A stretch of 55,177 bases of DNA from an uncultured Traorella sp. (GTDB lineage Bacteria > Bacillota_I > Bacilli_A > Erysipelotrichales > Erysipelotrichaceae): NCBI GenBank assembly GCA_944324265.1, contig CALUVS010000012.1:1-55177 (forward strand). The letters run 5' to 3'. Of this stretch, positions 1 through 55,177 are shown in pieces. The position numbers and the translations under genes are program-made. The notes beneath the pieces were generated by a model that was not told the origin of the DNA, made no database searches, and saw only the letters and a program-made list of their open reading frames with translations. The first letter of the stretch is position 1; each line of letters starts with the position of its first letter.

Positions 1-3000
1 GTAGAAGAGATACAGGTATTATCCAGTGCTCCAGAAACAGTGATCGAAGTAACAAGAGGAAACAAGGTAGAAACAATCACAGCCGATGCCCCAACATCTG
101 TTGAAGGAAACGGAACAGTAGGATTGATAGAAGCGAATGTCGATGGAACAACTGCTGATGAAGATGTCACGATCGAAGATGTAGATAAAGGAACAGGAGT
201 AGAAGACGCACCGGAAGCTACAGAACCATCACGCCCATCCAATGGCGGAGGAAACTATGTACCGCCTGTGACACCGCCAGTGGAAGACGATTCTGTAGCA
301 AAAGTAGGAACATTACAAGAATTGAATGAAGCTTTAGCAGATTCATCAAAGAAAACAATTGAATTAACGCAGGATATTACAGTTGAATATAACTCTGTTT
401 TAACCCCAGAAGAAATGGTATTAATTACAGACTTAGATAGAGATGTAGTTATTGATGGTAAGGAATATTCTATCATTGTGAATGGCGGACAAACCGATCA
501 CTGGGATGGACACAACTATGCAATTCAAGTTTACGATGAAGATAATCAAGTAACATTGAAAAATATTCAATTAACAGGTGCAGATGCCGGTTTATTGGTG
601 AATGCATCAAATGTCGTATTAGCAGAAGATGTAGATGTTTCCGGTAATGACTTTGGCGGAATTGAAGTTTCTGTCGGTCAAAATACTGCAAATAAAAACT
701 CTTCATTGACAGTAAGTGATACTGTAAAAAACACTTCAGAAGATGGCAGTCATCCAACCATTTGGAAAGATAATACAGATAATTCTGTAGTCATTTATGA
801 TAATGGTGAATTTACACCAAGAAAAATGGCAGATAAAAATCAAATCTATTATTTCTTGGATCCAAATAATGCTGCAAATGTCAGTGTCAATGTTACAAAT
901 ACTGATGAATTGCATAAGGCATTAAATGATAAGAATGTTACGGAAATCAATTTAGTTGGCAATGCTGAAATTTTAGAAAATGTAACATTAGATGAAGATG
1001 TTCAATTAAACATCAAAGAAGATTCTGAATTAACTATTAAAGCTACATTTACGATTGACGGTACTTTGACAAATGATGGAGTTGTTTTATTAAATGATGC
1101 GCAAAATCCGTTAAAACCTGAAGTTGAATCCATAAGAACTTTTAATAATACTGAAAAAGAGGGAAAATTAATTATTTCTAAGTCAGGCGGCAGATTTTTA
1201 AATAAGTTAATTTTGTGCTTTGACAGTGTTGATTCTATTGTAGATAAGGATACAAGCAGACCGGTAACGATTTATGACTATTCGTTTGTATTTGTTGGCG
1301 GAAAATGTTATTTTGCACCAAATAAATATAATGATTTCCCAATTTTAGAATATGTATTGAATCTAAACCCTCTTGTGCTGACAGGAGAAGGCAATCCAAA
1401 AGGAGAAGAAATTGCCACATTTGTTAGAAATGGTGATAATGCTGTCGTTTTAGATTTATACGGAAAAGCTGAAATTCCATCAGATGTTAAAGATAATACG
1501 CTTGATTTATGCTGGATAATCAATGAAAACGGAGAATTACATTTAAATCGTTTTGAACAATTAGCAAAAAATGATGTACCGGAAAAATTAGATAATTCTG
1601 GAGACTCTGAAATAAAAGGGTGCATTTCTATTCATCCAGAAGGACGTTTCTATATACAAGATAAAATGTATGTAGGTAAAACTGGTGATGCTGCTGTTTT
1701 TACAATGGGAGAGTATGATTATCAAGAAGATGGGGAAACTGTTATCCAAATTTGCCGTGACTGGTGGAAAGATGATCAACTTACATTCTTGGTTAGTGCT
1801 GTAGCAGAATTACATGAAGATTTTGATGGCTATATTAATTTGAAACAATATCATTTCTCTACAGTTCCAACTAAATTAAGCGTAATGGTTGAAGAACCAG
1901 ATAAAAACGTTCTTCAAGCAAAATTTGCAAATGATGCAACTCCTATTGAAAACTATAATGCATATGGAGTAGATAATGATGGAAGTATTAAAAAATATGA
2001 TGAAATCAAAGATGAAGTCTTAGTAAAAGTTTCAATTGAACCAGATATTTCATCTATTGAAGTAGGAAGTAAATTAAGGGCGCAAACTAATTTAACTGAT
2101 GAAGAGGGCGTTACCTATCAATGGTATGTAGAATCTGATAATGGTGGAGAAGATGAGCTAATTGTAGGTGCTAATAAATCCACATATACTGTTAGTGATC
2201 AATATCAAAATCATTGGATTTATGTAAAAGCAACTAAAGGTGAAAGAACTGTAACATCTGATTCTGTTAGGGTAGTACCAACATCAGTAACAGTTAATTC
2301 AACTGAAGAATTAACAGCAGCTTTAAATGATTCTATAAAAGAAATCATTATTCCTGAAGGTAAAAAATTAACTTTAGAAACAGCAGTCAATGAAAATACC
2401 ACATTAGTAATCAACGGAACATTAAATCTTATTGAAGGAAAAGATTATTGGATTCATGGTAACATAGAAAATAATGGGACAATAAACCCAGCTAAATCAA
2501 GTGTATTGAATTTTAATCTAAGCGAATATAAAGATAAAGGTCAATACTTAAATGTCCAAGGCCAATTTCAAATTATTTTTGATGAAGGCAGTGGAGTGTT
2601 TGGCTCAACAAATAATTTCGATAAACATGAAATTGACTCATCAGATATTTCTCAAATTTTATCTTTAAATGATGTTTATCTAAGCGCAAATAGTATCTTA
2701 TCTACTAAATCTTTATCTGGACCGATTAATTTTTACAGGAGTGGGAAAATTATTATTGGAGATAGAATTTTAGTTAGTTCACTAGCAGGTGATGAACATA
2801 ATGCGGCTATTTTCGTTCAAAATATGCCATCAGATGGATGGGCTTATAACATATATATACAAGAGAATGGAAAATATAATTTAGCGTTGAGATCTGGTAC
2901 AGAAGTAGTTATAAACGATATTACTAATTTAAACGATATAATTGTAGGTGAAAATGATAATCTTACAATCACATTCCAATGTGAAACAACTGGCAGTAAA

Positions 3001-3066
3001 TTTGAATCATTTGAAGAGGGAATAAAATATACTTGGAATGGTACAGATTGGATTAAACAACAATAA
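1..3066 (+). CDS. Large repetitive surface protein, C-terminal part (5' end outside window)
   Basis: The reading frame is open to the first base of the window, so 1021 residues are visible and the start and signal peptide are missing. A GTG at base 40 is not a convincing start: no ribosome site precedes it and coding continues upstream. A Pro/Gly-rich linker lies near residues 73-97. A module beginning like (T/N)xxELxxAL followed by Asn/Thr-rich beta-strand sequence occurs near residues 102, 298 and 765, as in bacterial parallel beta-helix adhesins. Residues about 675-755 resemble a bacterial Ig-like domain (TYQWYVES core). There is no LPXTG motif or C-terminal membrane anchor; the protein ends in WNGTDWIKQQ. 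The first 300 bases look GC-richer than the rest, so the gene may be mosaic. Adhesin or surface-layer function is inference; no catalytic motif was seen. Confidence 0.82.
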   Translation, partial: VEEIQVLSSAPETVIEVTRGNKVETITADAPTSVEGNGTVGLIEANVDGTTADEDVTIEDVDKGTGVEDAPEATEPSRPSNGGGNYVPPVTPPVEDDSVAKVGTLQELNEALADSSKKTIELTQDITVEYNSVLTPEEMVLITDLDRDVVIDGKEYSIIVNGGQTDHWDGHNYAIQVYDEDNQVTLKNIQLTGADAGLLVNASNVVLAEDVDVSGNDFGGIEVSVGQNTANKNSSLTVSDTVKNTSEDGSHPTIWKDNTDNSVVIYDNGEFTPRKMADKNQIYYFLDPNNAANVSVNVTNTDELHKALNDKNVTEINLVGNAEILENVTLDEDVQLNIKEDSELTIKATFTIDGTLTNDGVVLLNDAQNPLKPEVESIRTFNNTEKEGKLIISKSGGRFLNKLILCFDSVDSIVDKDTSRPVTIYDYSFVFVGGKCYFAPNKYNDFPILEYVLNLNPLVLTGEGNPKGEEIATFVRNGDNAVVLDLYGKAEIPSDVKDNTLDLCWIINENGELHLNRFEQLAKNDVPEKLDNSGDSEIKGCISIHPEGRFYIQDKMYVGKTGDAAVFTMGEYDYQEDGETVIQICRDWWKDDQLTFLVSAVAELHEDFDGYINLKQYHFSTVPTKLSVMVEEPDKNVLQAKFANDATPIENYNAYGVDNDGSIKKYDEIKDEVLVKVSIEPDISSIEVGSKLRAQTNLTDEEGVTYQWYVESDNGGEDELIVGANKSTYTVSDQYQNHWIYVKATKGERTVTSDSVRVVPTSVTVNSTEELTAALNDSIKEIIIPEGKKLTLETAVNENTTLVINGTLNLIEGKDYWIHGNIENNGTINPAKSSVLNFNLSEYKDKGQYLNVQGQFQIIFDEGSGVFGSTNNFDKHEIDSSDISQILSLNDVYLSANSILSTKSLSGPINFYRSGKIIIGDRILVSSLAGDEHNAAIFVQNMPSDGWAYNIYIQENGKYNLALRSGTEVVINDITNLNDIIVGENDNLTITFQCETTGSKFESFEEGIKYTWNGTDWIKQQ

Positions 3067-3080
3067 ATGTAGAGTTTCAA

Positions 3081-3115
3081 ACAACAGAAGTTATTAAGGC
3101 TTCTGTTGTTTTTTT
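3081..3115 (+). terminator. Intrinsic terminator after the surface protein
   Basis: A perfect 10-bp stem (ACAACAGAAG with CTTCTGTTGT) and a 9-nt loop are followed by a run of T, 15 bases after the stop codon. Confidence 0.9.
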
Positions 3116-3157
3116 GTAAACAGAAAAAATTCGATTATCTGCGCTATTGCATATCTT

Positions 3158-3186
3158 TTGAAAAAAATCATCATATCTTATATTAT
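3158..3186 (+). promoter_or_regulatory. Promoter of cysE
   Basis: TTGAAA (3158-3163), a 17-nt spacer and TATTAT (3181-3186), each box 5/6 to consensus. It overlaps the 5' extension of the longest reading frame, which argues that translation begins downstream at 3209. The predicted transcript start is only a few bases before the ribosome site. Confidence 0.65.
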
Positions 3187-3208
3187 AGGGTGCAAAGGAT
3201 GTGATGAA

Positions 3209-3778
3209 ATGAACTGGTTTCAGTTATTAAAATACAATATTAATCGTGTAGTAGAGGTGGATCCGGCAGCACATTCCAAACTGGAAGTATTGCTTTTATA
3301 TCCGCATATTCATGCGTTGATTCATTATCGTATTGCGCATTTTTTCTATTGCCGTCAGTTTTATTTCTTGGCACGCTTGATTTCGCAGCTAGGCCGTTTC
3401 TGGACAAATATTGAGATTCATCCAGGGGCCACTATCGGCAAAGGGCTGATCATTGACCATGGTACAGGCTGTGTGATCGGTGAAACAGCTGTGATCGGTG
3501 ATGACTGTCTTTTATATCATGGAGTGACTTTAGGCGGTAACGGAAAAGGGCACTGCAAGCGTCATCCTACCTTATTAAATCATGTGATGGTAGGCTGCAA
3601 TGCTTCTGTATTGGGCAATATTACAATCGGCAATTATGTACAGATCGGTGCCGGCAGTGTCGTGACAAAAGATATTCCGGATCATCGTGTGGCTTATGGC
3701 TTGGCAGCTACGATCAAAGAAGTGAAAGACGAAGAGAAAAGTCAGGATACGCCTGTTGTGGACAACGTAAATGAATAG
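3209..3778 (+). CDS. cysE: Serine O-acetyltransferase
   Basis: Transfers acetyl from acetyl-CoA to L-serine, giving O-acetylserine, the acceptor for sulfide in cysteine synthesis; cytosolic. The 189-residue product has a left-handed beta-helix C-terminal half with hexapeptide repeats (IHPGATIGKG, IDHGTGCVIGETAVIGD) and the catalytic DHGTG and HGVTLGG signatures of the CysE family. It is the shorter Gram-positive form. The start is the ATG at 3209, 9 nt after AAAGGA; a longer TTG-started frame from 3158 runs through the promoter. Transcribed alone, ahead of an aminopeptidase gene that has its own promoter; no cysteinyl-tRNA synthetase or cysK is adjacent. Confidence 0.93.
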   Translation: MNWFQLLKYNINRVVEVDPAAHSKLEVLLLYPHIHALIHYRIAHFFYCRQFYFLARLISQLGRFWTNIEIHPGATIGKGLIIDHGTGCVIGETAVIGDDCLLYHGVTLGGNGKGHCKRHPTLLNHVMVGCNASVLGNITIGNYVQIGAGSVVTKDIPDHRVAYGLAATIKEVKDEEKSQDTPVVDNVNE

Positions 3779-3795
3779 GTGAGCTGTCAAGAATA

Positions 3796-3804
3796 TGCTA
3801 TAAT
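3796..3804 (+). promoter_or_regulatory. Extended -10 promoter of the M18 aminopeptidase gene
   Basis: TGC followed directly by a perfect TATAAT (3799-3804), with no clear -35. The expected transcript start is at about 3811, which makes the mRNA begin essentially at its own ribosome site (GAGGTG, 3811-3816). Confidence 0.55.
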
Positions 3805-3822
3805 GTTTCTGAGGTGAAAAAA

Positions 3823-5121
3823 ATGAATCATGCAAAAGAATGTTTAGATTTTATTAATCAAGCTCCTAGTGTTTTTCATGGAGTAGAAGAAATGAAAAAA
3901 CGCTGTTTGGAAAAGGGCTTTGTTTTATTAAGTGAAGGGGAAAAATGGCATTTGGAAAAAGGGAAGAGCTATGTTGTGGTACGCAATATGAGCAGTATCA
4001 TTGCTTTTCATATCGGTCAGGATATGCAGGATATTGCTTATAATATTTGTGCTTCTCACTCAGATTCTCCTGTGTATAAATTAAAGAATATGGCAGAGAT
4101 CAAAGATAATCATTATTTGAGATTAGCCAGTGAAGGCTATGGGGGAATGATCAACAGCTCTTGGCTGGATCGCCCGTTATCTATTGCCGGAAGAGTTTGT
4201 GTGAAAACTGAAAAAGGCATGGAAATGCGTTTGTTTGATACGGATAAAAATTTATGCATTATTCCGAATATGCCGATTCATATGTGCCGAGATATCAACA
4301 ATGGTTTTAAATATCAGATGCATGTGGATATGGTGCCATTGCTTGGAGAAGGCAAATCAGAAATGAATCTGAAAGGCTTTGTGGCCAAAGAGCTTCATGT
4401 TCAGGAAGAAGATATTATCGGCAGTGATCTTTATTTGGTGAATCATACACCGGCTTCTTTCATCGGCCTCAATGATGAATTTGTGGGCAGCGGCAAAATT
4501 GATAACCTGATGAGTGCTTATGCCACTTTGACAGCCTTCTTAGAAACAGAAAATGAACAGCGCATCAACCTGTTTGCTTGCTTTGATAATGAAGAAGTGG
4601 GCAGTTTGACACGTCAGGGAGCTGATTCTACTTTATTGGAAGATGTCTTGATGCGCATCGGTGAAAGCTTAGGCTATACAATGGAAGAAATGCGTGTGGG
4701 AGCGCATCATTCTATGATGCTTTCAGTAGATAATGCTCATGCAGCTCATCCAAATCATCCGGAAGTTTATGATCCAACTTTCCGCTGTTATATGAATGAA
4801 GGAGTTGTTATCAAAGGCAATGCCAATCAGCGTTATACCAGTGATGGCATTACAGCGGCATTCTTTGAACAATTGTGCCGCAGAAATGATATTCCGGTTC
4901 AATATTACTTCAATCGTTCTGATATGCCGGGAGGCTCTACTTTGGGCAATTTGGCAATGGCTCATGTCAATATCAAATCAGTGGATATCGGTTTGGCTCA
5001 ATTGGCCATGCATTCCAGCTATGAATTAGCCGGAAGCAGAGATGTGGAATATATGGTCAAAGCCTGTGAGGCTTTCTATGCTTCTTGCTGTGTAGATAAA
5101 GATAATACTTTAGAATTCTAG
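3823..5121 (+). CDS. M18 family aminopeptidase
   Basis: A 432-residue dinuclear-zinc aminopeptidase of the M18 (aspartyl aminopeptidase-like) family, predicted to release N-terminal residues from peptides in the cytosol. Family motifs are visible: ASHSDSP near the N-terminal third (first metal His/Asp), FDNEEVGS (catalytic and metal-binding glutamates), SVDNAHAAHPN (metal Asp/His) and a C-terminal AMHSSYELAG (last metal His). Length is normal for the family. I start at ATG 3823, 6 nt after GAGGTG; the in-frame GTG at 3814 is inside that ribosome site. Monocistronic, closed by a terminator over its stop codon. Confidence 0.93.
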   Translation: MNHAKECLDFINQAPSVFHGVEEMKKRCLEKGFVLLSEGEKWHLEKGKSYVVVRNMSSIIAFHIGQDMQDIAYNICASHSDSPVYKLKNMAEIKDNHYLRLASEGYGGMINSSWLDRPLSIAGRVCVKTEKGMEMRLFDTDKNLCIIPNMPIHMCRDINNGFKYQMHVDMVPLLGEGKSEMNLKGFVAKELHVQEEDIIGSDLYLVNHTPASFIGLNDEFVGSGKIDNLMSAYATLTAFLETENEQRINLFACFDNEEVGSLTRQGADSTLLEDVLMRIGESLGYTMEEMRVGAHHSMMLSVDNAHAAHPNHPEVYDPTFRCYMNEGVVIKGNANQRYTSDGITAAFFEQLCRRNDIPVQYYFNRSDMPGGSTLGNLAMAHVNIKSVDIGLAQLAMHSSYELAGSRDVEYMVKACEAFYASCCVDKDNTLEF

Positions 5122-5147
5122 ACTGCGAAATGCAGTCTTTTCATTTT
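5120..5147 (+). terminator. Terminator overlapping the M18 gene stop codon
   Basis: A 7-bp stem AGACTGC/GCAGTCT with a 5-nt loop, then TTTCATTTT. It begins inside the stop codon. Confidence 0.75.
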
Positions 5148-5166
5148 AGTCGTTCTCATGTATAAT
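5138..5166 (+). promoter_or_regulatory. Promoter of asnA
   Basis: Perfect TATAAT at 5161-5166 directly preceded by TG, with a weak -35 (TTTTCA, 5138-5143) 17 nt upstream. The -35 overlaps the preceding terminator's T-tract. AAGGAGG at 5181-5187 serves the ATG at 5197. Confidence 0.55.
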
Positions 5167-5196
5167 AATGCATATTAATTAAGGAGGTAGAGTATT

Positions 5197-6210
5197 ATGG
5201 GATGTGAACGATTAATTCTACCCAAAAACTATGAAGATAAATTAAGTGATCTGGATACAGAAATTGCCATTAAGATTGTCAAAGACCAATTTGAAAAAAG
5301 ATTGGCAGATGAATTGGGACTGGTACGTGTTTCTGCTCCTTTGTTTGTTACGCATGAGAGCGGTCTGAATGATAATCTGAATGGGACAGAAAGACCGGTC
5401 AGCTTTGATATTAAAGATTTAAATAAGGATGTGGAAATCGTACATTCTTTGGCAAAATGGAAGCGTCAGGCATTGAATCGCTATGACATGCATCAGTTCA
5501 AAGGCTTGTATACAGATATGAATGCGGTGCGCCGGGATGAAGAACTGGATAATCTGCATTCCATTTATGTGGATCAGTGGGACTGGGAAAAAATCATTGA
5601 GCCCAAACAGCGCAACAGTGACTTTTTGAAATTTACCGTAGTCAAGATTGTCAAAGCTATCTGTGAAACAGAGACAATTCTGCATTATGCTTATCCGCAA
5701 TTGCAGCGCATTGTCAGTGAAGATGTATTTTTTATCACAACACAGGAACTGGAAGACAAATATCCGGACTTATCGCCGAAAGAAAGAGAAAATGAAATCT
5801 GCCGACTGCACAAAACAGTATTTGTGATGCAGATCGGGGACGTATTGAAAAGCGGACAGAAGCATGACGGACGTGCTCCTGACTATGATGATTGGAGCTT
5901 GAATGGTGATTTGCTTGTGTATTATCCGATCTTGGACTGTGCTTTAGAGCTTTCCAGCATGGGAATCCGTGTGGATGAGAAATCATTGGTCAGCCAATGT
6001 GAAAAAGCCGGAACAATGGACCGCTTGAATCTGCCTTTCCATAAAGCCTTATTAAATCATGAATTGCCGCTGACCATGGGCGGCGGTATCGGTCAATCTC
6101 GTTTATGTCTGATGATGCTGAATAAGGCACATATCGGTGAGGTTCAGGTCAGCATCTGGGGTGAAGAAATGCGCAGAATATGCGCACAAAACGGCATGAA
6201 ACTTTTATAG
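5197..6210 (+). CDS. asnA: Aspartate--ammonia ligase
   Basis: Makes L-asparagine from aspartate, ammonia and ATP (AMP-forming), using ammonia rather than glutamine. The 337-residue protein has the class II aminoacyl-tRNA-synthetase-like fold of AsnA; characteristic stretches include LVRVSAPLFV, NGTERPVSFD, AKWKRQALNRY, GLYTDMNAVRRDE, VDQWDWE and the C-terminal GGGIGQSRLCLMML. Length matches the family. A strong ribosome site (AAGGAGG) lies 9 nt before the ATG. Monocistronic, with its own promoter and terminator. Confidence 0.96.
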   Translation: MGCERLILPKNYEDKLSDLDTEIAIKIVKDQFEKRLADELGLVRVSAPLFVTHESGLNDNLNGTERPVSFDIKDLNKDVEIVHSLAKWKRQALNRYDMHQFKGLYTDMNAVRRDEELDNLHSIYVDQWDWEKIIEPKQRNSDFLKFTVVKIVKAICETETILHYAYPQLQRIVSEDVFFITTQELEDKYPDLSPKERENEICRLHKTVFVMQIGDVLKSGQKHDGRAPDYDDWSLNGDLLVYYPILDCALELSSMGIRVDEKSLVSQCEKAGTMDRLNLPFHKALLNHELPLTMGGGIGQSRLCLMMLNKAHIGEVQVSIWGEEMRRICAQNGMKLL

Positions 6211-6235
6211 CATTGATTCATTCAATGCTTTTTTT
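6209..6235 (+). terminator. Terminator after asnA
   Basis: An 8-bp stem AGCATTGA/TCAATGCT overlapping the stop codon, 5-nt loop, then a T-run. Confidence 0.88.
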
Positions 6236-6288
6236 CTATCTTTCAACAATGTAAGACTTGTAATATACCCTTTTTGTGAACTTCAATG

Positions 6289-6294
6289 TATAAT
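6289..6294 (+). promoter_or_regulatory. Likely -10 box for the GT51 gene
   Basis: Perfect TATAAT preceded by TG, 29 nt before the ATG at 6323. No convincing -35 at 16-18 nt. Confidence 0.45.
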
Positions 6295-6322
6295 TAAATC
6301 AGAAAAGAAAAAGGGAAGCTAT

Positions 6323-7018
6323 ATGAAAAAGATCGTGAAAATTCTCGGTATCTCTATCTTGACTGTTTTCATTGCCTTAGGATTGGCAGGCTATGTGGAA
6401 TATCGCAATGCTTTGAATGAAATGCCGTTAGATGAAAAAATTGAACTGATACAGTCACAACCGGATTATGTTGAGATTGAAGATATTTCTCAGTATTTAT
6501 TGGATGCGACTGTTTCGGTGGAAGATCAGCGCTTTTATTCACATTTCGGCATTGATCCGATTGCTTATGGACGCATTGCTTATACTTTGCTTACAACCGG
6601 TCAATTAAGCGGCGGAGGATCAACGATTACTCAGCAATTATCCAAAAACCTGTATTTTACTTTTGAACCTTCTTTAATTCGAAAGGTAGCTGAAATTTTC
6701 ATGACCTTTAATATCGAATATCATTATGAGAAAGATGAAATCTTAGAATTATATGTCAATGTCATCAATTATGGAGATAATTGCTTCGGCATCAAAGAAG
6801 CCAGCGAACATTATTTCGGCATTGAACCAAGTGAATTGAATTTTGATCAGGCTACCTTATTGGCAGGCATTCCGCAATCACCGGCAAATTATCAGCTTTC
6901 GAATAATGAAGCGAATGCCAGAGAACGTCAGAAGATGGTCATTGCAACAATCAAAGATAATGAGATTTACAGTGAAGAGGAATTAGAAGCTTTATTGGAA
7001 CAATATGGATTAGAATAA
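6323..7018 (+). CDS. Monofunctional biosynthetic peptidoglycan glycosyltransferase (GT51)
   Basis: Polymerises lipid II into glycan strands at the outer face of the membrane. The 231-residue protein has one N-terminal membrane segment (about residues 5-25) and then only a GT51 domain: EDQRFYSHFGID with catalytic Glu67, GGGSTITQQLSKNLY (about 97-111), a second conserved Glu in KVAEIFM (Glu124) and ILELYVNVINYG. There is no transpeptidase domain, so it is the MtgA/SgtB-like stand-alone class rather than a class A penicillin-binding protein. The ribosome site is AAGGGA, 6 nt before the ATG. It converges on yggS across a shared terminator. Confidence 0.9.
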   Translation: MKKIVKILGISILTVFIALGLAGYVEYRNALNEMPLDEKIELIQSQPDYVEIEDISQYLLDATVSVEDQRFYSHFGIDPIAYGRIAYTLLTTGQLSGGGSTITQQLSKNLYFTFEPSLIRKVAEIFMTFNIEYHYEKDEILELYVNVINYGDNCFGIKEASEHYFGIEPSELNFDQATLLAGIPQSPANYQLSNNEANARERQKMVIATIKDNEIYSEEELEALLEQYGLE

Positions 7019-7020
7019 AA

Positions 7021-7050
7021 AAAGGATCTTGAATTTTTCTAAGATCCTTT
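7021..7050. terminator. Bidirectional terminator between the GT51 gene and yggS
   Basis: A perfect 10-bp stem AAAGGATCTT/AAGATCCTTT with a 10-nt loop; an A-run on one side and T-rich DNA on the other make it usable from both strands. Confidence 0.85.
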
Positions 7051-7687
7051 ATTCTTGAAATATTTTTGATCCGATGCGTACCATATTGGCTCCATACTGC
7101 AGTGCTATCTGATAATCATGGCTCATGCCCATAGATAAGATCTTCAGCTGCGGATAGAGCTGTGCATAGTATTGGAATAAAGCCTGACTCTTTTTAAAGA
7201 CATCAGCAATGGCTTGATCATCGTTGACATGAGGACCGATGACCATGAAGCCGTCAATCTGCAGATTCGGATAATTGACTGCTTTCTTTAAGACTTCATC
7301 CAATTCTTCTACATGGAATCCATGCTTTGTTTTTTCTTCAGCGACATTGATCTGAATCAGCCCGTGTGTGATCAGATTTTTTTTGTAGCTTTGTGTATTG
7401 ACTTCATCCATCAGACGGATGCTGTCAAGTGAATGAATCAGCTCTACATGCCCAATGACATCTTTGACCTTGTTTCTCTGCAAGTGACCGATGAGATGCC
7501 AATGAATCTGATCGCTGATATCCAGCTTCTGTACCAGTTCCTGTACGCGGTTTTCACCGAAGTGACGGACACCGGCTTGGAAAGCTTCTAAAATCTTTTC
7601 TTTGCTTTGTGTCTTAGAGACACAGACTAGCGTTGTATTTTCTGGTAAAGTGGCTTGAATGGCTAAGATGTTTTCTTGTATCGTCAT
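7049..7687 (-). CDS. yggS: YggS family pyridoxal-phosphate homeostasis protein
   Basis: A 212-residue single-domain PLP-binding protein of the YggS/YlmE/PLPBP family, a (beta/alpha)8 barrel like the alanine racemase N-terminal domain but without racemase activity; it buffers cytosolic PLP. Visible are the PLP lysine in VSKTQ (Lys25), HFGENRVQE, WHLIGHLQRNK, LSMGMSHDY and the C-terminal MVRIGSKIF. Length is slightly short but complete. It follows rpmB on the same strand, 44 nt apart with a hairpin terminator between, so it probably depends on readthrough. In many Firmicutes the homologue ylmE lies just downstream of ftsZ; here it is near but opposite in orientation. Confidence 0.93.
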   Translation of the reverse strand: MTIQENILAIQATLPENTTLVCVSKTQSKEKILEAFQAGVRHFGENRVQELVQKLDISDQIHWHLIGHLQRNKVKDVIGHVELIHSLDSIRLMDEVNTQSYKKNLITHGLIQINVAEEKTKHGFHVEELDEVLKKAVNYPNLQIDGFMVIGPHVNDDQAIADVFKKSQALFQYYAQLYPQLKILSMGMSHDYQIALQYGANMVRIGSKIFQE

Positions 7688-7702
7688 TTCCTATTGCTTA
7701 TA

Positions 7703-7733
7703 AAAAAATACAGGATAAACCTGTAATTTTTTT
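7703..7733 (-). terminator. Terminator after rpmB (minus strand)
   Basis: On the minus strand ACAGG-TTTAT-CCTGT is flanked by complementary A- and T-runs and ends in seven T. It sits between the rpmB stop codon and the yggS start. Confidence 0.75.
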
Positions 7734-7920
7734 ACATTCCTTGTTTTTTAAGAGTTCTTAAAGCACGAGCGGAAATACGGATTCTCTGAGGTTTTCCATC
7801 AACCACTACATTCACCTTTTGTAAATTCACATTCCATTTACGACGAGTAGCACGTAATGAGTGAGAACGTTTATTCCCTGTTAAAGGACCTTTACCAGAA
7901 ATTGCACAAACTTTTGACAT
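7732..7920 (-). CDS. rpmB: 50S ribosomal protein L28
   Basis: A 62-residue basic ribosomal protein, full length for bacterial L28, with the family start VCAISGKGPLTGN, RATRRKWNVNLQ in the middle and ISARALRTLKKQG at the end. Only one cysteine is present, so it is the zinc-free form. Monocistronic-type promoter upstream and terminator downstream; a GGGGG ribosome site precedes the ATG. Confidence 0.97.
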   Translation of the reverse strand: MSKVCAISGKGPLTGNKRSHSLRATRRKWNVNLQKVNVVVDGKPQRIRISARALRTLKKQGM

Positions 7921-7964
7921 ACCGTAACCCCCTTTCGTCTTACAAGTTTACAATTCGCTTTATT

Positions 7965-7993
7965 ACTATATCATTAAGTATTTGAATTTGCAA
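7965..7993 (-). promoter_or_regulatory. Promoter of rpmB (minus strand)
   Basis: On the minus strand TTGCAA (7988-7993), 17-nt spacer with TGA before the -10 (extended -10), and TATAGT (7965-7970). Confidence 0.65.
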
Positions 7994-8107
7994 GCATTTT
8001 TTACACCATTTTGTTCTTCTGCAAAAAAATTGCTGAGAATGGTCTTTGCTTTTGATTTTTATGTGTTTGAATTACAGAAAATGACAGTGCTTGTTTGAAT
8101 GAAAAGG

Positions 8108-8136
8108 TATACACATAAGACAATTTTTGATAGAAT
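8108..8136 (+). promoter_or_regulatory. Promoter of the GH73 wall hydrolase gene
   Basis: TATACA (8108-8113, 4/6), 17-nt spacer ending in TGA (extended -10), TAGAAT (8131-8136). The rest of the 237-bp gap between rpmB and this gene shows no gene. Confidence 0.5.
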
Positions 8137-8157
8137 TATAACGTTGGAGGTGTCTTT

Positions 8158-11043
8158 ATGCGATTGACAAAAAAACTCATTGTTTCTGTACTTTGTGCAG
8201 GAATGATGTTACATACACAAATTGGCCTTGTGCAGCAGGAAATCAGTGCCCGTGTCGGCAGAAATGATCCTGTTTTATTGAAATTATCCGGTTCAGGCAC
8301 ATTGGATATTTATGCGGATGAATCATTGACCAATGCGATTACTTATATCAGCAAGTCCGGAAATTATGCCGGTGATATGGCTTTGCTGGAAGAAAGCGAT
8401 AATGCCTATAAGGTGCGCATTGCCGGTTATACAGGATGGGTGCGCAAGCAAAGCGGATTGACACCGCTCACGATGAGTGAAATTGTGAGTCCGTCTTATT
8501 ATGCGGTAAACAGCTCTCATGAATTGTATCACCGTATTTCTACAAATCCGACAGGTACGACCTATTCAACGACACCGGTATTAGGTCCGGCACCTGATTA
8601 TTTGGAGACTGGAGTCAACTATTACAGTTATGACGGTATTTATTTCTATGAGGATTATTTGGACATGATCAATGATTATGTCAGCAATACTACACGCCGT
8701 GCCGTCAATGACGGAGAGCCTTATTATAATTATTACTTGTATTTGCCTTTCCACACAGAAAGCAATTATGACGGCGATGACTTAAATGAATATATGGAGG
8801 ATACATTGAACTGGACCGATGTGCCGGACAGTTATCCTGCTTCTCAGCATGAATCCATGCTTTATGGAGAAGGAGATACTTTCTTTGAAATTCAGGATGA
8901 ATATGGAACGAATGCATTGCTGATCTTTGCAATTGCGATGAATGAAAGTGCCGGAAGATCTGAATATGCTGTTGAAAGAAATAATTTGTTTGGTTTAGGG
9001 GCTGTGGATGCAAATCCGGACAGTGCCAATGATTATGATTCCATTGCGGAATGTATTGAACAGTTTGCTACTTATCATATCAATTGGGGATATCTGGATT
9101 ATTATGATTCTCGTTATTTCGGCGGTCATGTCGGAAACAAAGCCAGCGGGATCAATGTGAAATATGCTTCCGATCCATATTGGGGCGAAAAAGCAGCCAT
9201 GTATTATTATCGTGTAGATAAAGCTTTAGGTATGGAAGATTATGAAAGCTATACGATCGGGATCCATGAATCGGATGATGCTTATAGCTTATTGAAGGAA
9301 GCCAGAAGAAGCAGTTCTGTCATTGCCCGAATCAATACGGTTCCTTTGATGCCTTATGCCATCTTGGATGAAGAGGATGGCTATTATCGTGTGACAACGG
9401 ATTTCCATTTGACAGAGGATCGTTCTATCTTAAGACATGATGATTCTTTGTGGTATCTGCCTTTTGATTATGATAACAATTATGCTTACATTGAAGCGAA
9501 TGAATTATATGTCAATGGAGAAGTGCCTAGCGGCGGGGATTCAGAAGTTGTCATTGAGGATGCAAATTTATTGGCCTTGCTGAATGCGGAATTGGGCAAG
9601 GGAGCCAATGAAGCTCTTACCGAAAGAGAACTGCGTTCATTCACTTCTTTATCTTTGGATGCAGCCAATATTTCCAGCTTGAAGGGCATTGAAAATTGTA
9701 CGCGATTGACTTCATTGGAATTGATGAATGTCAATAGCTCATTGAATACAGATATTTTAAGTGAATGTACTTCCTTAGAATCAGTGGCGATTGAACCGGC
9801 CAATGCCTCTCAGCTGAGTTTTCTGCGCAATATGACATTGGAAGAAGCAGAGATTTATAATTTCACATTTACGGATTTCTTACGCACAGATTCTATGGAT
9901 CGATTAGTGATTGACGGCGGAAGCAATGCCGATCTCAGTCTTTTTGCCAACGCCGATGCAAATGAAATTGAAGTGATCAATCAGCAGATTGAAGCTGATC
10001 TTGTACATAATGGTCAAGTCTTTACCTATTTGAATCAATTGAAAGATATTAACGGCAACTTTATTTCTTTGGAGGATGTCGTTGTAACGGCGGATGGACA
10101 AAGTGCCGTATCTGTATATGAAAGCTCTGCCCGTACATTGACCATTCAGGCAGCGGCTGACAGTGAGGTGGAAATTGAAGTGGATCAGACATTCCGCGGC
10201 AAGGTAAGCCGTTATACTGCTGTTCTGCAGGCAGAAGTGCAGAATGAATCAGCGATTGATGCAGACTTGTCACAAAGCGGCTGGCAGCTGATCAACGGTA
10301 CTTGGGTCTATGTAGAAAATAATGTGCTGACAAAAGGATGGAAGCAGATCAATGGTACATGGTATTATTTCAAAGACAATGGTGCCATGGCCACCGGCTG
10401 GTTCATGGATGAAAAGATGTGCTGGTATTTCTTGGATTATCAAAGCGGTGCAATGAAAGTGGGCTGGGCAGCTGATGGTGCGAACTGGTATTATCTGAAT
10501 CCGGCGAACGGCATCATGCAGACAGGCTGGCTGAATATTAACGGACAGACTTATTACTGTCTGACAAGCGGAGTGAATGCCGGAGCGATGGTCACTGGTT
10601 ATGCGGATATTGATGGAGTGACTTATGAATTTGATTCCAGCGGTGTTTATCTGCGGGAAGTAGGACCGGCTGAAAATCCGCAGGAACCTCAAGAACCGCA
10701 GGAACCGGAAACACCGACAAGTCCTGAATCACCGGAAGAACCGGAAGGACCAAGTCATCCGGATGAACCGACAGAAACAGTGAAAAACTGGTGGGTAGAG
10801 GAAAGTGATGGCTGGACTTTCTATCAGAATAATGTGCCTGTCGAAAATATCTGGGTTGCTGATCATAACAATGATTGGTTCTATGCCGGAGCTAACGGCA
10901 AGATGCTGGTATCCAGCTGGATTGCTCGTGATGCTTCCGGAGAAATCTGGTATTATGTCGATGCCGAAGGAAAAATGGTGACCAATACAGTTGTGGATGG
11001 ATATACCATTGATGCCAACGGTGAATGGCATGCTTACGAATAA
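8158..11043 (+). CDS. Secreted GH73-type cell-wall hydrolase with SH3-like, leucine-rich and choline-binding-type repeats
   Basis: A 961-residue secreted protein predicted to cut N-acetylglucosaminyl bonds in peptidoglycan. Order: signal peptide (1 to about 31); SH3-like segment (about 40-105); glucosaminidase domain (about 250-365) with AIAMNESAGRSEYA carrying the likely catalytic Glu, then NNLFGLGA and a YYDSRYFGG stretch; second SH3-like segment (about 375-450); a leucine-rich stretch (about 470-610) of LTSLELMNVNSS type; then Trp/Tyr/Gly wall-binding repeats (WYYFKDNGAMATGW-like, about 705-835). A Pro-Glu linker rich in QEP/PEEP (about 840-880) precedes two more repeats. The repeats are those that hold proteins to choline-substituted wall polymers in other Firmicutes. 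Directly upstream of ftsA-ftsZ, so a septal role is possible but unproven. Confidence 0.88.
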   Translation: MRLTKKLIVSVLCAGMMLHTQIGLVQQEISARVGRNDPVLLKLSGSGTLDIYADESLTNAITYISKSGNYAGDMALLEESDNAYKVRIAGYTGWVRKQSGLTPLTMSEIVSPSYYAVNSSHELYHRISTNPTGTTYSTTPVLGPAPDYLETGVNYYSYDGIYFYEDYLDMINDYVSNTTRRAVNDGEPYYNYYLYLPFHTESNYDGDDLNEYMEDTLNWTDVPDSYPASQHESMLYGEGDTFFEIQDEYGTNALLIFAIAMNESAGRSEYAVERNNLFGLGAVDANPDSANDYDSIAECIEQFATYHINWGYLDYYDSRYFGGHVGNKASGINVKYASDPYWGEKAAMYYYRVDKALGMEDYESYTIGIHESDDAYSLLKEARRSSSVIARINTVPLMPYAILDEEDGYYRVTTDFHLTEDRSILRHDDSLWYLPFDYDNNYAYIEANELYVNGEVPSGGDSEVVIEDANLLALLNAELGKGANEALTERELRSFTSLSLDAANISSLKGIENCTRLTSLELMNVNSSLNTDILSECTSLESVAIEPANASQLSFLRNMTLEEAEIYNFTFTDFLRTDSMDRLVIDGGSNADLSLFANADANEIEVINQQIEADLVHNGQVFTYLNQLKDINGNFISLEDVVVTADGQSAVSVYESSARTLTIQAAADSEVEIEVDQTFRGKVSRYTAVLQAEVQNESAIDADLSQSGWQLINGTWVYVENNVLTKGWKQINGTWYYFKDNGAMATGWFMDEKMCWYFLDYQSGAMKVGWAADGANWYYLNPANGIMQTGWLNINGQTYYCLTSGVNAGAMVTGYADIDGVTYEFDSSGVYLREVGPAENPQEPQEPQEPETPTSPESPEEPEGPSHPDEPTETVKNWWVEESDGWTFYQNNVPVENIWVADHNNDWFYAGANGKMLVSSWIARDASGEIWYYVDAEGKMVTNTVVDGYTIDANGEWHAYE

Positions 11044-11058
11044 GGGATTATTTATACA

Positions 11059-11087
11059 AAGGGTTTCTTGAATGGGAAATCCTTTTT
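11059..11087 (+). terminator. Terminator after the wall hydrolase gene
   Basis: Nine-bp stem AAGGGTTTC/GAAATCCTT (one G-T pair), 8-nt loop, then TTTTT. Confidence 0.75.
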
Positions 11088-11134
11088 GCATAATGCAAAA
11101 AAGGGAATGTTTGATTGAAAAAACGTTCATTTGC

Positions 11135-11155
11135 GGAAAAAGTTTTTCTTTTTCC
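11135..11155 (+). other. Hairpin upstream of the ftsA-like gene
   Basis: Perfect 8-bp inverted repeat GGAAAAAG-TTTTT-CTTTTTCC in the 183-bp gap before the ftsA-like gene. It could be a back-up terminator or part of the leader; no T-run follows immediately. A weak -10 (TAGAAT, 11199-11204) lies between it and the gene. Confidence 0.4.
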
Positions 11156-11226
11156 CATTAAACTATTTTTTCAATCTGTTAATTATGTTATTATATTGTA
11201 GAATAAGTGTGTCAGGGGGTATTGAA

Positions 11227-12471
11227 GTGTCCAGCAAACAGATTTATGCAGCTCTTGAAATTGCAGACCATGAAGTGCGGCTTGTTGTCGGTGAATTTCA
11301 TGAATCTCATTTTAATGTCCTGCGTGTAGAAAGAACACGTCACAATGGCATTGAGAACCTTCAGATTGTCAATGAAGCTCAAGTCATTAGTGCACTGACA
11401 AAAGCAGTCGAAAATGCTTCCAATATTCTTGGATACAAAATCGAAAGAGTTTTACTGGCTGTGCCATGTGTTTCTGTGAAGAAAAAAACTAGAAAAGTAA
11501 GTGTTTCTATTCCAAGCGGAATGATTCAGCTGTCCGACTTGCAGAAGGGGATCAATCAGGCGGTATCGATTCGTCCGGAGGATTATCTGGAATTAGTGAA
11601 TGTCGGCGGCATCAAATATATTGTGAACGGCATTGGTTCAAGAAAAATGCCGATTGGTGAGAATTGTGAACAGCTGACCATGGAAATTGATTTGTTCTAT
11701 GCAGATAAGATGACATTATATCGTTATGCCGGTGCTGTGGAAAAAGCAGGATTGGAAATTATGGATATATGTCTGGATGCCTATGCAATTGGTGAAGAAG
11801 CTGCATTATTTGAACAGACAATTGAAAATTATATTGTATTAGTGAATTTTGCTCGTCAGAGCACAACCTTATCTTTGTTTTCACAAGGAAAATTATTGAA
11901 TTGTGAAACATTGTATCAAGGATATGGATCTTGGGTAAGTCAGGTACGCAATGCGACGGGCATCAAAACAGATCTGGCTTGCCGATTGATTTTTGAGAAT
12001 GCGGCTTTTGATGAGAAAAATTGCTCGGATACACCAATTTTCTTATGGGCAAACAATGGTGAAGAAAAAACATTGTCCGGCCGTCAGCTGAATGAATTGG
12101 TGAAAAAAGAAGCTTATGCATGGATCGAAAAGATCAAGAATGCAGTTACACCGATCAAAGAGGCCGGCAATGTCAAAGTAGTGGTAACGGGTGATGGCTG
12201 TGAAATTGTCGGCATGAAAAAATTGCTTGAACAGCTGGAAATGGATGTGACGATTTATGTGCCGCAGACCATTGGGGCTCGTAATACAGGATTAACCACT
12301 TGTCTTGGCATGTTCTATGCGTGGCAGTCCATCAATGCGATTCGTGCAAAGAAAACGATCTGCAGTGAACCTTTATGGATTGAAGAAGCGATTCACAATG
12401 TGAATGGCAAGAATAATGATGAGGCTGGTTTTACAAAGAAGTTAGTGAAAATTATCATGAATGACAAATAG
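11227..12471 (+). CDS. ftsA: Cell division protein FtsA (divergent)
   Basis: A 414-residue actin-like ATPase expected to tether FtsZ filaments to the membrane. N-terminal [16 protein letters not shown] fits the FtsA phosphate-1 region but is diverged; [25 protein letters not shown] (phosphate 2) and [15 protein letters not shown] (adenosine loop) follow the family order. The tail [11 protein letters not shown] can form the short amphipathic helix that serves as FtsA's membrane anchor. The start is GTG 11227, 7 nt after AGGGGG; a longer frame from TTG 11131 runs through hairpin and promoter DNA. Position 17 nt before ftsZ is the strongest support for the name. Confidence 0.82.
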
Positions 12472-12488
12472 AGAGAGTGAGGATGTTT

Positions 12489-13538
12489 ATGGGTGACTTA
12501 GATTTTAGACAAGTAGCCAATATCAAGGTGTTTGGTGTTGGCGGTGCCGGCGGCAATGCCGTGAATAGAATGGTAAAAGAAGGTGTGCGCGGAGTTGAAT
12601 TTTATGTGTGCAATACTGATTTGCAGGTATTGAATGATTCTCCTGTCAGCAACCGTATTGTATTGGGCCGTGAATTGACAGGCGGATTAGGTGCCGGAGG
12701 AAATCCGGAAATCGGACGTATGGCTGCCGAAGAAAGCATTGAAGAAATCCGCAATGAAATCAAAGGGGCTGATATGATCTTTATTACAGCCGGTCTTGGC
12801 GGCGGTACAGGAACAGGTGCGGCTCCGGTGTTTGCGAAGATTGCAAAAGAAGAAGGAGCTTTGACAGTAGCTATCGTTACAAATCCATTTGTTTTTGAAG
12901 GCAGAAAAAGAAGTGAACAGGCAGCAGCCGGTTTGGCAGAACTGAAAAAACATGTCGATTCACTGATTGTCGTTTCCAATAACAACTTGCTTGAAGTATT
13001 GGGAAGAAAACCTATTTCTGAAGCTTTTGAGGCTGCCGATAATGTCTTGCGTCAAGGGGTTCAGACAATTACCGATCTGATTGCAGTTCCTGCATTGATC
13101 AACTTGGACTTTGCGGACGTAAAATCAATTATGTCCAACCGCGGTACATGTGTGATCGGGGTAGGGATGGCTGAAGGCGAAGAAAAAGCGCGTACAGCAG
13201 CTGAAAGAGCGATTCAGTCACCATTGCTTGAGAAGAAGATCAATGGAGCTACAAGCGCCATTATTAACTTGACAGGCGGTAATTCCACAACATTATATGA
13301 TGCCTTGGATGCCCGTGAAGTTATCGCAGAGGCTTGCGGCGGTGAAGTTGAAAATACGATCTATGGTATTGCCATCAATGAAAATCTGGGAGATGCAGTC
13401 ATTGTGACAGTCATTGCAACAGGCTTTGATGATGATGCTGAATATAGTGCAGCTGCTCCGACAGCTCAGAAGCCAGCGGCAAAACAAAACACACAGGAAC
13501 CAAGTGAACCTGATTTTCCTAAATTCTTTATGAGATAA
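12489..13538 (+). CDS. ftsZ: Cell division protein FtsZ
   Basis: Tubulin-like GTPase that forms the cytokinetic ring. The 349-residue product shows [17 protein letters not shown] at the N-terminus, the tubulin signature GGGTGTG (about residues 103-111), NNNLLEV and [11 protein letters not shown] (the T7 loop contributing the catalytic Asp). A variable linker rich in Ala/Gln is followed by the conserved C-terminal peptide PDFPKFFMR, which binds FtsA and other partners. I choose ATG 12489, 6 nt after GAGG; GTG 12477 and ATG 12483 in the same frame are less well placed. Likely cotranscribed with ftsA and ended by a terminator; no other dcw genes are adjacent. Confidence 0.98.
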
Positions 13539-13563
13539 GACCTGAGTTCAGGTCTTTTTTTTT
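13537..13563 (+). terminator. Terminator after ftsZ
   Basis: Stem AAGACCT/AGGTCTT (extendable by two pairs) overlapping the stop codon, then a nine-base T-run. Confidence 0.92.
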
Positions 13564-13598
13564 GATCGCTCTCATATTTTAAAATAAGGAGTGATCGA

Positions 13599-16136
13599 AT
13601 GAATGCCTATACAGTGAAAGAACTGGAATTATTGCTTGGCAGCAATATCAATCAAGGATTAAGCAGCCATGAAGCTGAAAAACGTTTACATAGAGATGGA
13701 TTGAATGAAATTGTACAGCTGCCGAAAAAGCAGTTTTATGTTGTTTTTATCGAACAATTGAAAGATCCGATGGTCTTGATTTTGCTGATAGGAGCAGGAC
13801 TAAGCATCATGCTTTCAGAAATAGTCGATGCTTTGATTATTTTAATTGTGATCCTGCTCAATGCCGCTATCGGTGCTTTTCAGGTCATGCGCTCAGAAAA
13901 GGCCATGGATGCGCTGAAAAAGCTTATGCAGGCGACTTGCCGGGTCAAAAGAGATGGTGTGATTCAAGAGATCAATGTCAATGAAGTAGTTGTCGGAGAT
14001 ATGATCGAATTTGAAGCAGGAGATTGTATTCCCTGTGATATCCGTTTGACGCATACAACCCATCTGATGATGGATGAGAGCTTATTGACCGGAGAAAGTC
14101 ATCCTTCTGCGAAAAGTGAGTTTGTGCGCTGTGATGAAGATGCATTGCCCATTGATCAGAAAAATATGGTCTTTATGTCTTGTTATGTTGCTAGCGGCAG
14201 AGGCAGCGGCATAGCCATTCGCTGCGGGATGAACAGTGAAGTCGGCAAGATTGCAGATTTATTAAATGAAGAAAAAACAGAATTGACGCCGATGCAGAGA
14301 CGTATGAATCAGATGAGCCGCTATTTAGGCTTATTTGCTGTTTTAATCTGTGCATTGATGTTCAGTATTGCCATTGCACAAGGAAAGAATATGCTGGAAA
14401 TGCTGCTGCTGGCCATTTCCTTGGCAGTTGCAGCTATTCCGGAAGGCTTATTGGCGGTAGTAACAATTGTTCAGTCGATGGGTGTCTTTAAAATGTCTCA
14501 GAAACAGGCAGTCGTCCGTCATCTACATGCGGTAGAAACATTGGGCAGTGTCAGTGTGATCTGTTCAGATAAAACAGGAACGCTGACGCAGAATGTCATG
14601 CATGTGGTATCGACTTATTGCCAGCATCAGTTTGATTCTTCATTGTCCAAGGAATATCTGCAGTGCTGTGCTTTATGTCACAATGTCAGCATCCATCAGG
14701 ATGAATTGATGGGCGATGCCAGTGAAAAAGCTTTGGTGCATTTTATCAAAGATAAGATTTCACTTCCGGAGCTGGCCTGTGAATATGTTCGCATCGATGA
14801 AATTCCATTTGATTCCATCCGCAAAAAAATGAGCACGGTTCATCTGCATCATCAAGAAAAAATTGTCTTCTCAAAGGGCAGCTTGGAAAGAATCTTAGAA
14901 GTCTGCACTTTATCCGAATATGAAAAGAAACGCATTGAAGAAGCTGCCCGCATCATGGAAAATCAAGCCCTGCGCGTATTTGCATTTGCCTATAAAAAAA
15001 TGGGCAATAACAATTCCAATGCCTATGAAAAGGAAATGCAGTTTATCGGCTTGGCCGGTTTGATGGATCCCCCGCGCCCAGAAGTAGCTCAAGCAATAGA
15101 AATGTGCAGAAAGGCCAGCATTCGTGTCATTATGATCACGGGAGACAGTGCACATACGGCTTTAGCGATTGCCCAGAAACTGAAGATTGCACAGACAAGC
15201 AAGGAAGTCATGAGCGGCTATGAAATTGAAAAATGCAGTGATCAGGAATTAAAGATCAAATGTCAAAATACACAAGTATTTGCCCGTGTATCTCCGACTC
15301 ATAAGGTACGTATCGTCAATTGCTTAAAGGAACAAGGGGAAATCGTAGCAATGAGCGGGGACGGCGTCAATGATGCCCCGGCACTGAAAAGTGCAGATAT
15401 CGGTATTGCCATGGGACAAAACGGCAGTGATGTATGCAAAAGTGCCAGTGATATCTTATTGCTGGATGATAATTTTTCAACCATCGTGAAGGCTGTAGAA
15501 GCAGGCCGAAACATTTATTTAAAAATACAGAAAAGTATCTTTTATCTTCTTTCCTGCAATCTGGGAGAGATCATGACCTTGTTTTTGGCTATTTTGTTAT
15601 TGCCTCACGGCAAACCGCCTTTATTGGCCATTCAGCTGCTTTGGACCAATTTAGTAACGGATGCTTTTCCGGCCTTGGCGTTAGGCATTGAACCTGACCA
15701 GCAGCATGTCATGAATGACAAGCCGCGTCATCCCAAAGAAAGCTTATTTGCGCATGGCGGATTGATCTATATTATCTGCAATGGACTATTTATCGGTACG
15801 ATGTCTTTGGTTGCTTTCCGTTATGGCCTTTCTTTCTCACAAGAAACAGCACAGACGATGACCTTTATGGTCTTATCGATTTCACAGATGTTTCATTCGC
15901 TGAATTGCCGCAATATTCATCAAAGCATGTTTGCGATTGGCTTTTTTAAGAACAGAGCTTTATTGGCAACAGTAATTTTAGGTATAATCTTACAGGTAAT
16001 GGTCACACATCTGACATTTTTCAATATGATCTTTAAAACTATTCCTTTGAATATGACTCAGTGGCTTGTGGTATTAGTTTTATCCTTGGCGATCATTCCC
16101 ATCAATGAAATCAGTAAGTTTTTAGCCAAAGAATAG
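13599..16136 (+). CDS. Cation-transporting P-type ATPase, Ca2+ type (P2)
   Basis: An 845-residue membrane pump that couples ATP hydrolysis to export of a cation, most likely Ca2+. Visible: N-terminal cation-ATPase domain, the actuator loop LLTGESHPS (about 162-170), the membrane motif AIPEGLLAVV typical of Ca2+ pumps, the phosphorylation motif SDKTGTLTQN with Asp324, and the hinge MSGDGVNDAPALKSADIGIAMG. About ten membrane segments are expected, including a four-helix C-terminal block starting ALGIEP. Length is normal for bacterial SERCA/PMCA-like pumps. Ribosome site AAGGAG precedes the ATG. No obvious terminator follows before the rubrerythrin promoter. Confidence 0.93.
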   Translation: MNAYTVKELELLLGSNINQGLSSHEAEKRLHRDGLNEIVQLPKKQFYVVFIEQLKDPMVLILLIGAGLSIMLSEIVDALIILIVILLNAAIGAFQVMRSEKAMDALKKLMQATCRVKRDGVIQEINVNEVVVGDMIEFEAGDCIPCDIRLTHTTHLMMDESLLTGESHPSAKSEFVRCDEDALPIDQKNMVFMSCYVASGRGSGIAIRCGMNSEVGKIADLLNEEKTELTPMQRRMNQMSRYLGLFAVLICALMFSIAIAQGKNMLEMLLLAISLAVAAIPEGLLAVVTIVQSMGVFKMSQKQAVVRHLHAVETLGSVSVICSDKTGTLTQNVMHVVSTYCQHQFDSSLSKEYLQCCALCHNVSIHQDELMGDASEKALVHFIKDKISLPELACEYVRIDEIPFDSIRKKMSTVHLHHQEKIVFSKGSLERILEVCTLSEYEKKRIEEAARIMENQALRVFAFAYKKMGNNNSNAYEKEMQFIGLAGLMDPPRPEVAQAIEMCRKASIRVIMITGDSAHTALAIAQKLKIAQTSKEVMSGYEIEKCSDQELKIKCQNTQVFARVSPTHKVRIVNCLKEQGEIVAMSGDGVNDAPALKSADIGIAMGQNGSDVCKSASDILLLDDNFSTIVKAVEAGRNIYLKIQKSIFYLLSCNLGEIMTLFLAILLLPHGKPPLLAIQLLWTNLVTDAFPALALGIEPDQQHVMNDKPRHPKESLFAHGGLIYIICNGLFIGTMSLVAFRYGLSFSQETAQTMTFMVLSISQMFHSLNCRNIHQSMFAIGFFKNRALLATVILGIILQVMVTHLTFFNMIFKTIPLNMTQWLVVLVLSLAIIPINEISKFLAKE

Positions 16137-16165
16137 AGTTTGTACAGTCATTTGGAACTTCTAGG

Positions 16166-16194
16166 TTGACATTCTGATAGTTAACTGTCAGAAT
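16166..16194 (+). promoter_or_regulatory. Rubrerythrin promoter with a built-in palindromic operator
   Basis: A perfect -35 TTGACA (16166-16171), a 17-nt spacer and CAGAAT (16189-16194) as -10. A 22-bp palindrome with one mismatched pair (16172-16193; arms TTCTGA and TCAGAA around AGTTAACT) fills the spacer and most of the -10, so a bound protein would block polymerase. A peroxide- or redox-sensing repressor is plausible from the target gene; the site is not a clear PerR or Fur box. Confidence 0.75.
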
Positions 16195-16221
16195 AGAGTT
16201 AGTAACATGGAGGTAAAAAGT

Positions 16222-16761
16222 ATGAACTTAAAAGGAACTAAAACTGAAAAGAATTTGATGGCTGCATTTGCCGGTGAATCACAGGCAACAAATAAGTATA
16301 CTTATTATGCAAGCAAGGCTAAAAAAGAAGGCTATGTTCAGATTGCTCAGTTATTTGAAAAAACAGCTGCAAATGAAAGAGAACATGCGAAATTATGGTT
16401 TAAATTATTGCATGACGGCGGAGTACCTTCAACAGCAGAAAACTTAAAAGACGCTGCAGCTGGTGAAAACTACGAATGGACAGATATGTACGCAACTTTC
16501 GCTAAAGAAGCCAGAGAAGAAGGGTTTGAAGAAATTGCCAAAATGATGGAAGGTGTTGCGGCAATTGAAAAACACCACGAAGAACGCTATAACAAATTAT
16601 TGGCCAATGTAGAAGGCAAAGTTGTTTTCGCAAAAGATGGTATTGTTGTTTGGGAATGCTTAAACTGCGGTCACCTGCATGTTGGAACTGAAGCTCCAGA
16701 AGTATGCCCTGTGTGCAATCACCCTCAATCTTACTTTGCTTTGGAAGTAGAAAATTACTAA
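16222..16761 (+). CDS. rbr: Rubrerythrin
   Basis: Non-haem di-iron peroxidase that reduces H2O2 in anaerobes, cytosolic. The 179-residue protein has the four-helix ferritin-like domain with iron ligands in FAGESQA (Glu19), NEREHAK (Glu52, His55), EAREEG and [10 protein letters not shown], then a C-terminal rubredoxin-like domain with two CxxC knuckles (Cys146/149 and 162/165). Normal length. I start at ATG 16222, 8 nt after GGAGG; the in-frame ATG at 16207 overlaps that ribosome site. Own promoter and terminator. Confidence 0.96.
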
Positions 16762-16774
16762 TCAATGAATTCTT

Positions 16775-16799
16775 ACAGTGCATTCAATGCACTGTTTTT
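16775..16799 (+). terminator. Terminator after rubrerythrin
   Basis: Nine-bp perfect stem ACAGTGCAT/ATGCACTGT with a 3-nt loop, then TTTTT. Confidence 0.9.
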
Positions 16800-16851
16800 C
16801 TTTGGGATTATCAAAAAACGTGCTCATGCAAAGCAAAAAAGTTTTCGGTGA

Positions 16852-16974
16852 TTGTGTCATATTTATCCATATGCTATTGTCAGCTATTGTGAAAAACTCA
16901 TGTACGCATTTTCGTGAACTTTGCATAAAAATAGGCAAAAGAATAATAAGACCGGCAGAAAATGCCGGTTTTTC
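16852..16974 (+). ncRNA. Possible small RNA with its own promoter and terminator
   Basis: The 422-bp gap between rubrerythrin and the purine permease carries an intrinsic terminator (16951-16974) that belongs to no gene. Upstream is a usable promoter: TTGTGT (16852-16857), 17 nt, and an extended -10 TGC-TATTGT (16872-16880), giving a transcript of roughly 87 nt from about 16887. No good start codon with a ribosome site lies in it. Speculative; it could also be the remnant of a lost gene. Confidence 0.3.
16951..16974 (+). terminator. Orphan intrinsic terminator
   Basis: Perfect GC-rich stem ACCGGCA/TGCCGGT with loop GAAAA and five T. The nearest upstream gene already has its own terminator 150 bp earlier. 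Confidence 0.85.
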
Positions 16975-17025
16975 TTTAAAATCAATGCTTTTTTGTAATT
17001 TACTCGTGCATTTTAATTAGACTTA

Positions 17026-17034
17026 TGCTAGAAT
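17026..17034 (+). promoter_or_regulatory. Extended -10 promoter of the riboswitch-permease transcript
   Basis: TGC followed by TAGAAT (17029-17034). The expected start near 17041 coincides with the first base of the riboswitch P1 helix. Confidence 0.6.
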
Positions 17035-17040
17035 ATCTGC

Positions 17041-17163
17041 GTTTCGTATATTTTTACAGATATGGTGTAAATGTTTCTACCTGAAGACCGTAAATCTTCA
17101 GACTATGAATCGACATTTTTTCTATGTAAAAAAGTTGATTCTCGATATACGAGAATTTTTTTA
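17041..17163 (+). promoter_or_regulatory. Purine riboswitch (guanine/xanthine class) with terminator
   Basis: Aptamer core elements appear in order: TCGTATA, GATATGG, GTTTCTACC, CCGTAAA and GACTATG. P1 pairs TTCGTA (17043-17048) with TATGAA (17104-17109). The specificity base in the final core is C (GACTATG, not GATTATG), which marks guanine/hypoxanthine rather than adenine sensing. Downstream, ATTCTCG/CGAGAAT (17138-17156) plus a T-run is a terminator. GAATCGAC (17107-17114) can instead pair with GTTGATTC (17134-17141), overlapping P1 and the terminator stem: an antiterminator. Ligand binding should therefore turn the permease off. Confidence 0.93.
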
Positions 17164-17183
17164 TTTGTATGGAGGAAAAATGA

Positions 17184-18482
17184 ATGAGTGAAAAGAAAAC
17201 GGGATCAATTTATGAATTGGACGGCATTGTACCTTTGAAAAAAGCATTGCCGTTAGGGATCCAGCATATCATGGCAATGTTTTTAGGCAATGTTTCTCCT
17301 TTGATCATTGTCTGCGGTTTATTGGAAATGAGCGGTGCTCTGCAGATGACTTTGATTCAGAATGCAATGTTTGTGGCTGGGGTAGCTACATTGATTCAGT
17401 TATATCCTTTCTGGAAGATCGGCAGCGGTTTGCCGATTGTCATGGGAACCAGCTCCGGCTTTATCGGTACTGCCAAAGCAATGGGGGTTGCTTTTGGCTA
17501 TGGTGCTTTGATGGGAGCCAGCTTTATCGGCGGTATTTTTGAAATGATCTTGGGGTATTTCATTGAACCGCTGAAAAAATTATTTCCGCCGGTCGTGACC
17601 AGCTTAGTAATTATTTCCATTGGTCTGAGCTTATTGCCGGTAGGAATCAATTATTTCGGAGGAGGAAGCGGTGCTGCTGATTTTGGAAGTATCAATCATC
17701 TGCTTGTCGCAACATTTGTTGTGATCGTGATTGTCATTGCTAAGCAGTTCAAGGGATTTGTGAACAATGCATCTATATTGATCGGGATTGTTGCCGGATA
17801 TATTTTGGCTATCTGTTTAGGTATGGTGGATTTTACAGCTGTGGCAGAAGCAAGCTGGTTTGCATTGCCGGTATTTATGCCGGTTGCCTTTGATTTTGAA
17901 TTGCAGGCAATTATTGCTATGGGCATTATGTTTATTGCGACTACCGTTGAAACAATCGGAGATGTCAGCGGTGTGGCCAATGGTGGATTGGACCGTGAAC
18001 CGACTACCAAAGAGCTTCAGGGAGGCGTAATGGCAGATGGCTTGGGTTCTATATTAGGATCTTTATTCGGAGTATTGCCGAATACTTCTTTCTCTCAGAA
18101 TGTTGGATTGGTTGCCGTAACGAAAGTAGTCAATCGTTTTGTTATTACAACCGGAGCCATCTTTTTGATCTTATGCGGTTTCTGTCCGAAGCTGAGTGCC
18201 TTATTCTCGGTCATGCCTCAATCTGTCTTAGGAGGTGCTGCAGTCATCATGTTTGCGATGATCTTAGTGAGCGGAATTCAGTCTTTAAGCAAGATTGATC
18301 TCAATGAACGCAATGGCTTGATCATTGCTTTGGCGATTGGTTTAGGTGTCGGTATCGGAAATGTTCCTGCTGTATTGGATCAATTGCCGGCATGGGTAGG
18401 CAATATCTTTGCACAAAATGGGATTATTATGACTTTTGTCATTGCGACAGTCATGAATTTGATCTTGCCGAACAAGGAATAA
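17184..18482 (+). CDS. NCS2 family xanthine/purine permease
   Basis: A 432-residue inner-membrane nucleobase:cation symporter of the NCS2 (uracil/xanthine permease) family with about 14 hydrophobic segments. Family features include the N-terminal QHIMAMFLGNVSPLI with the conserved QH pair, SSGFIG, ATTVETIGDVSGVAN (substrate-binding TM8 glutamate) and GVLPNTSFSQNVGL (TM10 NxxxS region). The upstream guanine-class riboswitch makes xanthine, guanine or hypoxanthine the likely substrate; PbuX is the closest family idea. GGAGG lies 8 nt before the ATG. Confidence 0.92.
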   Translation: MSEKKTGSIYELDGIVPLKKALPLGIQHIMAMFLGNVSPLIIVCGLLEMSGALQMTLIQNAMFVAGVATLIQLYPFWKIGSGLPIVMGTSSGFIGTAKAMGVAFGYGALMGASFIGGIFEMILGYFIEPLKKLFPPVVTSLVIISIGLSLLPVGINYFGGGSGAADFGSINHLLVATFVVIVIVIAKQFKGFVNNASILIGIVAGYILAICLGMVDFTAVAEASWFALPVFMPVAFDFELQAIIAMGIMFIATTVETIGDVSGVANGGLDREPTTKELQGGVMADGLGSILGSLFGVLPNTSFSQNVGLVAVTKVVNRFVITTGAIFLILCGFCPKLSALFSVMPQSVLGGAAVIMFAMILVSGIQSLSKIDLNERNGLIIALAIGLGVGIGNVPAVLDQLPAWVGNIFAQNGIIMTFVIATVMNLILPNKE

Positions 18483-18506
18483 TTTGTGAAGTCATCTTTT
18501 GAATGA

Positions 18507-18535
18507 TTGAAAATTTCGGTAAATTTTCTTATAAT
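18507..18535 (+). promoter_or_regulatory. Promoter and likely operator of the fec-type transport operon
   Basis: TTGAAA (18507-18512), 17-nt spacer, perfect TATAAT (18530-18535). A perfect inverted repeat GAAAATTT-CGGT-AAATTTTC (18509-18528) occupies the spacer and most of the -35. A metal- or haem-responsive repressor is expected from context; the sequence is not a recognisable Fur, MntR or DtxR box. Confidence 0.75.
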
Positions 18536-18562
18536 AAGCACAAAAGTAAGAGGAGTATGGAT

Positions 18563-19597
18563 ATGTTGAAAAAAATAGGAATTGTCTTATGCAGTCTATT
18601 TTTATGTGTGAGTCTTGCGGCATGTTCCAATCATGAAGCACAGCCAAGTCAAGAGACAGAAACACAGGAAAATGAAACGATTGTATTGGAGGATCAGGCC
18701 GGCCGTGAAGTAGTGCTTGATCAGCCGGCTGAGAAAATTGTCAGCTGTTATTATATTACGACCTATGCTGCTTTGTCCTTGGGCTTGGAAGATAAGCTTG
18801 TCGGCATTGAAAGCAAAGCTGATACACGTCCAATCTATCAGATGGCAGCACCGGAATTGCTGGAATTGCCAAGTGTCGGAACATTGAAGGAATTTGATGT
18901 GGAAGGGGCCATTGCTTTGGAACCGGATCTGGTCATCATGCCGCAGCGTTTGATTGAACAGGCGGATGCTTTGGAACAGGTAGGCATTCCTGTTTTGGTT
19001 GTTTATCCAGAAAGCCAAGAGCTTTTGGAAGAAATGCTTGTTTTGATCGGAAAGGCAACCGGTACCGAAGAGAAAGCGCAGCAGTTATTGGATTATTATG
19101 ATCAGAAATTAGCTGAATTGGATGCTCCTTTGGCAGATGTGCAGACACCAAGTGTATATATGGCCGGCAATGGCAGTTATTTGACAGCCGCCGGCAGTCA
19201 GATGTATCAAAGCTCTATGATTGAATTGGCTAAGGGTGTTTCAGCTTCTGCAGATATTGACAGTGATTATTGGACTGAGGTTTCCTATGAAGATATCTTG
19301 GTCATGAATCCGGATGTGATCATACTTCCTGCGAACGCTGAATACAGTGCTGAGGACATTTACAATGATGCGCAGCTGCAGAATATTCCGGCTGTTGTGA
19401 ATCAGGCTGTATATCAGATGCCAAAAGATATTGAAGAATGGGATTCACCGATTCCTTCCGGTATCTGCGGTATCATGTGGCTGGCCAGTGTCTTGCACGA
19501 GGATGTTTATTCCTTTGAAGATATGGTGCAGGATGTCGTTGATTTTTATCAGACCTTCTATGGTTTTGAATTGGATGCATCTTTGATTACAAAATAA
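18563..19597 (+). CDS. Iron/cofactor ABC transporter substrate-binding lipoprotein
   Basis: Captures a siderophore, haem or cobalamin-type ligand outside the membrane. The 344-residue precursor has a lipoprotein signal with lipobox LAAC (Cys21), an acidic Gln/Glu linker, and a periplasmic-binding-protein type III fold: DQAGREVVLDQPAEKIVSCYY at the start of lobe 1, PSVGTLKEFDVEGAIALEPDLVI, and EDILVMNPDVIILP in lobe 2. Start ATG 18563 is 7 nt after AAGAGGAG; upstream in-frame ATGs lie in the promoter or too close to the ribosome site. First gene of a three-gene importer operon. Confidence 0.92.
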   Translation: MLKKIGIVLCSLFLCVSLAACSNHEAQPSQETETQENETIVLEDQAGREVVLDQPAEKIVSCYYITTYAALSLGLEDKLVGIESKADTRPIYQMAAPELLELPSVGTLKEFDVEGAIALEPDLVIMPQRLIEQADALEQVGIPVLVVYPESQELLEEMLVLIGKATGTEEKAQQLLDYYDQKLAELDAPLADVQTPSVYMAGNGSYLTAAGSQMYQSSMIELAKGVSASADIDSDYWTEVSYEDILVMNPDVIILPANAEYSAEDIYNDAQLQNIPAVVNQAVYQMPKDIEEWDSPIPSGICGIMWLASVLHEDVYSFEDMVQDVVDFYQTFYGFELDASLITK

Positions 19598-19617
19598 AAA
19601 AATAAGGGGAGAACTGT

Positions 19618-20613
19618 ATGAAAACAAATACCAAAATAAAAGCGATGATGGTTTTGATCTTAGTGCTGGTCTGTGTATTTGTTTCCTTGAATATCGGCAG
19701 TTATCCCCTTTCTTTTGAACAGATTGTCCGTGTCTTGATTCAAGATCCCATCAAAGAGATGGATGTACAGGTATTCTATCAGCTTCGCTTGCCGCGTGTT
19801 CTGATGGGCTTGATGTGCGGCTTTACCTTTGGACTGTGCGGAGCTATTTTTCAATTGATGTTTCATAATCCATTGGCTTCTCCGGATCTGATCGGTGTAT
19901 CCAGCGGAGCCAGCTTAGGAGCTGCCTGCATGATTGTTTTGGGAGCAGGCAGTGTCATGGAAATCATGGCCGGTTCCTTTCTTGGCGGCATGCTTATCTT
20001 AGGTGCCGTCATTGCTTTGGTCAAGGTCAGCGGAAGTCCGCGCAATGAAACATATGTGCTGGCAGGAATTGCCGTCAGTGCATTGGCGAATGCATTGATC
20101 ATGATGTTAAAGATCATGGCAGACAGTGAAGGAGAACTGGCAGCGATTGAATTTTGGACCATGGGCTCTTTGGCCACGATAACCTTAGATAAATTTTTAA
20201 GCATTGCAGGGATTGTCTTGATTTCGCTTGTTTTATTAGGTTTATTGAGAAAAGAAATTCTGATTTTAGGAATGGGAGATCAGAATGCACATAATTTAGG
20301 AATGAATCATGACCGTATGCGTATTTTTATATTGACCTGCTGCACACTGGCCACTTCTGCCATTATCTCATTGACCGGAATCATTTCCTTTGTCGGATTG
20401 ATTGCGCCTCATCTGGCTTATCTTATCTTTAAATCCAGAACTCAAAACTATTTTATGATGAGCGCTCTGATCGGCGGCATCTTGGTCTTATGTGCAGATT
20501 GTTTTGCCAGAAGCTTAACAGGCGGTGAATTGCCGACCAGTATTTTCACTACTTTCTGTGCCATTCCTTTCTTTATTTACTTCTTATGCAGAAGGAAAGG
20601 AGCGATTCGATGA
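19618..20613 (+). CDS. FecCD family ABC transporter permease
   Basis: A 331-residue membrane permease of the FecCD/BtuC family, about ten transmembrane helices, forming a homodimeric channel for the ligand delivered by the preceding lipoprotein. Family markers: RLPRVLMGLMCGF, GAIFQLMFHNPLASPDLIGVSSGA, and the cytoplasmic coupling region GIISFVGLIAPHLAY. It overlaps the next gene by 4 bp (ATGA), indicating translational coupling. Confidence 0.94.
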   Translation: MKTNTKIKAMMVLILVLVCVFVSLNIGSYPLSFEQIVRVLIQDPIKEMDVQVFYQLRLPRVLMGLMCGFTFGLCGAIFQLMFHNPLASPDLIGVSSGASLGAACMIVLGAGSVMEIMAGSFLGGMLILGAVIALVKVSGSPRNETYVLAGIAVSALANALIMMLKIMADSEGELAAIEFWTMGSLATITLDKFLSIAGIVLISLVLLGLLRKEILILGMGDQNAHNLGMNHDRMRIFILTCCTLATSAIISLTGIISFVGLIAPHLAYLIFKSRTQNYFMMSALIGGILVLCADCFARSLTGGELPTSIFTTFCAIPFFIYFLCRRKGAIR

Positions 20614-21386
20614 GTGTCTGTCAGATCAGAATTGAAAAAAGCGGATATGAATCCAAAGTCATTCTGGAAGATATTCGTATGGATTGCGTCAGCGGAAAAA
20701 TAACGGCTTTGCTGGGGCCCAATGGCTCCGGCAAAAGTACTTTGTTTAAAAGTCTGATGAAAAATGAGGCTTGGGGGCAGGGAAGCTGTTTGTTGGATGA
20801 TGAGGATCTGCTTTTGTTATCGCCGAAAAAACGGGCACGGAAGATAGCTTTGCTGGCACAGGAGAATGTTATATTGCCGGGGTATCGGGCTTTGGATATT
20901 CTTTTGAGCGGGTTTTATCCGCATTTGGATCTGTTTATGCCTGTCAGTGATGCCATGAAGAAAAAAGCAGAGCATTTGGCCGAAGAATTGGGAATCAAAG
21001 GTTTGCTTGATATGGATTTTACCCATTTAAGTGCCGGTCAGAAGCAAATGGTATTATTGGGACGTACACTTCTGCAGGATGCGGAAATTATTTTGATGGA
21101 TGAATTTGATAATACGCTTGATTTTGAACATAAGCATGAAATGATGCGTTATTTTTCAAATGTCGTTGCCAAGCAAGAGAAAATAGGGATCATGATCAGT
21201 CATGATGCTTCCTTTGTTCTGGCGAATTGTGAATGTATTTATTTGATGTATCAAGGAAAACTATCTGCGAAAATAGAACCGCTGAAAGAAGAAAGAGAAG
21301 CAATCGAGAATAAATTAAGACGGGTTTATCCGCATATGAGATTGATTGAAGCAGAGAAACAGTATTATCCCATTTATGAAATTTAG
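20610..21386 (+). CDS. Iron/cofactor ABC transporter ATP-binding protein (FecE/BtuD type)
   Basis: A 258-residue ATPase powering the importer. Walker A GPNGSGKST (36-44), Q-loop in LLAQEN, ABC signature LSAGQ (140-144), Walker B ILMDE (161-165) and switch His in ISHD are all intact. The start is ATG 20610, 7 nt after AAAGGAG and overlapping the permease stop; an in-frame ATG at 20586 inside the permease gene is less likely. Last gene of the operon. Confidence 0.93.
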   Translation: MSVCQIRIEKSGYESKVILEDIRMDCVSGKITALLGPNGSGKSTLFKSLMKNEAWGQGSCLLDDEDLLLLSPKKRARKIALLAQENVILPGYRALDILLSGFYPHLDLFMPVSDAMKKKAEHLAEELGIKGLLDMDFTHLSAGQKQMVLLGRTLLQDAEIILMDEFDNTLDFEHKHEMMRYFSNVVAKQEKIGIMISHDASFVLANCECIYLMYQGKLSAKIEPLKEEREAIENKLRRVYPHMRLIEAEKQYYPIYEI

Positions 21387-21412
21387 GTATCAATTTGATG
21401 CCTTTTATTTTT
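21385..21412 (+). terminator. Terminator after the iron/cofactor importer operon
   Basis: Eight-bp stem AGGTATCA/TGATGCCT (one G-T pair) beginning in the stop codon, 3-nt loop, then TTTATTTTT. Confidence 0.75.
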
Positions 21413-21484
21413 GCACAAATGCTTACTTCATCTTGCACTTCTTGAATAACAGGCTTAAAATTATAGATATTGTGGGGTGATGAC

Positions 21485-23236
21485 GTGAAAAAAAAGAAAG
21501 GGATTTTATTTTCATATTTATGGAAGCATAAGTTCAGTTATCTGCTTGGCTTATTCACGCTTTTGATTGTCGATTATGTGAACTTATTTATTCCTCAGTT
21601 TACAGGTGAAATTACAGATGGTCTGACTTCTGCTGCGCTGTCCATTGACGGTGTGATTGCGATTATCATGAAAATATTGATTGCGGCCTTGATCATTACA
21701 ATTGGACGTGTCTTATGGCGTTTCTTTATTTTTGGTTCTTCCAGAAAGATTGAATATGCTTTGCGCAATGACATGTTTTCCAAACTGGTGACTTTAACGC
21801 AGCGTTATTATAATGAACATAAGACCGGTGATTTGATGACTCATTTCACCAATGATCTTGAAGCTTTGCGTCAGTCAATCGGACCGGCTGTTATTTCGGC
21901 TTTTGATGCCATTGTCATGACAGCGCTTGTTTTGTACCGCATGATGGTCTATGTGGATTTAAAATTGACGCTTCTGACATTGATTCCGATGTCTTTTATT
22001 GCTGTCGGCGGTTATTATTTCGGAGAAGCTTTTGAAAAGCGTTTTGCAGAGAAACAGGAAGCTTTTGCCAAATTAAGTGATCAGGTGCAGGAAAGCATCA
22101 GCGGGGAGCGTGTGATCAAAGCATTTGTTCAGGAAGAAAAGCAGGCAGAGGCTTTTGCCAAAGTCAATTTATATAATAAAAATAAAAATATGCAGGTAGT
22201 AAAACTGATGGCAACGGTCATGCCATTGCTGGATTTTATCATTGGTTTGTCTTATGCATTGACAATTGTATATGGCGGTTATTTAGCAATTACTTCACAG
22301 ATTACATTGGGGCGTTTTGTTGCTTTTAATCAATATTTGGGCATGCTGGTTTGGCCGATGATTGCTTTGGGAGATTCTATTACGATGATTTCACAGGGAA
22401 GAGCGGCTGTCCATCGTATCCAGCATATTTTTGATGAAGTGCCTGAAATTCAGGATGATCCGCATTGTGATGAGTTGGAGAATTTGTCCGGTGATATTGT
22501 TTTTGATCATGTCAGCTTTAGTTATGCAGAGGATCTGCCTTTGGCTATTGATCAATTGGATCTGACCATCAAAAAAGGAGAAACTTTGGCAGTCTTAGGA
22601 AGAACAGGAGCCGGCAAGACAACCTTAGTGAATTTATTGATGCGTCTGTATGATCCAAGTGCCGGTGAGATCCGCATCGATGGACATGATCTGCGCAAGA
22701 TTCCGCTGCATTTGCTGCGTGAGGATATGGCTTATGTACCGCAGGACAGTTTCTTGTTCTCTGATTCCTTAGCGAACAATATTGCTTTCGGCAAGCAGGA
22801 TGCCAGCATGGCTGAAATTATGCAGGCTTGTCGGGATGCCTGTGTGCATGACAATATCGTGGATTTTCCATCGGGCTATGAAACACGGGTCGGAGAGCGT
22901 GGGGTGACGTTATCCGGCGGACAGAAGCAGCGCTGCAGCATTGCCCGTGCCTTGCTGAAGGATGCGGCTATTTTGATCTTGGATGATGCGCTGAGCGCGG
23001 TTGATACGGATACAGAAGGACAGATATTGGAAAATCTGAAACGTATTCGTCAGGATAAAACAACAATCATGATTGCTCATCGTGTTTCGACGGTACAGAA
23101 TGCAGATAAGATCTTAGTGCTTGAAAAAGGAAAAGAAGCTGAATACGGCACCTTTGATGAATTGATGGAAAAACAAGGCATTTTCTATGAAATGTTCAAT
23201 AAGCAGCAGCTGGAAAAACAGCTGCGTGAAGACTAG
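21485..23236 (+). CDS. ABC exporter half-transporter with degenerate ATP site
   Basis: A 583-residue type IV ABC exporter subunit: six membrane helices (about 1-320) fused to an ATPase domain with Walker A GRTGAGKTT, signature LSGGQ and Walker B LILDDALSAVD. The residue after the Walker B Asp is Asp, not the usual catalytic Glu, as in the inactive-site subunit (TM287-like) of heterodimeric exporters. Its partner is the next gene, 11 nt downstream. Start GTG 21485 follows GGGGTGA; the TTG at 21470 in frame precedes the ribosome site. Substrate unknown (drug, lipid or peptide). Confidence 0.92.
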   Translation: MKKKKGILFSYLWKHKFSYLLGLFTLLIVDYVNLFIPQFTGEITDGLTSAALSIDGVIAIIMKILIAALIITIGRVLWRFFIFGSSRKIEYALRNDMFSKLVTLTQRYYNEHKTGDLMTHFTNDLEALRQSIGPAVISAFDAIVMTALVLYRMMVYVDLKLTLLTLIPMSFIAVGGYYFGEAFEKRFAEKQEAFAKLSDQVQESISGERVIKAFVQEEKQAEAFAKVNLYNKNKNMQVVKLMATVMPLLDFIIGLSYALTIVYGGYLAITSQITLGRFVAFNQYLGMLVWPMIALGDSITMISQGRAAVHRIQHIFDEVPEIQDDPHCDELENLSGDIVFDHVSFSYAEDLPLAIDQLDLTIKKGETLAVLGRTGAGKTTLVNLLMRLYDPSAGEIRIDGHDLRKIPLHLLREDMAYVPQDSFLFSDSLANNIAFGKQDASMAEIMQACRDACVHDNIVDFPSGYETRVGERGVTLSGGQKQRCSIARALLKDAAILILDDALSAVDTDTEGQILENLKRIRQDKTTIMIAHRVSTVQNADKILVLEKGKEAEYGTFDELMEKQGIFYEMFNKQQLEKQLRED

Positions 23237-23247
23237 GGGGTGAAATC

Positions 23248-25293
23248 ATGGCTGAAATAGCAGAAGAAAAAGTGGAATCGCAGTTTCAAGGTTCTTTGAG
23301 CGGCCGATTGTTTGCTTACATGAAACCTTATACATTTCAGATGGTTTTATCTTTGATCTTGGTCTTATTGATTACTTGCTTTGAATTGGTTCGTCCGGTA
23401 TTGATCGGACATGCCATTGATATTTATATTGAAGGCTATGGAACTCCTTATGCTATTGTAGAGGAAAGTGACATTTATTTTCGCGGTGAATATCTGACAA
23501 GAGATGTCAGTGAGGCAGATCGGTATGCCCAGCTGATCAACTATGAAGATGACTATTATTACTTTACTGATTTAACACCGGAAGAAAGTGAAGCACTTGT
23601 CAGTGCCGGTGAAGAAGGATTGAATCAAACAGTGCGCATCAATGAACAAGTGATTGAGATTGAAGGTGTGCAGGGAGAGAAGCTCAGCAGTGAGGAACTG
23701 GCTGTTCTGCGAAATAATGATTTTATAGGAGTCAGAAATATTGCCATTGTATATGCATTGGTACTGTTAGCAAATCTTGTATGTACTTTTATACAGACAT
23801 GGGTCTTGCAGCTGACAGGGCAGAATATCATTTATACGATTCGTCAGCAGCTGTTTGAACATGTACATGCATTGCCATTGCGTTATTTTGATACTCATCC
23901 TGTCGGAAGAATTGTGACACGTATTACCAATGATGTGGAATCACTGCATGAAATGTATGCCAACATTCTGATTCGTTTGTTTAAAAATGCTGTAAAGATC
24001 ATCGGCTTGGCTGTTGTGATGCTGATGATGAATGTGCGTTTGTCTTTGTATGCATTTATCTTAGTGCCGGTAATTGCCCTTTTGACCGTGATCTTCAAGA
24101 CGATTTCTCGGCGTGTGCATCGTTTGATCCGTACGAGAATTTCAATGCTGAATACATTCTTATCTGAAAATATATCTGGTATGCGCATTATTCAGATCTT
24201 TGCCAAAGAAGATTATAAACGAAATGAATTTAACGGAAAGAGCCAGGAATTATATGCTTCTCATATCAAACAGCTGACGGTATTTGCCATTTTCCGTCCA
24301 TTGATTTATTTCTTAAGTCAGATTGCTTTGGCGTTAGTTTTATATCGCGGCGGTGCAGATGTATTGGAAGCAACGATTACAGTAGGTACTTTATATGTAT
24401 TTATTAACTATATTTCTAATTTCTTTGAACCAATTCAGGATTTAGCAGAACAGTTTTCTACATTGCAGAATGCATTTGCCAGTGCAGAAAAGATTTTTGA
24501 TATCATGGATGAAAAGAATACAATTTTGGAGAAAGAAAATCCAATTGTATTGGATAAGGTCAAAGGAAAGATTGAATTTAAACATGTTTGGTTTGCCTAT
24601 GAAAATGAAGACTATGTCTTAAAAGATGTCTCCTTTGTCATTGAACCAGGGGAAAGAGTGGCCTTTGTCGGAGCAACAGGTGCCGGTAAGAGCAGTATCT
24701 TGAATTTGATCGGACGCTATTATGATATTCAGAAGGGCCAGATTCTGATTGATGATGTGGATATCAAGGATTTGACCATCAGCCAGATTCGTTCAGCCAT
24801 CGGTCAGGTTCAGCAGGATGTTTTCATCTTTACAGGAGATATGGCAGATAACATTCGTCTGTTAAATGAAGATATCAGTGATGAAATAATCAAGAAAAGT
24901 GCTGAGACGGTCAATGCCGCTGATTTCATTGAACGTTTGCCGCATGGTTATCACGAACCTGTCAGTGAACGCGGAGCAACTTTATCCGCAGGTCAGCGTC
25001 AATTGCTTTCTTTTGCCAGAACATTGGCTTATGATCCGGCAATTCTGGTCATGGATGAAGCGACTGCCAATATTGACACCGAAACAGAACGCTTGATTCA
25101 GGATGCATTGGAAAGATTGATGAGCGGCAGAACAACCATCATGGTAGCTCACCGTTTATCTACGATCCAGCATGCCGATAAGATCATGGTCATGCATAAA
25201 GGCCGTATTCGAGAAAGCGGTACGCACCAAAGCTTATTGGAACAAAACGGTTTATATAAGAAACTGTATGAATTGCAGTTATATGCAAAATAA
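23248..25293 (+). CDS. ABC exporter half-transporter with extracytoplasmic insertion (catalytic partner)
   Basis: A 681-residue exporter subunit whose ATPase domain keeps the catalytic Glu in Walker B (LVMDEATANID), with Walker A GATGAGKSS and a non-canonical signature LSAGQ. With the preceding subunit this gives one competent and one degenerate ATP site, the arrangement known from TM287/288, LmrCD and BmrCD. Between membrane helices 1 and 2 is an acidic, Tyr-rich insertion of roughly 110 residues (about 60-170) that would face the outside. GGGGGTG precedes the ATG. Probably cotranscribed with its partner. Confidence 0.92.
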   Translation: MAEIAEEKVESQFQGSLSGRLFAYMKPYTFQMVLSLILVLLITCFELVRPVLIGHAIDIYIEGYGTPYAIVEESDIYFRGEYLTRDVSEADRYAQLINYEDDYYYFTDLTPEESEALVSAGEEGLNQTVRINEQVIEIEGVQGEKLSSEELAVLRNNDFIGVRNIAIVYALVLLANLVCTFIQTWVLQLTGQNIIYTIRQQLFEHVHALPLRYFDTHPVGRIVTRITNDVESLHEMYANILIRLFKNAVKIIGLAVVMLMMNVRLSLYAFILVPVIALLTVIFKTISRRVHRLIRTRISMLNTFLSENISGMRIIQIFAKEDYKRNEFNGKSQELYASHIKQLTVFAIFRPLIYFLSQIALALVLYRGGADVLEATITVGTLYVFINYISNFFEPIQDLAEQFSTLQNAFASAEKIFDIMDEKNTILEKENPIVLDKVKGKIEFKHVWFAYENEDYVLKDVSFVIEPGERVAFVGATGAGKSSILNLIGRYYDIQKGQILIDDVDIKDLTISQIRSAIGQVQQDVFIFTGDMADNIRLLNEDISDEIIKKSAETVNAADFIERLPHGYHEPVSERGATLSAGQRQLLSFARTLAYDPAILVMDEATANIDTETERLIQDALERLMSGRTTIMVAHRLSTIQHADKIMVMHKGRIRESGTHQSLLEQNGLYKKLYELQLYAK

Positions 25294-25312
25294 AATAGTT
25301 ATGAATTGAAAT

Positions 25313-25337
25313 GGGGCTTTTTACTCGTACCAGCCCC
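25313..25337 (+). other. GC-rich hairpin in the 281-bp gap after the ABC exporter genes
   Basis: GGGGCT/AGCCCC stem with a 13-nt loop, extendable by AATTGAA/TTCAGTT beyond a 2-nt bulge. No T-run follows on the plus strand, so it is not a typical terminator; it could protect the mRNA 3' end. Confidence 0.4.
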
Positions 25338-25350
25338 TTCAGTTGTAATG

Positions 25351-25377
25351 CAAAAAAGAGGAGCGGCTGCTCCTCTT
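25351..25377 (-). terminator. Strong intrinsic terminator facing the minus strand, no obvious gene
   Basis: Perfect 9-bp stem AAGAGGAGC/GCTCCTCTT with a 4-nt loop; the T-run is on the minus strand. The nearest minus gene ends 200 bp upstream of it with its own terminator. On the minus strand a TATAAT (25495-25500) and a CTTCAG/CTGAAG hairpin (25426-25441) precede it, so a roughly 140-nt small RNA is possible. Confidence 0.6.
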
Positions 25378-25531
25378 GATATTTTACTGCCAACACTCAC
25401 ACTGTTATAGTATACTTCTTTGAGGCTTCAGTTTACTGAAGTGAAAAACTAATTAGTGTTAAATAATTTTAGATAAGCAATAAAAAAGACTTTGATTATA
25501 GGATTGAATGTTTGAAGAAAAAAGTGTAAAT

Positions 25532-25569
25532 AAAAAGGATTGTAATTTTTTGCTTTTACAATCCTTTTT
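25532..25569. terminator. Bidirectional terminator beside the nagA operon
   Basis: Perfect 14-bp stem AAAAAGGATTGTAA/TTACAATCCTTTTT with a 10-nt loop; its T-run serves the minus-strand operon ending at 25575 and the A-run the other direction. Confidence 0.88.
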
Positions 25570-25574
25570 TGTGT

Positions 25575-26099
25575 TTATTTCTTTTTTTTGAGCACTGCTG
25601 CAAAATAGACAATAGAGAAGAATGCAGCACCGACACCAATTAAACAGCACATGAGCAAATATAATCCTTGGTAGCCTTCTGTAATGGCATATAGAACAAT
25701 CAGGATTGCTAATGCCATTAAAAGAAATGCTAAGATCAATGTTTTGTTTCTGTCTTGTGTCTGAATTTGTTCAATCAAGCGTAATTTATTGGTTGGCTTG
25801 AATTTTTTCAGTTTCGTTAATGACGGCAGAAATTTGAAGCGGAATAATGCTTCCAATAATATATAGATGCCGATGGCCATTAAAATGGATTGCTGTTCAG
25901 TAAAGATAATGTTTGTCGTTACAACAGCAGCCATGATCGGAATAAAGAAACGATTGGCATACAAAGAGTACGTTCCTTTATTTTTTTCTTGGATGAGATA
26001 GCCGCATTTTGTAAATAAACGGTCATAATAGACATCGCGTCCTTTGTCATCCAAATAAATGTTGATCCCTCTTAAATGCGTATTATTGGATTGTGCCAT
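25575..26099 (-). CDS. Integral membrane protein of unknown function, coupled to nagA
   Basis: I do not recognise this 174-residue protein. It has a hydrophilic N-terminus (about 45 residues), then two pairs of membrane helices (about 50-95 and 120-168) separated by a basic loop rich in Lys (KLKKFKPTNK), and a Lys-rich C-terminus. Its ATG lies 2 nt after the nagA stop codon, so translation is probably coupled and the two are one operon. A role in amino-sugar handling is suggested only by this position. Confidence 0.75.
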   Translation of the reverse strand: MAQSNNTHLRGINIYLDDKGRDVYYDRLFTKCGYLIQEKNKGTYSLYANRFFIPIMAAVVTTNIIFTEQQSILMAIGIYILLEALFRFKFLPSLTKLKKFKPTNKLRLIEQIQTQDRNKTLILAFLLMALAILIVLYAITEGYQGLYLLMCCLIGVGAAFFSIVYFAAVLKKKK

Positions 26100-26101
26100 G
26101 C

Positions 26102-27241
26102 TTAAATCATTGCCTTTCCTTTGCAGTATGTCTGTTCTACTGAATAGTCATCATTTAAGACAACGATGTCAGCGTCATAGCCGTTCATCAGTTTTCCTTT
26201 GTGATCGTCAATTCTTAAAAGACGAGCTGGGTTGATTGTGCATGAATTCAAGGCTACATCAAATGGTACCTGTGCTTCTTCGACTAAGATTCTTAATCCT
26301 TCATTAACTCTTAAAGTACTTCCGGCCAATGAATCAGATTCTGTCAAGTGAGCAGATCCATCCGGATAGATGACAATTTCATGTCCGCCGAATAAGAATT
26401 TGCTGCCTTCAGGATATCCTTTGGCCATTAATGAATCAGTGATCATGATGGCATAATCTCTGCCTTTTGTTGTGAAGTAGTTATTTAAAGCAGCTAATGT
26501 AGAGTGATTGCCGTCGCAGATAATTTCACCGAAGACATCTCTGAAACGATATGCAGCGCCGACCAAACCGTTGTTGCGGTGGTTGAATGGAGACATACCA
26601 TTGTATACGTGAGTCATAGAACGAGCTCCGTTTGCTACAGCCATTGCGGCTTCTTCATAAGTAGCATTGGAGTGACCGATGCTGACAACAACACCGTTTT
26701 CGCTGCAGTAGCGAGTCAGGGCAAAGTCTTCATCGTGTTCTGGTGCCATTGTAATAATTTTGATCAAGCCGTCAGCAGCTTCTTGATACTGTTTGAATTG
26801 TTCGACAGATGGTGCTTTGATATGTTCAGGCGGCTGAGCTCCTTTGTATTTCATATCAAGGTAAGGTCCTTCAAAGTGAATACCTAAAATTTCAGCACCC
26901 TCTGGGTTCTGTTTGTAAACATCTGCGACATTTTTAACGGCAGCGCTGAGTACTTCAAAGCTCTGAGTAATTGTTGTTGGGCAGATGCCGCAAACCCCTT
27001 CCTTCGGAATGTTAGCCAGCCAGTTTTTCAAGCCATCTTCGGTTGCATCGTTGGTATCCCATCCATAATATCCGTGTGTGTGGATATCTAAAAAGCCAGG
27101 GACAATACGTTTGCTTCCATAGTCTTGATCGGCTGTTTTTTCACCGTAATTGTAAATACGGCTGATCTTGCCGTCAGTTATTTCAATTTGTGCTGGAATG
27201 AACTGATTGGCAACCCATACTTTTTTACTTTGAATAATCAT
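26102..27241 (-). CDS. nagA: N-acetylglucosamine-6-phosphate deacetylase
   Basis: Removes acetate from N-acetylhexosamine-6-phosphate in the cytosol; the aga pathway often uses the same fold for GalNAc-6-P (AgaA). The 379-residue amidohydrolase-superfamily protein keeps HTH (His54, His56), metal Glu124 in HFEGPYLD, His190 in IGHSNAT, His211 in THVYNGM and catalytic Asp269 in MITDSL. The start is the ATG of MIIQSKK at 27241, 8 nt after AGGAGG; a longer in-frame start at 27268 lies before that site. It diverges from agaS, whose product would act on the deacetylated sugar phosphate, so GalNAc-6-P is a likely substrate. Confidence 0.93.
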   Translation of the reverse strand: MIIQSKKVWVANQFIPAQIEITDGKISRIYNYGEKTADQDYGSKRIVPGFLDIHTHGYYGWDTNDATEDGLKNWLANIPKEGVCGICPTTITQSFEVLSAAVKNVADVYKQNPEGAEILGIHFEGPYLDMKYKGAQPPEHIKAPSVEQFKQYQEAADGLIKIITMAPEHDEDFALTRYCSENGVVVSIGHSNATYEEAAMAVANGARSMTHVYNGMSPFNHRNNGLVGAAYRFRDVFGEIICDGNHSTLAALNNYFTTKGRDYAIMITDSLMAKGYPEGSKFLFGGHEIVIYPDGSAHLTESDSLAGSTLRVNEGLRILVEEAQVPFDVALNSCTINPARLLRIDDHKGKLMNGYDADIVVLNDDYSVEQTYCKGKAMI

Positions 27242-27346
27242 AGTTGTTCCTCCTGAAAGTGTTTTCATCTATCTACTATTTTACAGTGATTTTGATAAAA
27301 ACATTTGTCTTTTTTATTCTTGTTATTATCTATTTTAACCAATTTG

Positions 27347-27375
27347 TTGTTTTTTTACAACTAACTTGCTAGAAT
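27347..27375 (+). promoter_or_regulatory. Promoter of agaS-agaF
   Basis: TTGTTT (27347-27352), 17 nt, extended -10 TGC-TAGAAT (27367-27375). A small inverted repeat GTTGT-N6-ACAAC (27346-27361) overlaps the -35 and may be an operator. The 158-bp gap is shared with divergent nagA. Confidence 0.55.
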
Positions 27376-27399
27376 GGCATTGAAAAGGAGGACAAAATC

Positions 27400-28572
27400 A
27401 TGATTTTCAATCACACAAATGAACAATTTGAGGAATTATCTGCGATTTATACAGCAACAGAAATTCATCAGCAGCCTGCTACATGGGTGAAAACTATTGC
27501 ACAGGTGAAAGCATGCAAAGAAGAATTAAAGGCGTTTATTTCTCAAGTAACAAGTCAGGATGACTATGACATTGTTTTGGCTGGTGCCGGTACCAGTGAA
27601 TTTGTCGGAAATGCTCTTTATTCTTATCTGAATAAGCTTACAAACTTTAAATGTAAGTCTTATGGAACAACAGATATTGTTGCAACTCCAGAAAATTATT
27701 TATCTAGAACAAAGCCAACTTTATTGATCTCTTTTGGACGTTCAGGGAATTCTCCTGAGTCTATCGGAGCAGTAGATGCGGCAGAAGCAGTATGTGAAAA
27801 CTTATATCACTTATTTATTACTTGCAATAAGAATGGGGCTTTATCAAAGAGAGCTGCCAGTGAAAAGAATTGCTTTGCTATCAATCTGACTGATGAAACA
27901 CATGATCAGTCTTTTGCGATGACCTCAAGCTTCTCAAATATGTATTTAGCATGTTTGTTATGCTTTGAATTGGATCGTATTGATGAAGTAGCTGAAGAAA
28001 TGGAATGCATCATCAAACGTGCAGAAAACTTCTTAGAAAACGATTATACTTATATTTCGAACATAGCTGATAGTTACAACTTTAACCGTATCGTTTACTT
28101 AGGAGCTAATGCTTTAAAGGGGATTGCACAGGAATCTGCACTGAAGATGCTGGAATTGACTGCAGGAAAAGTGGCAACTATGTATGATACACCTTTGGGA
28201 TTCAGACATGGACCAAAATCAATTATTAATGATGATACTTTAACTGTTATCTATTTGAGCGATGATGCTTATTCATATCAGTATGAATTGGATCTGATCA
28301 AAGAAATGAGCGGACAGCGCAAAGGAAATAAGATCTTAGCTGTCGGCAATACAGCTCATGATGAAGTAAAAGAGTTAGTTGATTACTATTATTCATTCAA
28401 CGGTTGTGAACATAATAATGTATTGTTAGGTCTTGATTACATTACAGTGGCACAGGTTTTGGCTTTATTTAAGTCTTTATCACTGAATATCACACCTGAT
28501 AATCCTTGCCCAAGCGGGGAAGTAAACCGTGTTGTTAAGGGTGTTATTTTATACCCATATACAAGAAAATAA
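27400..28572 (+). CDS. agaS: SIS-domain galactosamine-6-P deaminase/isomerase (AgaS type)
   Basis: A 390-residue protein with two SIS (sugar isomerase) domains. AgaS converts galactosamine-6-phosphate to tagatose-6-phosphate with ammonia release. Visible are LAGAGTSEFVG (about 60-70), SFGRSGNSPESIGAV in domain 1, and LELTAGKVATMYDTPLGFRHGPK in domain 2, a stretch characteristic of AgaS. Normal length. AAAGGAGG precedes the ATG. Followed after 17 nt by a mannose-family PTS IIA gene; context with nagA and gatZ supports an amino-galactose pathway. Confidence 0.9.
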   Translation: MIFNHTNEQFEELSAIYTATEIHQQPATWVKTIAQVKACKEELKAFISQVTSQDDYDIVLAGAGTSEFVGNALYSYLNKLTNFKCKSYGTTDIVATPENYLSRTKPTLLISFGRSGNSPESIGAVDAAEAVCENLYHLFITCNKNGALSKRAASEKNCFAINLTDETHDQSFAMTSSFSNMYLACLLCFELDRIDEVAEEMECIIKRAENFLENDYTYISNIADSYNFNRIVYLGANALKGIAQESALKMLELTAGKVATMYDTPLGFRHGPKSIINDDTLTVIYLSDDAYSYQYELDLIKEMSGQRKGNKILAVGNTAHDEVKELVDYYYSFNGCEHNNVLLGLDYITVAQVLALFKSLSLNITPDNPCPSGEVNRVVKGVILYPYTRK

Positions 28573-28589
28573 ATTTAGGAGGACATAAG

Positions 28590-29024
28590 ATGATTGGAAT
28601 GTTAGTAACAGGACATGGCCATTTTGCAACTGGCTTAGCTAGTTCTGTTCAGTTGATTGCAGGAATGCCTGAAAAATTTGAATTAGTAGACTTTGTAGAA
28701 GAATATTCTGTAGATGATCTGAGAAGAGAATTGAATGCAGCTATCGATCGTTTGAGTGACTGCTCAGGTATTTTGGTATTCTCTGATTTGCCGGGAGGAT
28801 CACCATTTAAAACAGCTGTAGAAGTATCTGTAGAAAGAAAAGAAGATATTCGTGTATTGGCAGGGACAAATTTAGGAATGCTGATTGAAATTTCTATGGC
28901 CAGAGGTTTTGTAGAAAATATTGATGATTTATTAAATATGGCCATTACAACTGGTAAAGATCAGGTTGTTACTTTTGCTTTACAGCCAAAAACTGAAGAA
29001 GTAGAACCGGAAGACGGAATTTAA
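28590..29024 (+). CDS. agaF: PTS system mannose-family EIIA component
   Basis: A 144-residue cytosolic phosphocarrier of the EIIA-Man fold. It accepts phosphate from HPr on His9 (in TGHGHFATG) and passes it to EIIB. FSDLPGGSPFKTA and GTNLGMLIE are family motifs. It ends in an acidic tail. Together with the IIB, IIC and IID genes 220 bp downstream it makes one GalNAc/galactosamine-type permease. The gap holds regulatory DNA, so IIA is expressed with agaS and can be uncoupled from the other subunits. Confidence 0.9.
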   Translation: MIGMLVTGHGHFATGLASSVQLIAGMPEKFELVDFVEEYSVDDLRRELNAAIDRLSDCSGILVFSDLPGGSPFKTAVEVSVERKEDIRVLAGTNLGMLIEISMARGFVENIDDLLNMAITTGKDQVVTFALQPKTEEVEPEDGI

Positions 29025-29059
29025 AAATTTGGTTATAGAGCGCAGATTTCCAATTTTTT
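29023..29059 (+). terminator. Weak terminator-like hairpin after the IIA gene
   Basis: AAAAATT(T)GG pairs with CCAATTTTT across a 17-nt loop, followed by a T-run. It would reduce readthrough into the IIB-IIC-IID genes. Confidence 0.4.
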
Positions 29060-29080
29060 AAACATTTTCAGATGTTTTAT

Positions 29081-29208
29081 ATTTGCACTTTTCATAAATT
29101 TTACCTTACTGAAAAGTGCAAATGCAACAATAAAAAGTGTAAAGAAAAATAGCTGAAAGCGCTTTATAATAAACTCGTAGGTAACATTTATTGTCAATTA
29201 AGTGCAAA
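29081..29208 (+). promoter_or_regulatory. Operator region with four AAGTGCAAA-type repeats before the PTS IIB gene
   Basis: A 13-bp perfect inverted repeat (29081-29093 and 29111-29123, arms GCACTTTTC / GAAAAGTGC plus AAAT ends) contains two head-to-head copies of AAGTGCAAA. Further copies lie at 29135-29143 (AAGTGTAAA) and 29200-29208 (AAGTGCAAA). The repetition suggests binding sites for a dedicated regulator rather than a terminator, since no T-run follows. Confidence 0.6.
29154..29170 (+). promoter_or_regulatory. CcpA cre site overlapping a -10 box
   Basis: TGAAAGCGCTTTAT (29154-29167) matches the cre consensus except for its last two bases, and overlaps a perfect TATAAT (29165-29170). 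Catabolite repression of the PTS IIB-IIC-IID genes is therefore likely. A second possible promoter (TTGTCA at 29191) lies closer to the gene. Confidence 0.65.
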
Positions 29209-29243
29209 AAATGTTAAACTATGTGATAAGGAGGTAGGTAATC

Positions 29244-29720
29244 ATGCCTAATATCGTTTTAACTCGTATTGACAATCGTCTGATTCACGGACAGGTAGCC
29301 ACTCAGTGGACAAGCAGTATCGGTGCAAACTTGATTCTGGTTGCCAATGATGAAGTAGCAGGAAATGAACTCCGCCAGGGGTTGATGAACATGGCTGCTC
29401 CTAGCTTTGCCCAAACACGTTATTGGACAATTGCCAAGACTATTGCAACTATTCACAAAGCATCTGACGCACAGAAGATCTTCATCGTATGCGAAAACCC
29501 AACTGATGTATTAGCATTGGTTGAAGGTGGAGTTCCTATCAAGAAATTGAATGTAGGAAATATGCATATGGCTGAAGGAAAACGTCAGGTTGCTGCAGCT
29601 GTTGCAGTAGATGACAAAGATGTAGAAGCTTTCAAGAAACTTCGTGACCTTGGAGTGGAAATTGAAATTCGTAAAGTTCCTTCTATGGCTGCTGAAGATA
29701 CATCTAAGCTTTTCATTTAA
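29244..29720 (+). CDS. PTS system mannose-family EIIB component
   Basis: A 158-residue cytosolic EIIB of the mannose/fructose/sorbose family that takes phosphate from EIIA and gives it to the sugar during transport. The active-site His15 sits in RIDNRLIHGQVATQW; VANDEVA and LNVGNMHMAEGKRQ are further family stretches. A strong AAGGAGG site precedes the ATG. First of three contiguous permease genes; GalNAc or galactosamine is the likely substrate from context. Confidence 0.93.
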   Translation: MPNIVLTRIDNRLIHGQVATQWTSSIGANLILVANDEVAGNELRQGLMNMAAPSFAQTRYWTIAKTIATIHKASDAQKIFIVCENPTDVLALVEGGVPIKKLNVGNMHMAEGKRQVAAAVAVDDKDVEAFKKLRDLGVEIEIRKVPSMAAEDTSKLFI

Positions 29721-29786
29721 CAACTTAACTTACAACTTAAATTAACTTAACTTAAAAAATCTTAATCTTAGAAAGGGGATTAACTC

Positions 29787-30590
29787 ATGGAAATTGGAAT
29801 CATCCAAGTCTTATTAATTGGTGTTGTTGGTTTCATCGGTGGGATTGACCAGTTCAGTTTCTTGGAATCATTATACCAACCAATTGTTTTAGGACCAATC
29901 GTAGGTGCTATTTTAGGTAACTTAGACATGGGTCTTAAAATTGGGGCTTCTTACCAGTTGATGTCAATTGGTAGTATGCCTATCGGTGGGGCACAACCAC
30001 CAAACGCCGTATTAGGTGGTATCATGGCAACCGTATTTGCCATCACATTAAATCGTCCTGACTTCGAATCAGCTTTAGGTTTAGCTATTCCATTCGGTTT
30101 ATTAGGACAGCAAGCTGTTAACATTTGGTTCACAGTTGCTTCTCCAGTTATGACTAAGATGGATCACATGTCAGCTGAAGCTAATGTTAAGGGTGTTGAA
30201 CGTTGGAACTTAATCATGATGTTCGGTATTGGTGTATTGTTCGCAGTAATTGCTATGATTGGTGCATATGCAGGTGCTGAACTTGGTACATTGTTATCAG
30301 AAATTGTTCCTGATCAAGTATGGGCAGGATTCAACGCTGCTGGTGGTATGATGAAGTTCGTCGGATTCGCAGTATTAATGAAAGTTATGATTTCTGGTGA
30401 ATTCTGGACAGTATTAATTGCTGGTTTCGCATTAGCTAACGTAATCGATGCCGCATTCGGTGCTGGTTCATACACATTAGTTATCATGGCAATCGTCGGT
30501 GCAGCATTAGCATTCTATGACTTCCAGATCAATACTAAGATTAGCGCTGTAGCTAGCGCTGCAAAGGAGGATTACTCTGATGGCATCTAA
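29787..30590 (+). CDS. PTS system mannose-family EIIC component
   Basis: A 267-residue membrane subunit of the sugar channel, with about six to seven hydrophobic helices. GGIDQFSFLESLYQPIVLGPIVGAI near the N-terminus and SIGSMPIGGAQPPNAVLGGI are hallmarks of the family. Frequent use of TTC and AAC codons in this and the IID gene suggests high expression. The 3' end overlaps the IID start by 11 bp. Confidence 0.93.
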   Translation: MEIGIIQVLLIGVVGFIGGIDQFSFLESLYQPIVLGPIVGAILGNLDMGLKIGASYQLMSIGSMPIGGAQPPNAVLGGIMATVFAITLNRPDFESALGLAIPFGLLGQQAVNIWFTVASPVMTKMDHMSAEANVKGVERWNLIMMFGIGVLFAVIAMIGAYAGAELGTLLSEIVPDQVWAGFNAAGGMMKFVGFAVLMKVMISGEFWTVLIAGFALANVIDAAFGAGSYTLVIMAIVGAALAFYDFQINTKISAVASAAKEDYSDGI

Positions 30591-31407
30591 TTTAGCAACT
30601 ACTTATAAAGATTTAACTCCAGCTCCACAACTGGATAAAGCTACATTAAACAAAATGGTTTGGCGTTCATTGTTCTTGCAGATGAGCTTCAACTATGAAC
30701 GTATGCAAGCCGGTGGATGGTTGTATGGTATCTTACCTGCATTGGAAAAAATCCACACAAACAAGGAAGACTTAGCATTATCAATGCAGCACAACCTTGA
30801 ATTCTTTAACACTCACCCATTCTTAGTAACATTCGTTATGGGTATCGTTCTTTCATTGGAACAAGTAAAAGCTGACATTCCTACTATTCGTGCCGTACGT
30901 GTAGCAGCAATGGGACCTTTAGGTGGTATCGGGGATGCAATCTTCTGGTTGACATTAGTTCCTATCACTGCAGGTATCGCAGCTAACTTCGCACTTGATG
31001 GAAGTATCATTGGACCAATTCTGTTCTTAGTTATCTTCAACGTAGTACAGTTTGTAGTTCGTTACTTCTTGATGCACTGGTCTTACAACTTGGGATCTTC
31101 AGCAATCGGTGCTTTAACTAAACACGCAAAAGAATTTACTCACGCAGCTACTTTATTAGGTATCTTCGTAGTAGGTGCTTTGATTGCTAACATGGGTTCA
31201 ACTACAGTTGCATGGACTATTGCTAATGGAGAATCACCAATCGTTATCCAGAGCGTAATCGATAGTATTTTCCCTAAATTAATTCCTTTGGGATTAACTT
31301 GCGGATTATATTGGTTAATTGCTAAGAAGAACTGGTCAGTAGTAGCATGTATCGTGTTATTACTTGTAGTCGGTATCGTTGGTGGATTTGTTGGCGCATT
31401 TGTATAA
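30580..31407 (+). CDS. PTS system mannose-family EIID component
   Basis: A 275-residue membrane subunit unique to mannose-family PTS permeases. Visible: N-terminal WRSLFLQMSFNYERMQAGGW, HNLEFFNTHPFL, MGPLGGIGDAIFW, and C-terminal hydrophobic helices. An AAAGGAGG site inside the end of the IIC gene and the 11-bp overlap indicate translational coupling. A terminator follows at 31454. Confidence 0.94.
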   Translation: MASNLATTYKDLTPAPQLDKATLNKMVWRSLFLQMSFNYERMQAGGWLYGILPALEKIHTNKEDLALSMQHNLEFFNTHPFLVTFVMGIVLSLEQVKADIPTIRAVRVAAMGPLGGIGDAIFWLTLVPITAGIAANFALDGSIIGPILFLVIFNVVQFVVRYFLMHWSYNLGSSAIGALTKHAKEFTHAATLLGIFVVGALIANMGSTTVAWTIANGESPIVIQSVIDSIFPKLIPLGLTCGLYWLIAKKNWSVVACIVLLLVVGIVGGFVGAFV

Positions 31408-31453
31408 TCCATACTAAGCCTTACCTTCTTAAAACTGAAAATGATATTAGACG

Positions 31454-31477
31454 GGCACTCTTTACGAGTGCCTTTTT
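31454..31477 (+). terminator. Terminator after the mannose-family PTS genes
   Basis: Seven-bp stem GGCACTC/GAGTGCC, loop TTTAC, five T. Confidence 0.92.
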
Positions 31478-31541
31478 ATTTATGAGAGATTTTTAATTAT
31501 ATGATTGAATATGATAGAATAATTTAAAGGAGGTTGCTGAT

Positions 31542-31958
31542 ATGGTTGATATGCATGATCGAAATTATTGTCCTTCACTTGATGAATTCAATGAATATAT
31601 CTATAATCCTTTGTTTATGACGTTTTATTCAGAACTAAAAGAAAAGTATGTTTGCAAAGAAAAGATTGAGTTTAGTTCCTGCAGTTGGGAATATGGATGG
31701 AATTTAAAGTTGAAAAAGGGAAGCAAAACTATTTGTACCATTTATCTGCGAAAGGGTTATTTTACTATATTGGCAGTGGCCAATGAGAAGCACTCAGAAG
31801 CGATTGAACAACTTCTGCAAGGCAGCACTTCAGAATTAAAAAATATCTATCATCAAACAAAAGCAGGAAATGGACAGAAATGGCTGATGATTGATTTGGA
31901 GGATCAGGATCAGCTGTATCACGATGTTTTACGTCTTTTGGATATCCGCATGAGCTGA
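31542..31958 (+). CDS. DUF3788 family protein
   Basis: A 138-residue soluble protein of the DUF3788 family, whose function is unknown. The family core is clear: SSCSWEYGWNLKLKKGSKTICTIY, KGYFTILAVANEKHSEAIEQLL, and GQKWLMIDL near the C-terminus. AAAGGAGG lies 8 nt before the ATG. It is closed off by a terminator, so it is probably expressed alone and unrelated to the PTS genes before it. Confidence 0.85.
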   Translation: MVDMHDRNYCPSLDEFNEYIYNPLFMTFYSELKEKYVCKEKIEFSSCSWEYGWNLKLKKGSKTICTIYLRKGYFTILAVANEKHSEAIEQLLQGSTSELKNIYHQTKAGNGQKWLMIDLEDQDQLYHDVLRLLDIRMS

Positions 31959-32011
31959 GATCTGCCTTATAAATATTTTATTCTTTATAAGTCATAATAA
32001 TTATGATTTTT

Positions 32012-32041
32012 AATTAGGTGTCAAAATGGTACCTAATTTTT
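32012..32041 (+). terminator. Terminator after the DUF3788 gene
   Basis: Stem AATTAGGT/ACCTAATT with an 11-nt loop and TTTTT. A second AT-only hairpin (CTTATAAA/TTTATAAG) lies just before it; nothing else is evident between 31959 and 32147. Confidence 0.65.
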
Positions 32042-32147
32042 ATATGAGAATATAAGTATTAATAGGGGAAGTATAGAGGAATCACTATGCGTATGTTATG
32101 ATTGAAACAGATAAATGGATAAATTCGCATTTGGGGAGAAATATTTT

Positions 32148-32486
32148 ATGAAAGTAACCATCGAAGGATTAGAGGCTTATTTGTTTGATCATTATGGTGA
32201 TTATGGAGAAGATCAGGGCTTATTTATGAAGCTTGTCAAAGAAATCGGTGAAACAGCTGAAGTTTTGAATAAGAAAGCAGGGTATAAAGCGATAGATAAT
32301 CATGATTTAAAAGTATAGCTGGGCAATGAATTAGCTGATATGATTCATTACACTGCTGCGATTGCGGCAATCAATCACATTGATTTGAATCAAGTCATAT
32401 TGGATAAGGATCATGCAGCTTCTATAAAATATAATCATCGAGTGAATTTGGAACAATTTATTATTGAGATGAGAAATAAGAAGTGA
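32148..32486 (+). pseudogene. MazG-like nucleotide pyrophosphohydrolase gene interrupted by one in-frame TAG
   Basis: Starting at ATG 32148 (after GGGGAG), the frame reads 56 codons, meets TAG at 32316-32318, and then continues without a shift for 55 codons to TGA at 32484. Both halves belong together: LFMKLVKEIGETAEVLNKKAG carries the first half of a MazG helix, and LGNELADMIHYTAAIAAINHIDL the second with its metal-binding ELAD. Replacing TAG by Gln (CAG) would restore a 112-residue protein. Most likely a recent nonsense mutation; a sequencing error or recoding cannot be excluded. Confidence 0.75.
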
Positions 32487-32540
32487 TATTCACTCAATTT
32501 AAAAAGGGAGATGAATTTATAAAAAATCAAGGAGGTACAT

Positions 32541-32747
32541 ATGAAAAAGATGATTTTTTTGATCAGTAATGCCATAATATGTTCAATATTTTTGCATGCA
32601 CTGATTCTTTTCCGTTTATTTGATGAAGTAATGGTGGCTGGTACATTGGAATTAGATCACACATTTTTGGATTTTTTAATAATTGTATTGATTGGCATAC
32701 TTTTATTTAATTTAAAATATGCATGGAATGAATCAGAGAAAAAATAG
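32541..32747 (+). CDS. Small two-helix membrane protein, unknown function
   Basis: A 68-residue protein with two hydrophobic segments (about 4-25 and 42-60) joined by an acidic stretch, ending WNESEKK. A perfect AAGGAGG site lies a few bases before the ATG, which supports a real gene. Not recognised. It follows the broken MazG-like gene by 54 nt and is followed by about 155 bp without features before a terminator. Confidence 0.6.
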   Translation: MKKMIFLISNAIICSIFLHALILFRLFDEVMVAGTLELDHTFLDFLIIVLIGILLFNLKYAWNESEKK

Positions 32748-32904
32748 AGAGAAATCAAGTTCCTTCTATCAGATAGAATCATATTGTTTTGCAGCGCAAT
32801 GTTTTTGTGATGTTTGAATGGTATCTTGTCCTGCAAAAAACTTATAGGAAGATGAAAGAAATGACATGTTTAAAAATAATTTGAAGGCATATTTTGTAAT
32901 TGAA

Positions 32905-32930
32905 AACTGATCTATATGATCAGTTTTTTT
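32905..32930 (+). terminator. Terminator, plus strand
   Basis: Perfect stem AACTGATC/GATCAGTT, loop TATAT, then seven T. Ends transcription from the small membrane protein gene, 158 bp downstream of its stop; no gene was seen in that stretch. Confidence 0.88.
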
Positions 32931-32961
32931 GTATAGAAAATTTCTGGATTTCATAGGCAAA

Positions 32962-32984
32962 GAAAAAACGGGCATTGACCCGTT
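32962..32984 (-). terminator. Terminator after gatZ (minus strand)
   Basis: Stem AACGGG/CCCGTT with a 6-nt loop; six T follow on the minus strand. Confidence 0.85.
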
Positions 32985-32989
32985 ATGAA

Positions 32990-34315
32990 TTATAGAACTT
33001 CTTGGTGTGAAGCGTATAAGTATTCATCAATGGTATTGATGATACGGTCTCTGACAAGTTCTTCAGGATCGTTTTCTAATTCGCCTACTCTTACTTTTGT
33101 ATATTGGATTGGCATATACTGACTCATTAAGTTCAATGGGATGCCGCCAAGTGAACGCAGATTCTTCATCATTGTTTCAATGGCATTCTGAACTCGAGGG
33201 TCTGGCATGTAGTAACGGCAGCGATCAGAGAAGGAATATTTACGTTTGATGCGCAGTTCATTTTCATTGCCGCTGTAGTATTTTGCCCATTTGTCAGGTT
33301 TTTCCAGCATGACTTCTTCCAATACATCAATCAGACGGCTTGTCTGTACATCAGTTCCTTCGAAGACTTCTTCTTCGATGTGAGCTAATGCAAATAGACC
33401 TTCACGCATTGCAAATGTTAATCCAGGACCAACTTTTAATACGCCGACACCATCTTCAACTAATTCTTTTAATTTGTATTTTGTTTGGTAGTCAGTAGAG
33501 TGTCCTTCAAAGACTAAGTTTGGATATTCTTTGATGGCAGCCATTAAGTCTTTGGCTTTTTCTCTGTCATATTCTGTACATCCGGCATCTTTTTCTTCTA
33601 CACCTGGCTGTACGACAACAGCGATAACATCTTTCCATGTTTCCTGCAATCCTAATTCATTGAATGCTTTTTCAAAGGCAGTGACAGTTGCTTTGAAGTC
33701 TTCTACTTTTGTTACCTGAACACCGGCATCAACTGTGGCACCGGTAGCTCCTCCTGGAATTGGCACTTCTGAACCAACGATGTAGACAGGCCGAACAGCT
33801 TCAGGATCTTTCTTTAATAATTCCTGATAAGTTTCTTCCGCTACTTTCGCTAAATATGCCCCGCGTTTTGAAATGATTTCATCACTTAAACGAGTATTTG
33901 GATCATCATCAGCAACCTTCATAGAAGTATCAATGTGGATCTTCGTAAATCCGGCTCCGACATAGCAGCGAATTAATTCTTCTGCATTTGCCATGGCTTC
34001 TTTTTCAGGCAAGTGAGTCCATGTCAATGGTCCTAAATGGTCACCACCTAAGAAAATACGTTTCTTATCAAAACCGATGCGGTCAGCGATTTCATAAACA
34101 AAATTTTTGAAATCAAGTGGTTTCATTCCTGTATAACCGCCGAATTGGTCTACCTGATTGGCTGTAGATTCGATCAGTACAACATGATTGTCGACTTTGG
34201 CTCTTTTCAGTACTGCTTCGATGACATAGTTATTGGCAGAACATGCTGAGTAGATTCCGACAGGATTGCCGGCCTTCTGCTGAGCAACGATCTGTTTTAA
34301 TGGATTTGTGTTCAT
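32990..34315 (-). CDS. Tagatose-bisphosphate aldolase non-catalytic subunit (GatZ/KbaZ type)
   Basis: A 441-residue cytosolic protein of the GatZ/KbaZ family, which is required for activity and stability of the class II aldolase GatY/KbaY that splits tagatose-1,6-bisphosphate. Family stretches: GIYSACSANNYVIEAVLKRA, IESTANQVDQFGGYTGM, LGGDHLGPLTW, IHIDTSM, VGSEVPIPGGA and FEGHSTDYQT. Full length. Monocistronic on the minus strand; no gatY/kbaY or tagatose-6-P kinase gene is in the window. Its presence fits the AgaS product entering lower glycolysis as tagatose-bisphosphate. AGGAG precedes the ATG. Confidence 0.94.
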   Translation of the reverse strand: MNTNPLKQIVAQQKAGNPVGIYSACSANNYVIEAVLKRAKVDNHVVLIESTANQVDQFGGYTGMKPLDFKNFVYEIADRIGFDKKRIFLGGDHLGPLTWTHLPEKEAMANAEELIRCYVGAGFTKIHIDTSMKVADDDPNTRLSDEIISKRGAYLAKVAEETYQELLKKDPEAVRPVYIVGSEVPIPGGATGATVDAGVQVTKVEDFKATVTAFEKAFNELGLQETWKDVIAVVVQPGVEEKDAGCTEYDREKAKDLMAAIKEYPNLVFEGHSTDYQTKYKLKELVEDGVGVLKVGPGLTFAMREGLFALAHIEEEVFEGTDVQTSRLIDVLEEVMLEKPDKWAKYYSGNENELRIKRKYSFSDRCRYYMPDPRVQNAIETMMKNLRSLGGIPLNLMSQYMPIQYTKVRVGELENDPEELVRDRIINTIDEYLYASHQEVL

Positions 34316-34410
34316 TTTATCACTCCTTTTATTCCGTTCTTATTGTACCATGAGAACAGTTTTATTTGTATCTAATAGTCATAAAATATAAGATAAAGAC
34401 TAAAAAATAC

Positions 34411-34429
34411 AAAAAAAACCCGAAGGCTT
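34411..34429 (-). terminator. Short hairpin after the AraC regulator gene
   Basis: On the minus strand AAAAGCC-TTCG-GGGTTTT with one internal mismatch and a UUCG-type tetraloop, followed by eight T. Confidence 0.5.
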
Positions 34430-35596
34430 TTAATGATAAATTGTCTTGGCATAATCACTAGGTGCTAGATCAAATTCTTGTTTGAATCTTCTGGAGAAAT
34501 AGTGAATCGAAGTGAAGCCAAGCTTATCGGAGATTTCTGAAATGGTGTATTTATTTTCTTTGATCATGAAACGTGCTTTTTTCAGCTTCAGCTTACTGAT
34601 ATATTGTTTCGGAGCTGTATTTAAGTTTTTCTTAAATAGCTGCTGGAGTGAAGAACGTGAGATTGAGAACTTGTGACACAATTGTTCAATCGTGATCGGT
34701 GCATAGATATTATCATTGATGTAAACAATGATTTCATTTAAGATCTCATTTTCAAAGCGCTGCTGCATTGGTGAATTGGCAGGAGGTACTTCTGTTACTT
34801 CCTCATTGCGCATCAGCATGATGATGATTTCAGTTAAGAAACAGACACAAAGAGAATTAGAAACAGTGGTGTCTTCTTCTGTTGCTGATACAAAGGCTTG
34901 AATGGCATTGGCAATATTTCGGGAAACATGGAAAATACGCTTGCTGAGTTTGGCCGGATCAGCTCCTACCATATCAAAGATAACGGTTAAGTAACTGCAG
35001 GCATCCTCTGAAGTTGTTTTTTGAGTGTGAAATTGACCAGGAGCATATAAAAATAAATCATATTCTTTCAAGGTAAATTCTTCATGATCCACTTTGGTCT
35101 TTAATTCACCGCTGTCAATAAAGGTTAATTCCCAATGCGGATGAATTTCACCTTGGAATACATAGTTACGATTTTTAACTTGATAATAATATACCAATAT
35201 TTCATCAATACGAATATCTGAGCGGATTCTTTCACAATAAATGGAAGGACCGACAATTCGTTTGGTTGAAATGTTTTCATTGAAGGTCTTTCTTAAAAGA
35301 ATCTTGCTGGAATTGGTCATGCTGAAGAAGTTGAAGTATTGGTTTTTCTTCACGCGGATAATATGATGAATGACAAATTGTTCAAAGTGATCGGACACAT
35401 TGTCTTTAGAAACGACAAGCATAGCAATTCCTTCCAAAACTTCAATAAATATATCGGTGTTGGAACAAAAAACATGTTCGACGGATTTGTTATCTATCTC
35501 AATGATTTCCTGGTTTAAATTTTCTGCTTCGCTTGGTAAAGATGTGTAGGAATCGCCATAAGTTTGGAAAAAATAACTAGATGTTTTATTGAACAT
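34430..35596 (-). CDS. AraC family transcriptional regulator with N-terminal cupin
   Basis: A 388-residue DNA-binding regulator. The N-terminal 140 residues are unassigned; residues about 150-215 form an AraC-type cupin sugar sensor (EIHPHWELTFIDSGE, LFLYAPGQFH); the last 100 residues hold two helix-turn-helix motifs (ITIEQLCHKFSISRSSLQQLFKK and YTISEISDKLGFTSIHYFSRRFKQ). It diverges from a Gfo/Idh/MocA gene and lies beside gatZ, so it probably controls one or both in response to a sugar. AGGAGG precedes the ATG. Confidence 0.92.
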   Translation of the reverse strand: MFNKTSSYFFQTYGDSYTSLPSEAENLNQEIIEIDNKSVEHVFCSNTDIFIEVLEGIAMLVVSKDNVSDHFEQFVIHHIIRVKKNQYFNFFSMTNSSKILLRKTFNENISTKRIVGPSIYCERIRSDIRIDEILVYYYQVKNRNYVFQGEIHPHWELTFIDSGELKTKVDHEEFTLKEYDLFLYAPGQFHTQKTTSEDACSYLTVIFDMVGADPAKLSKRIFHVSRNIANAIQAFVSATEEDTTVSNSLCVCFLTEIIIMLMRNEEVTEVPPANSPMQQRFENEILNEIIVYINDNIYAPITIEQLCHKFSISRSSLQQLFKKNLNTAPKQYISKLKLKKARFMIKENKYTISEISDKLGFTSIHYFSRRFKQEFDLAPSDYAKTIYH

Positions 35597-35620
35597 GTTC
35601 CATATCCTCCTATATTTTTT

Positions 35621-35649
35621 ATTATATCTGAATTTTTTTTGTTTGTATA
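35621..35649 (-). promoter_or_regulatory. Promoter of the AraC regulator gene (minus strand)
   Basis: On the minus strand TATACA (35644-35649), 17 nt, perfect TATAAT (35621-35626). Confidence 0.6.
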
Positions 35650-35689
35650 TATTTAATGAAATGCGTAAAAATAAAATAAAAAATGCAAA

Positions 35690-35717
35690 TTGTCAGATAA
35701 AGAAAATGATGTAAAAT
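35690..35717 (+). promoter_or_regulatory. Promoter of the Gfo/Idh/MocA gene
   Basis: TTGTCA (35690-35695), 16 nt, TAAAAT (35712-35717) preceded by TG. It faces away from the AraC promoter across a very AT-rich 40-bp stretch. Confidence 0.6.
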
Positions 35718-35742
35718 AATAGGGGAGTAAAGAGGTGTGAAT

Positions 35743-37002
35743 ATGAAGAAAATTAAAGCTATTTTAATTGGTGCTGGTCTTAGAGGTCAGACTTATACAG
35801 ACTATGCACTGGATCATCCGGATCAATTGGAAATTGTTGCAGTGGCAGAGCCAATTGAGGATCGAAGAAATTATATCAAAGAAAAACATCACTTGGATGA
35901 AGCCATGTGTTTTGAAGATTATAAGCCTTTGCTGGATTTAGGGAAGATCGCAGATGTGGCAATTATCTGTACAATGGATCGTGATCACTATGAGCCTGCC
36001 ATGCGTGCGATTGAATTAAAATATGATTTGCTTTTGGAAAAACCAATTGCACCGACTGCCAAGGAATGTGCAGATATTCGTGATGCGGCAGATCGCAATG
36101 GAGTTCAGATTATTGTCTGCCATGTATTGCGCTATACACCATTCTATATGACATTGAAGAAAGTACTGGATGATGGATTAGTAGGACGTATCATGAGTAT
36201 TGATGCTATTGAAAATGTCGGAAATGTTCATCAAAGTCACAGCTTTGTGCGCGGCAATTGGGGAAATTCTCAGAAGAGTTCTTTCATGCTTCTGCAGAAA
36301 TGCTGCCATGATATGGATATTCTGCAGTGGCTGGTAGGTGAAAAGTGTGTCAATGTATCTTCTTTTGGAAAACTAAGCTATTTTACGAAAGAAAACAAAC
36401 CGGAAGGAGCACCATCAAGATGTATTGAAGGCTGTCCTGCAAAAGATTGCTATTACAATGCTGTGAAGCTATATCTGGAAGATGAAAAGAATGATTGGTT
36501 CCGCTGTGCTGCAACAAAGAAAACAGCTCCAACCAATGAAGATGTAAAAGAAGCATTGGAAAAGGGACCTTATGGACGATGTGTATTTGACTGTGATAAT
36601 GATGTAGTGGATCATCAGGTAGTGAATTTGGAATTTGCCGATGATACAACCATTTCCTTTACGATGAGTGCCTTTAATAAAGGCGGCCGTGATATCAAGA
36701 TCATGGGAACAAAAGGAGAAATTGTCGGGGATATGAGTCAGTCCAAGATTGAATTCTATGACTTTGCTGCTCGTACATGGAGAGAGATTCCTGTCGAAGC
36801 TTTTGATGAAAATGTCGGACATGGCGGCGGTGATGAAGGAATCATGCGTGATTTCATTGCTTATCTGAATGGCGAATATACAGGAAAGAGCATTGCCGAT
36901 ATTGACATCTCTTGTGAAAATCATATGATTGTTTTTGCCGCTGAACAGGCGCGCTTACAGAAGCAGGTTGTGAATTTAGAGGAATTTAAAAAGAGCTTAT
37001 AA
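35743..37002 (+). CDS. Gfo/Idh/MocA family NAD(P)-dependent oxidoreductase
   Basis: A 419-residue dehydrogenase with an N-terminal Rossmann fold (AILIGAGLRGQTY, residues about 7-19) and the family's catalytic EKP motif (LLEKPIAPTAKE). Members oxidise or reduce sugars, sugar acids and inositols. The C-terminal half has a Cys-rich insertion (CIEGCPAKDCYY, then CAATKK and GRCVFDC) that resembles a metal-binding site and is shared by a subset of the family. Start ATG 35743 is 5 nt after AGAGGTG. Substrate unknown; divergent from the AraC regulator. Confidence 0.9.
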   Translation: MKKIKAILIGAGLRGQTYTDYALDHPDQLEIVAVAEPIEDRRNYIKEKHHLDEAMCFEDYKPLLDLGKIADVAIICTMDRDHYEPAMRAIELKYDLLLEKPIAPTAKECADIRDAADRNGVQIIVCHVLRYTPFYMTLKKVLDDGLVGRIMSIDAIENVGNVHQSHSFVRGNWGNSQKSSFMLLQKCCHDMDILQWLVGEKCVNVSSFGKLSYFTKENKPEGAPSRCIEGCPAKDCYYNAVKLYLEDEKNDWFRCAATKKTAPTNEDVKEALEKGPYGRCVFDCDNDVVDHQVVNLEFADDTTISFTMSAFNKGGRDIKIMGTKGEIVGDMSQSKIEFYDFAARTWREIPVEAFDENVGHGGGDEGIMRDFIAYLNGEYTGKSIADIDISCENHMIVFAAEQARLQKQVVNLEEFKKSL

Positions 37003-37004
37003 GG

Positions 37005-37041
37005 AAAAAGTGTATGTGAGAAAAAATCACATACACTTTTT
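37005..37041. terminator. Bidirectional terminator
   Basis: Perfect 15-bp stem (AAAAAGTGTATGTGA with its complement) and a 7-nt loop between convergent genes; T-runs on both strands. It overlaps the flavodoxin stop codon. Confidence 0.95.
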
Positions 37042-37574
37042 TAGAAGATATTGAATGGATCAGGAATGCTTTTGATGGTTTCAATAAATTTATCTACTTC
37101 TTCTTTGTTGATGCATTCAAATGTTTTTTCTAATTGCTGCTGGTAAGCCTTATGTTCTTCATTGATGGATGGTTTTGCTTTCTCAGATTCAATGAATTTT
37201 CTGAGCTTGTTGATACGTAAGAAGCCGGTTTTTTCATAATTGATACCGGTTTGAAAATAAGCAAAATTCTTTTGATATTTTTCAGGAATCTGTGCTTTGA
37301 TGGCTTCAATATCAGCCAGTGAAGATGGTTTTGAACCGGTCGCAAATACGACAAGCTGATTGTTGATCTCATTTTTTTTGACGATGAGTTCGTGCATGCA
37401 GGTCAACTCTCCGTTTTCGATCGGAGCACCGAAAATAATCAATTCATAGTTCATTAAGATGACAGTGTTGACAGCTTTGAAGGGTTTGACATCACATTGA
37501 AGCTGTCTGCCGATATAACGGGCAATTCTTTCTGTAAAGCCGCTGTGGCCTTTGTACAATACTAATGTTTCCAT
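37041..37574 (-). CDS. Flavodoxin-domain protein
   Basis: A 177-residue protein with an N-terminal flavodoxin-like fold (LVLYKGHSGFTERIARYI; LIIFGAPIENGELT; VVFATGS) of the type found in HemG-like and other short FMN proteins, then a charged, probably helical C-terminal region. The phosphate-binding loop KGHSGFTER is diverged from TGNT. It starts 2 nt after the coaX stop, last gene of the coaBC-coaX operon. Electron donor or FMN-handling role is guesswork. Confidence 0.82.
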   Translation of the reverse strand: METLVLYKGHSGFTERIARYIGRQLQCDVKPFKAVNTVILMNYELIIFGAPIENGELTCMHELIVKKNEINNQLVVFATGSKPSSLADIEAIKAQIPEKYQKNFAYFQTGINYEKTGFLRINKLRKFIESEKAKPSINEEHKAYQQQLEKTFECINKEEVDKFIETIKSIPDPFNIF

Positions 37575-37576
37575 GT

Positions 37577-38347
37577 TTACTCCTTGTTTAATAAATAAAT
37601 ATATCTTAATCCTGTAAATGTCAGATCAGGATCATAAATATCAATGGTTTGGGTATTGCTGGCAATCAATCGTCCCAGTCCGCCGGTGGCAATGACTTGG
37701 CAGGATTCCAACTGCAATGCCTTTTTCATCTCTGCAATAATGTATTCGCATTGACCGATATAGCCATAGACAAGTCCTGCCTGCATGGAAGAAATCGTGT
37801 TGGTCGCTAAAATAGAGCGAGGCTTCTGGATTTCTACTTCCGGCAGCTTGGCACATTTTTCAAACAGTGCATTGGCTGAAATGGCAATTCCGGGAGTCAT
37901 CACCCCATATTTGAAAACACCATCTTGACTGATATAGTCAAAGGTTGTGGCTGTACCGAAGTCAATGACAATGGCATTGCCGCCGTATTTATGATAACAG
38001 CCGGCCAGATCGACAATACGATCCGCTCCTACTGCCAAAGGATTATCGGTCTGAACCTGAATGCCGCAGTTCAATTCATGACTGACAATCATCGGTACCT
38101 TTTTTAAGTAGCGGCGAACGGCATTGGTAAAGGAATGCATAATATTCGGCACTACAGAAGAGATGATGACATCTTCTAATTCATCGACCGAATAATTGCT
38201 TAGCTGCATAAAATCTGTCAGTTTTCTGCCTAATTCATCACTGGTACGATTGTGATGGGTCGTCATGCGGAAAGTATTTTTTAAGATTTCATTTTCATAA
38301 AAACCAACCGTAATATTGGTATTTCCGACATCTACAACCATTAACAT
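37577..38347 (-). CDS. coaX: Type III pantothenate kinase
   Basis: Phosphorylates pantothenate, the first step of coenzyme A synthesis; the CoaX type is not feedback-inhibited by CoA. The 256-residue ASKHA-fold protein shows VVDVGNTNITVGFY at the N-terminus, TDNPLAVGADRIVDLAG, IVIDFGTATTFDYI and VIATGGLGRLIA. I start at the ATG at 38347, 8 nt after AAAGGAG; the frame overlaps the end of coaBC by 7 nt, so translation is coupled. The neighbour carries steps two and three of the same pathway. Confidence 0.95.
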   Translation of the reverse strand: MLMVVDVGNTNITVGFYENEILKNTFRMTTHHNRTSDELGRKLTDFMQLSNYSVDELEDVIISSVVPNIMHSFTNAVRRYLKKVPMIVSHELNCGIQVQTDNPLAVGADRIVDLAGCYHKYGGNAIVIDFGTATTFDYISQDGVFKYGVMTPGIAISANALFEKCAKLPEVEIQKPRSILATNTISSMQAGLVYGYIGQCEYIIAEMKKALQLESCQVIATGGLGRLIASNTQTIDIYDPDLTFTGLRYIYLLNKE

Positions 38348-39528
38348 GGCAAATACTCCTTTGCTTTGTTTAAGATGATTTTGGCGCACTCTTCTTTGCT
38401 CATCAGTTCATATTGTGTGACATTGTCTTTTTCTATCAAGGCAATGACATTGGTATCTTTCTGAAAACCGGCACCTGGGGTAACCAAAGAATTGGCTGCT
38501 AAAAAATCACAGTTTTTCTCAATACATTTTCTTTTGGCATTTTCAATCAGATTTTCTGTTTCCATCGCAAAGCCGATCAATACTTGATGCTGCTTGTGCT
38601 GACCGCACCATTTCAGAATATCCTCTGTTTTTTGCAACGTAAGTGTCAGTGTTTCATCATTTTTCTTGATTTTCTGTGCTGATACTTCTTTGCATGTGTA
38701 GTCACTGACTGCCGCTGCCTTGATGCAGATATCACAGTCTTCATAGTTTGCTTTGACAGCATCCGCCATTTCTTTGGCACTGGTGACTGAAATCACCTGC
38801 ACATCAGGAGCCTTGACATCCATATGGGCAGCAATCAGTGTGACCTCTGCGCCCATTTCTTTGGCGCATTTGGCCAGCGCACAGCCCATTTTTCCGCTGG
38901 AATGGTTGGTGATAAAGCGTACCGGATCAATGGCTTCCTGAGTAGCCCCTGCAGTGATCAAGACCTTTTTTCCTTTCAGGGAAGTATCTGGATGCATGAC
39001 TTTTTCAATGGCTTGCTTGATGGTTTCAATGCTGGCCATTTTTCCTTTGCCGACATCTCCGCAGGCCAAAAAGCCGCTGTCGCTGTCGATGATCTGCATA
39101 CCTGCCTGGGAACACAGTTCAATATTTTTTTGTGTGATTGGATTTTCCAGCATATTCGTATTCATGGCCAAAGCAATCAGTTTCGGACAAGTGCAGGCCA
39201 GAAATGTCGTAGTTAACATATCATCTGTCAATCCGTGAGCTGCCTTTGCGATAAAGTTTGCAGTTGCTGGGGCCACGACAAAGCAAGAAGCTTTTTTGGC
39301 AATTGAAATGTGCTGGGTCGAACGCAGAAAGCGTTTGTCAAAAGTATCGACCATGACTGTATGAGAAGTCAGAGCCTCAAACTGCAGAGGCTGAATGAAT
39401 TCACAGGCATTTTTTGTCATGATTACTTCGACATCATAGCCCATCTTGACTAAATCACTGACTAACTGCACGCTTTTGAAAGCGGCGACACCGCCAGTGA
39501 TGCCGACGACTATACAAGGTTTCATCAT
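38341..39528 (-). CDS. coaBC: Bifunctional phosphopantothenoylcysteine decarboxylase/phosphopantothenate--cysteine ligase
   Basis: Joins cysteine to 4'-phosphopantothenate and decarboxylates the product to 4'-phosphopantetheine. The 395-residue protein has an N-terminal FMN flavoprotein domain (CoaC: active His73 in STQHISIAKK, MNTNML, substrate-flap Cys156 in SGFLACGD) and a C-terminal ligase domain (CoaB: ITAGATQEAIDPVRFITNHSSGKMG, AAAVSDY, KIKK). First gene of the operon with coaX and a flavodoxin-domain gene. The start could be either of two adjacent ATGs (39528 or 39525). Confidence 0.96.
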   Translation of the reverse strand: MMKPCIVVGITGGVAAFKSVQLVSDLVKMGYDVEVIMTKNACEFIQPLQFEALTSHTVMVDTFDKRFLRSTQHISIAKKASCFVVAPATANFIAKAAHGLTDDMLTTTFLACTCPKLIALAMNTNMLENPITQKNIELCSQAGMQIIDSDSGFLACGDVGKGKMASIETIKQAIEKVMHPDTSLKGKKVLITAGATQEAIDPVRFITNHSSGKMGCALAKCAKEMGAEVTLIAAHMDVKAPDVQVISVTSAKEMADAVKANYEDCDICIKAAAVSDYTCKEVSAQKIKKNDETLTLTLQKTEDILKWCGQHKQHQVLIGFAMETENLIENAKRKCIEKNCDFLAANSLVTPGAGFQKDTNVIALIEKDNVTQYELMSKEECAKIILNKAKEYLPC

Positions 39529-39582
39529 ATTACTATCTCCTAACTAAATCTACATGAATTTACAGTTACTTATACCGTATCT

Positions 39583-39622
39583 ATTATAGAATGAAGTACA
39601 AACAGTTTCAAATAAAACTGTT
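39583..39622 (-). promoter_or_regulatory. Promoter of the coaBC operon with a flanking inverted repeat
   Basis: On the minus strand TTGAAA (39606-39611), 17 nt, perfect TATAAT (39583-39588). A perfect inverted repeat AACAGTTT-N6-AAACTGTT (39601-39622) covers this -35 and the upstream part of the divergent vanZ promoter, a plausible shared operator. Confidence 0.7.
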
Positions 39623-39637
39623 ATTTTAATAAAAAAA

Positions 39638-39646
39638 TGATAGAAT
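39638..39646 (+). promoter_or_regulatory. Extended -10 of the vanZ-like gene, implying a leaderless mRNA
   Basis: TGA then TAGAAT (39641-39646). The ATG is at 39654, only 7 nt after the -10, where the transcript itself should begin, and no ribosome site precedes it. Confidence 0.55.
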
Positions 39647-39653
39647 AGTACCT

Positions 39654-40088
39654 ATGAAGAAAAAATTTTGGCTGTTAATATGCTTGGCTTTGGTTGTTGT
39701 CATCTGGATGAACTCAAGCATACAAGGAGATATATCCAATCAAATCAGTGAACACTTAACTGAAATACTGGTCAATTTATTCCACATTGAAACAGATTTT
39801 CTCAGTGTTCATGTTTTCGTGCGCAAGAGTGCTCATTTTATTGAATATGCCTTACTGGGAGGAGTGAGTGTTTCTTTATTGACCTATTATTTTAAGAAGA
39901 AAGGGATTGTACTGGCTATCTTATTATGTGCACTGATTGCAAGCGCCGATGAATTAATTCAATATTATACACCTAACCGCAATGGTCAGATGAATGATGT
40001 GATATTAGATATTTGCGGAGCTATCTGCGGTATCTTGATTATTTTGGCTATAAAAAAGATTCGCTGCCGAATCAAAGCGAATCAATAA
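39654..40088 (+). CDS. VanZ family membrane protein
   Basis: A 144-residue protein with four hydrophobic segments and the VanZ signatures: MNSSIQGDIS after the first helix, RKSAHFIEYALLG, and DELIQYYTPNRNGQMNDVILDICGA. VanZ gives low-level teicoplanin resistance by an unknown route in enterococci; housekeeping homologues have no assigned function. There is no ribosome site before the ATG (see the leaderless promoter). The tail overlaps a small minus-strand gene by 7 bp. Confidence 0.9.
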   Translation: MKKKFWLLICLALVVVIWMNSSIQGDISNQISEHLTEILVNLFHIETDFLSVHVFVRKSAHFIEYALLGGVSVSLLTYYFKKKGIVLAILLCALIASADELIQYYTPNRNGQMNDVILDICGAICGILIILAIKKIRCRIKANQ

Positions 40089-40222
40089 GTAATATCATCA
40101 TGTTTTTTTGTTTTGGTCACTCGCATGTAAGTTGCAAAGCCAATCAAAGCAATGCCGAAAACCATTGTATATATATTGGTTAATAATACGATACCAAGTA
40201 CAAAAAACAAATCCGAGTGCAT
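40082..40222 (-). CDS. Small single-helix membrane protein
   Basis: A 46-residue protein: one hydrophobic helix (about residues 4-30) and a basic, then acidic tail (TKTKKHDDITY). A good ribosome site (AAGGAG, 5 nt before the ATG at 40222) and a minus-strand promoter support it. A longer frame from 40312 has no ribosome site. Not recognised. It overlaps the vanZ-like gene tail to tail. Confidence 0.55.
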   Translation of the reverse strand: MHSDLFFVLGIVLLTNIYTMVFGIALIGFATYMRVTKTKKHDDITY

Positions 40223-40261
40223 GTGTTCTCCTTCTTGCAGGTTTGCTGCTTTAATAAGAAT

Positions 40262-40289
40262 ATTATACAAGAAGTTGTGAAAAAGTAAA
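40262..40289 (-). promoter_or_regulatory. Promoter of the 46-residue membrane protein gene (minus strand)
   Basis: On the minus strand TTTACT (40284-40289), 16 nt, perfect TATAAT (40262-40267) preceded by TG. Confidence 0.5.
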
Positions 40290-40297
40290 CAGATGAC

Positions 40298-40346
40298 TGA
40301 CAAATTTGTCATATTATTAGACTTTTTTTCAAGAAAAGTCTATATT
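40298..40346 (+). promoter_or_regulatory. Palindromes and promoter before the two-gene ABC exporter
   Basis: A perfect 14-bp palindrome TGACAAATTTGTCA (40298-40311) is followed by a second inverted repeat AGACTTTT-N7-AAAAGTCT (40319-40341) that fills the space between a poor -35 (near 40317) and TATATT (40341-40346). This is the layout of a repressor-controlled promoter; the regulator is not in view. Confidence 0.5.
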
Positions 40347-40371
40347 TAGAGAGGAATGAAGGGAGAATATT

Positions 40372-41082
40372 ATGTTAAGGATAGAAAATTATTCCAAAAG
40401 CTATGATTCCAAACGAGTTGTGGATCATTTGAGTTTGCATGTATTGCCTGGTGAAATCTTCGGATTCATTGGACATAACGGGGCGGGCAAGAGCACCACG
40501 ATCAAAAGCATTGCAGGTATTTTGGATTTTGACGAGGGACATATTACCATTGACGGCAAGGATATTGTAAAAGATCCGATTGCTTGTAAGTCTGTCATGG
40601 CATATATTCCGGATAATCCAGATTTATATGAAGGATTGACGGGGATTCGTTATTTGAATTTTATTGCGGATGTTTTCCGGATTGAATCAAACAAACGTGA
40701 TGCTTTGATCAAAAAGTATGCCGATGCTTTTGAATTGACAAGCAACTTAGGGGATTCGATTTCCAGTTATTCTCATGGGATGAAACAAAAGCTGGCCATT
40801 ATCAGTGCTTTGATTCATGAGCCGAAATTGTTATTGCTGGATGAACCTTTTGTCGGATTGGATCCAAAGGCCAGTCATACACTGAAAGGTATCATGCGTG
40901 AAATCTGTGATGCCGGCGGCTGTATTTTCTTCTCTACTCATGTTTTGGAAGTAGTGGAAAAGCTTTGTGATCATGTCGCTATCATCAAAGAAGGCAAGAT
41001 TGTCAAAGAAGGAAAAGTTGAAGAAGTGATGGGCGATCAGAGCCTGGAAGAAGTATTCTTGGAGCTGGTGGAACATGCGTAA
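40372..41082 (+). CDS. ABC transporter ATP-binding protein
   Basis: A 236-residue ATPase of the ABC-2 export class. Walker A GHNGAGKST (34-42), Q-loop region, signature SHGMKQK (a variant of LSGGQ, common in this class), Walker B LLLLDEPFVGLD and switch His in FFSTHVLE. It overlaps the permease gene by 8 bp. Export substrate unknown; similar pairs act in antimicrobial resistance or envelope traffic. Confidence 0.92.
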   Translation: MLRIENYSKSYDSKRVVDHLSLHVLPGEIFGFIGHNGAGKSTTIKSIAGILDFDEGHITIDGKDIVKDPIACKSVMAYIPDNPDLYEGLTGIRYLNFIADVFRIESNKRDALIKKYADAFELTSNLGDSISSYSHGMKQKLAIISALIHEPKLLLLDEPFVGLDPKASHTLKGIMREICDAGGCIFFSTHVLEVVEKLCDHVAIIKEGKIVKEGKVEEVMGDQSLEEVFLELVEHA

Positions 41083-42649
41083 TTTAATGCTGCTGTTAAA
41101 AGTACAGTTAAGAAATATTATCTTTCGTTCAGGAAAGCAATTTTCCATGAGAAAGAAGGCTGTAGGTTTAGGAATATTGGCCATTCCGGCATTTTTATTC
41201 CTTTATATCTCTGTGATTTATTCCTTTATGCTTACTGCGGCTTTTCCAAGTGATTATCAATATTTGGTCTTATATTTGATGGGCTTTATCAGTGTCATGA
41301 TGCTGGTAATATTTGGCTTTCAAAGTGCCGGAGGACATTTATTCGGATTCAAAGATTATGATTTATTGATGTCTTTGCCGTTTACACGTTCACAAATCTT
41401 GACAAGCAAGTTTTTATCTTTTCTATTGCTGGAATATTTCTATGATTTGTTTTTGATTGTTCCTGCAATGGGCGTTGTAGCGCATCAAATTCAGCCGGGC
41501 ATGCTGTATTATATATTTGGCTTGATTACTGTGCTGGTATTGCCGTTAGTACCCATGGTGCTTTCTGCTTTATTAGCATATATTTCAATGGTTGTCGCCG
41601 GTAAATTCAAATATAAGAATTTGCTGAACAATGTCATTTCACTTATTTTTGTCGGAGTGATCTTGGTCGGCAGCTTCAGTATTCAGAATTTAATCAATGC
41701 ATCTGCTTCCAGTCTGACAGATCTGGGCAACAGCATCGCTTCTGTATTGCCATTTATGACCTTGTTATTTGACGGTATGGTCTTCGGCAATATTACTCAC
41801 TTTGTGATTGGATTGCTTTTGAATATCGGTATATTTGCTTTGTTTGTATTTATTTTTGCCCGTTATTTCATGAAACTGAATGGGGAAATCAAACAGGGAT
41901 ATAAAGTAAAGAACTTCAAGCTGACACAATCCAAACAGCAAAGTGTATTTACAGCTTTGTTTAAAAAAGAATTGAGAACATATTTCAGCAATGCCACTTA
42001 TTTGATGAATACCTTGATCTTTCCGATCATGCTTGCGGGCGGATGTGTTTATTTAGCATTTATCAAGGATCAGATTTATGCAGCTGTACCGACATATCTG
42101 ACAGGCATGTTCTTTCCGCTTGCCATTGGGGTGATTCTTTTGGGCAGTCTGACAGCTTGTACAACCAATACGTCGATCTCGATTGAAGGAAAGATGTTTG
42201 ATTTGATCAAATCATTGCCGATTGATGTCAAGACACTTTTAAGTGCGAAGATCTTGTTAAATATGGTTGTGGTGATTCCGCTTAATTTTGCGGCAATTCT
42301 TTTGGCCACTTATGCCTTGAATTTCAATATTTTCCAATGCTTGACATTGATCTTTATTCTGATCATCAGTACATTATTGATCAGCTTGATCGGGATGATC
42401 TTGAATCTGCATTATTATCGATTGGATTGGGAAAACAGTGCTATGGTTATCAAGCAATCTTTGCCGGTATTTGTGACATTATTGGTAGGAATGCTTGTCG
42501 GTATGGGAGCTATTTTCCTAGGTGTACAATTTGTGGATCGTCCTTGGCTGTATGCCGGAATCAGTTCCTTAGCAATTGTATTATTGGATATTTTATGTAT
42601 CATTTATCTGAATAGGAATGCAGAGAAATTATTCCAAAAAATTGGATAG
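41075..42649 (+). CDS. ABC transporter permease (ABC-2 type)
   Basis: A 524-residue membrane protein with about 11-12 hydrophobic helices in two blocks separated by a cytoplasmic stretch (RYFMKLNGEIKQGYKVKNFK, then FKKELRTYFSNATYLMNT). The second block begins with the ABC-2 pattern LKKELRxYFs. Its gene overlaps that of the ATPase and ends in a strong terminator. Function beyond membrane partner of the ATPase is unknown. Confidence 0.88.
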   Translation: MRNLMLLLKVQLRNIIFRSGKQFSMRKKAVGLGILAIPAFLFLYISVIYSFMLTAAFPSDYQYLVLYLMGFISVMMLVIFGFQSAGGHLFGFKDYDLLMSLPFTRSQILTSKFLSFLLLEYFYDLFLIVPAMGVVAHQIQPGMLYYIFGLITVLVLPLVPMVLSALLAYISMVVAGKFKYKNLLNNVISLIFVGVILVGSFSIQNLINASASSLTDLGNSIASVLPFMTLLFDGMVFGNITHFVIGLLLNIGIFALFVFIFARYFMKLNGEIKQGYKVKNFKLTQSKQQSVFTALFKKELRTYFSNATYLMNTLIFPIMLAGGCVYLAFIKDQIYAAVPTYLTGMFFPLAIGVILLGSLTACTTNTSISIEGKMFDLIKSLPIDVKTLLSAKILLNMVVVIPLNFAAILLATYALNFNIFQCLTLIFILIISTLLISLIGMILNLHYYRLDWENSAMVIKQSLPVFVTLLVGMLVGMGAIFLGVQFVDRPWLYAGISSLAIVLLDILCIIYLNRNAEKLFQKIG

Positions 42650-42673
42650 CAGCATGACTCATGCTGCTTTTTT
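42648..42673 (+). terminator. Terminator after the ABC permease gene
   Basis: Stem AGCAGCATGA/TCATGCTGCT starting in the stop codon, then six T. Confidence 0.92.
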
Positions 42674-42676
42674 GTG

Positions 42677-42703
42677 AAAAAAAACAGAAAGATAACCTTT
42701 CTG
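42677..42703 (-). terminator. Terminator after the HAD phosphatase gene (minus strand)
   Basis: Stem CAGAAAG/CTTTCTG with a 5-nt loop; eight T follow on the minus strand. Confidence 0.85.
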
Positions 42704-42708
42704 CTTTA

Positions 42709-43350
42709 TTATTCCGGCCAGTTTTCAATGACATCAATAACTTCAGTTAACAGATCAATTTGTCCGTCAGCTAAGCTTTGGTCAATGTGGAACACATTTT
42801 CTTTTTTCGCTAAAGTATAAATATTCGCTTTTTTGGCAGCCATGATGCCATTCTTGCTGTCTTCGATGACAATGGCTTCATTGCTGTTCACATTTAAGCG
42901 TTTGAGTGCCAGTTCATAAAAGGCGGGATTTGGCTTAGCTACACCTGCCAACTCTGAACTGAACAGCTTATCAATGTATTTCAATAAATGTAGGTTTTCA
43001 CATTCACCGACCAAACGATAATGCTTGGAATTGGATGCAATGGCTACTTTGATGCCTTTTCTTTTGCAGTATTCCAATACTTCAAAGATTTCCTTATTAA
43101 AGATTTCTTCATAAGGAGGCAGACAGGTAGCCAGATTTTCATAATAATAATTTATGATCTCATCAGCATTTTTTTCTTCCGGAAACATGCGCACAAATAC
43201 GGTAGAAAAACTTTCACCGATATATGGGAACATATCTTCCATTGTTACCGAATAACCCAATGAGTTGATATATTCGATTTTTCTCTGCTGGAAATATTCT
43301 TCTGTTCTGCAAATAACACCGTCATAATCAAAGATGAGTGCTTTTATCAT
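42709..43350 (-). CDS. HAD superfamily phosphatase/phosphoglucomutase-like protein
   Basis: A 213-residue haloacid-dehalogenase-family hydrolase with a helical cap. Motif I FDYDGVI (nucleophile Asp9, acid/base Asp11), motif II IASNS, motif III Lys in AGVAKPNP, motif IV VIEDSKNG. This is the beta-phosphoglucomutase/sugar-phosphatase-like subgroup; the exact substrate cannot be read from the sequence. Start ATG 43350 follows AGGAGG; a longer in-frame start at 43374 precedes the site. Monocistronic. Confidence 0.88.
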   Translation of the reverse strand: MIKALIFDYDGVICRTEEYFQQRKIEYINSLGYSVTMEDMFPYIGESFSTVFVRMFPEEKNADEIINYYYENLATCLPPYEEIFNKEIFEVLEYCKRKGIKVAIASNSKHYRLVGECENLHLLKYIDKLFSSELAGVAKPNPAFYELALKRLNVNSNEAIVIEDSKNGIMAAKKANIYTLAKKENVFHIDQSLADGQIDLLTEVIDVIENWPE

Positions 43351-43480
43351 TCGTATTCCTCCTGTCAATCGCATGTATTATATAGGTATTTTGCAAGAAT
43401 GTGAATACTAAAATGAAAAATCAGGCAAAAATAAGCAATTATGAAGTCGATTGAGAGAAATAAAAGATTTTTGAATAAAT

Positions 43481-43507
43481 TTAGCACTTAGTTGTTGACA
43501 GTGCTAA
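43481..43507 (+). promoter_or_regulatory. CIRCE operator 1 (HrcA site) over the htpG -35
   Basis: TTAGCACTT-N9-CAGTGCTAA, 16 of 18 arm positions matching the CIRCE consensus. Its right arm overlaps TTGACA of the promoter. Confidence 0.85.
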
Positions 43508-43522
43508 AAAATGTGGTATACT
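43495..43522 (+). promoter_or_regulatory. Promoter of htpG
   Basis: Perfect TTGACA (43495-43500), 16 nt, TATACT (43517-43522) with an upstream TGG (extended -10). Confidence 0.88.
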
Positions 43523-43526
43523 ACTC

Positions 43527-43553
43527 TTAGCACTTGAGAAAGATGAGTGCTAA
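43527..43553 (+). promoter_or_regulatory. CIRCE operator 2 (HrcA site) at the htpG ribosome site
   Basis: TTAGCACTT-N9-GAGTGCTAA, 17 of 18 arm positions matching. It starts 4 nt after the -10 and its right arm runs into AAGGAGG, so it could act on DNA as operator and on mRNA as a hairpin masking the ribosome site. Confidence 0.95.
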
Positions 43554-43564
43554 GGAGGAATAAC

Positions 43565-45454
43565 ATGAGTAAAAAACAGTTTCAAGCTGAATCAAAGCGA
43601 TTATTGGATCTGATGATCAATTCTATTTATACCCACAAGGAAATTTTCTTGAGAGAATTGATTTCAAATGCCAGTGATGCTATTGACAAATATAATTATT
43701 TATCATTAAATGAACAAAATCCAGTCAATCGTGATGACTTAAAGATTTCCATTTCTGTGGATAAAGACAATCGAGCTATGACCATTACGGATACAGGTAT
43801 TGGGATGAATGAAGCTGAATTGGAAGAGAATTTAGGAACGATTGCTCATTCAGGCTCCTTAGCTTTCAAAGAAAAAATGGATAAAAAAGATGATGATACA
43901 GATATTATCGGTCAGTTTGGGGTAGGTTTCTATTCTGCATTTATGGTAGCTAAGGAAGTCGTTGTGGAAAGCAAGCGTTATAACGAAGATAAAGCTTACA
44001 GATGGCATTCCAATGTACAGGATGGCTATGAAATTACTGAGTGTGAAAAAGCATCCAATGGTACAAGCATTACTTTGTTCTTGAAGGATGACAGTGAAGA
44101 GGAAAATTATTCAAAATTCTTGGAACAATATGAAATTGAACATTTGATCAAGAAATATTCTGATTATATTCGTTATCCGATTACCATGATGGTCAGCCGT
44201 GAAGAAGGAGAGGGAGAAGAGAAACACTTAGTTGTGGAAGAAAAGACTTTGAACTCTATGGTGCCATTGTGGAAGAGAAAGAAATCTGAAATCAGCGAAG
44301 AAGAATACAATGAGTTTTATAAAACAAAATTCAATGATTATGCGGATCCTATGAAAGTAATTCACACACATGTGGAAGGTGCCGTTGAATTTGATGCATT
44401 GATGTATATTCCATCTCATACACCATTTAATTATTATTCCAGTGATTATGAAAAGGGCTTGCAGCTATATAGCCGCGGCGTATTCATCATGGATAAAGCC
44501 AGTGATCTGATTCCTGAACACTTCCGTTTTGTAAAAGGTTTAGTTGATTCTCAGGATCTGAGCCTGAATATTTCAAGAGAAATGCTTCAGCATGATCGTC
44601 AGCTGAAAGTCATTGCCAATCGTATTGAAAAGAAGATTCAGACTGAATTGGCTAATATGCTGAAAAATGATCGTGAAAAATATGAAGAATTCTGGAAGAA
44701 CTTTGGTCTGCAATTGAAATATGGGGTATACAATGATTATGGTGCTCATAAGGAATTATTGCAGGATCTGCTTCTGTTCACAAGTTCTCATGAAATGAAG
44801 CTGACGACATTGGATGAATATGTTTCTCGTATGAAAGAGGGACAGGATGTTATCTATTATGCCAGCGGTGATACATTAGAAAAGATTGATAAATTGCCAA
44901 GTGCAGAGCTTGTGAAGGATAAAGGCTATGAAATCTTATATCTGACAGATAATGTCGATGAATTTGCATTGCAGGTCATGATGAATTACAAAGAGAAAGC
45001 CTTCAAGAATATTACGCAGGGGGATCTGAATCTGGAAACAGAAGAAGAAAAGAAAGCCGTAGAAGAAAAGAAAGAAGCTAATAAGGACTTGCTTGAAACA
45101 TTGAAGGAAGCTTTAGGTGATAAAGTCAGTGATGTAATCTTATCTACACGTCTGAAATCTCACCCAGTATGTCTGAGTACAGATGAAGGCATGAGCTTTG
45201 AAATGGAACGTGTGCTTTCACAGATGCCAAACGGCAATCCATATGGCCTGAAGGCAACAAGAATTTTGGAAATCAATCCAAATCATGCAATATTCAATGC
45301 ATTGCAGACATTGTTTGACAAGGACAAAGAAGCTGTGAAGAAATATGCGGATCTGTTATACAATCAGGCCATGCTGATTGAAGGATTTGAAGTCGAAGAT
45401 CCAATTGCTTTCAGCAATGCTATCTGTGATTTGATGGTAGAAGCCAGCAAATAG
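43565..45454 (+). CDS. htpG: Chaperone protein HtpG (Hsp90)
   Basis: A 629-residue bacterial Hsp90, a homodimeric ATP-dependent chaperone. The GHKL ATPase domain is intact: IFLRELISNASDAIDK, DTGIGMN, GTIAHSGS and IGQFGVGFYSAF; the middle domain carries SREMLQHDR with the catalytic-loop Arg; the C-terminal dimerisation domain is complete. Start ATG 43565 follows AAGGAGG; an in-frame ATG at 43547 lies inside the CIRCE element. Two CIRCE operators bracket the promoter, so HrcA heat-shock control is expected, unlike Bacillus subtilis htpG, which is not in the HrcA regulon. Confidence 0.97.
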   Translation: MSKKQFQAESKRLLDLMINSIYTHKEIFLRELISNASDAIDKYNYLSLNEQNPVNRDDLKISISVDKDNRAMTITDTGIGMNEAELEENLGTIAHSGSLAFKEKMDKKDDDTDIIGQFGVGFYSAFMVAKEVVVESKRYNEDKAYRWHSNVQDGYEITECEKASNGTSITLFLKDDSEEENYSKFLEQYEIEHLIKKYSDYIRYPITMMVSREEGEGEEKHLVVEEKTLNSMVPLWKRKKSEISEEEYNEFYKTKFNDYADPMKVIHTHVEGAVEFDALMYIPSHTPFNYYSSDYEKGLQLYSRGVFIMDKASDLIPEHFRFVKGLVDSQDLSLNISREMLQHDRQLKVIANRIEKKIQTELANMLKNDREKYEEFWKNFGLQLKYGVYNDYGAHKELLQDLLLFTSSHEMKLTTLDEYVSRMKEGQDVIYYASGDTLEKIDKLPSAELVKDKGYEILYLTDNVDEFALQVMMNYKEKAFKNITQGDLNLETEEEKKAVEEKKEANKDLLETLKEALGDKVSDVILSTRLKSHPVCLSTDEGMSFEMERVLSQMPNGNPYGLKATRILEINPNHAIFNALQTLFDKDKEAVKKYADLLYNQAMLIEGFEVEDPIAFSNAICDLMVEASK

Positions 45455-45462
45455 TGAATTGA

Positions 45463-45492
45463 AGCCGGAGAAATTGTTCTCTGGCTTTTTTT
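45463..45492 (+). terminator. Terminator after htpG
   Basis: Ten-bp stem AGCCGGAGAA/TTCTCTGGCT (one G-T pair), loop ATTG, seven T. Confidence 0.92.
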
Positions 45493-45567
45493 ATGATGGG
45501 CATATAAGTATCTTTATCAGAGCAGAGGGGTTATACTGTACTTATAGAAAGACAAAAGGAAAAAATA

Positions 45568-46065
45568 ATGAAAGTAACTTTTGGTGGCAGAGAAATGGCC
45601 ATCTCAGAAAAACCGTATAGAATCAATGATCGATTCTTAAACTTTACCGCAGCGGATAAAGATCTCAAGGATGTGAATACACTTCAATTTCCAAAATTGA
45701 AATTAGTATTGGGGGTACCGAGTGTCGATACCAGTGTGTGTTCTTTGGAACTCTCAAAATTCATACAGGAAACAGAAAATTTGGATATGCATTTGATTGC
45801 TGTGTCGATGGATCTGCCGTTTGCGCAGGCTCGATGGTGTCAGGCAAATGCTTCCAAGCATTTGATATTATTAAGTGATTATAAGAAGCATGATTTTGCA
45901 TTGACTTCGGATACATTGATTCATGAGGTTGGATTATTGGCAAGAAGTGCCTATATCGTGGATGAAAATAATAAGATCAGATATGCGGAGATCGTAGAAG
46001 ATACAGGCAAAGAGCCGAATTATCAAGCTATCTTATCCGTATTGAATGAACTGCTAGTCAACTAG
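45568..46065 (+). CDS. tpx: Thiol peroxidase
   Basis: An atypical two-cysteine peroxiredoxin of the Tpx family that reduces peroxides with thioredoxin. The 165-residue protein has the peroxidatic Cys58 in VPSVDTSVCS and the resolving Cys91 in ARWCQAN, spaced as in the family (usually 60/94), plus FTAADKDL and AYIVDENNKI. Ribosome site AAAGGA. Own terminator. With rubrerythrin it gives the window two peroxide-removing enzymes. Confidence 0.94.
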   Translation: MKVTFGGREMAISEKPYRINDRFLNFTAADKDLKDVNTLQFPKLKLVLGVPSVDTSVCSLELSKFIQETENLDMHLIAVSMDLPFAQARWCQANASKHLILLSDYKKHDFALTSDTLIHEVGLLARSAYIVDENNKIRYAEIVEDTGKEPNYQAILSVLNELLVN

Positions 46066-46075
46066 CGGTTTTTTT
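46051..46075 (+). terminator. Terminator overlapping the tpx stop codon
   Basis: Stem CTGCTAGT/ACTAGCGG (one G-T pair), then seven T; the stop codon TAG lies in the right arm. Confidence 0.88.
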
Positions 46076-46113
46076 CTGTTCATGATAGAATAAAAACAAT
46101 GGGAGGATGTCGA

Positions 46114-46839
46114 ATGAAAACAACTTTTCTTGTCAATGGCTATGAAGTCAATGCTGAGTATCATAAATCAGAAATCAATGAAATTTTTTTGCCTCTTTTA
46201 AAACGCTGTCAAATTCTAAGTGAACAAAAGAAGCAGCGGGTAATTGTCTTTTTGGCGGCTCCTCCGGGGGCAGGAAAAACAACACTGCTTTGTTTTTTGG
46301 AACAGCTGGCGCATGAGCATCACATTTCTTTTCAGGGAATTGGATTGGATGGATTTCATCGTTATCAGGATTATTTGAAAAGTCATAAGATTGAACGAGA
46401 TGGACAAATGATCAGTATGGTGGAAGTGAAGGGATGTCCGGAGACCTTTGATGAGAAGAAGGCACAGAGAAAGATCCAGGAATTATTAGAGAAAGAAGAA
46501 GTCCTGTGGCCATATTATGATCGTGTGCTTCATGATCCGAAGGAAGATCAGGTACAAGTGAATGCTGATATTGTGATGATTGAAGGCAATTATCTGCTTC
46601 TGGATGAAGAGAATTGGCGGGAATTAAAGAATTTGTGTGATTATTCCATATTTGTGGAATGTGATTATGAGTTTTTAAAGAATCGTCTGATTGAAAGAAA
46701 AGCACAGAATACCCCATATGATGAAGCGGTGGCTTTTGTGGAGAAAAGTGATAAGCGAAATGCATATCGTATTTTAGAACATCGTCTGAAAAGTGATGAG
46801 ACTTGGCATTTGGACGAACGGGGATATTCAAAAGTATGA
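46114..46839 (+). CDS. P-loop kinase of the uridine kinase/phosphoribulokinase-like family
   Basis: A 241-residue nucleoside- or sugar-kinase-like protein. Walker A AAPPGAGKTT (about 52-61), GLDGFHRYQDY, the KGCPETFD motif, LWPYYDRVLHDP, and VMIEGNYLLLDEENWREL (Walker B and following loop) are typical of the group that includes fructose-transport-associated kinases and pantothenate-kinase-like proteins; the exact substrate is unclear. Start ATG 46114 follows GGGAGG; ATG 46099 is upstream of that site. It overlaps the next gene by 4 bp (ATGA), so the two probably serve one process. Confidence 0.85.
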   Translation: MKTTFLVNGYEVNAEYHKSEINEIFLPLLKRCQILSEQKKQRVIVFLAAPPGAGKTTLLCFLEQLAHEHHISFQGIGLDGFHRYQDYLKSHKIERDGQMISMVEVKGCPETFDEKKAQRKIQELLEKEEVLWPYYDRVLHDPKEDQVQVNADIVMIEGNYLLLDEENWRELKNLCDYSIFVECDYEFLKNRLIERKAQNTPYDEAVAFVEKSDKRNAYRILEHRLKSDETWHLDERGYSKV

Positions 46840-47483
46840 AAAAGATTGCTTTATATGCAGATACGACTATTTATCAGTTTGATGAGCTGGTGCCGTATAT
46901 CACCAATGTCATTGTGATTGAAAGAGATCATATTGCTTATGTGTTCGATACGTTTTGCGGCAGCGAGTATATGCAGTGCATCTTAGAAGATCTTTGCGGA
47001 AAAGAAATACAAGTTATTTTTTCTCATCATGATTTTGATCATGTGTTTGGGGCTGCGGCTTTTGAGGAATGTAAGATCATTGCACATCAGAAATGCTGTG
47101 AGTGGCTGAAGCAATATGGTCAAAAGCAGCTCAAGGATCAAAAACAATGGCTGAAGGGCAAAGAAGTGAATGTACTGCCGAATTGTACGTTTGAAGATGA
47201 ATATGTTTTATGTGATACATTGAAGCTTGTGTATACTCCTGGACATACGGAGGATTGCATAACATTGATTGATTTATTGCATGGATGTGCTTATGTCGGA
47301 GATAATGTTGAAGAGCCGATATGTGAAATGACACTGCATAATCCGCAGGTGTATTTGAAAACGATTGAGTTTTATCAGTCATTGAAGATGAGATTGATTG
47401 GAGCACATACTACTTTTATCGAGGAAGATTTATTGCAGAAGCATCATGATTATTTTTATCAAATGTTAAATGAAGAGTGCTGA
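46836..47483 (+). CDS. Metallo-beta-lactamase-fold hydrolase
   Basis: A 215-residue MBL-fold hydrolase with the metal-binding HHDFDH motif (in IFSHHDFDHVFG), His in YTPGHTEDC, Asp in AYVGDNVEE and His in LIGAHTTF. The protein is Cys-rich for its size. Start ATG 46836 overlaps the stop of the kinase gene. Substrate unknown: members cut thioesters, phosphodiesters or lactones. Confidence 0.86.
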   Translation: MKKIALYADTTIYQFDELVPYITNVIVIERDHIAYVFDTFCGSEYMQCILEDLCGKEIQVIFSHHDFDHVFGAAAFEECKIIAHQKCCEWLKQYGQKQLKDQKQWLKGKEVNVLPNCTFEDEYVLCDTLKLVYTPGHTEDCITLIDLLHGCAYVGDNVEEPICEMTLHNPQVYLKTIEFYQSLKMRLIGAHTTFIEEDLLQKHHDYFYQMLNEEC

Positions 47484-47597
47484 TAGAGAAATTTACTGAT
47501 TATTTGTTCATAGAAAGTGAATTTGCATAATATTTACAACATAAACCTGTATTTATATGGTAATATAGTACATATCGAAATGAAAGGGAGTACTTAC

Positions 47598-48212
47598 ATG
47601 CAGGATTTAATCTTATCCATTATGAATCAATTTGGATATTTAGGTGTATTTTTATTGATCTTGATTGAAAATGTCTTCCCGCCTATTCCATCAGAAGTTA
47701 TTTTGCTGTTTGGCGGATTTATGACAACATATACCCAGCTGAATGTGTTCGGTATGGTGATTGCTTCAACATTGGGTTCTATTTTTGGGGCAATTGTTTT
47801 ATATTTAATCGGTAAGATCTTTAATAGAGAACGTTTGAAAAAAATGATTTCCGGTAAATTCGGAAAGATTACTCATCTGAAGAATGAGGATATTGATAAA
47901 GCTGAGGATTGGTTTATTGCAAAGGGACATAAGTCTGTTTTCTTCTGCCGATTTGTACCGATTGTAAGAAGCTTGATTTCAATTCCGGCGGGAATGAGTG
48001 AGATGCCGATGGGCAAGTTTCTGATTTATACCGCTTCTGGTTCTGTGATCTGGAATCTGGTATTGATTGTAGCGGGTTCTATTGTGGGTGAAAACTGGAC
48101 AGATATTTTGGCTGTATTTGATACTTACTCCAATGTAGTATTGGTTCTATTAGTTATTGTCTGTGTGGCTGCCTTGTACATGTTCTACAAGAAGAGAGTG
48201 AAGAAGCAATAA
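47598..48212 (+). CDS. DedA family membrane protein
   Basis: A 204-residue DedA/VTT-domain protein; the family includes lipid scramblases that recycle undecaprenyl phosphate or move phosphatidylethanolamine. Markers: IENVFPPIPSEVILLFGGFM, GSIFGAIVLYLIGK, FFCRFVPIVRSLISIPAGMSEMP. About five membrane segments. The start is ATG 47598 after AAAGGGAG; the longer frame from 47517 crosses promoter-like DNA. Monocistronic with a terminator. Confidence 0.93.
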   Translation: MQDLILSIMNQFGYLGVFLLILIENVFPPIPSEVILLFGGFMTTYTQLNVFGMVIASTLGSIFGAIVLYLIGKIFNRERLKKMISGKFGKITHLKNEDIDKAEDWFIAKGHKSVFFCRFVPIVRSLISIPAGMSEMPMGKFLIYTASGSVIWNLVLIVAGSIVGENWTDILAVFDTYSNVVLVLLVIVCVAALYMFYKKRVKKQ

Positions 48213-48220
48213 GAGATGAA

Positions 48221-48265
48221 AAAACACGATAGTTTGACATACTTAGTCAAATCATCGTGTTTTAT
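48221..48265. terminator. Long terminator hairpin after dedA
   Basis: AAAACACGAT pairs with ATCGTGTTTT, and inside it TTTGAC with GTCAAA, separated by a 2-nt internal loop; loop ATACTTA. It lies between convergent genes and could stop both. Confidence 0.9.
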
Positions 48266-48337
48266 TTTATAAGTGTTTACTGTTCAAAATGAAATGAGTT
48301 TGTATTGATTAAACATGAGCAATAAAGAATGCCTTGA

Positions 48338-49111
48338 TCATTCATCAGCGATAAGTACTTTTGTTTTACCATTGGCCTCATATTTTGGAATCAAACTACG
48401 ATCAATTTTAGAATCAGTGATTAGATAATCGATTTCATCCAGTTTAGCAAATGAGAAAAAAGACGTTTTATCAAATTTAGTAGAAAGACATAGACAGATT
48501 ACTTCATTGGCAACATCGATAAAAGCCTTTTTCAATACTTCATCACCATATTGGTATAGCATTAAGCCATTTTCAGTATTTACAGTTGCAGTTCCAAGAA
48601 ATACTTTATTTACACGTACTTTTTTGATAGATTGTACGGCATCTTCGCTGGTAAAGATTTTTGAAAATGCAGTATTTCTAATTGATCCGCCAAATGTAAT
48701 CAAATTGACATTTGGTTTTGATGCTAACTCATTAATCACAGTTAAATCTTGTGTAATCACAGTTACAGGGAAATCTCCTAGTAATTTAGCAATCTCATAA
48801 GTTGTTGAACCATCATCAATAATAATGATATCACCAGGATGGATCAACTCAAGAGCTTTTAAAGCAATTTTCTCTTTTTCTTTAGTTGAAAGAGCACTAT
48901 ACCCTTCGGTTGGAAACAAATTGTTCGTTTCGCCAATATAGGAAGCTCCACCGTGAGTGCGCACTAAAATAGCAGCTTTTTCTAGTTTCCCTAAATCTAA
49001 ACGAATCGTTTTCTCACTTACGTTCAACAATGAGCTTAATCTAGTGGTGGAAACGTTTTTTTCTGCTTTTAAAATTTCAGTTATCTCTTTTAATCTAGTT
49101 TCTGCTTTCAC
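48338..49111 (-). CDS. DeoR family transcriptional regulator
   Basis: A 257-residue sugar-responsive repressor. The N-terminal winged helix-turn-helix (RLKEITEILKAEKNVSTTRLSSLLNVSEKTIRLDL split over residues 6-40, then GGASY) is followed by the DeoR C-terminal sensor (DIIIIDDGSTTYEIAKLL; VITQDLTVINEL; FGGSIRN; KVFLGTATVNTENGL) related to ribose-5-phosphate isomerase, which binds phosphorylated sugars. The start is a GTG with only a weak ribosome site. It diverges from the SIS-amidohydrolase-PTS operon and is its likely regulator. Confidence 0.93.
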   Translation of the reverse strand: MKAETRLKEITEILKAEKNVSTTRLSSLLNVSEKTIRLDLGKLEKAAILVRTHGGASYIGETNNLFPTEGYSALSTKEKEKIALKALELIHPGDIIIIDDGSTTYEIAKLLGDFPVTVITQDLTVINELASKPNVNLITFGGSIRNTAFSKIFTSEDAVQSIKKVRVNKVFLGTATVNTENGLMLYQYGDEVLKKAFIDVANEVICLCLSTKFDKTSFFSFAKLDEIDYLITDSKIDRSLIPKYEANGKTKVLIADE

Positions 49112-49146
49112 AAGATTATCTTAACATATATTTTCATATTTTACAA

Positions 49147-49270
49147 TTGATATTATCAAAACGAACATTATATTAGCATAAAAAACTCAAAATGTTCGAA
49201 AATGTTTTGAATTGTGTACAAAACGGAAATATTTTGTGTTCAAACCATTTACAAAAATGAACAAATTGTT
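49147..49270 (+). promoter_or_regulatory. Operator cluster between deoR-type gene and SIS-PTS operon
   Basis: TTGATA-T-TATCAA (49147-49159), CGAACATT (49162-49169) with its exact inverse AATGTTCG (49191-49198), a further AATGTTTTG (49201-49209), TGTTCAAA (49237-49244) and AACAA-A-TTGTT (49260-49270) touching the -10. The repeated GAACA/TGTTC core is a reasonable DeoR-family target. Confidence 0.6.
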
Positions 49271-49295
49271 TATAATAAACATGTAAGCGCTAACA
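49248..49295 (+). promoter_or_regulatory. Promoter with perfect cre site for the SIS-amidohydrolase-PTS operon
   Basis: TTTACA (49248-49253), 17 nt, perfect TATAAT (49271-49276). TGTAAGCGCTAACA (49282-49295) matches the CcpA cre consensus at all positions and covers the transcript start, a repressing position. Confidence 0.88.
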
Positions 49296-49310
49296 AGCGG
49301 AGGAGGTAAT

Positions 49311-50327
49311 ATGAACGGGTTCATTGACGAAGTTTGTACTCAAGGGGTACTGATGAAAGAAGTCATTTCATACTATCAAAACGAAGGACTTCTTAAGATT
49401 GATCAGATTGTGGATTTATTTAAAAAAAGAAACATGAATAAAGTAATTATGACTGGAATGGGAAGCTCACTTTATGCTATGGAATCTGTCAAAAGTTATT
49501 TGACTGGAAAAGGTATTGTTACTTTATCATTAAGTGCATTTGATTTATCAAGATTTGAATTTAATTATATTGACGACAAAACGCTTGTGATTGCAATTTC
49601 TCAATCTGGGAATTCAATGGAAGTAATTGAACTTGTTGAAAAGGCAAAGAAGATTACACAAGTTGTAGGTATTTATAATAATGAAGGATGTAAACTCCAG
49701 GAAATTGCTGATATTGTTTTACCAATCAGAGCTCATAAGGAAGTATCTATAACAAGTAAGACATATCAATTTACAATGTTTATACTAAATGTATTGGCAC
49801 ATAGATTAACTGGTGAATTAAATGATGATTTCTGGCAAGAGGCTAATGAAATTGCAGATTGGTCAGAAAAATGGCTTTCTGATTATGAAAATAATACGAA
49901 AGATATGTATGAATTTTCAAAAGATTATTTATTACTAGATTTGCTTGCGAACAATACTTCTTTGGCGACTGCTAAACAATTATCACTGGCATATCGTGAG
50001 GGTTTGCATAATTGCACAGCTGTATGGGAATGTGCTGACTACGCTCATGGTCAATATCATAGTTCTAAATTAGGTAAAGATTATTTAGCTCAAATGTTTT
50101 TCCCAGTATTTGAAGATGATACAAAAGAAATGAAGATGCTTAATTATATTTTAGATCATGGCGGAAGAGTTATGCTGTTTACTACAAGCGACATTAAAGA
50201 AAGAGAAAGACTTTTTGTTGTTAAATTACCAAAGTTTAGACTATCACTGATGCCACTTGTGGAAAGTATTGCTGCAGAAACATTATTAGGGATGCAATTT
50301 GGCCCTACTTGGGTAAAAGATCACTAG
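49311..50327 (+). CDS. SIS-domain phosphosugar-binding protein (first of two)
   Basis: A 338-residue protein with two SIS domains, as in the isomerase half of GlmS and the FrlB/GfrEF deglycases. Domain 1: VIMTGMGSSLYAMES (about 45-59) and IAISQSGNSMEVIELV (about 94-109); domain 2 contains TAVWECADYAHGQYHSS (about 235-252), a position where deglycases and isomerases have the catalytic Glu/His segment. Predicted to isomerise or deglycosylate the sugar-6-phosphate delivered by the PTS encoded downstream. AGGAGG precedes the ATG. First gene of the operon. Confidence 0.88.
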   Translation: MNGFIDEVCTQGVLMKEVISYYQNEGLLKIDQIVDLFKKRNMNKVIMTGMGSSLYAMESVKSYLTGKGIVTLSLSAFDLSRFEFNYIDDKTLVIAISQSGNSMEVIELVEKAKKITQVVGIYNNEGCKLQEIADIVLPIRAHKEVSITSKTYQFTMFILNVLAHRLTGELNDDFWQEANEIADWSEKWLSDYENNTKDMYEFSKDYLLLDLLANNTSLATAKQLSLAYREGLHNCTAVWECADYAHGQYHSSKLGKDYLAQMFFPVFEDDTKEMKMLNYILDHGGRVMLFTTSDIKERERLFVVKLPKFRLSLMPLVESIAAETLLGMQFGPTWVKDH

Positions 50328-50338
50328 GAGGTTAGAAA

Positions 50339-51079
50339 ATGATTATTGATGTATCAAATACAATAGGTAAACATAGATTTAAACCTGAAATTAAAGCAGA
50401 AGATTTATTAAAAGAAATGGATAAATCAGGTATTGATATTGCAGTTATTCATAGTTATGCTGAGTCAATTGATAATCAATCTGTTGAAGAAGCAGTAAAA
50501 AAATATCCAAATAGATTTATTGGCTTATATGTTGTGAACCCTTGGGATGATGATGCTGCAGAAAAATTTGAGGATGCATTGGTTAATCATGGATTTAAAG
50601 GTATCTATATGGATCCAATTCGTCATGGATACATGTTATGTGAACACATGGTTTTCTATCCTTTATTAGAAGTCTGCAAAAAATACGATGTTCCAGCTTG
50701 GATTTATGGTGCTGCAGAGGTCTTCAGCAGTCCTATATTCTTTGATGCAATTGCTGAAGATTTCCCAGAAGTCAACATTATTATGGGAAGAATGGGGCTG
50801 CAATATGATAATGCGAGTGCAGTAGCTATTGGAAAACGCCATCCTAATGTATATATCGAAACATCTTCAAGTATGGATTTTAACACACATAGGGCAATCA
50901 AAACTTGTGGCATTAATAAGGTATTGCTCGGTACTGGTACACCTGAAGCAGGATATTTTGATTTAGAATTAATGAAGGTCAGAAATGCTGCTAAGAATTA
51001 TGAAGATGGCGAACGCAAAGTTTTGTGGGAAAATGCAGCTAATATTTTCCACATTAAGGAGGAAGAGTATGATCATTGA
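50339..51079 (+). CDS. Amidohydrolase-fold protein with altered metal site (first paralogue)
   Basis: A 246-residue TIM-barrel protein of the amidohydrolase-2 (COG2159-like) family. It aligns along its whole length with the next gene product (IAVIHSYAESIDNQSVEEAVKKYP and FIGLYVVNPWD against CMICSQLETIDNDYIHECC and TVGFAVINPWD). The usual N-terminal DxHxH is DVSNTIG; the barrel-strand His is replaced (IMGRMGLQ instead of LFHTGVP); and the terminal Asp motif SSDAPFGD is GTGTPEAG. Its metal site therefore looks lost. It may be a partner subunit or have a metal-free activity. It overlaps the next gene by 11 bp. Confidence 0.82.
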   Translation: MIIDVSNTIGKHRFKPEIKAEDLLKEMDKSGIDIAVIHSYAESIDNQSVEEAVKKYPNRFIGLYVVNPWDDDAAEKFEDALVNHGFKGIYMDPIRHGYMLCEHMVFYPLLEVCKKYDVPAWIYGAAEVFSSPIFFDAIAEDFPEVNIIMGRMGLQYDNASAVAIGKRHPNVYIETSSSMDFNTHRAIKTCGINKVLLGTGTPEAGYFDLELMKVRNAAKNYEDGERKVLWENAANIFHIKEEEYDH

Positions 51080-51788
51080 TATGTTAGCACACATTGGAAG
51101 AAAAAAGGGTGAAGACTATAAATTTGAATCATTGTTAGAAATCATGGATCAAGCAGGAGTAGAAAAGTGTATGATTTGTTCTCAGCTTGAAACAATTGAT
51201 AATGATTACATTCATGAATGCTGCTTAAAATATCCTGAAAGAACAGTTGGTTTTGCTGTAATTAATCCATGGGATATTGATGCAGAAGAAGAATTAGAAA
51301 AGTGCTTTAGAGATTATAATTTTTACGGTTTAAAAATGAACGCTATTCGTTACGGATATAGTGCAGATAGACATAGTATTTTAGACCCATTCTTTGACTT
51401 ATGCAGAAAGTATAAGAAATGCGTTGTAGCACATGGTCAATCAGATATGTTTTCCATTCCGGATAAATGGGCAGAAATGGCTAAAAGTTATCCAGATGTA
51501 CCTGTGATTTTATTTCACACAGGAGTTCCGATGATGTATGATCGAGCATGTGAGCTGGCTAGAGATATTCCAAACTTCTATGTCAGCACGTGCGGTTCTT
51601 ACGTACCAGTAATCAAAATGTCATATGAGATTGCTGGACCAGAAAAAGTTCTTTTTAGCTCTGATGCACCATTTGGAGATATGATGCAGGAAATTGAAAA
51701 AGTGAAATACATTTGCGATAATCCTGAACATCTTGAAATGATGCTTGGTAAGAACGCTGCGAAAATTCTAGGAATTAAATACGAATAA
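51069..51788 (+). CDS. Amidohydrolase family protein (second paralogue)
   Basis: A 239-residue TIM-barrel hydrolase of the amidohydrolase-2 family. It keeps a barrel-strand His in VILFHTGVP, a His in VVAHGQSD and the catalytic-type Asp in LFSSDAPFGDM, while the N-terminal DxHxH is reduced to DMLAHIG. A mononuclear metal site is plausible. Family members hydrolyse or decarboxylate small carboxylated or lactone substrates. Start ATG 51069 is inside the end of the preceding gene, after AAGGAGG; the longer frame from 50985 lies wholly within that gene. Confidence 0.85.
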   Translation: MIIDMLAHIGRKKGEDYKFESLLEIMDQAGVEKCMICSQLETIDNDYIHECCLKYPERTVGFAVINPWDIDAEEELEKCFRDYNFYGLKMNAIRYGYSADRHSILDPFFDLCRKYKKCVVAHGQSDMFSIPDKWAEMAKSYPDVPVILFHTGVPMMYDRACELARDIPNFYVSTCGSYVPVIKMSYEIAGPEKVLFSSDAPFGDMMQEIEKVKYICDNPEHLEMMLGKNAAKILGIKYE

Positions 51789-51798
51789 GATAAGTGAT

Positions 51799-52875
51799 AT
51801 GAGAAGTGTGATGTGGAAATACATTAATGAAGAAAGTGCAATTTTATTGAATAACATTGCATCTGATGAAATTGATGTATGTATTAAAGAAAATAATTTA
51901 GTAAATATAAAATCCTTATATTTCATTGCTCATGGAAGTTCATATAATGCTGCAACAGTATGCTCTTCAATTTTTTCAAAAACATGTAAACTTAGAACAA
52001 ATGTTATGACCCCAGCAAACTTTATGTTCAATAGCGGAAACATTGACTTGGAAAATAGAGAAGAAGTATTAGCCATCTTTATCAGTCAGACTGGGACAAG
52101 TCGAGGAGTTTTAGAATCTTTACAAATTGTTAAAGAAAAAGGCTTTAAGACAATGGGAATTACTGAGGTAAGAGGCTCAAAACTTGATCAAAATGTAGAT
52201 GCGAGCATTTATTTGAATGTTGGCGTAGAGGATAGCAACGCCAAAACAAAAGGGTATACTTCAACAATTGTGCAATTGTTATTGTTTGCATATAAATTAG
52301 CTTTACATCAAGGGAAGATCAATCAGCTTGAATATAAAGAATTAATTAATGCTTTAATTCAGGAAGTAAATTTATTAGATGATACATTTCAAAAGGTAAT
52401 GGAATATGCAAAGAGTGTTGATTATTTCCATGATGTAAAAGACTTGTATGTATTAGGAAATGGGATTAACTTCGGATCATCTTTAGAAGGACAATTAAAG
52501 CTCATGGAAACAATGTGCATGCCAACAATGTTTAATGACATATTGGAATTCTCTCATGGAATGCATCGATCAATAAAGCAGGGAAGTACTATTTGGATTT
52601 TTAATACCGATGCTCATGGCTTGAATCAAATCAATTATCAAACATTTAAATATTTGAAAACAATTACAAATAAGGTGATGATGGTGAATGCATCACATCA
52701 AGTAATTGAAGAAGAAGGTATTATTAATTTGCCTTACTTTAAATATGATGATTCAGTTTTATTGATAACCTTGGTTATTCAAATGTTGTCTGCATATATT
52801 CCGGAATTTAATAATTTGGATCCAAATATTGATTCGAATAATGATTATACTGTTGCTGTTGAAACTAGAATTTAA
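51799..52875 (+). CDS. SIS-domain phosphosugar-binding protein (second of two)
   Basis: A 358-residue double-SIS protein, related in layout but not closely in sequence to the first. Domain 1: YFIAHGSSYNAATVCSSIF (about 37-55) and AIFISQTGTSRGVLESL (about 93-109); domain 2: YVLGNGINFGSSLEGQLKLMET and NDILEFSHGMHRSI (about 248-261), where Glu and His match the catalytic region of GlmS/FrlB-type enzymes. The start is uncertain: ATG 51799 or ATG 51811, both with weak ribosome sites, 10 nt or more after the amidohydrolase stop. Confidence 0.86.
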   Translation: MRSVMWKYINEESAILLNNIASDEIDVCIKENNLVNIKSLYFIAHGSSYNAATVCSSIFSKTCKLRTNVMTPANFMFNSGNIDLENREEVLAIFISQTGTSRGVLESLQIVKEKGFKTMGITEVRGSKLDQNVDASIYLNVGVEDSNAKTKGYTSTIVQLLLFAYKLALHQGKINQLEYKELINALIQEVNLLDDTFQKVMEYAKSVDYFHDVKDLYVLGNGINFGSSLEGQLKLMETMCMPTMFNDILEFSHGMHRSIKQGSTIWIFNTDAHGLNQINYQTFKYLKTITNKVMMVNASHQVIEEEGIINLPYFKYDDSVLLITLVIQMLSAYIPEFNNLDPNIDSNNDYTVAVETRI

Positions 52876-52924
52876 TTAAAATAGCCAAAACTCATTAAAA
52901 GAGTAAAAATAAGGAGGATAAAAT

Positions 52925-54223
52925 ATGGCAAAGAAAAGTAAATTTGAAGAAACTATGGAAAAAGTGGGAATTTTTATCGAAGAGAAATTAGCTCCGCCAT
53001 TGGTGAAATTTGGAAATCAAAGACATATGGTTGCCATTCGTTCAGCATTAATTAGAACTATTCCAATGATTATTGTTGGATGTATTCCTTTATTGCTGAC
53101 GTCATTCCCAGCTCAAGCTGTTGTCGATTTCTTTGCACCTTATGCTGTACAGATTGATACATTGAATTCCATGACATTTGGATTTATCAGTTTGTGGTTG
53201 GCAATTTCCTTGGCATCAGAATTGTCAAAAATGTATGATGAACTTGATCCTGTTATGTGTCAAATTGTAACTGTATGCTGCTATTTAATTGTAGTTGAGC
53301 CTATCTATTTGTCAAATGGTGCAATTGGGATAACTGGACTTGGTGCAAAAGGTATGTTTGCATTATTTATCGTTGCAATTGTTGTAGTTGAATTTATGCA
53401 TTTTGCATTCAAACATAATATCGTAATTCGAATGCCAAAAGCTGTTCCTGCAAATATAGCTAACTCTTTTGCAGCTCTAGTTCCTATGGGAATCATTGTT
53501 GTATTCTTCTGGTTTGTACGCGTCATTTTAGGATTTGATTTGACTGTATTTATTAATGCTATTATTTCTCCGATTCTAAGTGTTACAGATACTTGGTATG
53601 CGGCAGTAATTTGTAGCTTATTAACACAAATTTTGTGGTTTGTAGGTATTCATGGTGGTTCATTTACAATCTGGGGACCAATGTATCCAATTTTATTAAC
53701 TAATATTTCTGAAAATGCAGCTGCCAGAGCAGCAGGAGAAGCATTACCACACATTCTGACAGAACCATTCTTCTATTCTTGGCATATGATTGGTGGTGTA
53801 GGTTGTACATTGGTATTATGTTTTATTTGGTGGAATTCAAAATCAAAAGCTCTGCGCGAAGTAGCACGTGTTTCACTTATTCCAGGTATTTTCTGTGTTA
53901 ACGAGCCAGTAGTATTTGGTGCTCCAATTGTATTTAATCCGTATTTGTTTATTCCTTTTGTATTCTTATCATCTGTATTTGGAACGATTTATGGTTATGT
54001 GTTAACAGCGTTAGGTGTTATTAGTGCTGCTTATGTGCAAATTCCTTGGTCAACTCCACCTTTGATTCATCCATTATTATCAACAGGTGATTGGAAAGCA
54101 GTTGTAGCTCAAGCAATTTTGATTGTATTATTATTCATTATTTGGTATCCATTTGCTAAGCTTTGGGAAAAGAAATGTGTCGAAGAAGAACAAGCGAACG
54201 AAGCTCTTGAATCTAGCGAATAA
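52925..54223 (+). CDS. PTS system lactose/cellobiose-family EIIC component
   Basis: A 432-residue membrane permease of the EIIC-Lac/Cel family, about ten helices. Family markers: GNQRHMVAIRSALIRTIPMIIVG near the N-terminus, FVGIHGGSFTIWGPMYPIL (substrate-binding region), GIFCVNEPVVFGAPIVFNPYLFIPF (catalytic NEP motif) and WSTPPLIHPLLSTGDW. Full length. AAGGAGG precedes the ATG. The EIIB and EIIA of the same system follow. Confidence 0.94.
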   Translation: MAKKSKFEETMEKVGIFIEEKLAPPLVKFGNQRHMVAIRSALIRTIPMIIVGCIPLLLTSFPAQAVVDFFAPYAVQIDTLNSMTFGFISLWLAISLASELSKMYDELDPVMCQIVTVCCYLIVVEPIYLSNGAIGITGLGAKGMFALFIVAIVVVEFMHFAFKHNIVIRMPKAVPANIANSFAALVPMGIIVVFFWFVRVILGFDLTVFINAIISPILSVTDTWYAAVICSLLTQILWFVGIHGGSFTIWGPMYPILLTNISENAAARAAGEALPHILTEPFFYSWHMIGGVGCTLVLCFIWWNSKSKALREVARVSLIPGIFCVNEPVVFGAPIVFNPYLFIPFVFLSSVFGTIYGYVLTALGVISAAYVQIPWSTPPLIHPLLSTGDWKAVVAQAILIVLLFIIWYPFAKLWEKKCVEEEQANEALESSE

Positions 54224-54259
54224 ATATGCTAAATTCGAGTAAGAGAGAGGTGGAAGGTC

Positions 54260-54595
54260 ATGAAAAAAGTTAGATTTGTAGTTTTTTGTGGGGCAGCAAT
54301 GTCTTCAGGACTTATTGTTGATAGTATGAAAAAACATGCTGCAGAAGTTGGAGTAGAGTTGGAAGGCGGATGTTTTGCAAGTATGAGATATCGTGAATTT
54401 GATTATGGATCAGTCGATATTGTTTTACTTGCTCCTCAAATTAAAAGCCAGCAGGACTTTATTCGTAAAACAATGGATGAAAAAGGATATAAAGATGTTC
54501 CGATTATGATCATTCCTATGCGAGATTATGGCTTGTGTCATGGAAAACCAATCCTTATTGAAGCTTTAAAAGTATTGGAAGAAAAAGGAAAATAA
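54260..54595 (+). CDS. PTS system lactose/cellobiose-family EIIB component
   Basis: A 111-residue cytosolic EIIB with the phosphocysteine Cys10 in VVFCGAAMSSGLIV, the usual CxxGMSSS-like loop with small changes, and VDIVLLAPQIKSQQD. It takes phosphate from EIIA and passes it to the sugar at EIIC. GGAAGG ribosome site. Confidence 0.93.
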   Translation: MKKVRFVVFCGAAMSSGLIVDSMKKHAAEVGVELEGGCFASMRYREFDYGSVDIVLLAPQIKSQQDFIRKTMDEKGYKDVPIMIIPMRDYGLCHGKPILIEALKVLEEKGK

Positions 54596-54605
54596 GGAGA
54601 ACAAA

Positions 54606-54926
54606 ATGACTTTAGAGGATGTAAGTACGATTTGCATGGAGATGATTAGTTATGCTGGTGAAGGAAGGGCATTGGTTTATGAAGCAATCAATTCCTTTGT
54701 AGCTGACAATTTTCAAAAAGCATTAGAACAGTTAGAAGAGGCAGAGAAATTCCTTGGTGAAGCTCATCGTATGCAGTACGAAAAACTTATGGCTCCACAA
54801 TTCCAGGGTGAGGAGATACCTTGTTCGGTACTGATGCTTCATGCTATGGATTTAACTTTGATTTCAACATCTGAGCATGATTTACTTAGAGCTTTGATTA
54901 CGGCAAAAATCGAAAATAAGGATTAA
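54606..54926 (+). CDS. PTS system lactose/cellobiose-family EIIA component
   Basis: A 106-residue, all-helical EIIA. The active-site His79 is retained in LMLHAMDLTLI, and Asp82, the trimer metal ligand, is also present; the family's HAQDH is HAMDL here, so the Gln and second His are substituted. SYAGEGRALVYEAI and EAHRMQ are family positions. It lies 10 nt after EIIB with an AAGGAG site. Last clear gene of the operon. Confidence 0.92.
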   Translation: MTLEDVSTICMEMISYAGEGRALVYEAINSFVADNFQKALEQLEEAEKFLGEAHRMQYEKLMAPQFQGEEIPCSVLMLHAMDLTLISTSEHDLLRALITAKIENKD

Positions 54927-54946
54927 TTATAGACGAGGCTATAAAC

Positions 54947-55105
54947 ATGAAGGGTTCAATTATTATTAATGGTACAAAAGAAAGGGCATTTAATTGTCTT
55001 AAACGATCAGTTATAGAAGATATAAAAAATGCAGGAATTGATATCTGTGACAAAGATTTAGGAAAAGGATATCGTTATTCTAAAAAATCTTTATCAAAAG
55101 ATTGA
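54947..55105 (+). CDS. Short hypothetical protein (52 residues)
   Basis: ATG 54947 to TGA 55105, 20 nt after the EIIA stop, with GAGG 8-9 nt upstream. The product is basic and Lys/Asp-rich (MKGSIIINGTKERAFN, then KNAGIDICDKDLGKG and KKSLSKD); no family was recognised. It could be a small operon gene, a truncated gene, or chance. Confidence 0.35.
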   Translation: MKGSIIINGTKERAFNCLKRSVIEDIKNAGIDICDKDLGKGYRYSKKSLSKD

Positions 55106-55110
55106 ACTAA

Positions 55111-55127
55111 CTCGCTTTTCAAGCGAG
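55111..55127 (+). other. Perfect hairpin near the window end
   Basis: CTCGCTT-TTC-AAGCGAG, 5 nt after the stop of the 52-residue frame. No clean T-run follows, so it is a weak terminator at best; the remaining 50 bp show no gene. Confidence 0.45.
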
Positions 55128-55177
55128 GGTTGTCCTTTCCTATACTCTATTTTACACTAAACTTATCTTTATTTATA

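Follow-up and report, generated by a model that had tools for sequence, protein, structure and literature searches.

A PTS operon with two SIS proteins and an unequal pair of amidohydrolases, possibly serving an N-substituted sugar

What might a bacterium do with an operon that combines a sugar phosphotransferase system (PTS), two SIS-family proteins and two amidohydrolases? The question is raised by a stretch of DNA from an uncultured Traorella sp. (contig CALUVS010000012.1, 55,177 nucleotides, here termed the window), for which an earlier note, made from the sequence alone, had proposed that the PTS brings in a phosphorylated conjugate, the two SIS enzymes act on two isomers or at successive steps, and the amidohydrolases process the non-sugar part. 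The main new point of our analysis, drawn from sequence comparison, concerns the two amidohydrolases, which are not equivalent. The seven genes lie at 49311-54926, all on the plus strand, in the order SIS1-AH1-AH2-SIS2-EIIC-EIIB-EIIA, and the features of the locus are as follows.

48338..49111, minus strand: DeoR/GlpR-family repressor gene, divergent from the operon (PF00455 and PF08220, over cut-off)
49248..49276, plus strand: sigma-A-like promoter TTTACA-17-TATAAT, predicted by consensus match alone (11 of 12 positions)
49282..49295, plus strand: predicted CcpA-type cre site TGTAAGCGCTAACA, immediately 3' of the -10 box
49311..50327, plus strand: SIS1, double-SIS sugar-phosphate enzyme (PF01380)
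50339..51079, plus strand: AH1, TIM-barrel amidohydrolase fold without metal ligands (PF04909)
51069..51788, plus strand: AH2, amidohydrolase with four of five ligands kept (PF04909)
51799..52875, plus strand: SIS2, double-SIS enzyme (PF01380)
52925..54223, plus strand: PTS EIIC, lactose/cellobiose family (PF02378; TIGR00410 over cut-off)
54260..54595, plus strand: PTS EIIB, phosphocysteine in FCGAAMSS (PF02302)
54606..54926, plus strand: PTS EIIA, phosphohistidine in LMLHAMD (PF02255)
55111..55127, plus strand: intrinsic-terminator-like hairpin 3' of the operon (pattern scan)

The layout is that described in the earlier note, with overlaps or short gaps throughout, the spacings from SIS1 to EIIA being in turn +11, -11, +10, +49, +36 and +10 bp. 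Its family assignments stand as well: the seven genes carry SIS, amidohydrolase and lactose/cellobiose-type PTS domains by Pfam matches that are all above cut-off, AH1 and AH2 are paralogues with 34% identity, and EIIC scores 279.9 bits against the lactose/cellobiose-family model TIGR00410 (cut-off 236). This EIIC is accompanied by the EIIB cysteine and the EIIA histidine that mark a PTS of the family, both of them invariant (six orthologues each). As judged from sequence patterns, the operon unit is completed by the DeoR-family gene, the putative promoter and cre site, and the terminator-like hairpin.

Control of the operon would be exerted by the DeoR-family repressor together with CcpA catabolite repression. 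The best named model for the divergent gene is AgaR, at 156.9 bits far below the cut-off of 260, and all five syntenic loci retain the gene (45-47% identity where measured). The cre sequence is the single exact match to TGWAARCGYTWNCW within the window, with none in 100 shuffles; at the five syntenic loci it is not kept, and it was consequently rejected as a conserved feature of the operon. Terminator-like hairpins found by the pattern scan are no more numerous in the region than in shuffles, and an RNA regulator was discarded because the Rfam search found none. The divergent DeoR-family gene, the promoter, the perfect cre site and the loss of all metal ligands from AH1 were absent from the earlier note. 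A shared DeoR operator was set aside, inspection by eye yielding only short ATGTTCG/CGAACAT repeats at some loci.

Because five other genomes carry the same eight genes in identical order, the unit, which includes the DeoR-family gene and whose carriers include Christensenella and Lachnospiraceae (Lachnospiraceae bacterium MD308 for one), is genuine and rare, and probably moves horizontally between unrelated bacteria. The six syntenic genomes reject a chance grouping of genes, and comparison of their gene neighbourhoods shows the SIS and amidohydrolase genes conserved together with the PTS, a point on which the earlier note had let its reading stand or fall. Its remark that no characterised pathway has this exact set also agrees with the literature, mainly open-access papers, in which we found no characterised operon with the same genes. 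A paper on an E. faecium linear plasmid was set aside as a parallel, since it concerns GalNAc and not such an operon.

The model that we favour overall, tentatively and at somewhat under an even chance, is that of a catabolic operon, controlled by DeoR and CcpA, for an N-substituted sugar, either a glycated amine or a similar conjugate. EIIA, EIIB and EIIC, whose function is assigned by family and whose phospho-sites are conserved, would import this sugar and phosphorylate its sugar part; AH2, in a hetero-oligomer with AH1, would process the non-sugar part, either by amide, lactam or ureide hydrolysis or by decarboxylation, all of which are reactions of the amidohydrolase superfamily; and SIS1 and SIS2 would cut the sugar-nitrogen bond, in two isomers or in successive intermediates, the end product being a glycolytic hexose phosphate. 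Gene content, gene order and their conservation, the ligand loss under purifying selection and the conserved catalytic residues are directly observed, and the hetero-oligomer, the order of steps, the chemistry and the substrate are what we infer. Against the model stands the type of transporter, since the cargo of lactose/cellobiose-family PTS usually consists of disaccharides, whereas the known Gfr systems employ a mannose-family PTS. Conservation of the whole unit in six genomes supports it, as do, by analogy, the precedents of subunit sharing in ACMSD, of the FraE hydrolase and of GfrE and GfrF, two deglycases acting on isomers (PMC12675984).

The two SIS proteins, with 26% identity to one another, have the two subdomains (some 330-360 residues in the group), the catalytic E/H and the phosphate-binding SQ[ST]G loop (SQSGNS and SQTGTS) of the double-SIS group (GlmS/AgaS/FrlB). 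By residue mapping, the GlmS Glu488/His504 pair is kept in both proteins in all orthologues; in SIS1 the equivalents are E230 and H246, Glu481/Lys485 being lost, and SIS2 has the full GlmS-type quartet Glu481/Lys485/Glu488/His504. A shared catalytic pair with the rest of the quartet differing fits the favoured model, in which SIS2 would be of the GfrE/GlmS-like 2-amino-sugar type and SIS1 of the E/H-only type as in FrlB. The earlier suggestion that the substrate is an N-substituted sugar in phosphorylated form, and that two different SIS enzymes serve two isomers or two steps, is consistent with these residues and also with a tree that includes FrlB and SIS proteins of E. faecium. In this tree SIS2 clusters with the second of the two SIS proteins from a gfr-like PTS+SIS+SIS operon of E. 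faecium. The closest solved relatives of SIS2 are 3g68, with which its profile aligns at near full length, and 3knz. SIS1, 66-73% identical at the five syntenic loci, lies apart in the tree from FrlB and from the FrlB-like SIS of E. faecium, its closest relative there being an uncharacterised SIS adjoining a ROK kinase, and its AlphaFold model (pLDDT 87.9) aligns with the GlmS isomerase domains over 326-331 residues (Z 34-36) and scores higher with GlmS, AgaS and deaminases than with FrlB/FraB; both placement and fold count against the model.

The E/K/E/H quartet of SIS2, which is the same as in GlmS and AgaS, could also belong to an N-acyl amino sugar route, whereby the PTS takes up an N-acylated hexosamine or a derivative, AH2 (with AH1) deacylates it instead of NagA/AgaA, and the SIS enzymes deaminate or isomerise the product to a ketose phosphate. 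AgaR as the best named model of the regulator would accord with this, and so would the N-acetylated sugars that are carried by PTS of the Lac/Chb type in known systems. Yet SIS1 is without Glu481 and Lys485, both amidohydrolases match PF04909, whereas the deacetylases of known amino sugar pathways (NagA/AgaA type) are to our knowledge all PF01979, and the window already contains a separate GalNAc-type cluster at 26102-31407, with a NagA-like gene, an AgaS-family gene (27400-28572; TIGR02815 433.8 bits vs a cut-off of 529.2) and a mannose-family PTS. We consider this route rather unlikely, yet a serious rival.

The amidohydrolases had been taken in the earlier note for two enzymes, and here its account is not supported. 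None of the five metal/catalytic positions is kept in AH1 in any of the six orthologues, where S, T/I, Y, R and G stand almost invariantly instead, and the PF04909 metal signature (HxH, beta5 His, beta6 His, beta8 Asp) is thus missing. AH2, the slowest-evolving enzyme of the set (78-80% identity at the four loci measured) and one with a weak TatD match besides PF04909, keeps four of the five (L,H,H,H,D); the first His of its HxH motif is Leu in 6/6 orthologues, which argues against the favoured model, and a distant AH2 copy has His at this position. A decaying pseudogene is rejected for AH1, its frame being intact in 6/6 orthologues and its dN/dS of 0.05-0.08 indicating strong purifying selection. 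The two genes are always directly adjacent, and here the ATG of AH2 lies inside the end of AH1 (11 bp overlap). Since AH1 has none of these residues in any orthologue, it is most likely the non-catalytic partner (pseudoenzyme) of AH2, which is probably the catalytic subunit, and the same ligand loss disfavours two successive enzymes. Loss in AH1 with retention in AH2, together with purifying selection on AH1 and gene adjacency, lends support to the favoured model, in which AH1, the same barrel without a metal site (model pLDDT 94.9; fold matches 3cjp Z 27.5 and ACMSD Z 24), would complete or stabilise the AH2 active site across the interface. Such an arrangement would be ACMSD-like, the ACMSD monomer being inactive and its essential arginine donated by the adjacent subunit (PMC9021598, PMC11650718). 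Within the pathway interpretation as a whole, whole-unit conservation and the two-SIS logic are supported, and two equivalent amidohydrolases are not.

Elsewhere, 16 of the 17 other PTS-linked amidohydrolase pairs with both sequences readable consist of one intact (HHHHD) and one degenerate member, a pairing with at least three separate origins that counts in favour of the model; no near match to the amidohydrolase-pair operon of Klebsiella was found in E. coli genomes. The near-invariant substitutes in AH1 would suit a new binding site, such that AH1 could work independently of AH2 in a new role (e.g. as a ligand-binding sensor) or be an enzyme whose chemistry needs no metal; this is improbable, for AH1 is invariably beside AH2 and the degenerate copies in other pair types have, with one exception, an intact partner. 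Quite improbable, too, is a lactone or ring-opening pathway in which AH2/AH1, like some PF04909 enzymes, would act as lactonase or isomerase on a sugar acid, and SIS1/SIS2 would interconvert the aldose and ketose forms of a rare sugar phosphate: the AH1 fold matches do include the PF04909-type lactonases 4di8 and 2ffi, and the best SIS1 fold match is to GlmS isomerase domains, but the operon is without an oxidoreductase to form a lactone, and the closest sequence matches are the uncharacterised 3cjp and the decarboxylase branch, not lactonases.

With every ligand gone from AH1, this operon could be the extreme case of a general design that arose several times, namely PTS operons encoding a two-subunit amidohydrolase of one active and one dead paralogue, and could serve a dietary or host-derived sugar conjugate, a proposal about which we keep rather more doubt than belief. 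Should the favoured model hold, these bacteria would use a sugar conjugate by an undescribed route, PTS operons that encode amidohydrolase pairs would become predictable as a class, and the repeated independent loss of ligands in one copy per pair would offer a compact bacterial system in which to test directly how enzyme/pseudoenzyme complexes evolve. An assay of one member by itself might then come out falsely negative, so that the pair members should be co-purified and assayed jointly.

Among known systems, AH1 and AH2 share their fold with ACMSD, related PF04909 decarboxylases and the uncharacterised 3cjp (CAC3332), and with ACMSD they would also share the completion of the active site by a neighbouring subunit; they differ from this group in the absence of metal ligands from AH1 and in length (~240 vs 330 residues). 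The trypanosome AdoMetDC-prozyme (PMC5201418) and deoxyhypusine synthase (PMC3663545), in which the active enzyme is switched on by a paralogue without catalysis of its own, are of other families, and for AH1/AH2 such activation would be a prediction. SIS1 resembles FrlB in lacking Lys485. The aga/nag pathways likewise combine a PTS, a SIS enzyme, an amidohydrolase-superfamily deacylase and a DeoR-family regulator, but their deacylase is of PF01979, and the AgaS-family gene of the window is another gene. The fra operon of Salmonella for fructose-asparagine (PMC4072780) similarly joins a hydrolase for the amino-acid part (FraE, working with FraD and FraB) to phosphorylation and to cleavage by a SIS deglycase, but with a separate kinase and transporter, an asparaginase instead of PF04909, and one SIS protein. 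Phosphorylating PTS import followed by two SIS-family enzymes is the likeness to gfrABCDEF of Salmonella (fructoselysine/glucoselysine) and to the gfr-like plasmid operon of E. faecium (NZ_CP137463), whose second SIS groups with SIS2 although its FrlB-like SIS does not group with SIS1; the Gfr systems, however, import through a mannose-family PTS (EIIA-D) and are without amidohydrolases, whereas here the PTS is of the lactose/cellobiose family and the amidohydrolases are two.

The operon lies close to the right end of the window, which is the complete contig G000:C12 of a 2.2-Mb genome, and is accompanied by the following elements.

48338-49111, minus strand: DeoR-family regulator gene, divergent from the operon
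49248-49276: promoter-like TTTACA-17-TATAAT, between the DeoR gene and SIS1
49282-49295: cre site TGTAAGCGCTAACA, a perfect match, after the promoter-like element
49311-54926, plus strand: SIS1-AH1-AH2-SIS2-EIIC-EIIB-EIIA, each assignment supported by domain searches
55111-55127: hairpin with a T-rich tail, downstream of EIIA

The seven one-strand genes with short gaps or overlap described in the earlier note are present as stated, with spacings, in order, of +11, -11, +10, +49, +36 and +10 bp. Genes and flanking elements look like a single operon controlled by a DeoR repressor and, we infer, by catabolite control. The cre site is the sole perfect one in the window, where none is expected by chance. 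A short ORF after EIIA (54948-55105, beginning MKGSIIINGTKERAFN) is without family assignment; the other loci have HPr in that place.

The genes form a genuine unit. When 84,980 species genomes were scanned for AH1 by a pattern-based method, which misses some relatives, copies 70-77% identical came up at four loci: one in a Christensenella MAG (L067), one in Candidatus Bariatricus (L068) and two in Lachnospiraceae (L069 and L070). A further search, confined to the family to which L070 belongs, brought in L096 as the fifth. Neighbourhood comparison of these loci, where the start codons of some fetched ORFs are mechanically assigned, bears out the earlier grouping of SIS, amidohydrolase and PTS genes: at all five the order is DeoR followed by SIS1-AH1-AH2-SIS2-EIIC-EIIB-EIIA, and an HPr gene continues the operon, with enzyme I and a HAD phosphatase additionally at L067 and L096; these extras are absent from the window copy. 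In L067, SIS2 is broken over two frames at 9389-10701, by frameshift or assembly error. No AH1 orthologue was found in 195 other genomes of the window's family (best other match 34% identity), and a search of 394 further genomes from the class gave nothing for SIS1 at a cut-off of E 1e-20. So patchy a spread at such high identity points to horizontal transfer, the independent events being fewer than six, since L069, L070 and L096 are close relatives with common flanking genes and several carriers are MAGs. A distant relative, L076, reads DeoR-EIIC-SIS1-AH1-AH2, and its contig lacks SIS2, EIIB and EIIA. Because SIS2 is also the fastest-evolving enzyme of the set (window copy 40-42% identical to the others), SIS1 and the amidohydrolase pair look like the core of the system.

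Judged by their aligned metal positions, AH1 and AH2 are not equivalent. ACMSD-like PF04909 enzymes rely on an HxH motif together with one His each on beta5 and beta6 and an Asp on beta8, which in P. fluorescens ACMSD are His9, His11, His177, His228 and Asp294 (PMC11650718). In all six orthologues these positions are S, T/I, Y, R and G in AH1, and L, H, H, H and D in AH2; in the distant L076 they are HHFHD and HHHHD, respectively. Pairwise dN/dS for AH1 (0.05-0.08, only pairs with measurable dS; AH2 about 0.02, EIIC 0.03) rules out a decaying gene. The barrel is kept in the predicted AH1 structure (pLDDT 94.9), the closest fold matches of which include the uncharacterised 3cjp (Z 27.5) and ACMSD (Z 24). 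The ACMSD monomer is inactive, its substrate-binding arginine coming from the neighbouring subunit (PMC9021598), and given the resemblance of the AH1 fold to ACMSD we propose, by analogy, that AH1 may complete the active site of AH2.

Amidohydrolase pairs accompany PTS genes in further arrangements within the window's family. In one, the pair flanks a mannose-family PTS, and an IF-2B-like isomerase and a BtpA protein are also encoded; in another it shares the locus with a Lac/Cel PTS and a GH4 glycosidase; in a third it adjoins a mannose-family PTS accompanied by BtpA-like and RpiR-type genes. On a Klebsiella plasmid, a pair surrounds a mannose-family PTS with an ADP-ribosylglycohydrolase. Among 17 PTS-linked pairs outside the window clade with both sequences readable, 16 combine HHHHD with a degenerate partner, most often altered at the beta5 His, the single exception being L043 (HHYHD and HHFHN). 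On a tree of 75 sequences PTS-linked pairs occupy at least three separate lineages, and well-supported branches force at least six intact/degenerate changes. By sequence the asymmetry extends beyond PTS settings, as in an Ensifer pair adjoining UbiD genes (SYHHD and HHHHD); in the L034 pair, adjoining ABC-transporter-like genes, both members are intact. Pair frequencies in this convenience sample, collected by similarity to AH1, are not a rate.

Several of these loci carry further features. The adjacent Ensifer genes (L031, 7062-8948) lie outside PTS surroundings in a UbiD/xanthine-dehydrogenase-like region. Pairs around a mannose-family PTS recur at L039-L043, L049, L051, L054, L055, L105 and others, and in those read in detail, genes for a BtpA/SgcQ protein and for an IF-2B-like isomerase lie alongside. 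The GH4 operons (L032 5184-10265, L033 5684-10307, L035 8870-14350) also encode a small protein (about 105 aa) that is conserved but matches no Pfam family. A lone amidohydrolase repeatedly adjoins a small membrane protein of ~170 aa, by eye ECF transporter S component-like, at L037 8664-9892, L100 7068-8375, L102 6612-7878, L103 7157-8449 and L106 7391-8846.

Both SIS1 and SIS2 keep the phosphate loop and the GlmS catalytic Glu488 and His504 (mature-protein numbering). The FraB E214A mutant is catalytically inactive (PMC10100877), which fits an essential glutamate in the SIS family, FraB lying outside our alignment. SIS2 also keeps Glu481 and Lys485, a feature it has in common with GlmS and AgaS and with the second of the two SIS proteins encoded by L111, an E. 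faecium plasmid operon (PTS+SIS+SIS+HAD). SIS1 has Q and A there; Lys485 is missing too from FrlB, from the first SIS of the E. faecium operon and from a Klebsiella SIS that adjoins a ROK kinase. SIS2 groups with the second L111 SIS (support 96/96; 141 bits, vs 86 for GlmS) and, within the small tree set, SIS1 is nearest to the Klebsiella SIS of L112, placements which, the branches being long, are leads only. L112 (4928-9252) is a Klebsiella plasmid operon, DeoR-SIS-ROK-sugar transporter, and SIS1 has matches in 98 Klebsiella plasmid records. The SIS1 fold ranking is GlmS > AgaS > NagB-II > FrlB/FraB, with high scores for all. Salmonella GfrE acts on glucoselysine-6-phosphate and GfrF on fructoselysine-6-phosphate (PMC12675984, one figure legend of which reverses the assignment), so it is reasonable but unproven that SIS1 and SIS2 act on two isomers.

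Taken together, EIIABC would import and phosphorylate an N-substituted sugar, AH2 together with AH1 would process its non-sugar part, and SIS1 and SIS2 would release hexose phosphate, a scheme that as a whole we hold tentatively, at somewhat below even chances. The main rival, an N-acyl amino sugar route, is rated less likely than this scheme but is a live alternative; GalNAc itself is an unlikely substrate because the window has a cluster of its own for such sugars.

26102-31407: separate amino sugar cluster, with a NagA-like deacetylase, an AgaS-family SIS (27400-28572) and mannose-family PTS genes, the non-AgaS names given by eye
32990-34315: KbaZ/GatZ-like ORF after that cluster, named by eye

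For the scheme of import with phosphorylation, amidohydrolase processing and SIS release, a precedent exists in the fra operon, which likewise combines a hydrolase, phosphorylation and a SIS deglycase (PMC4072780).
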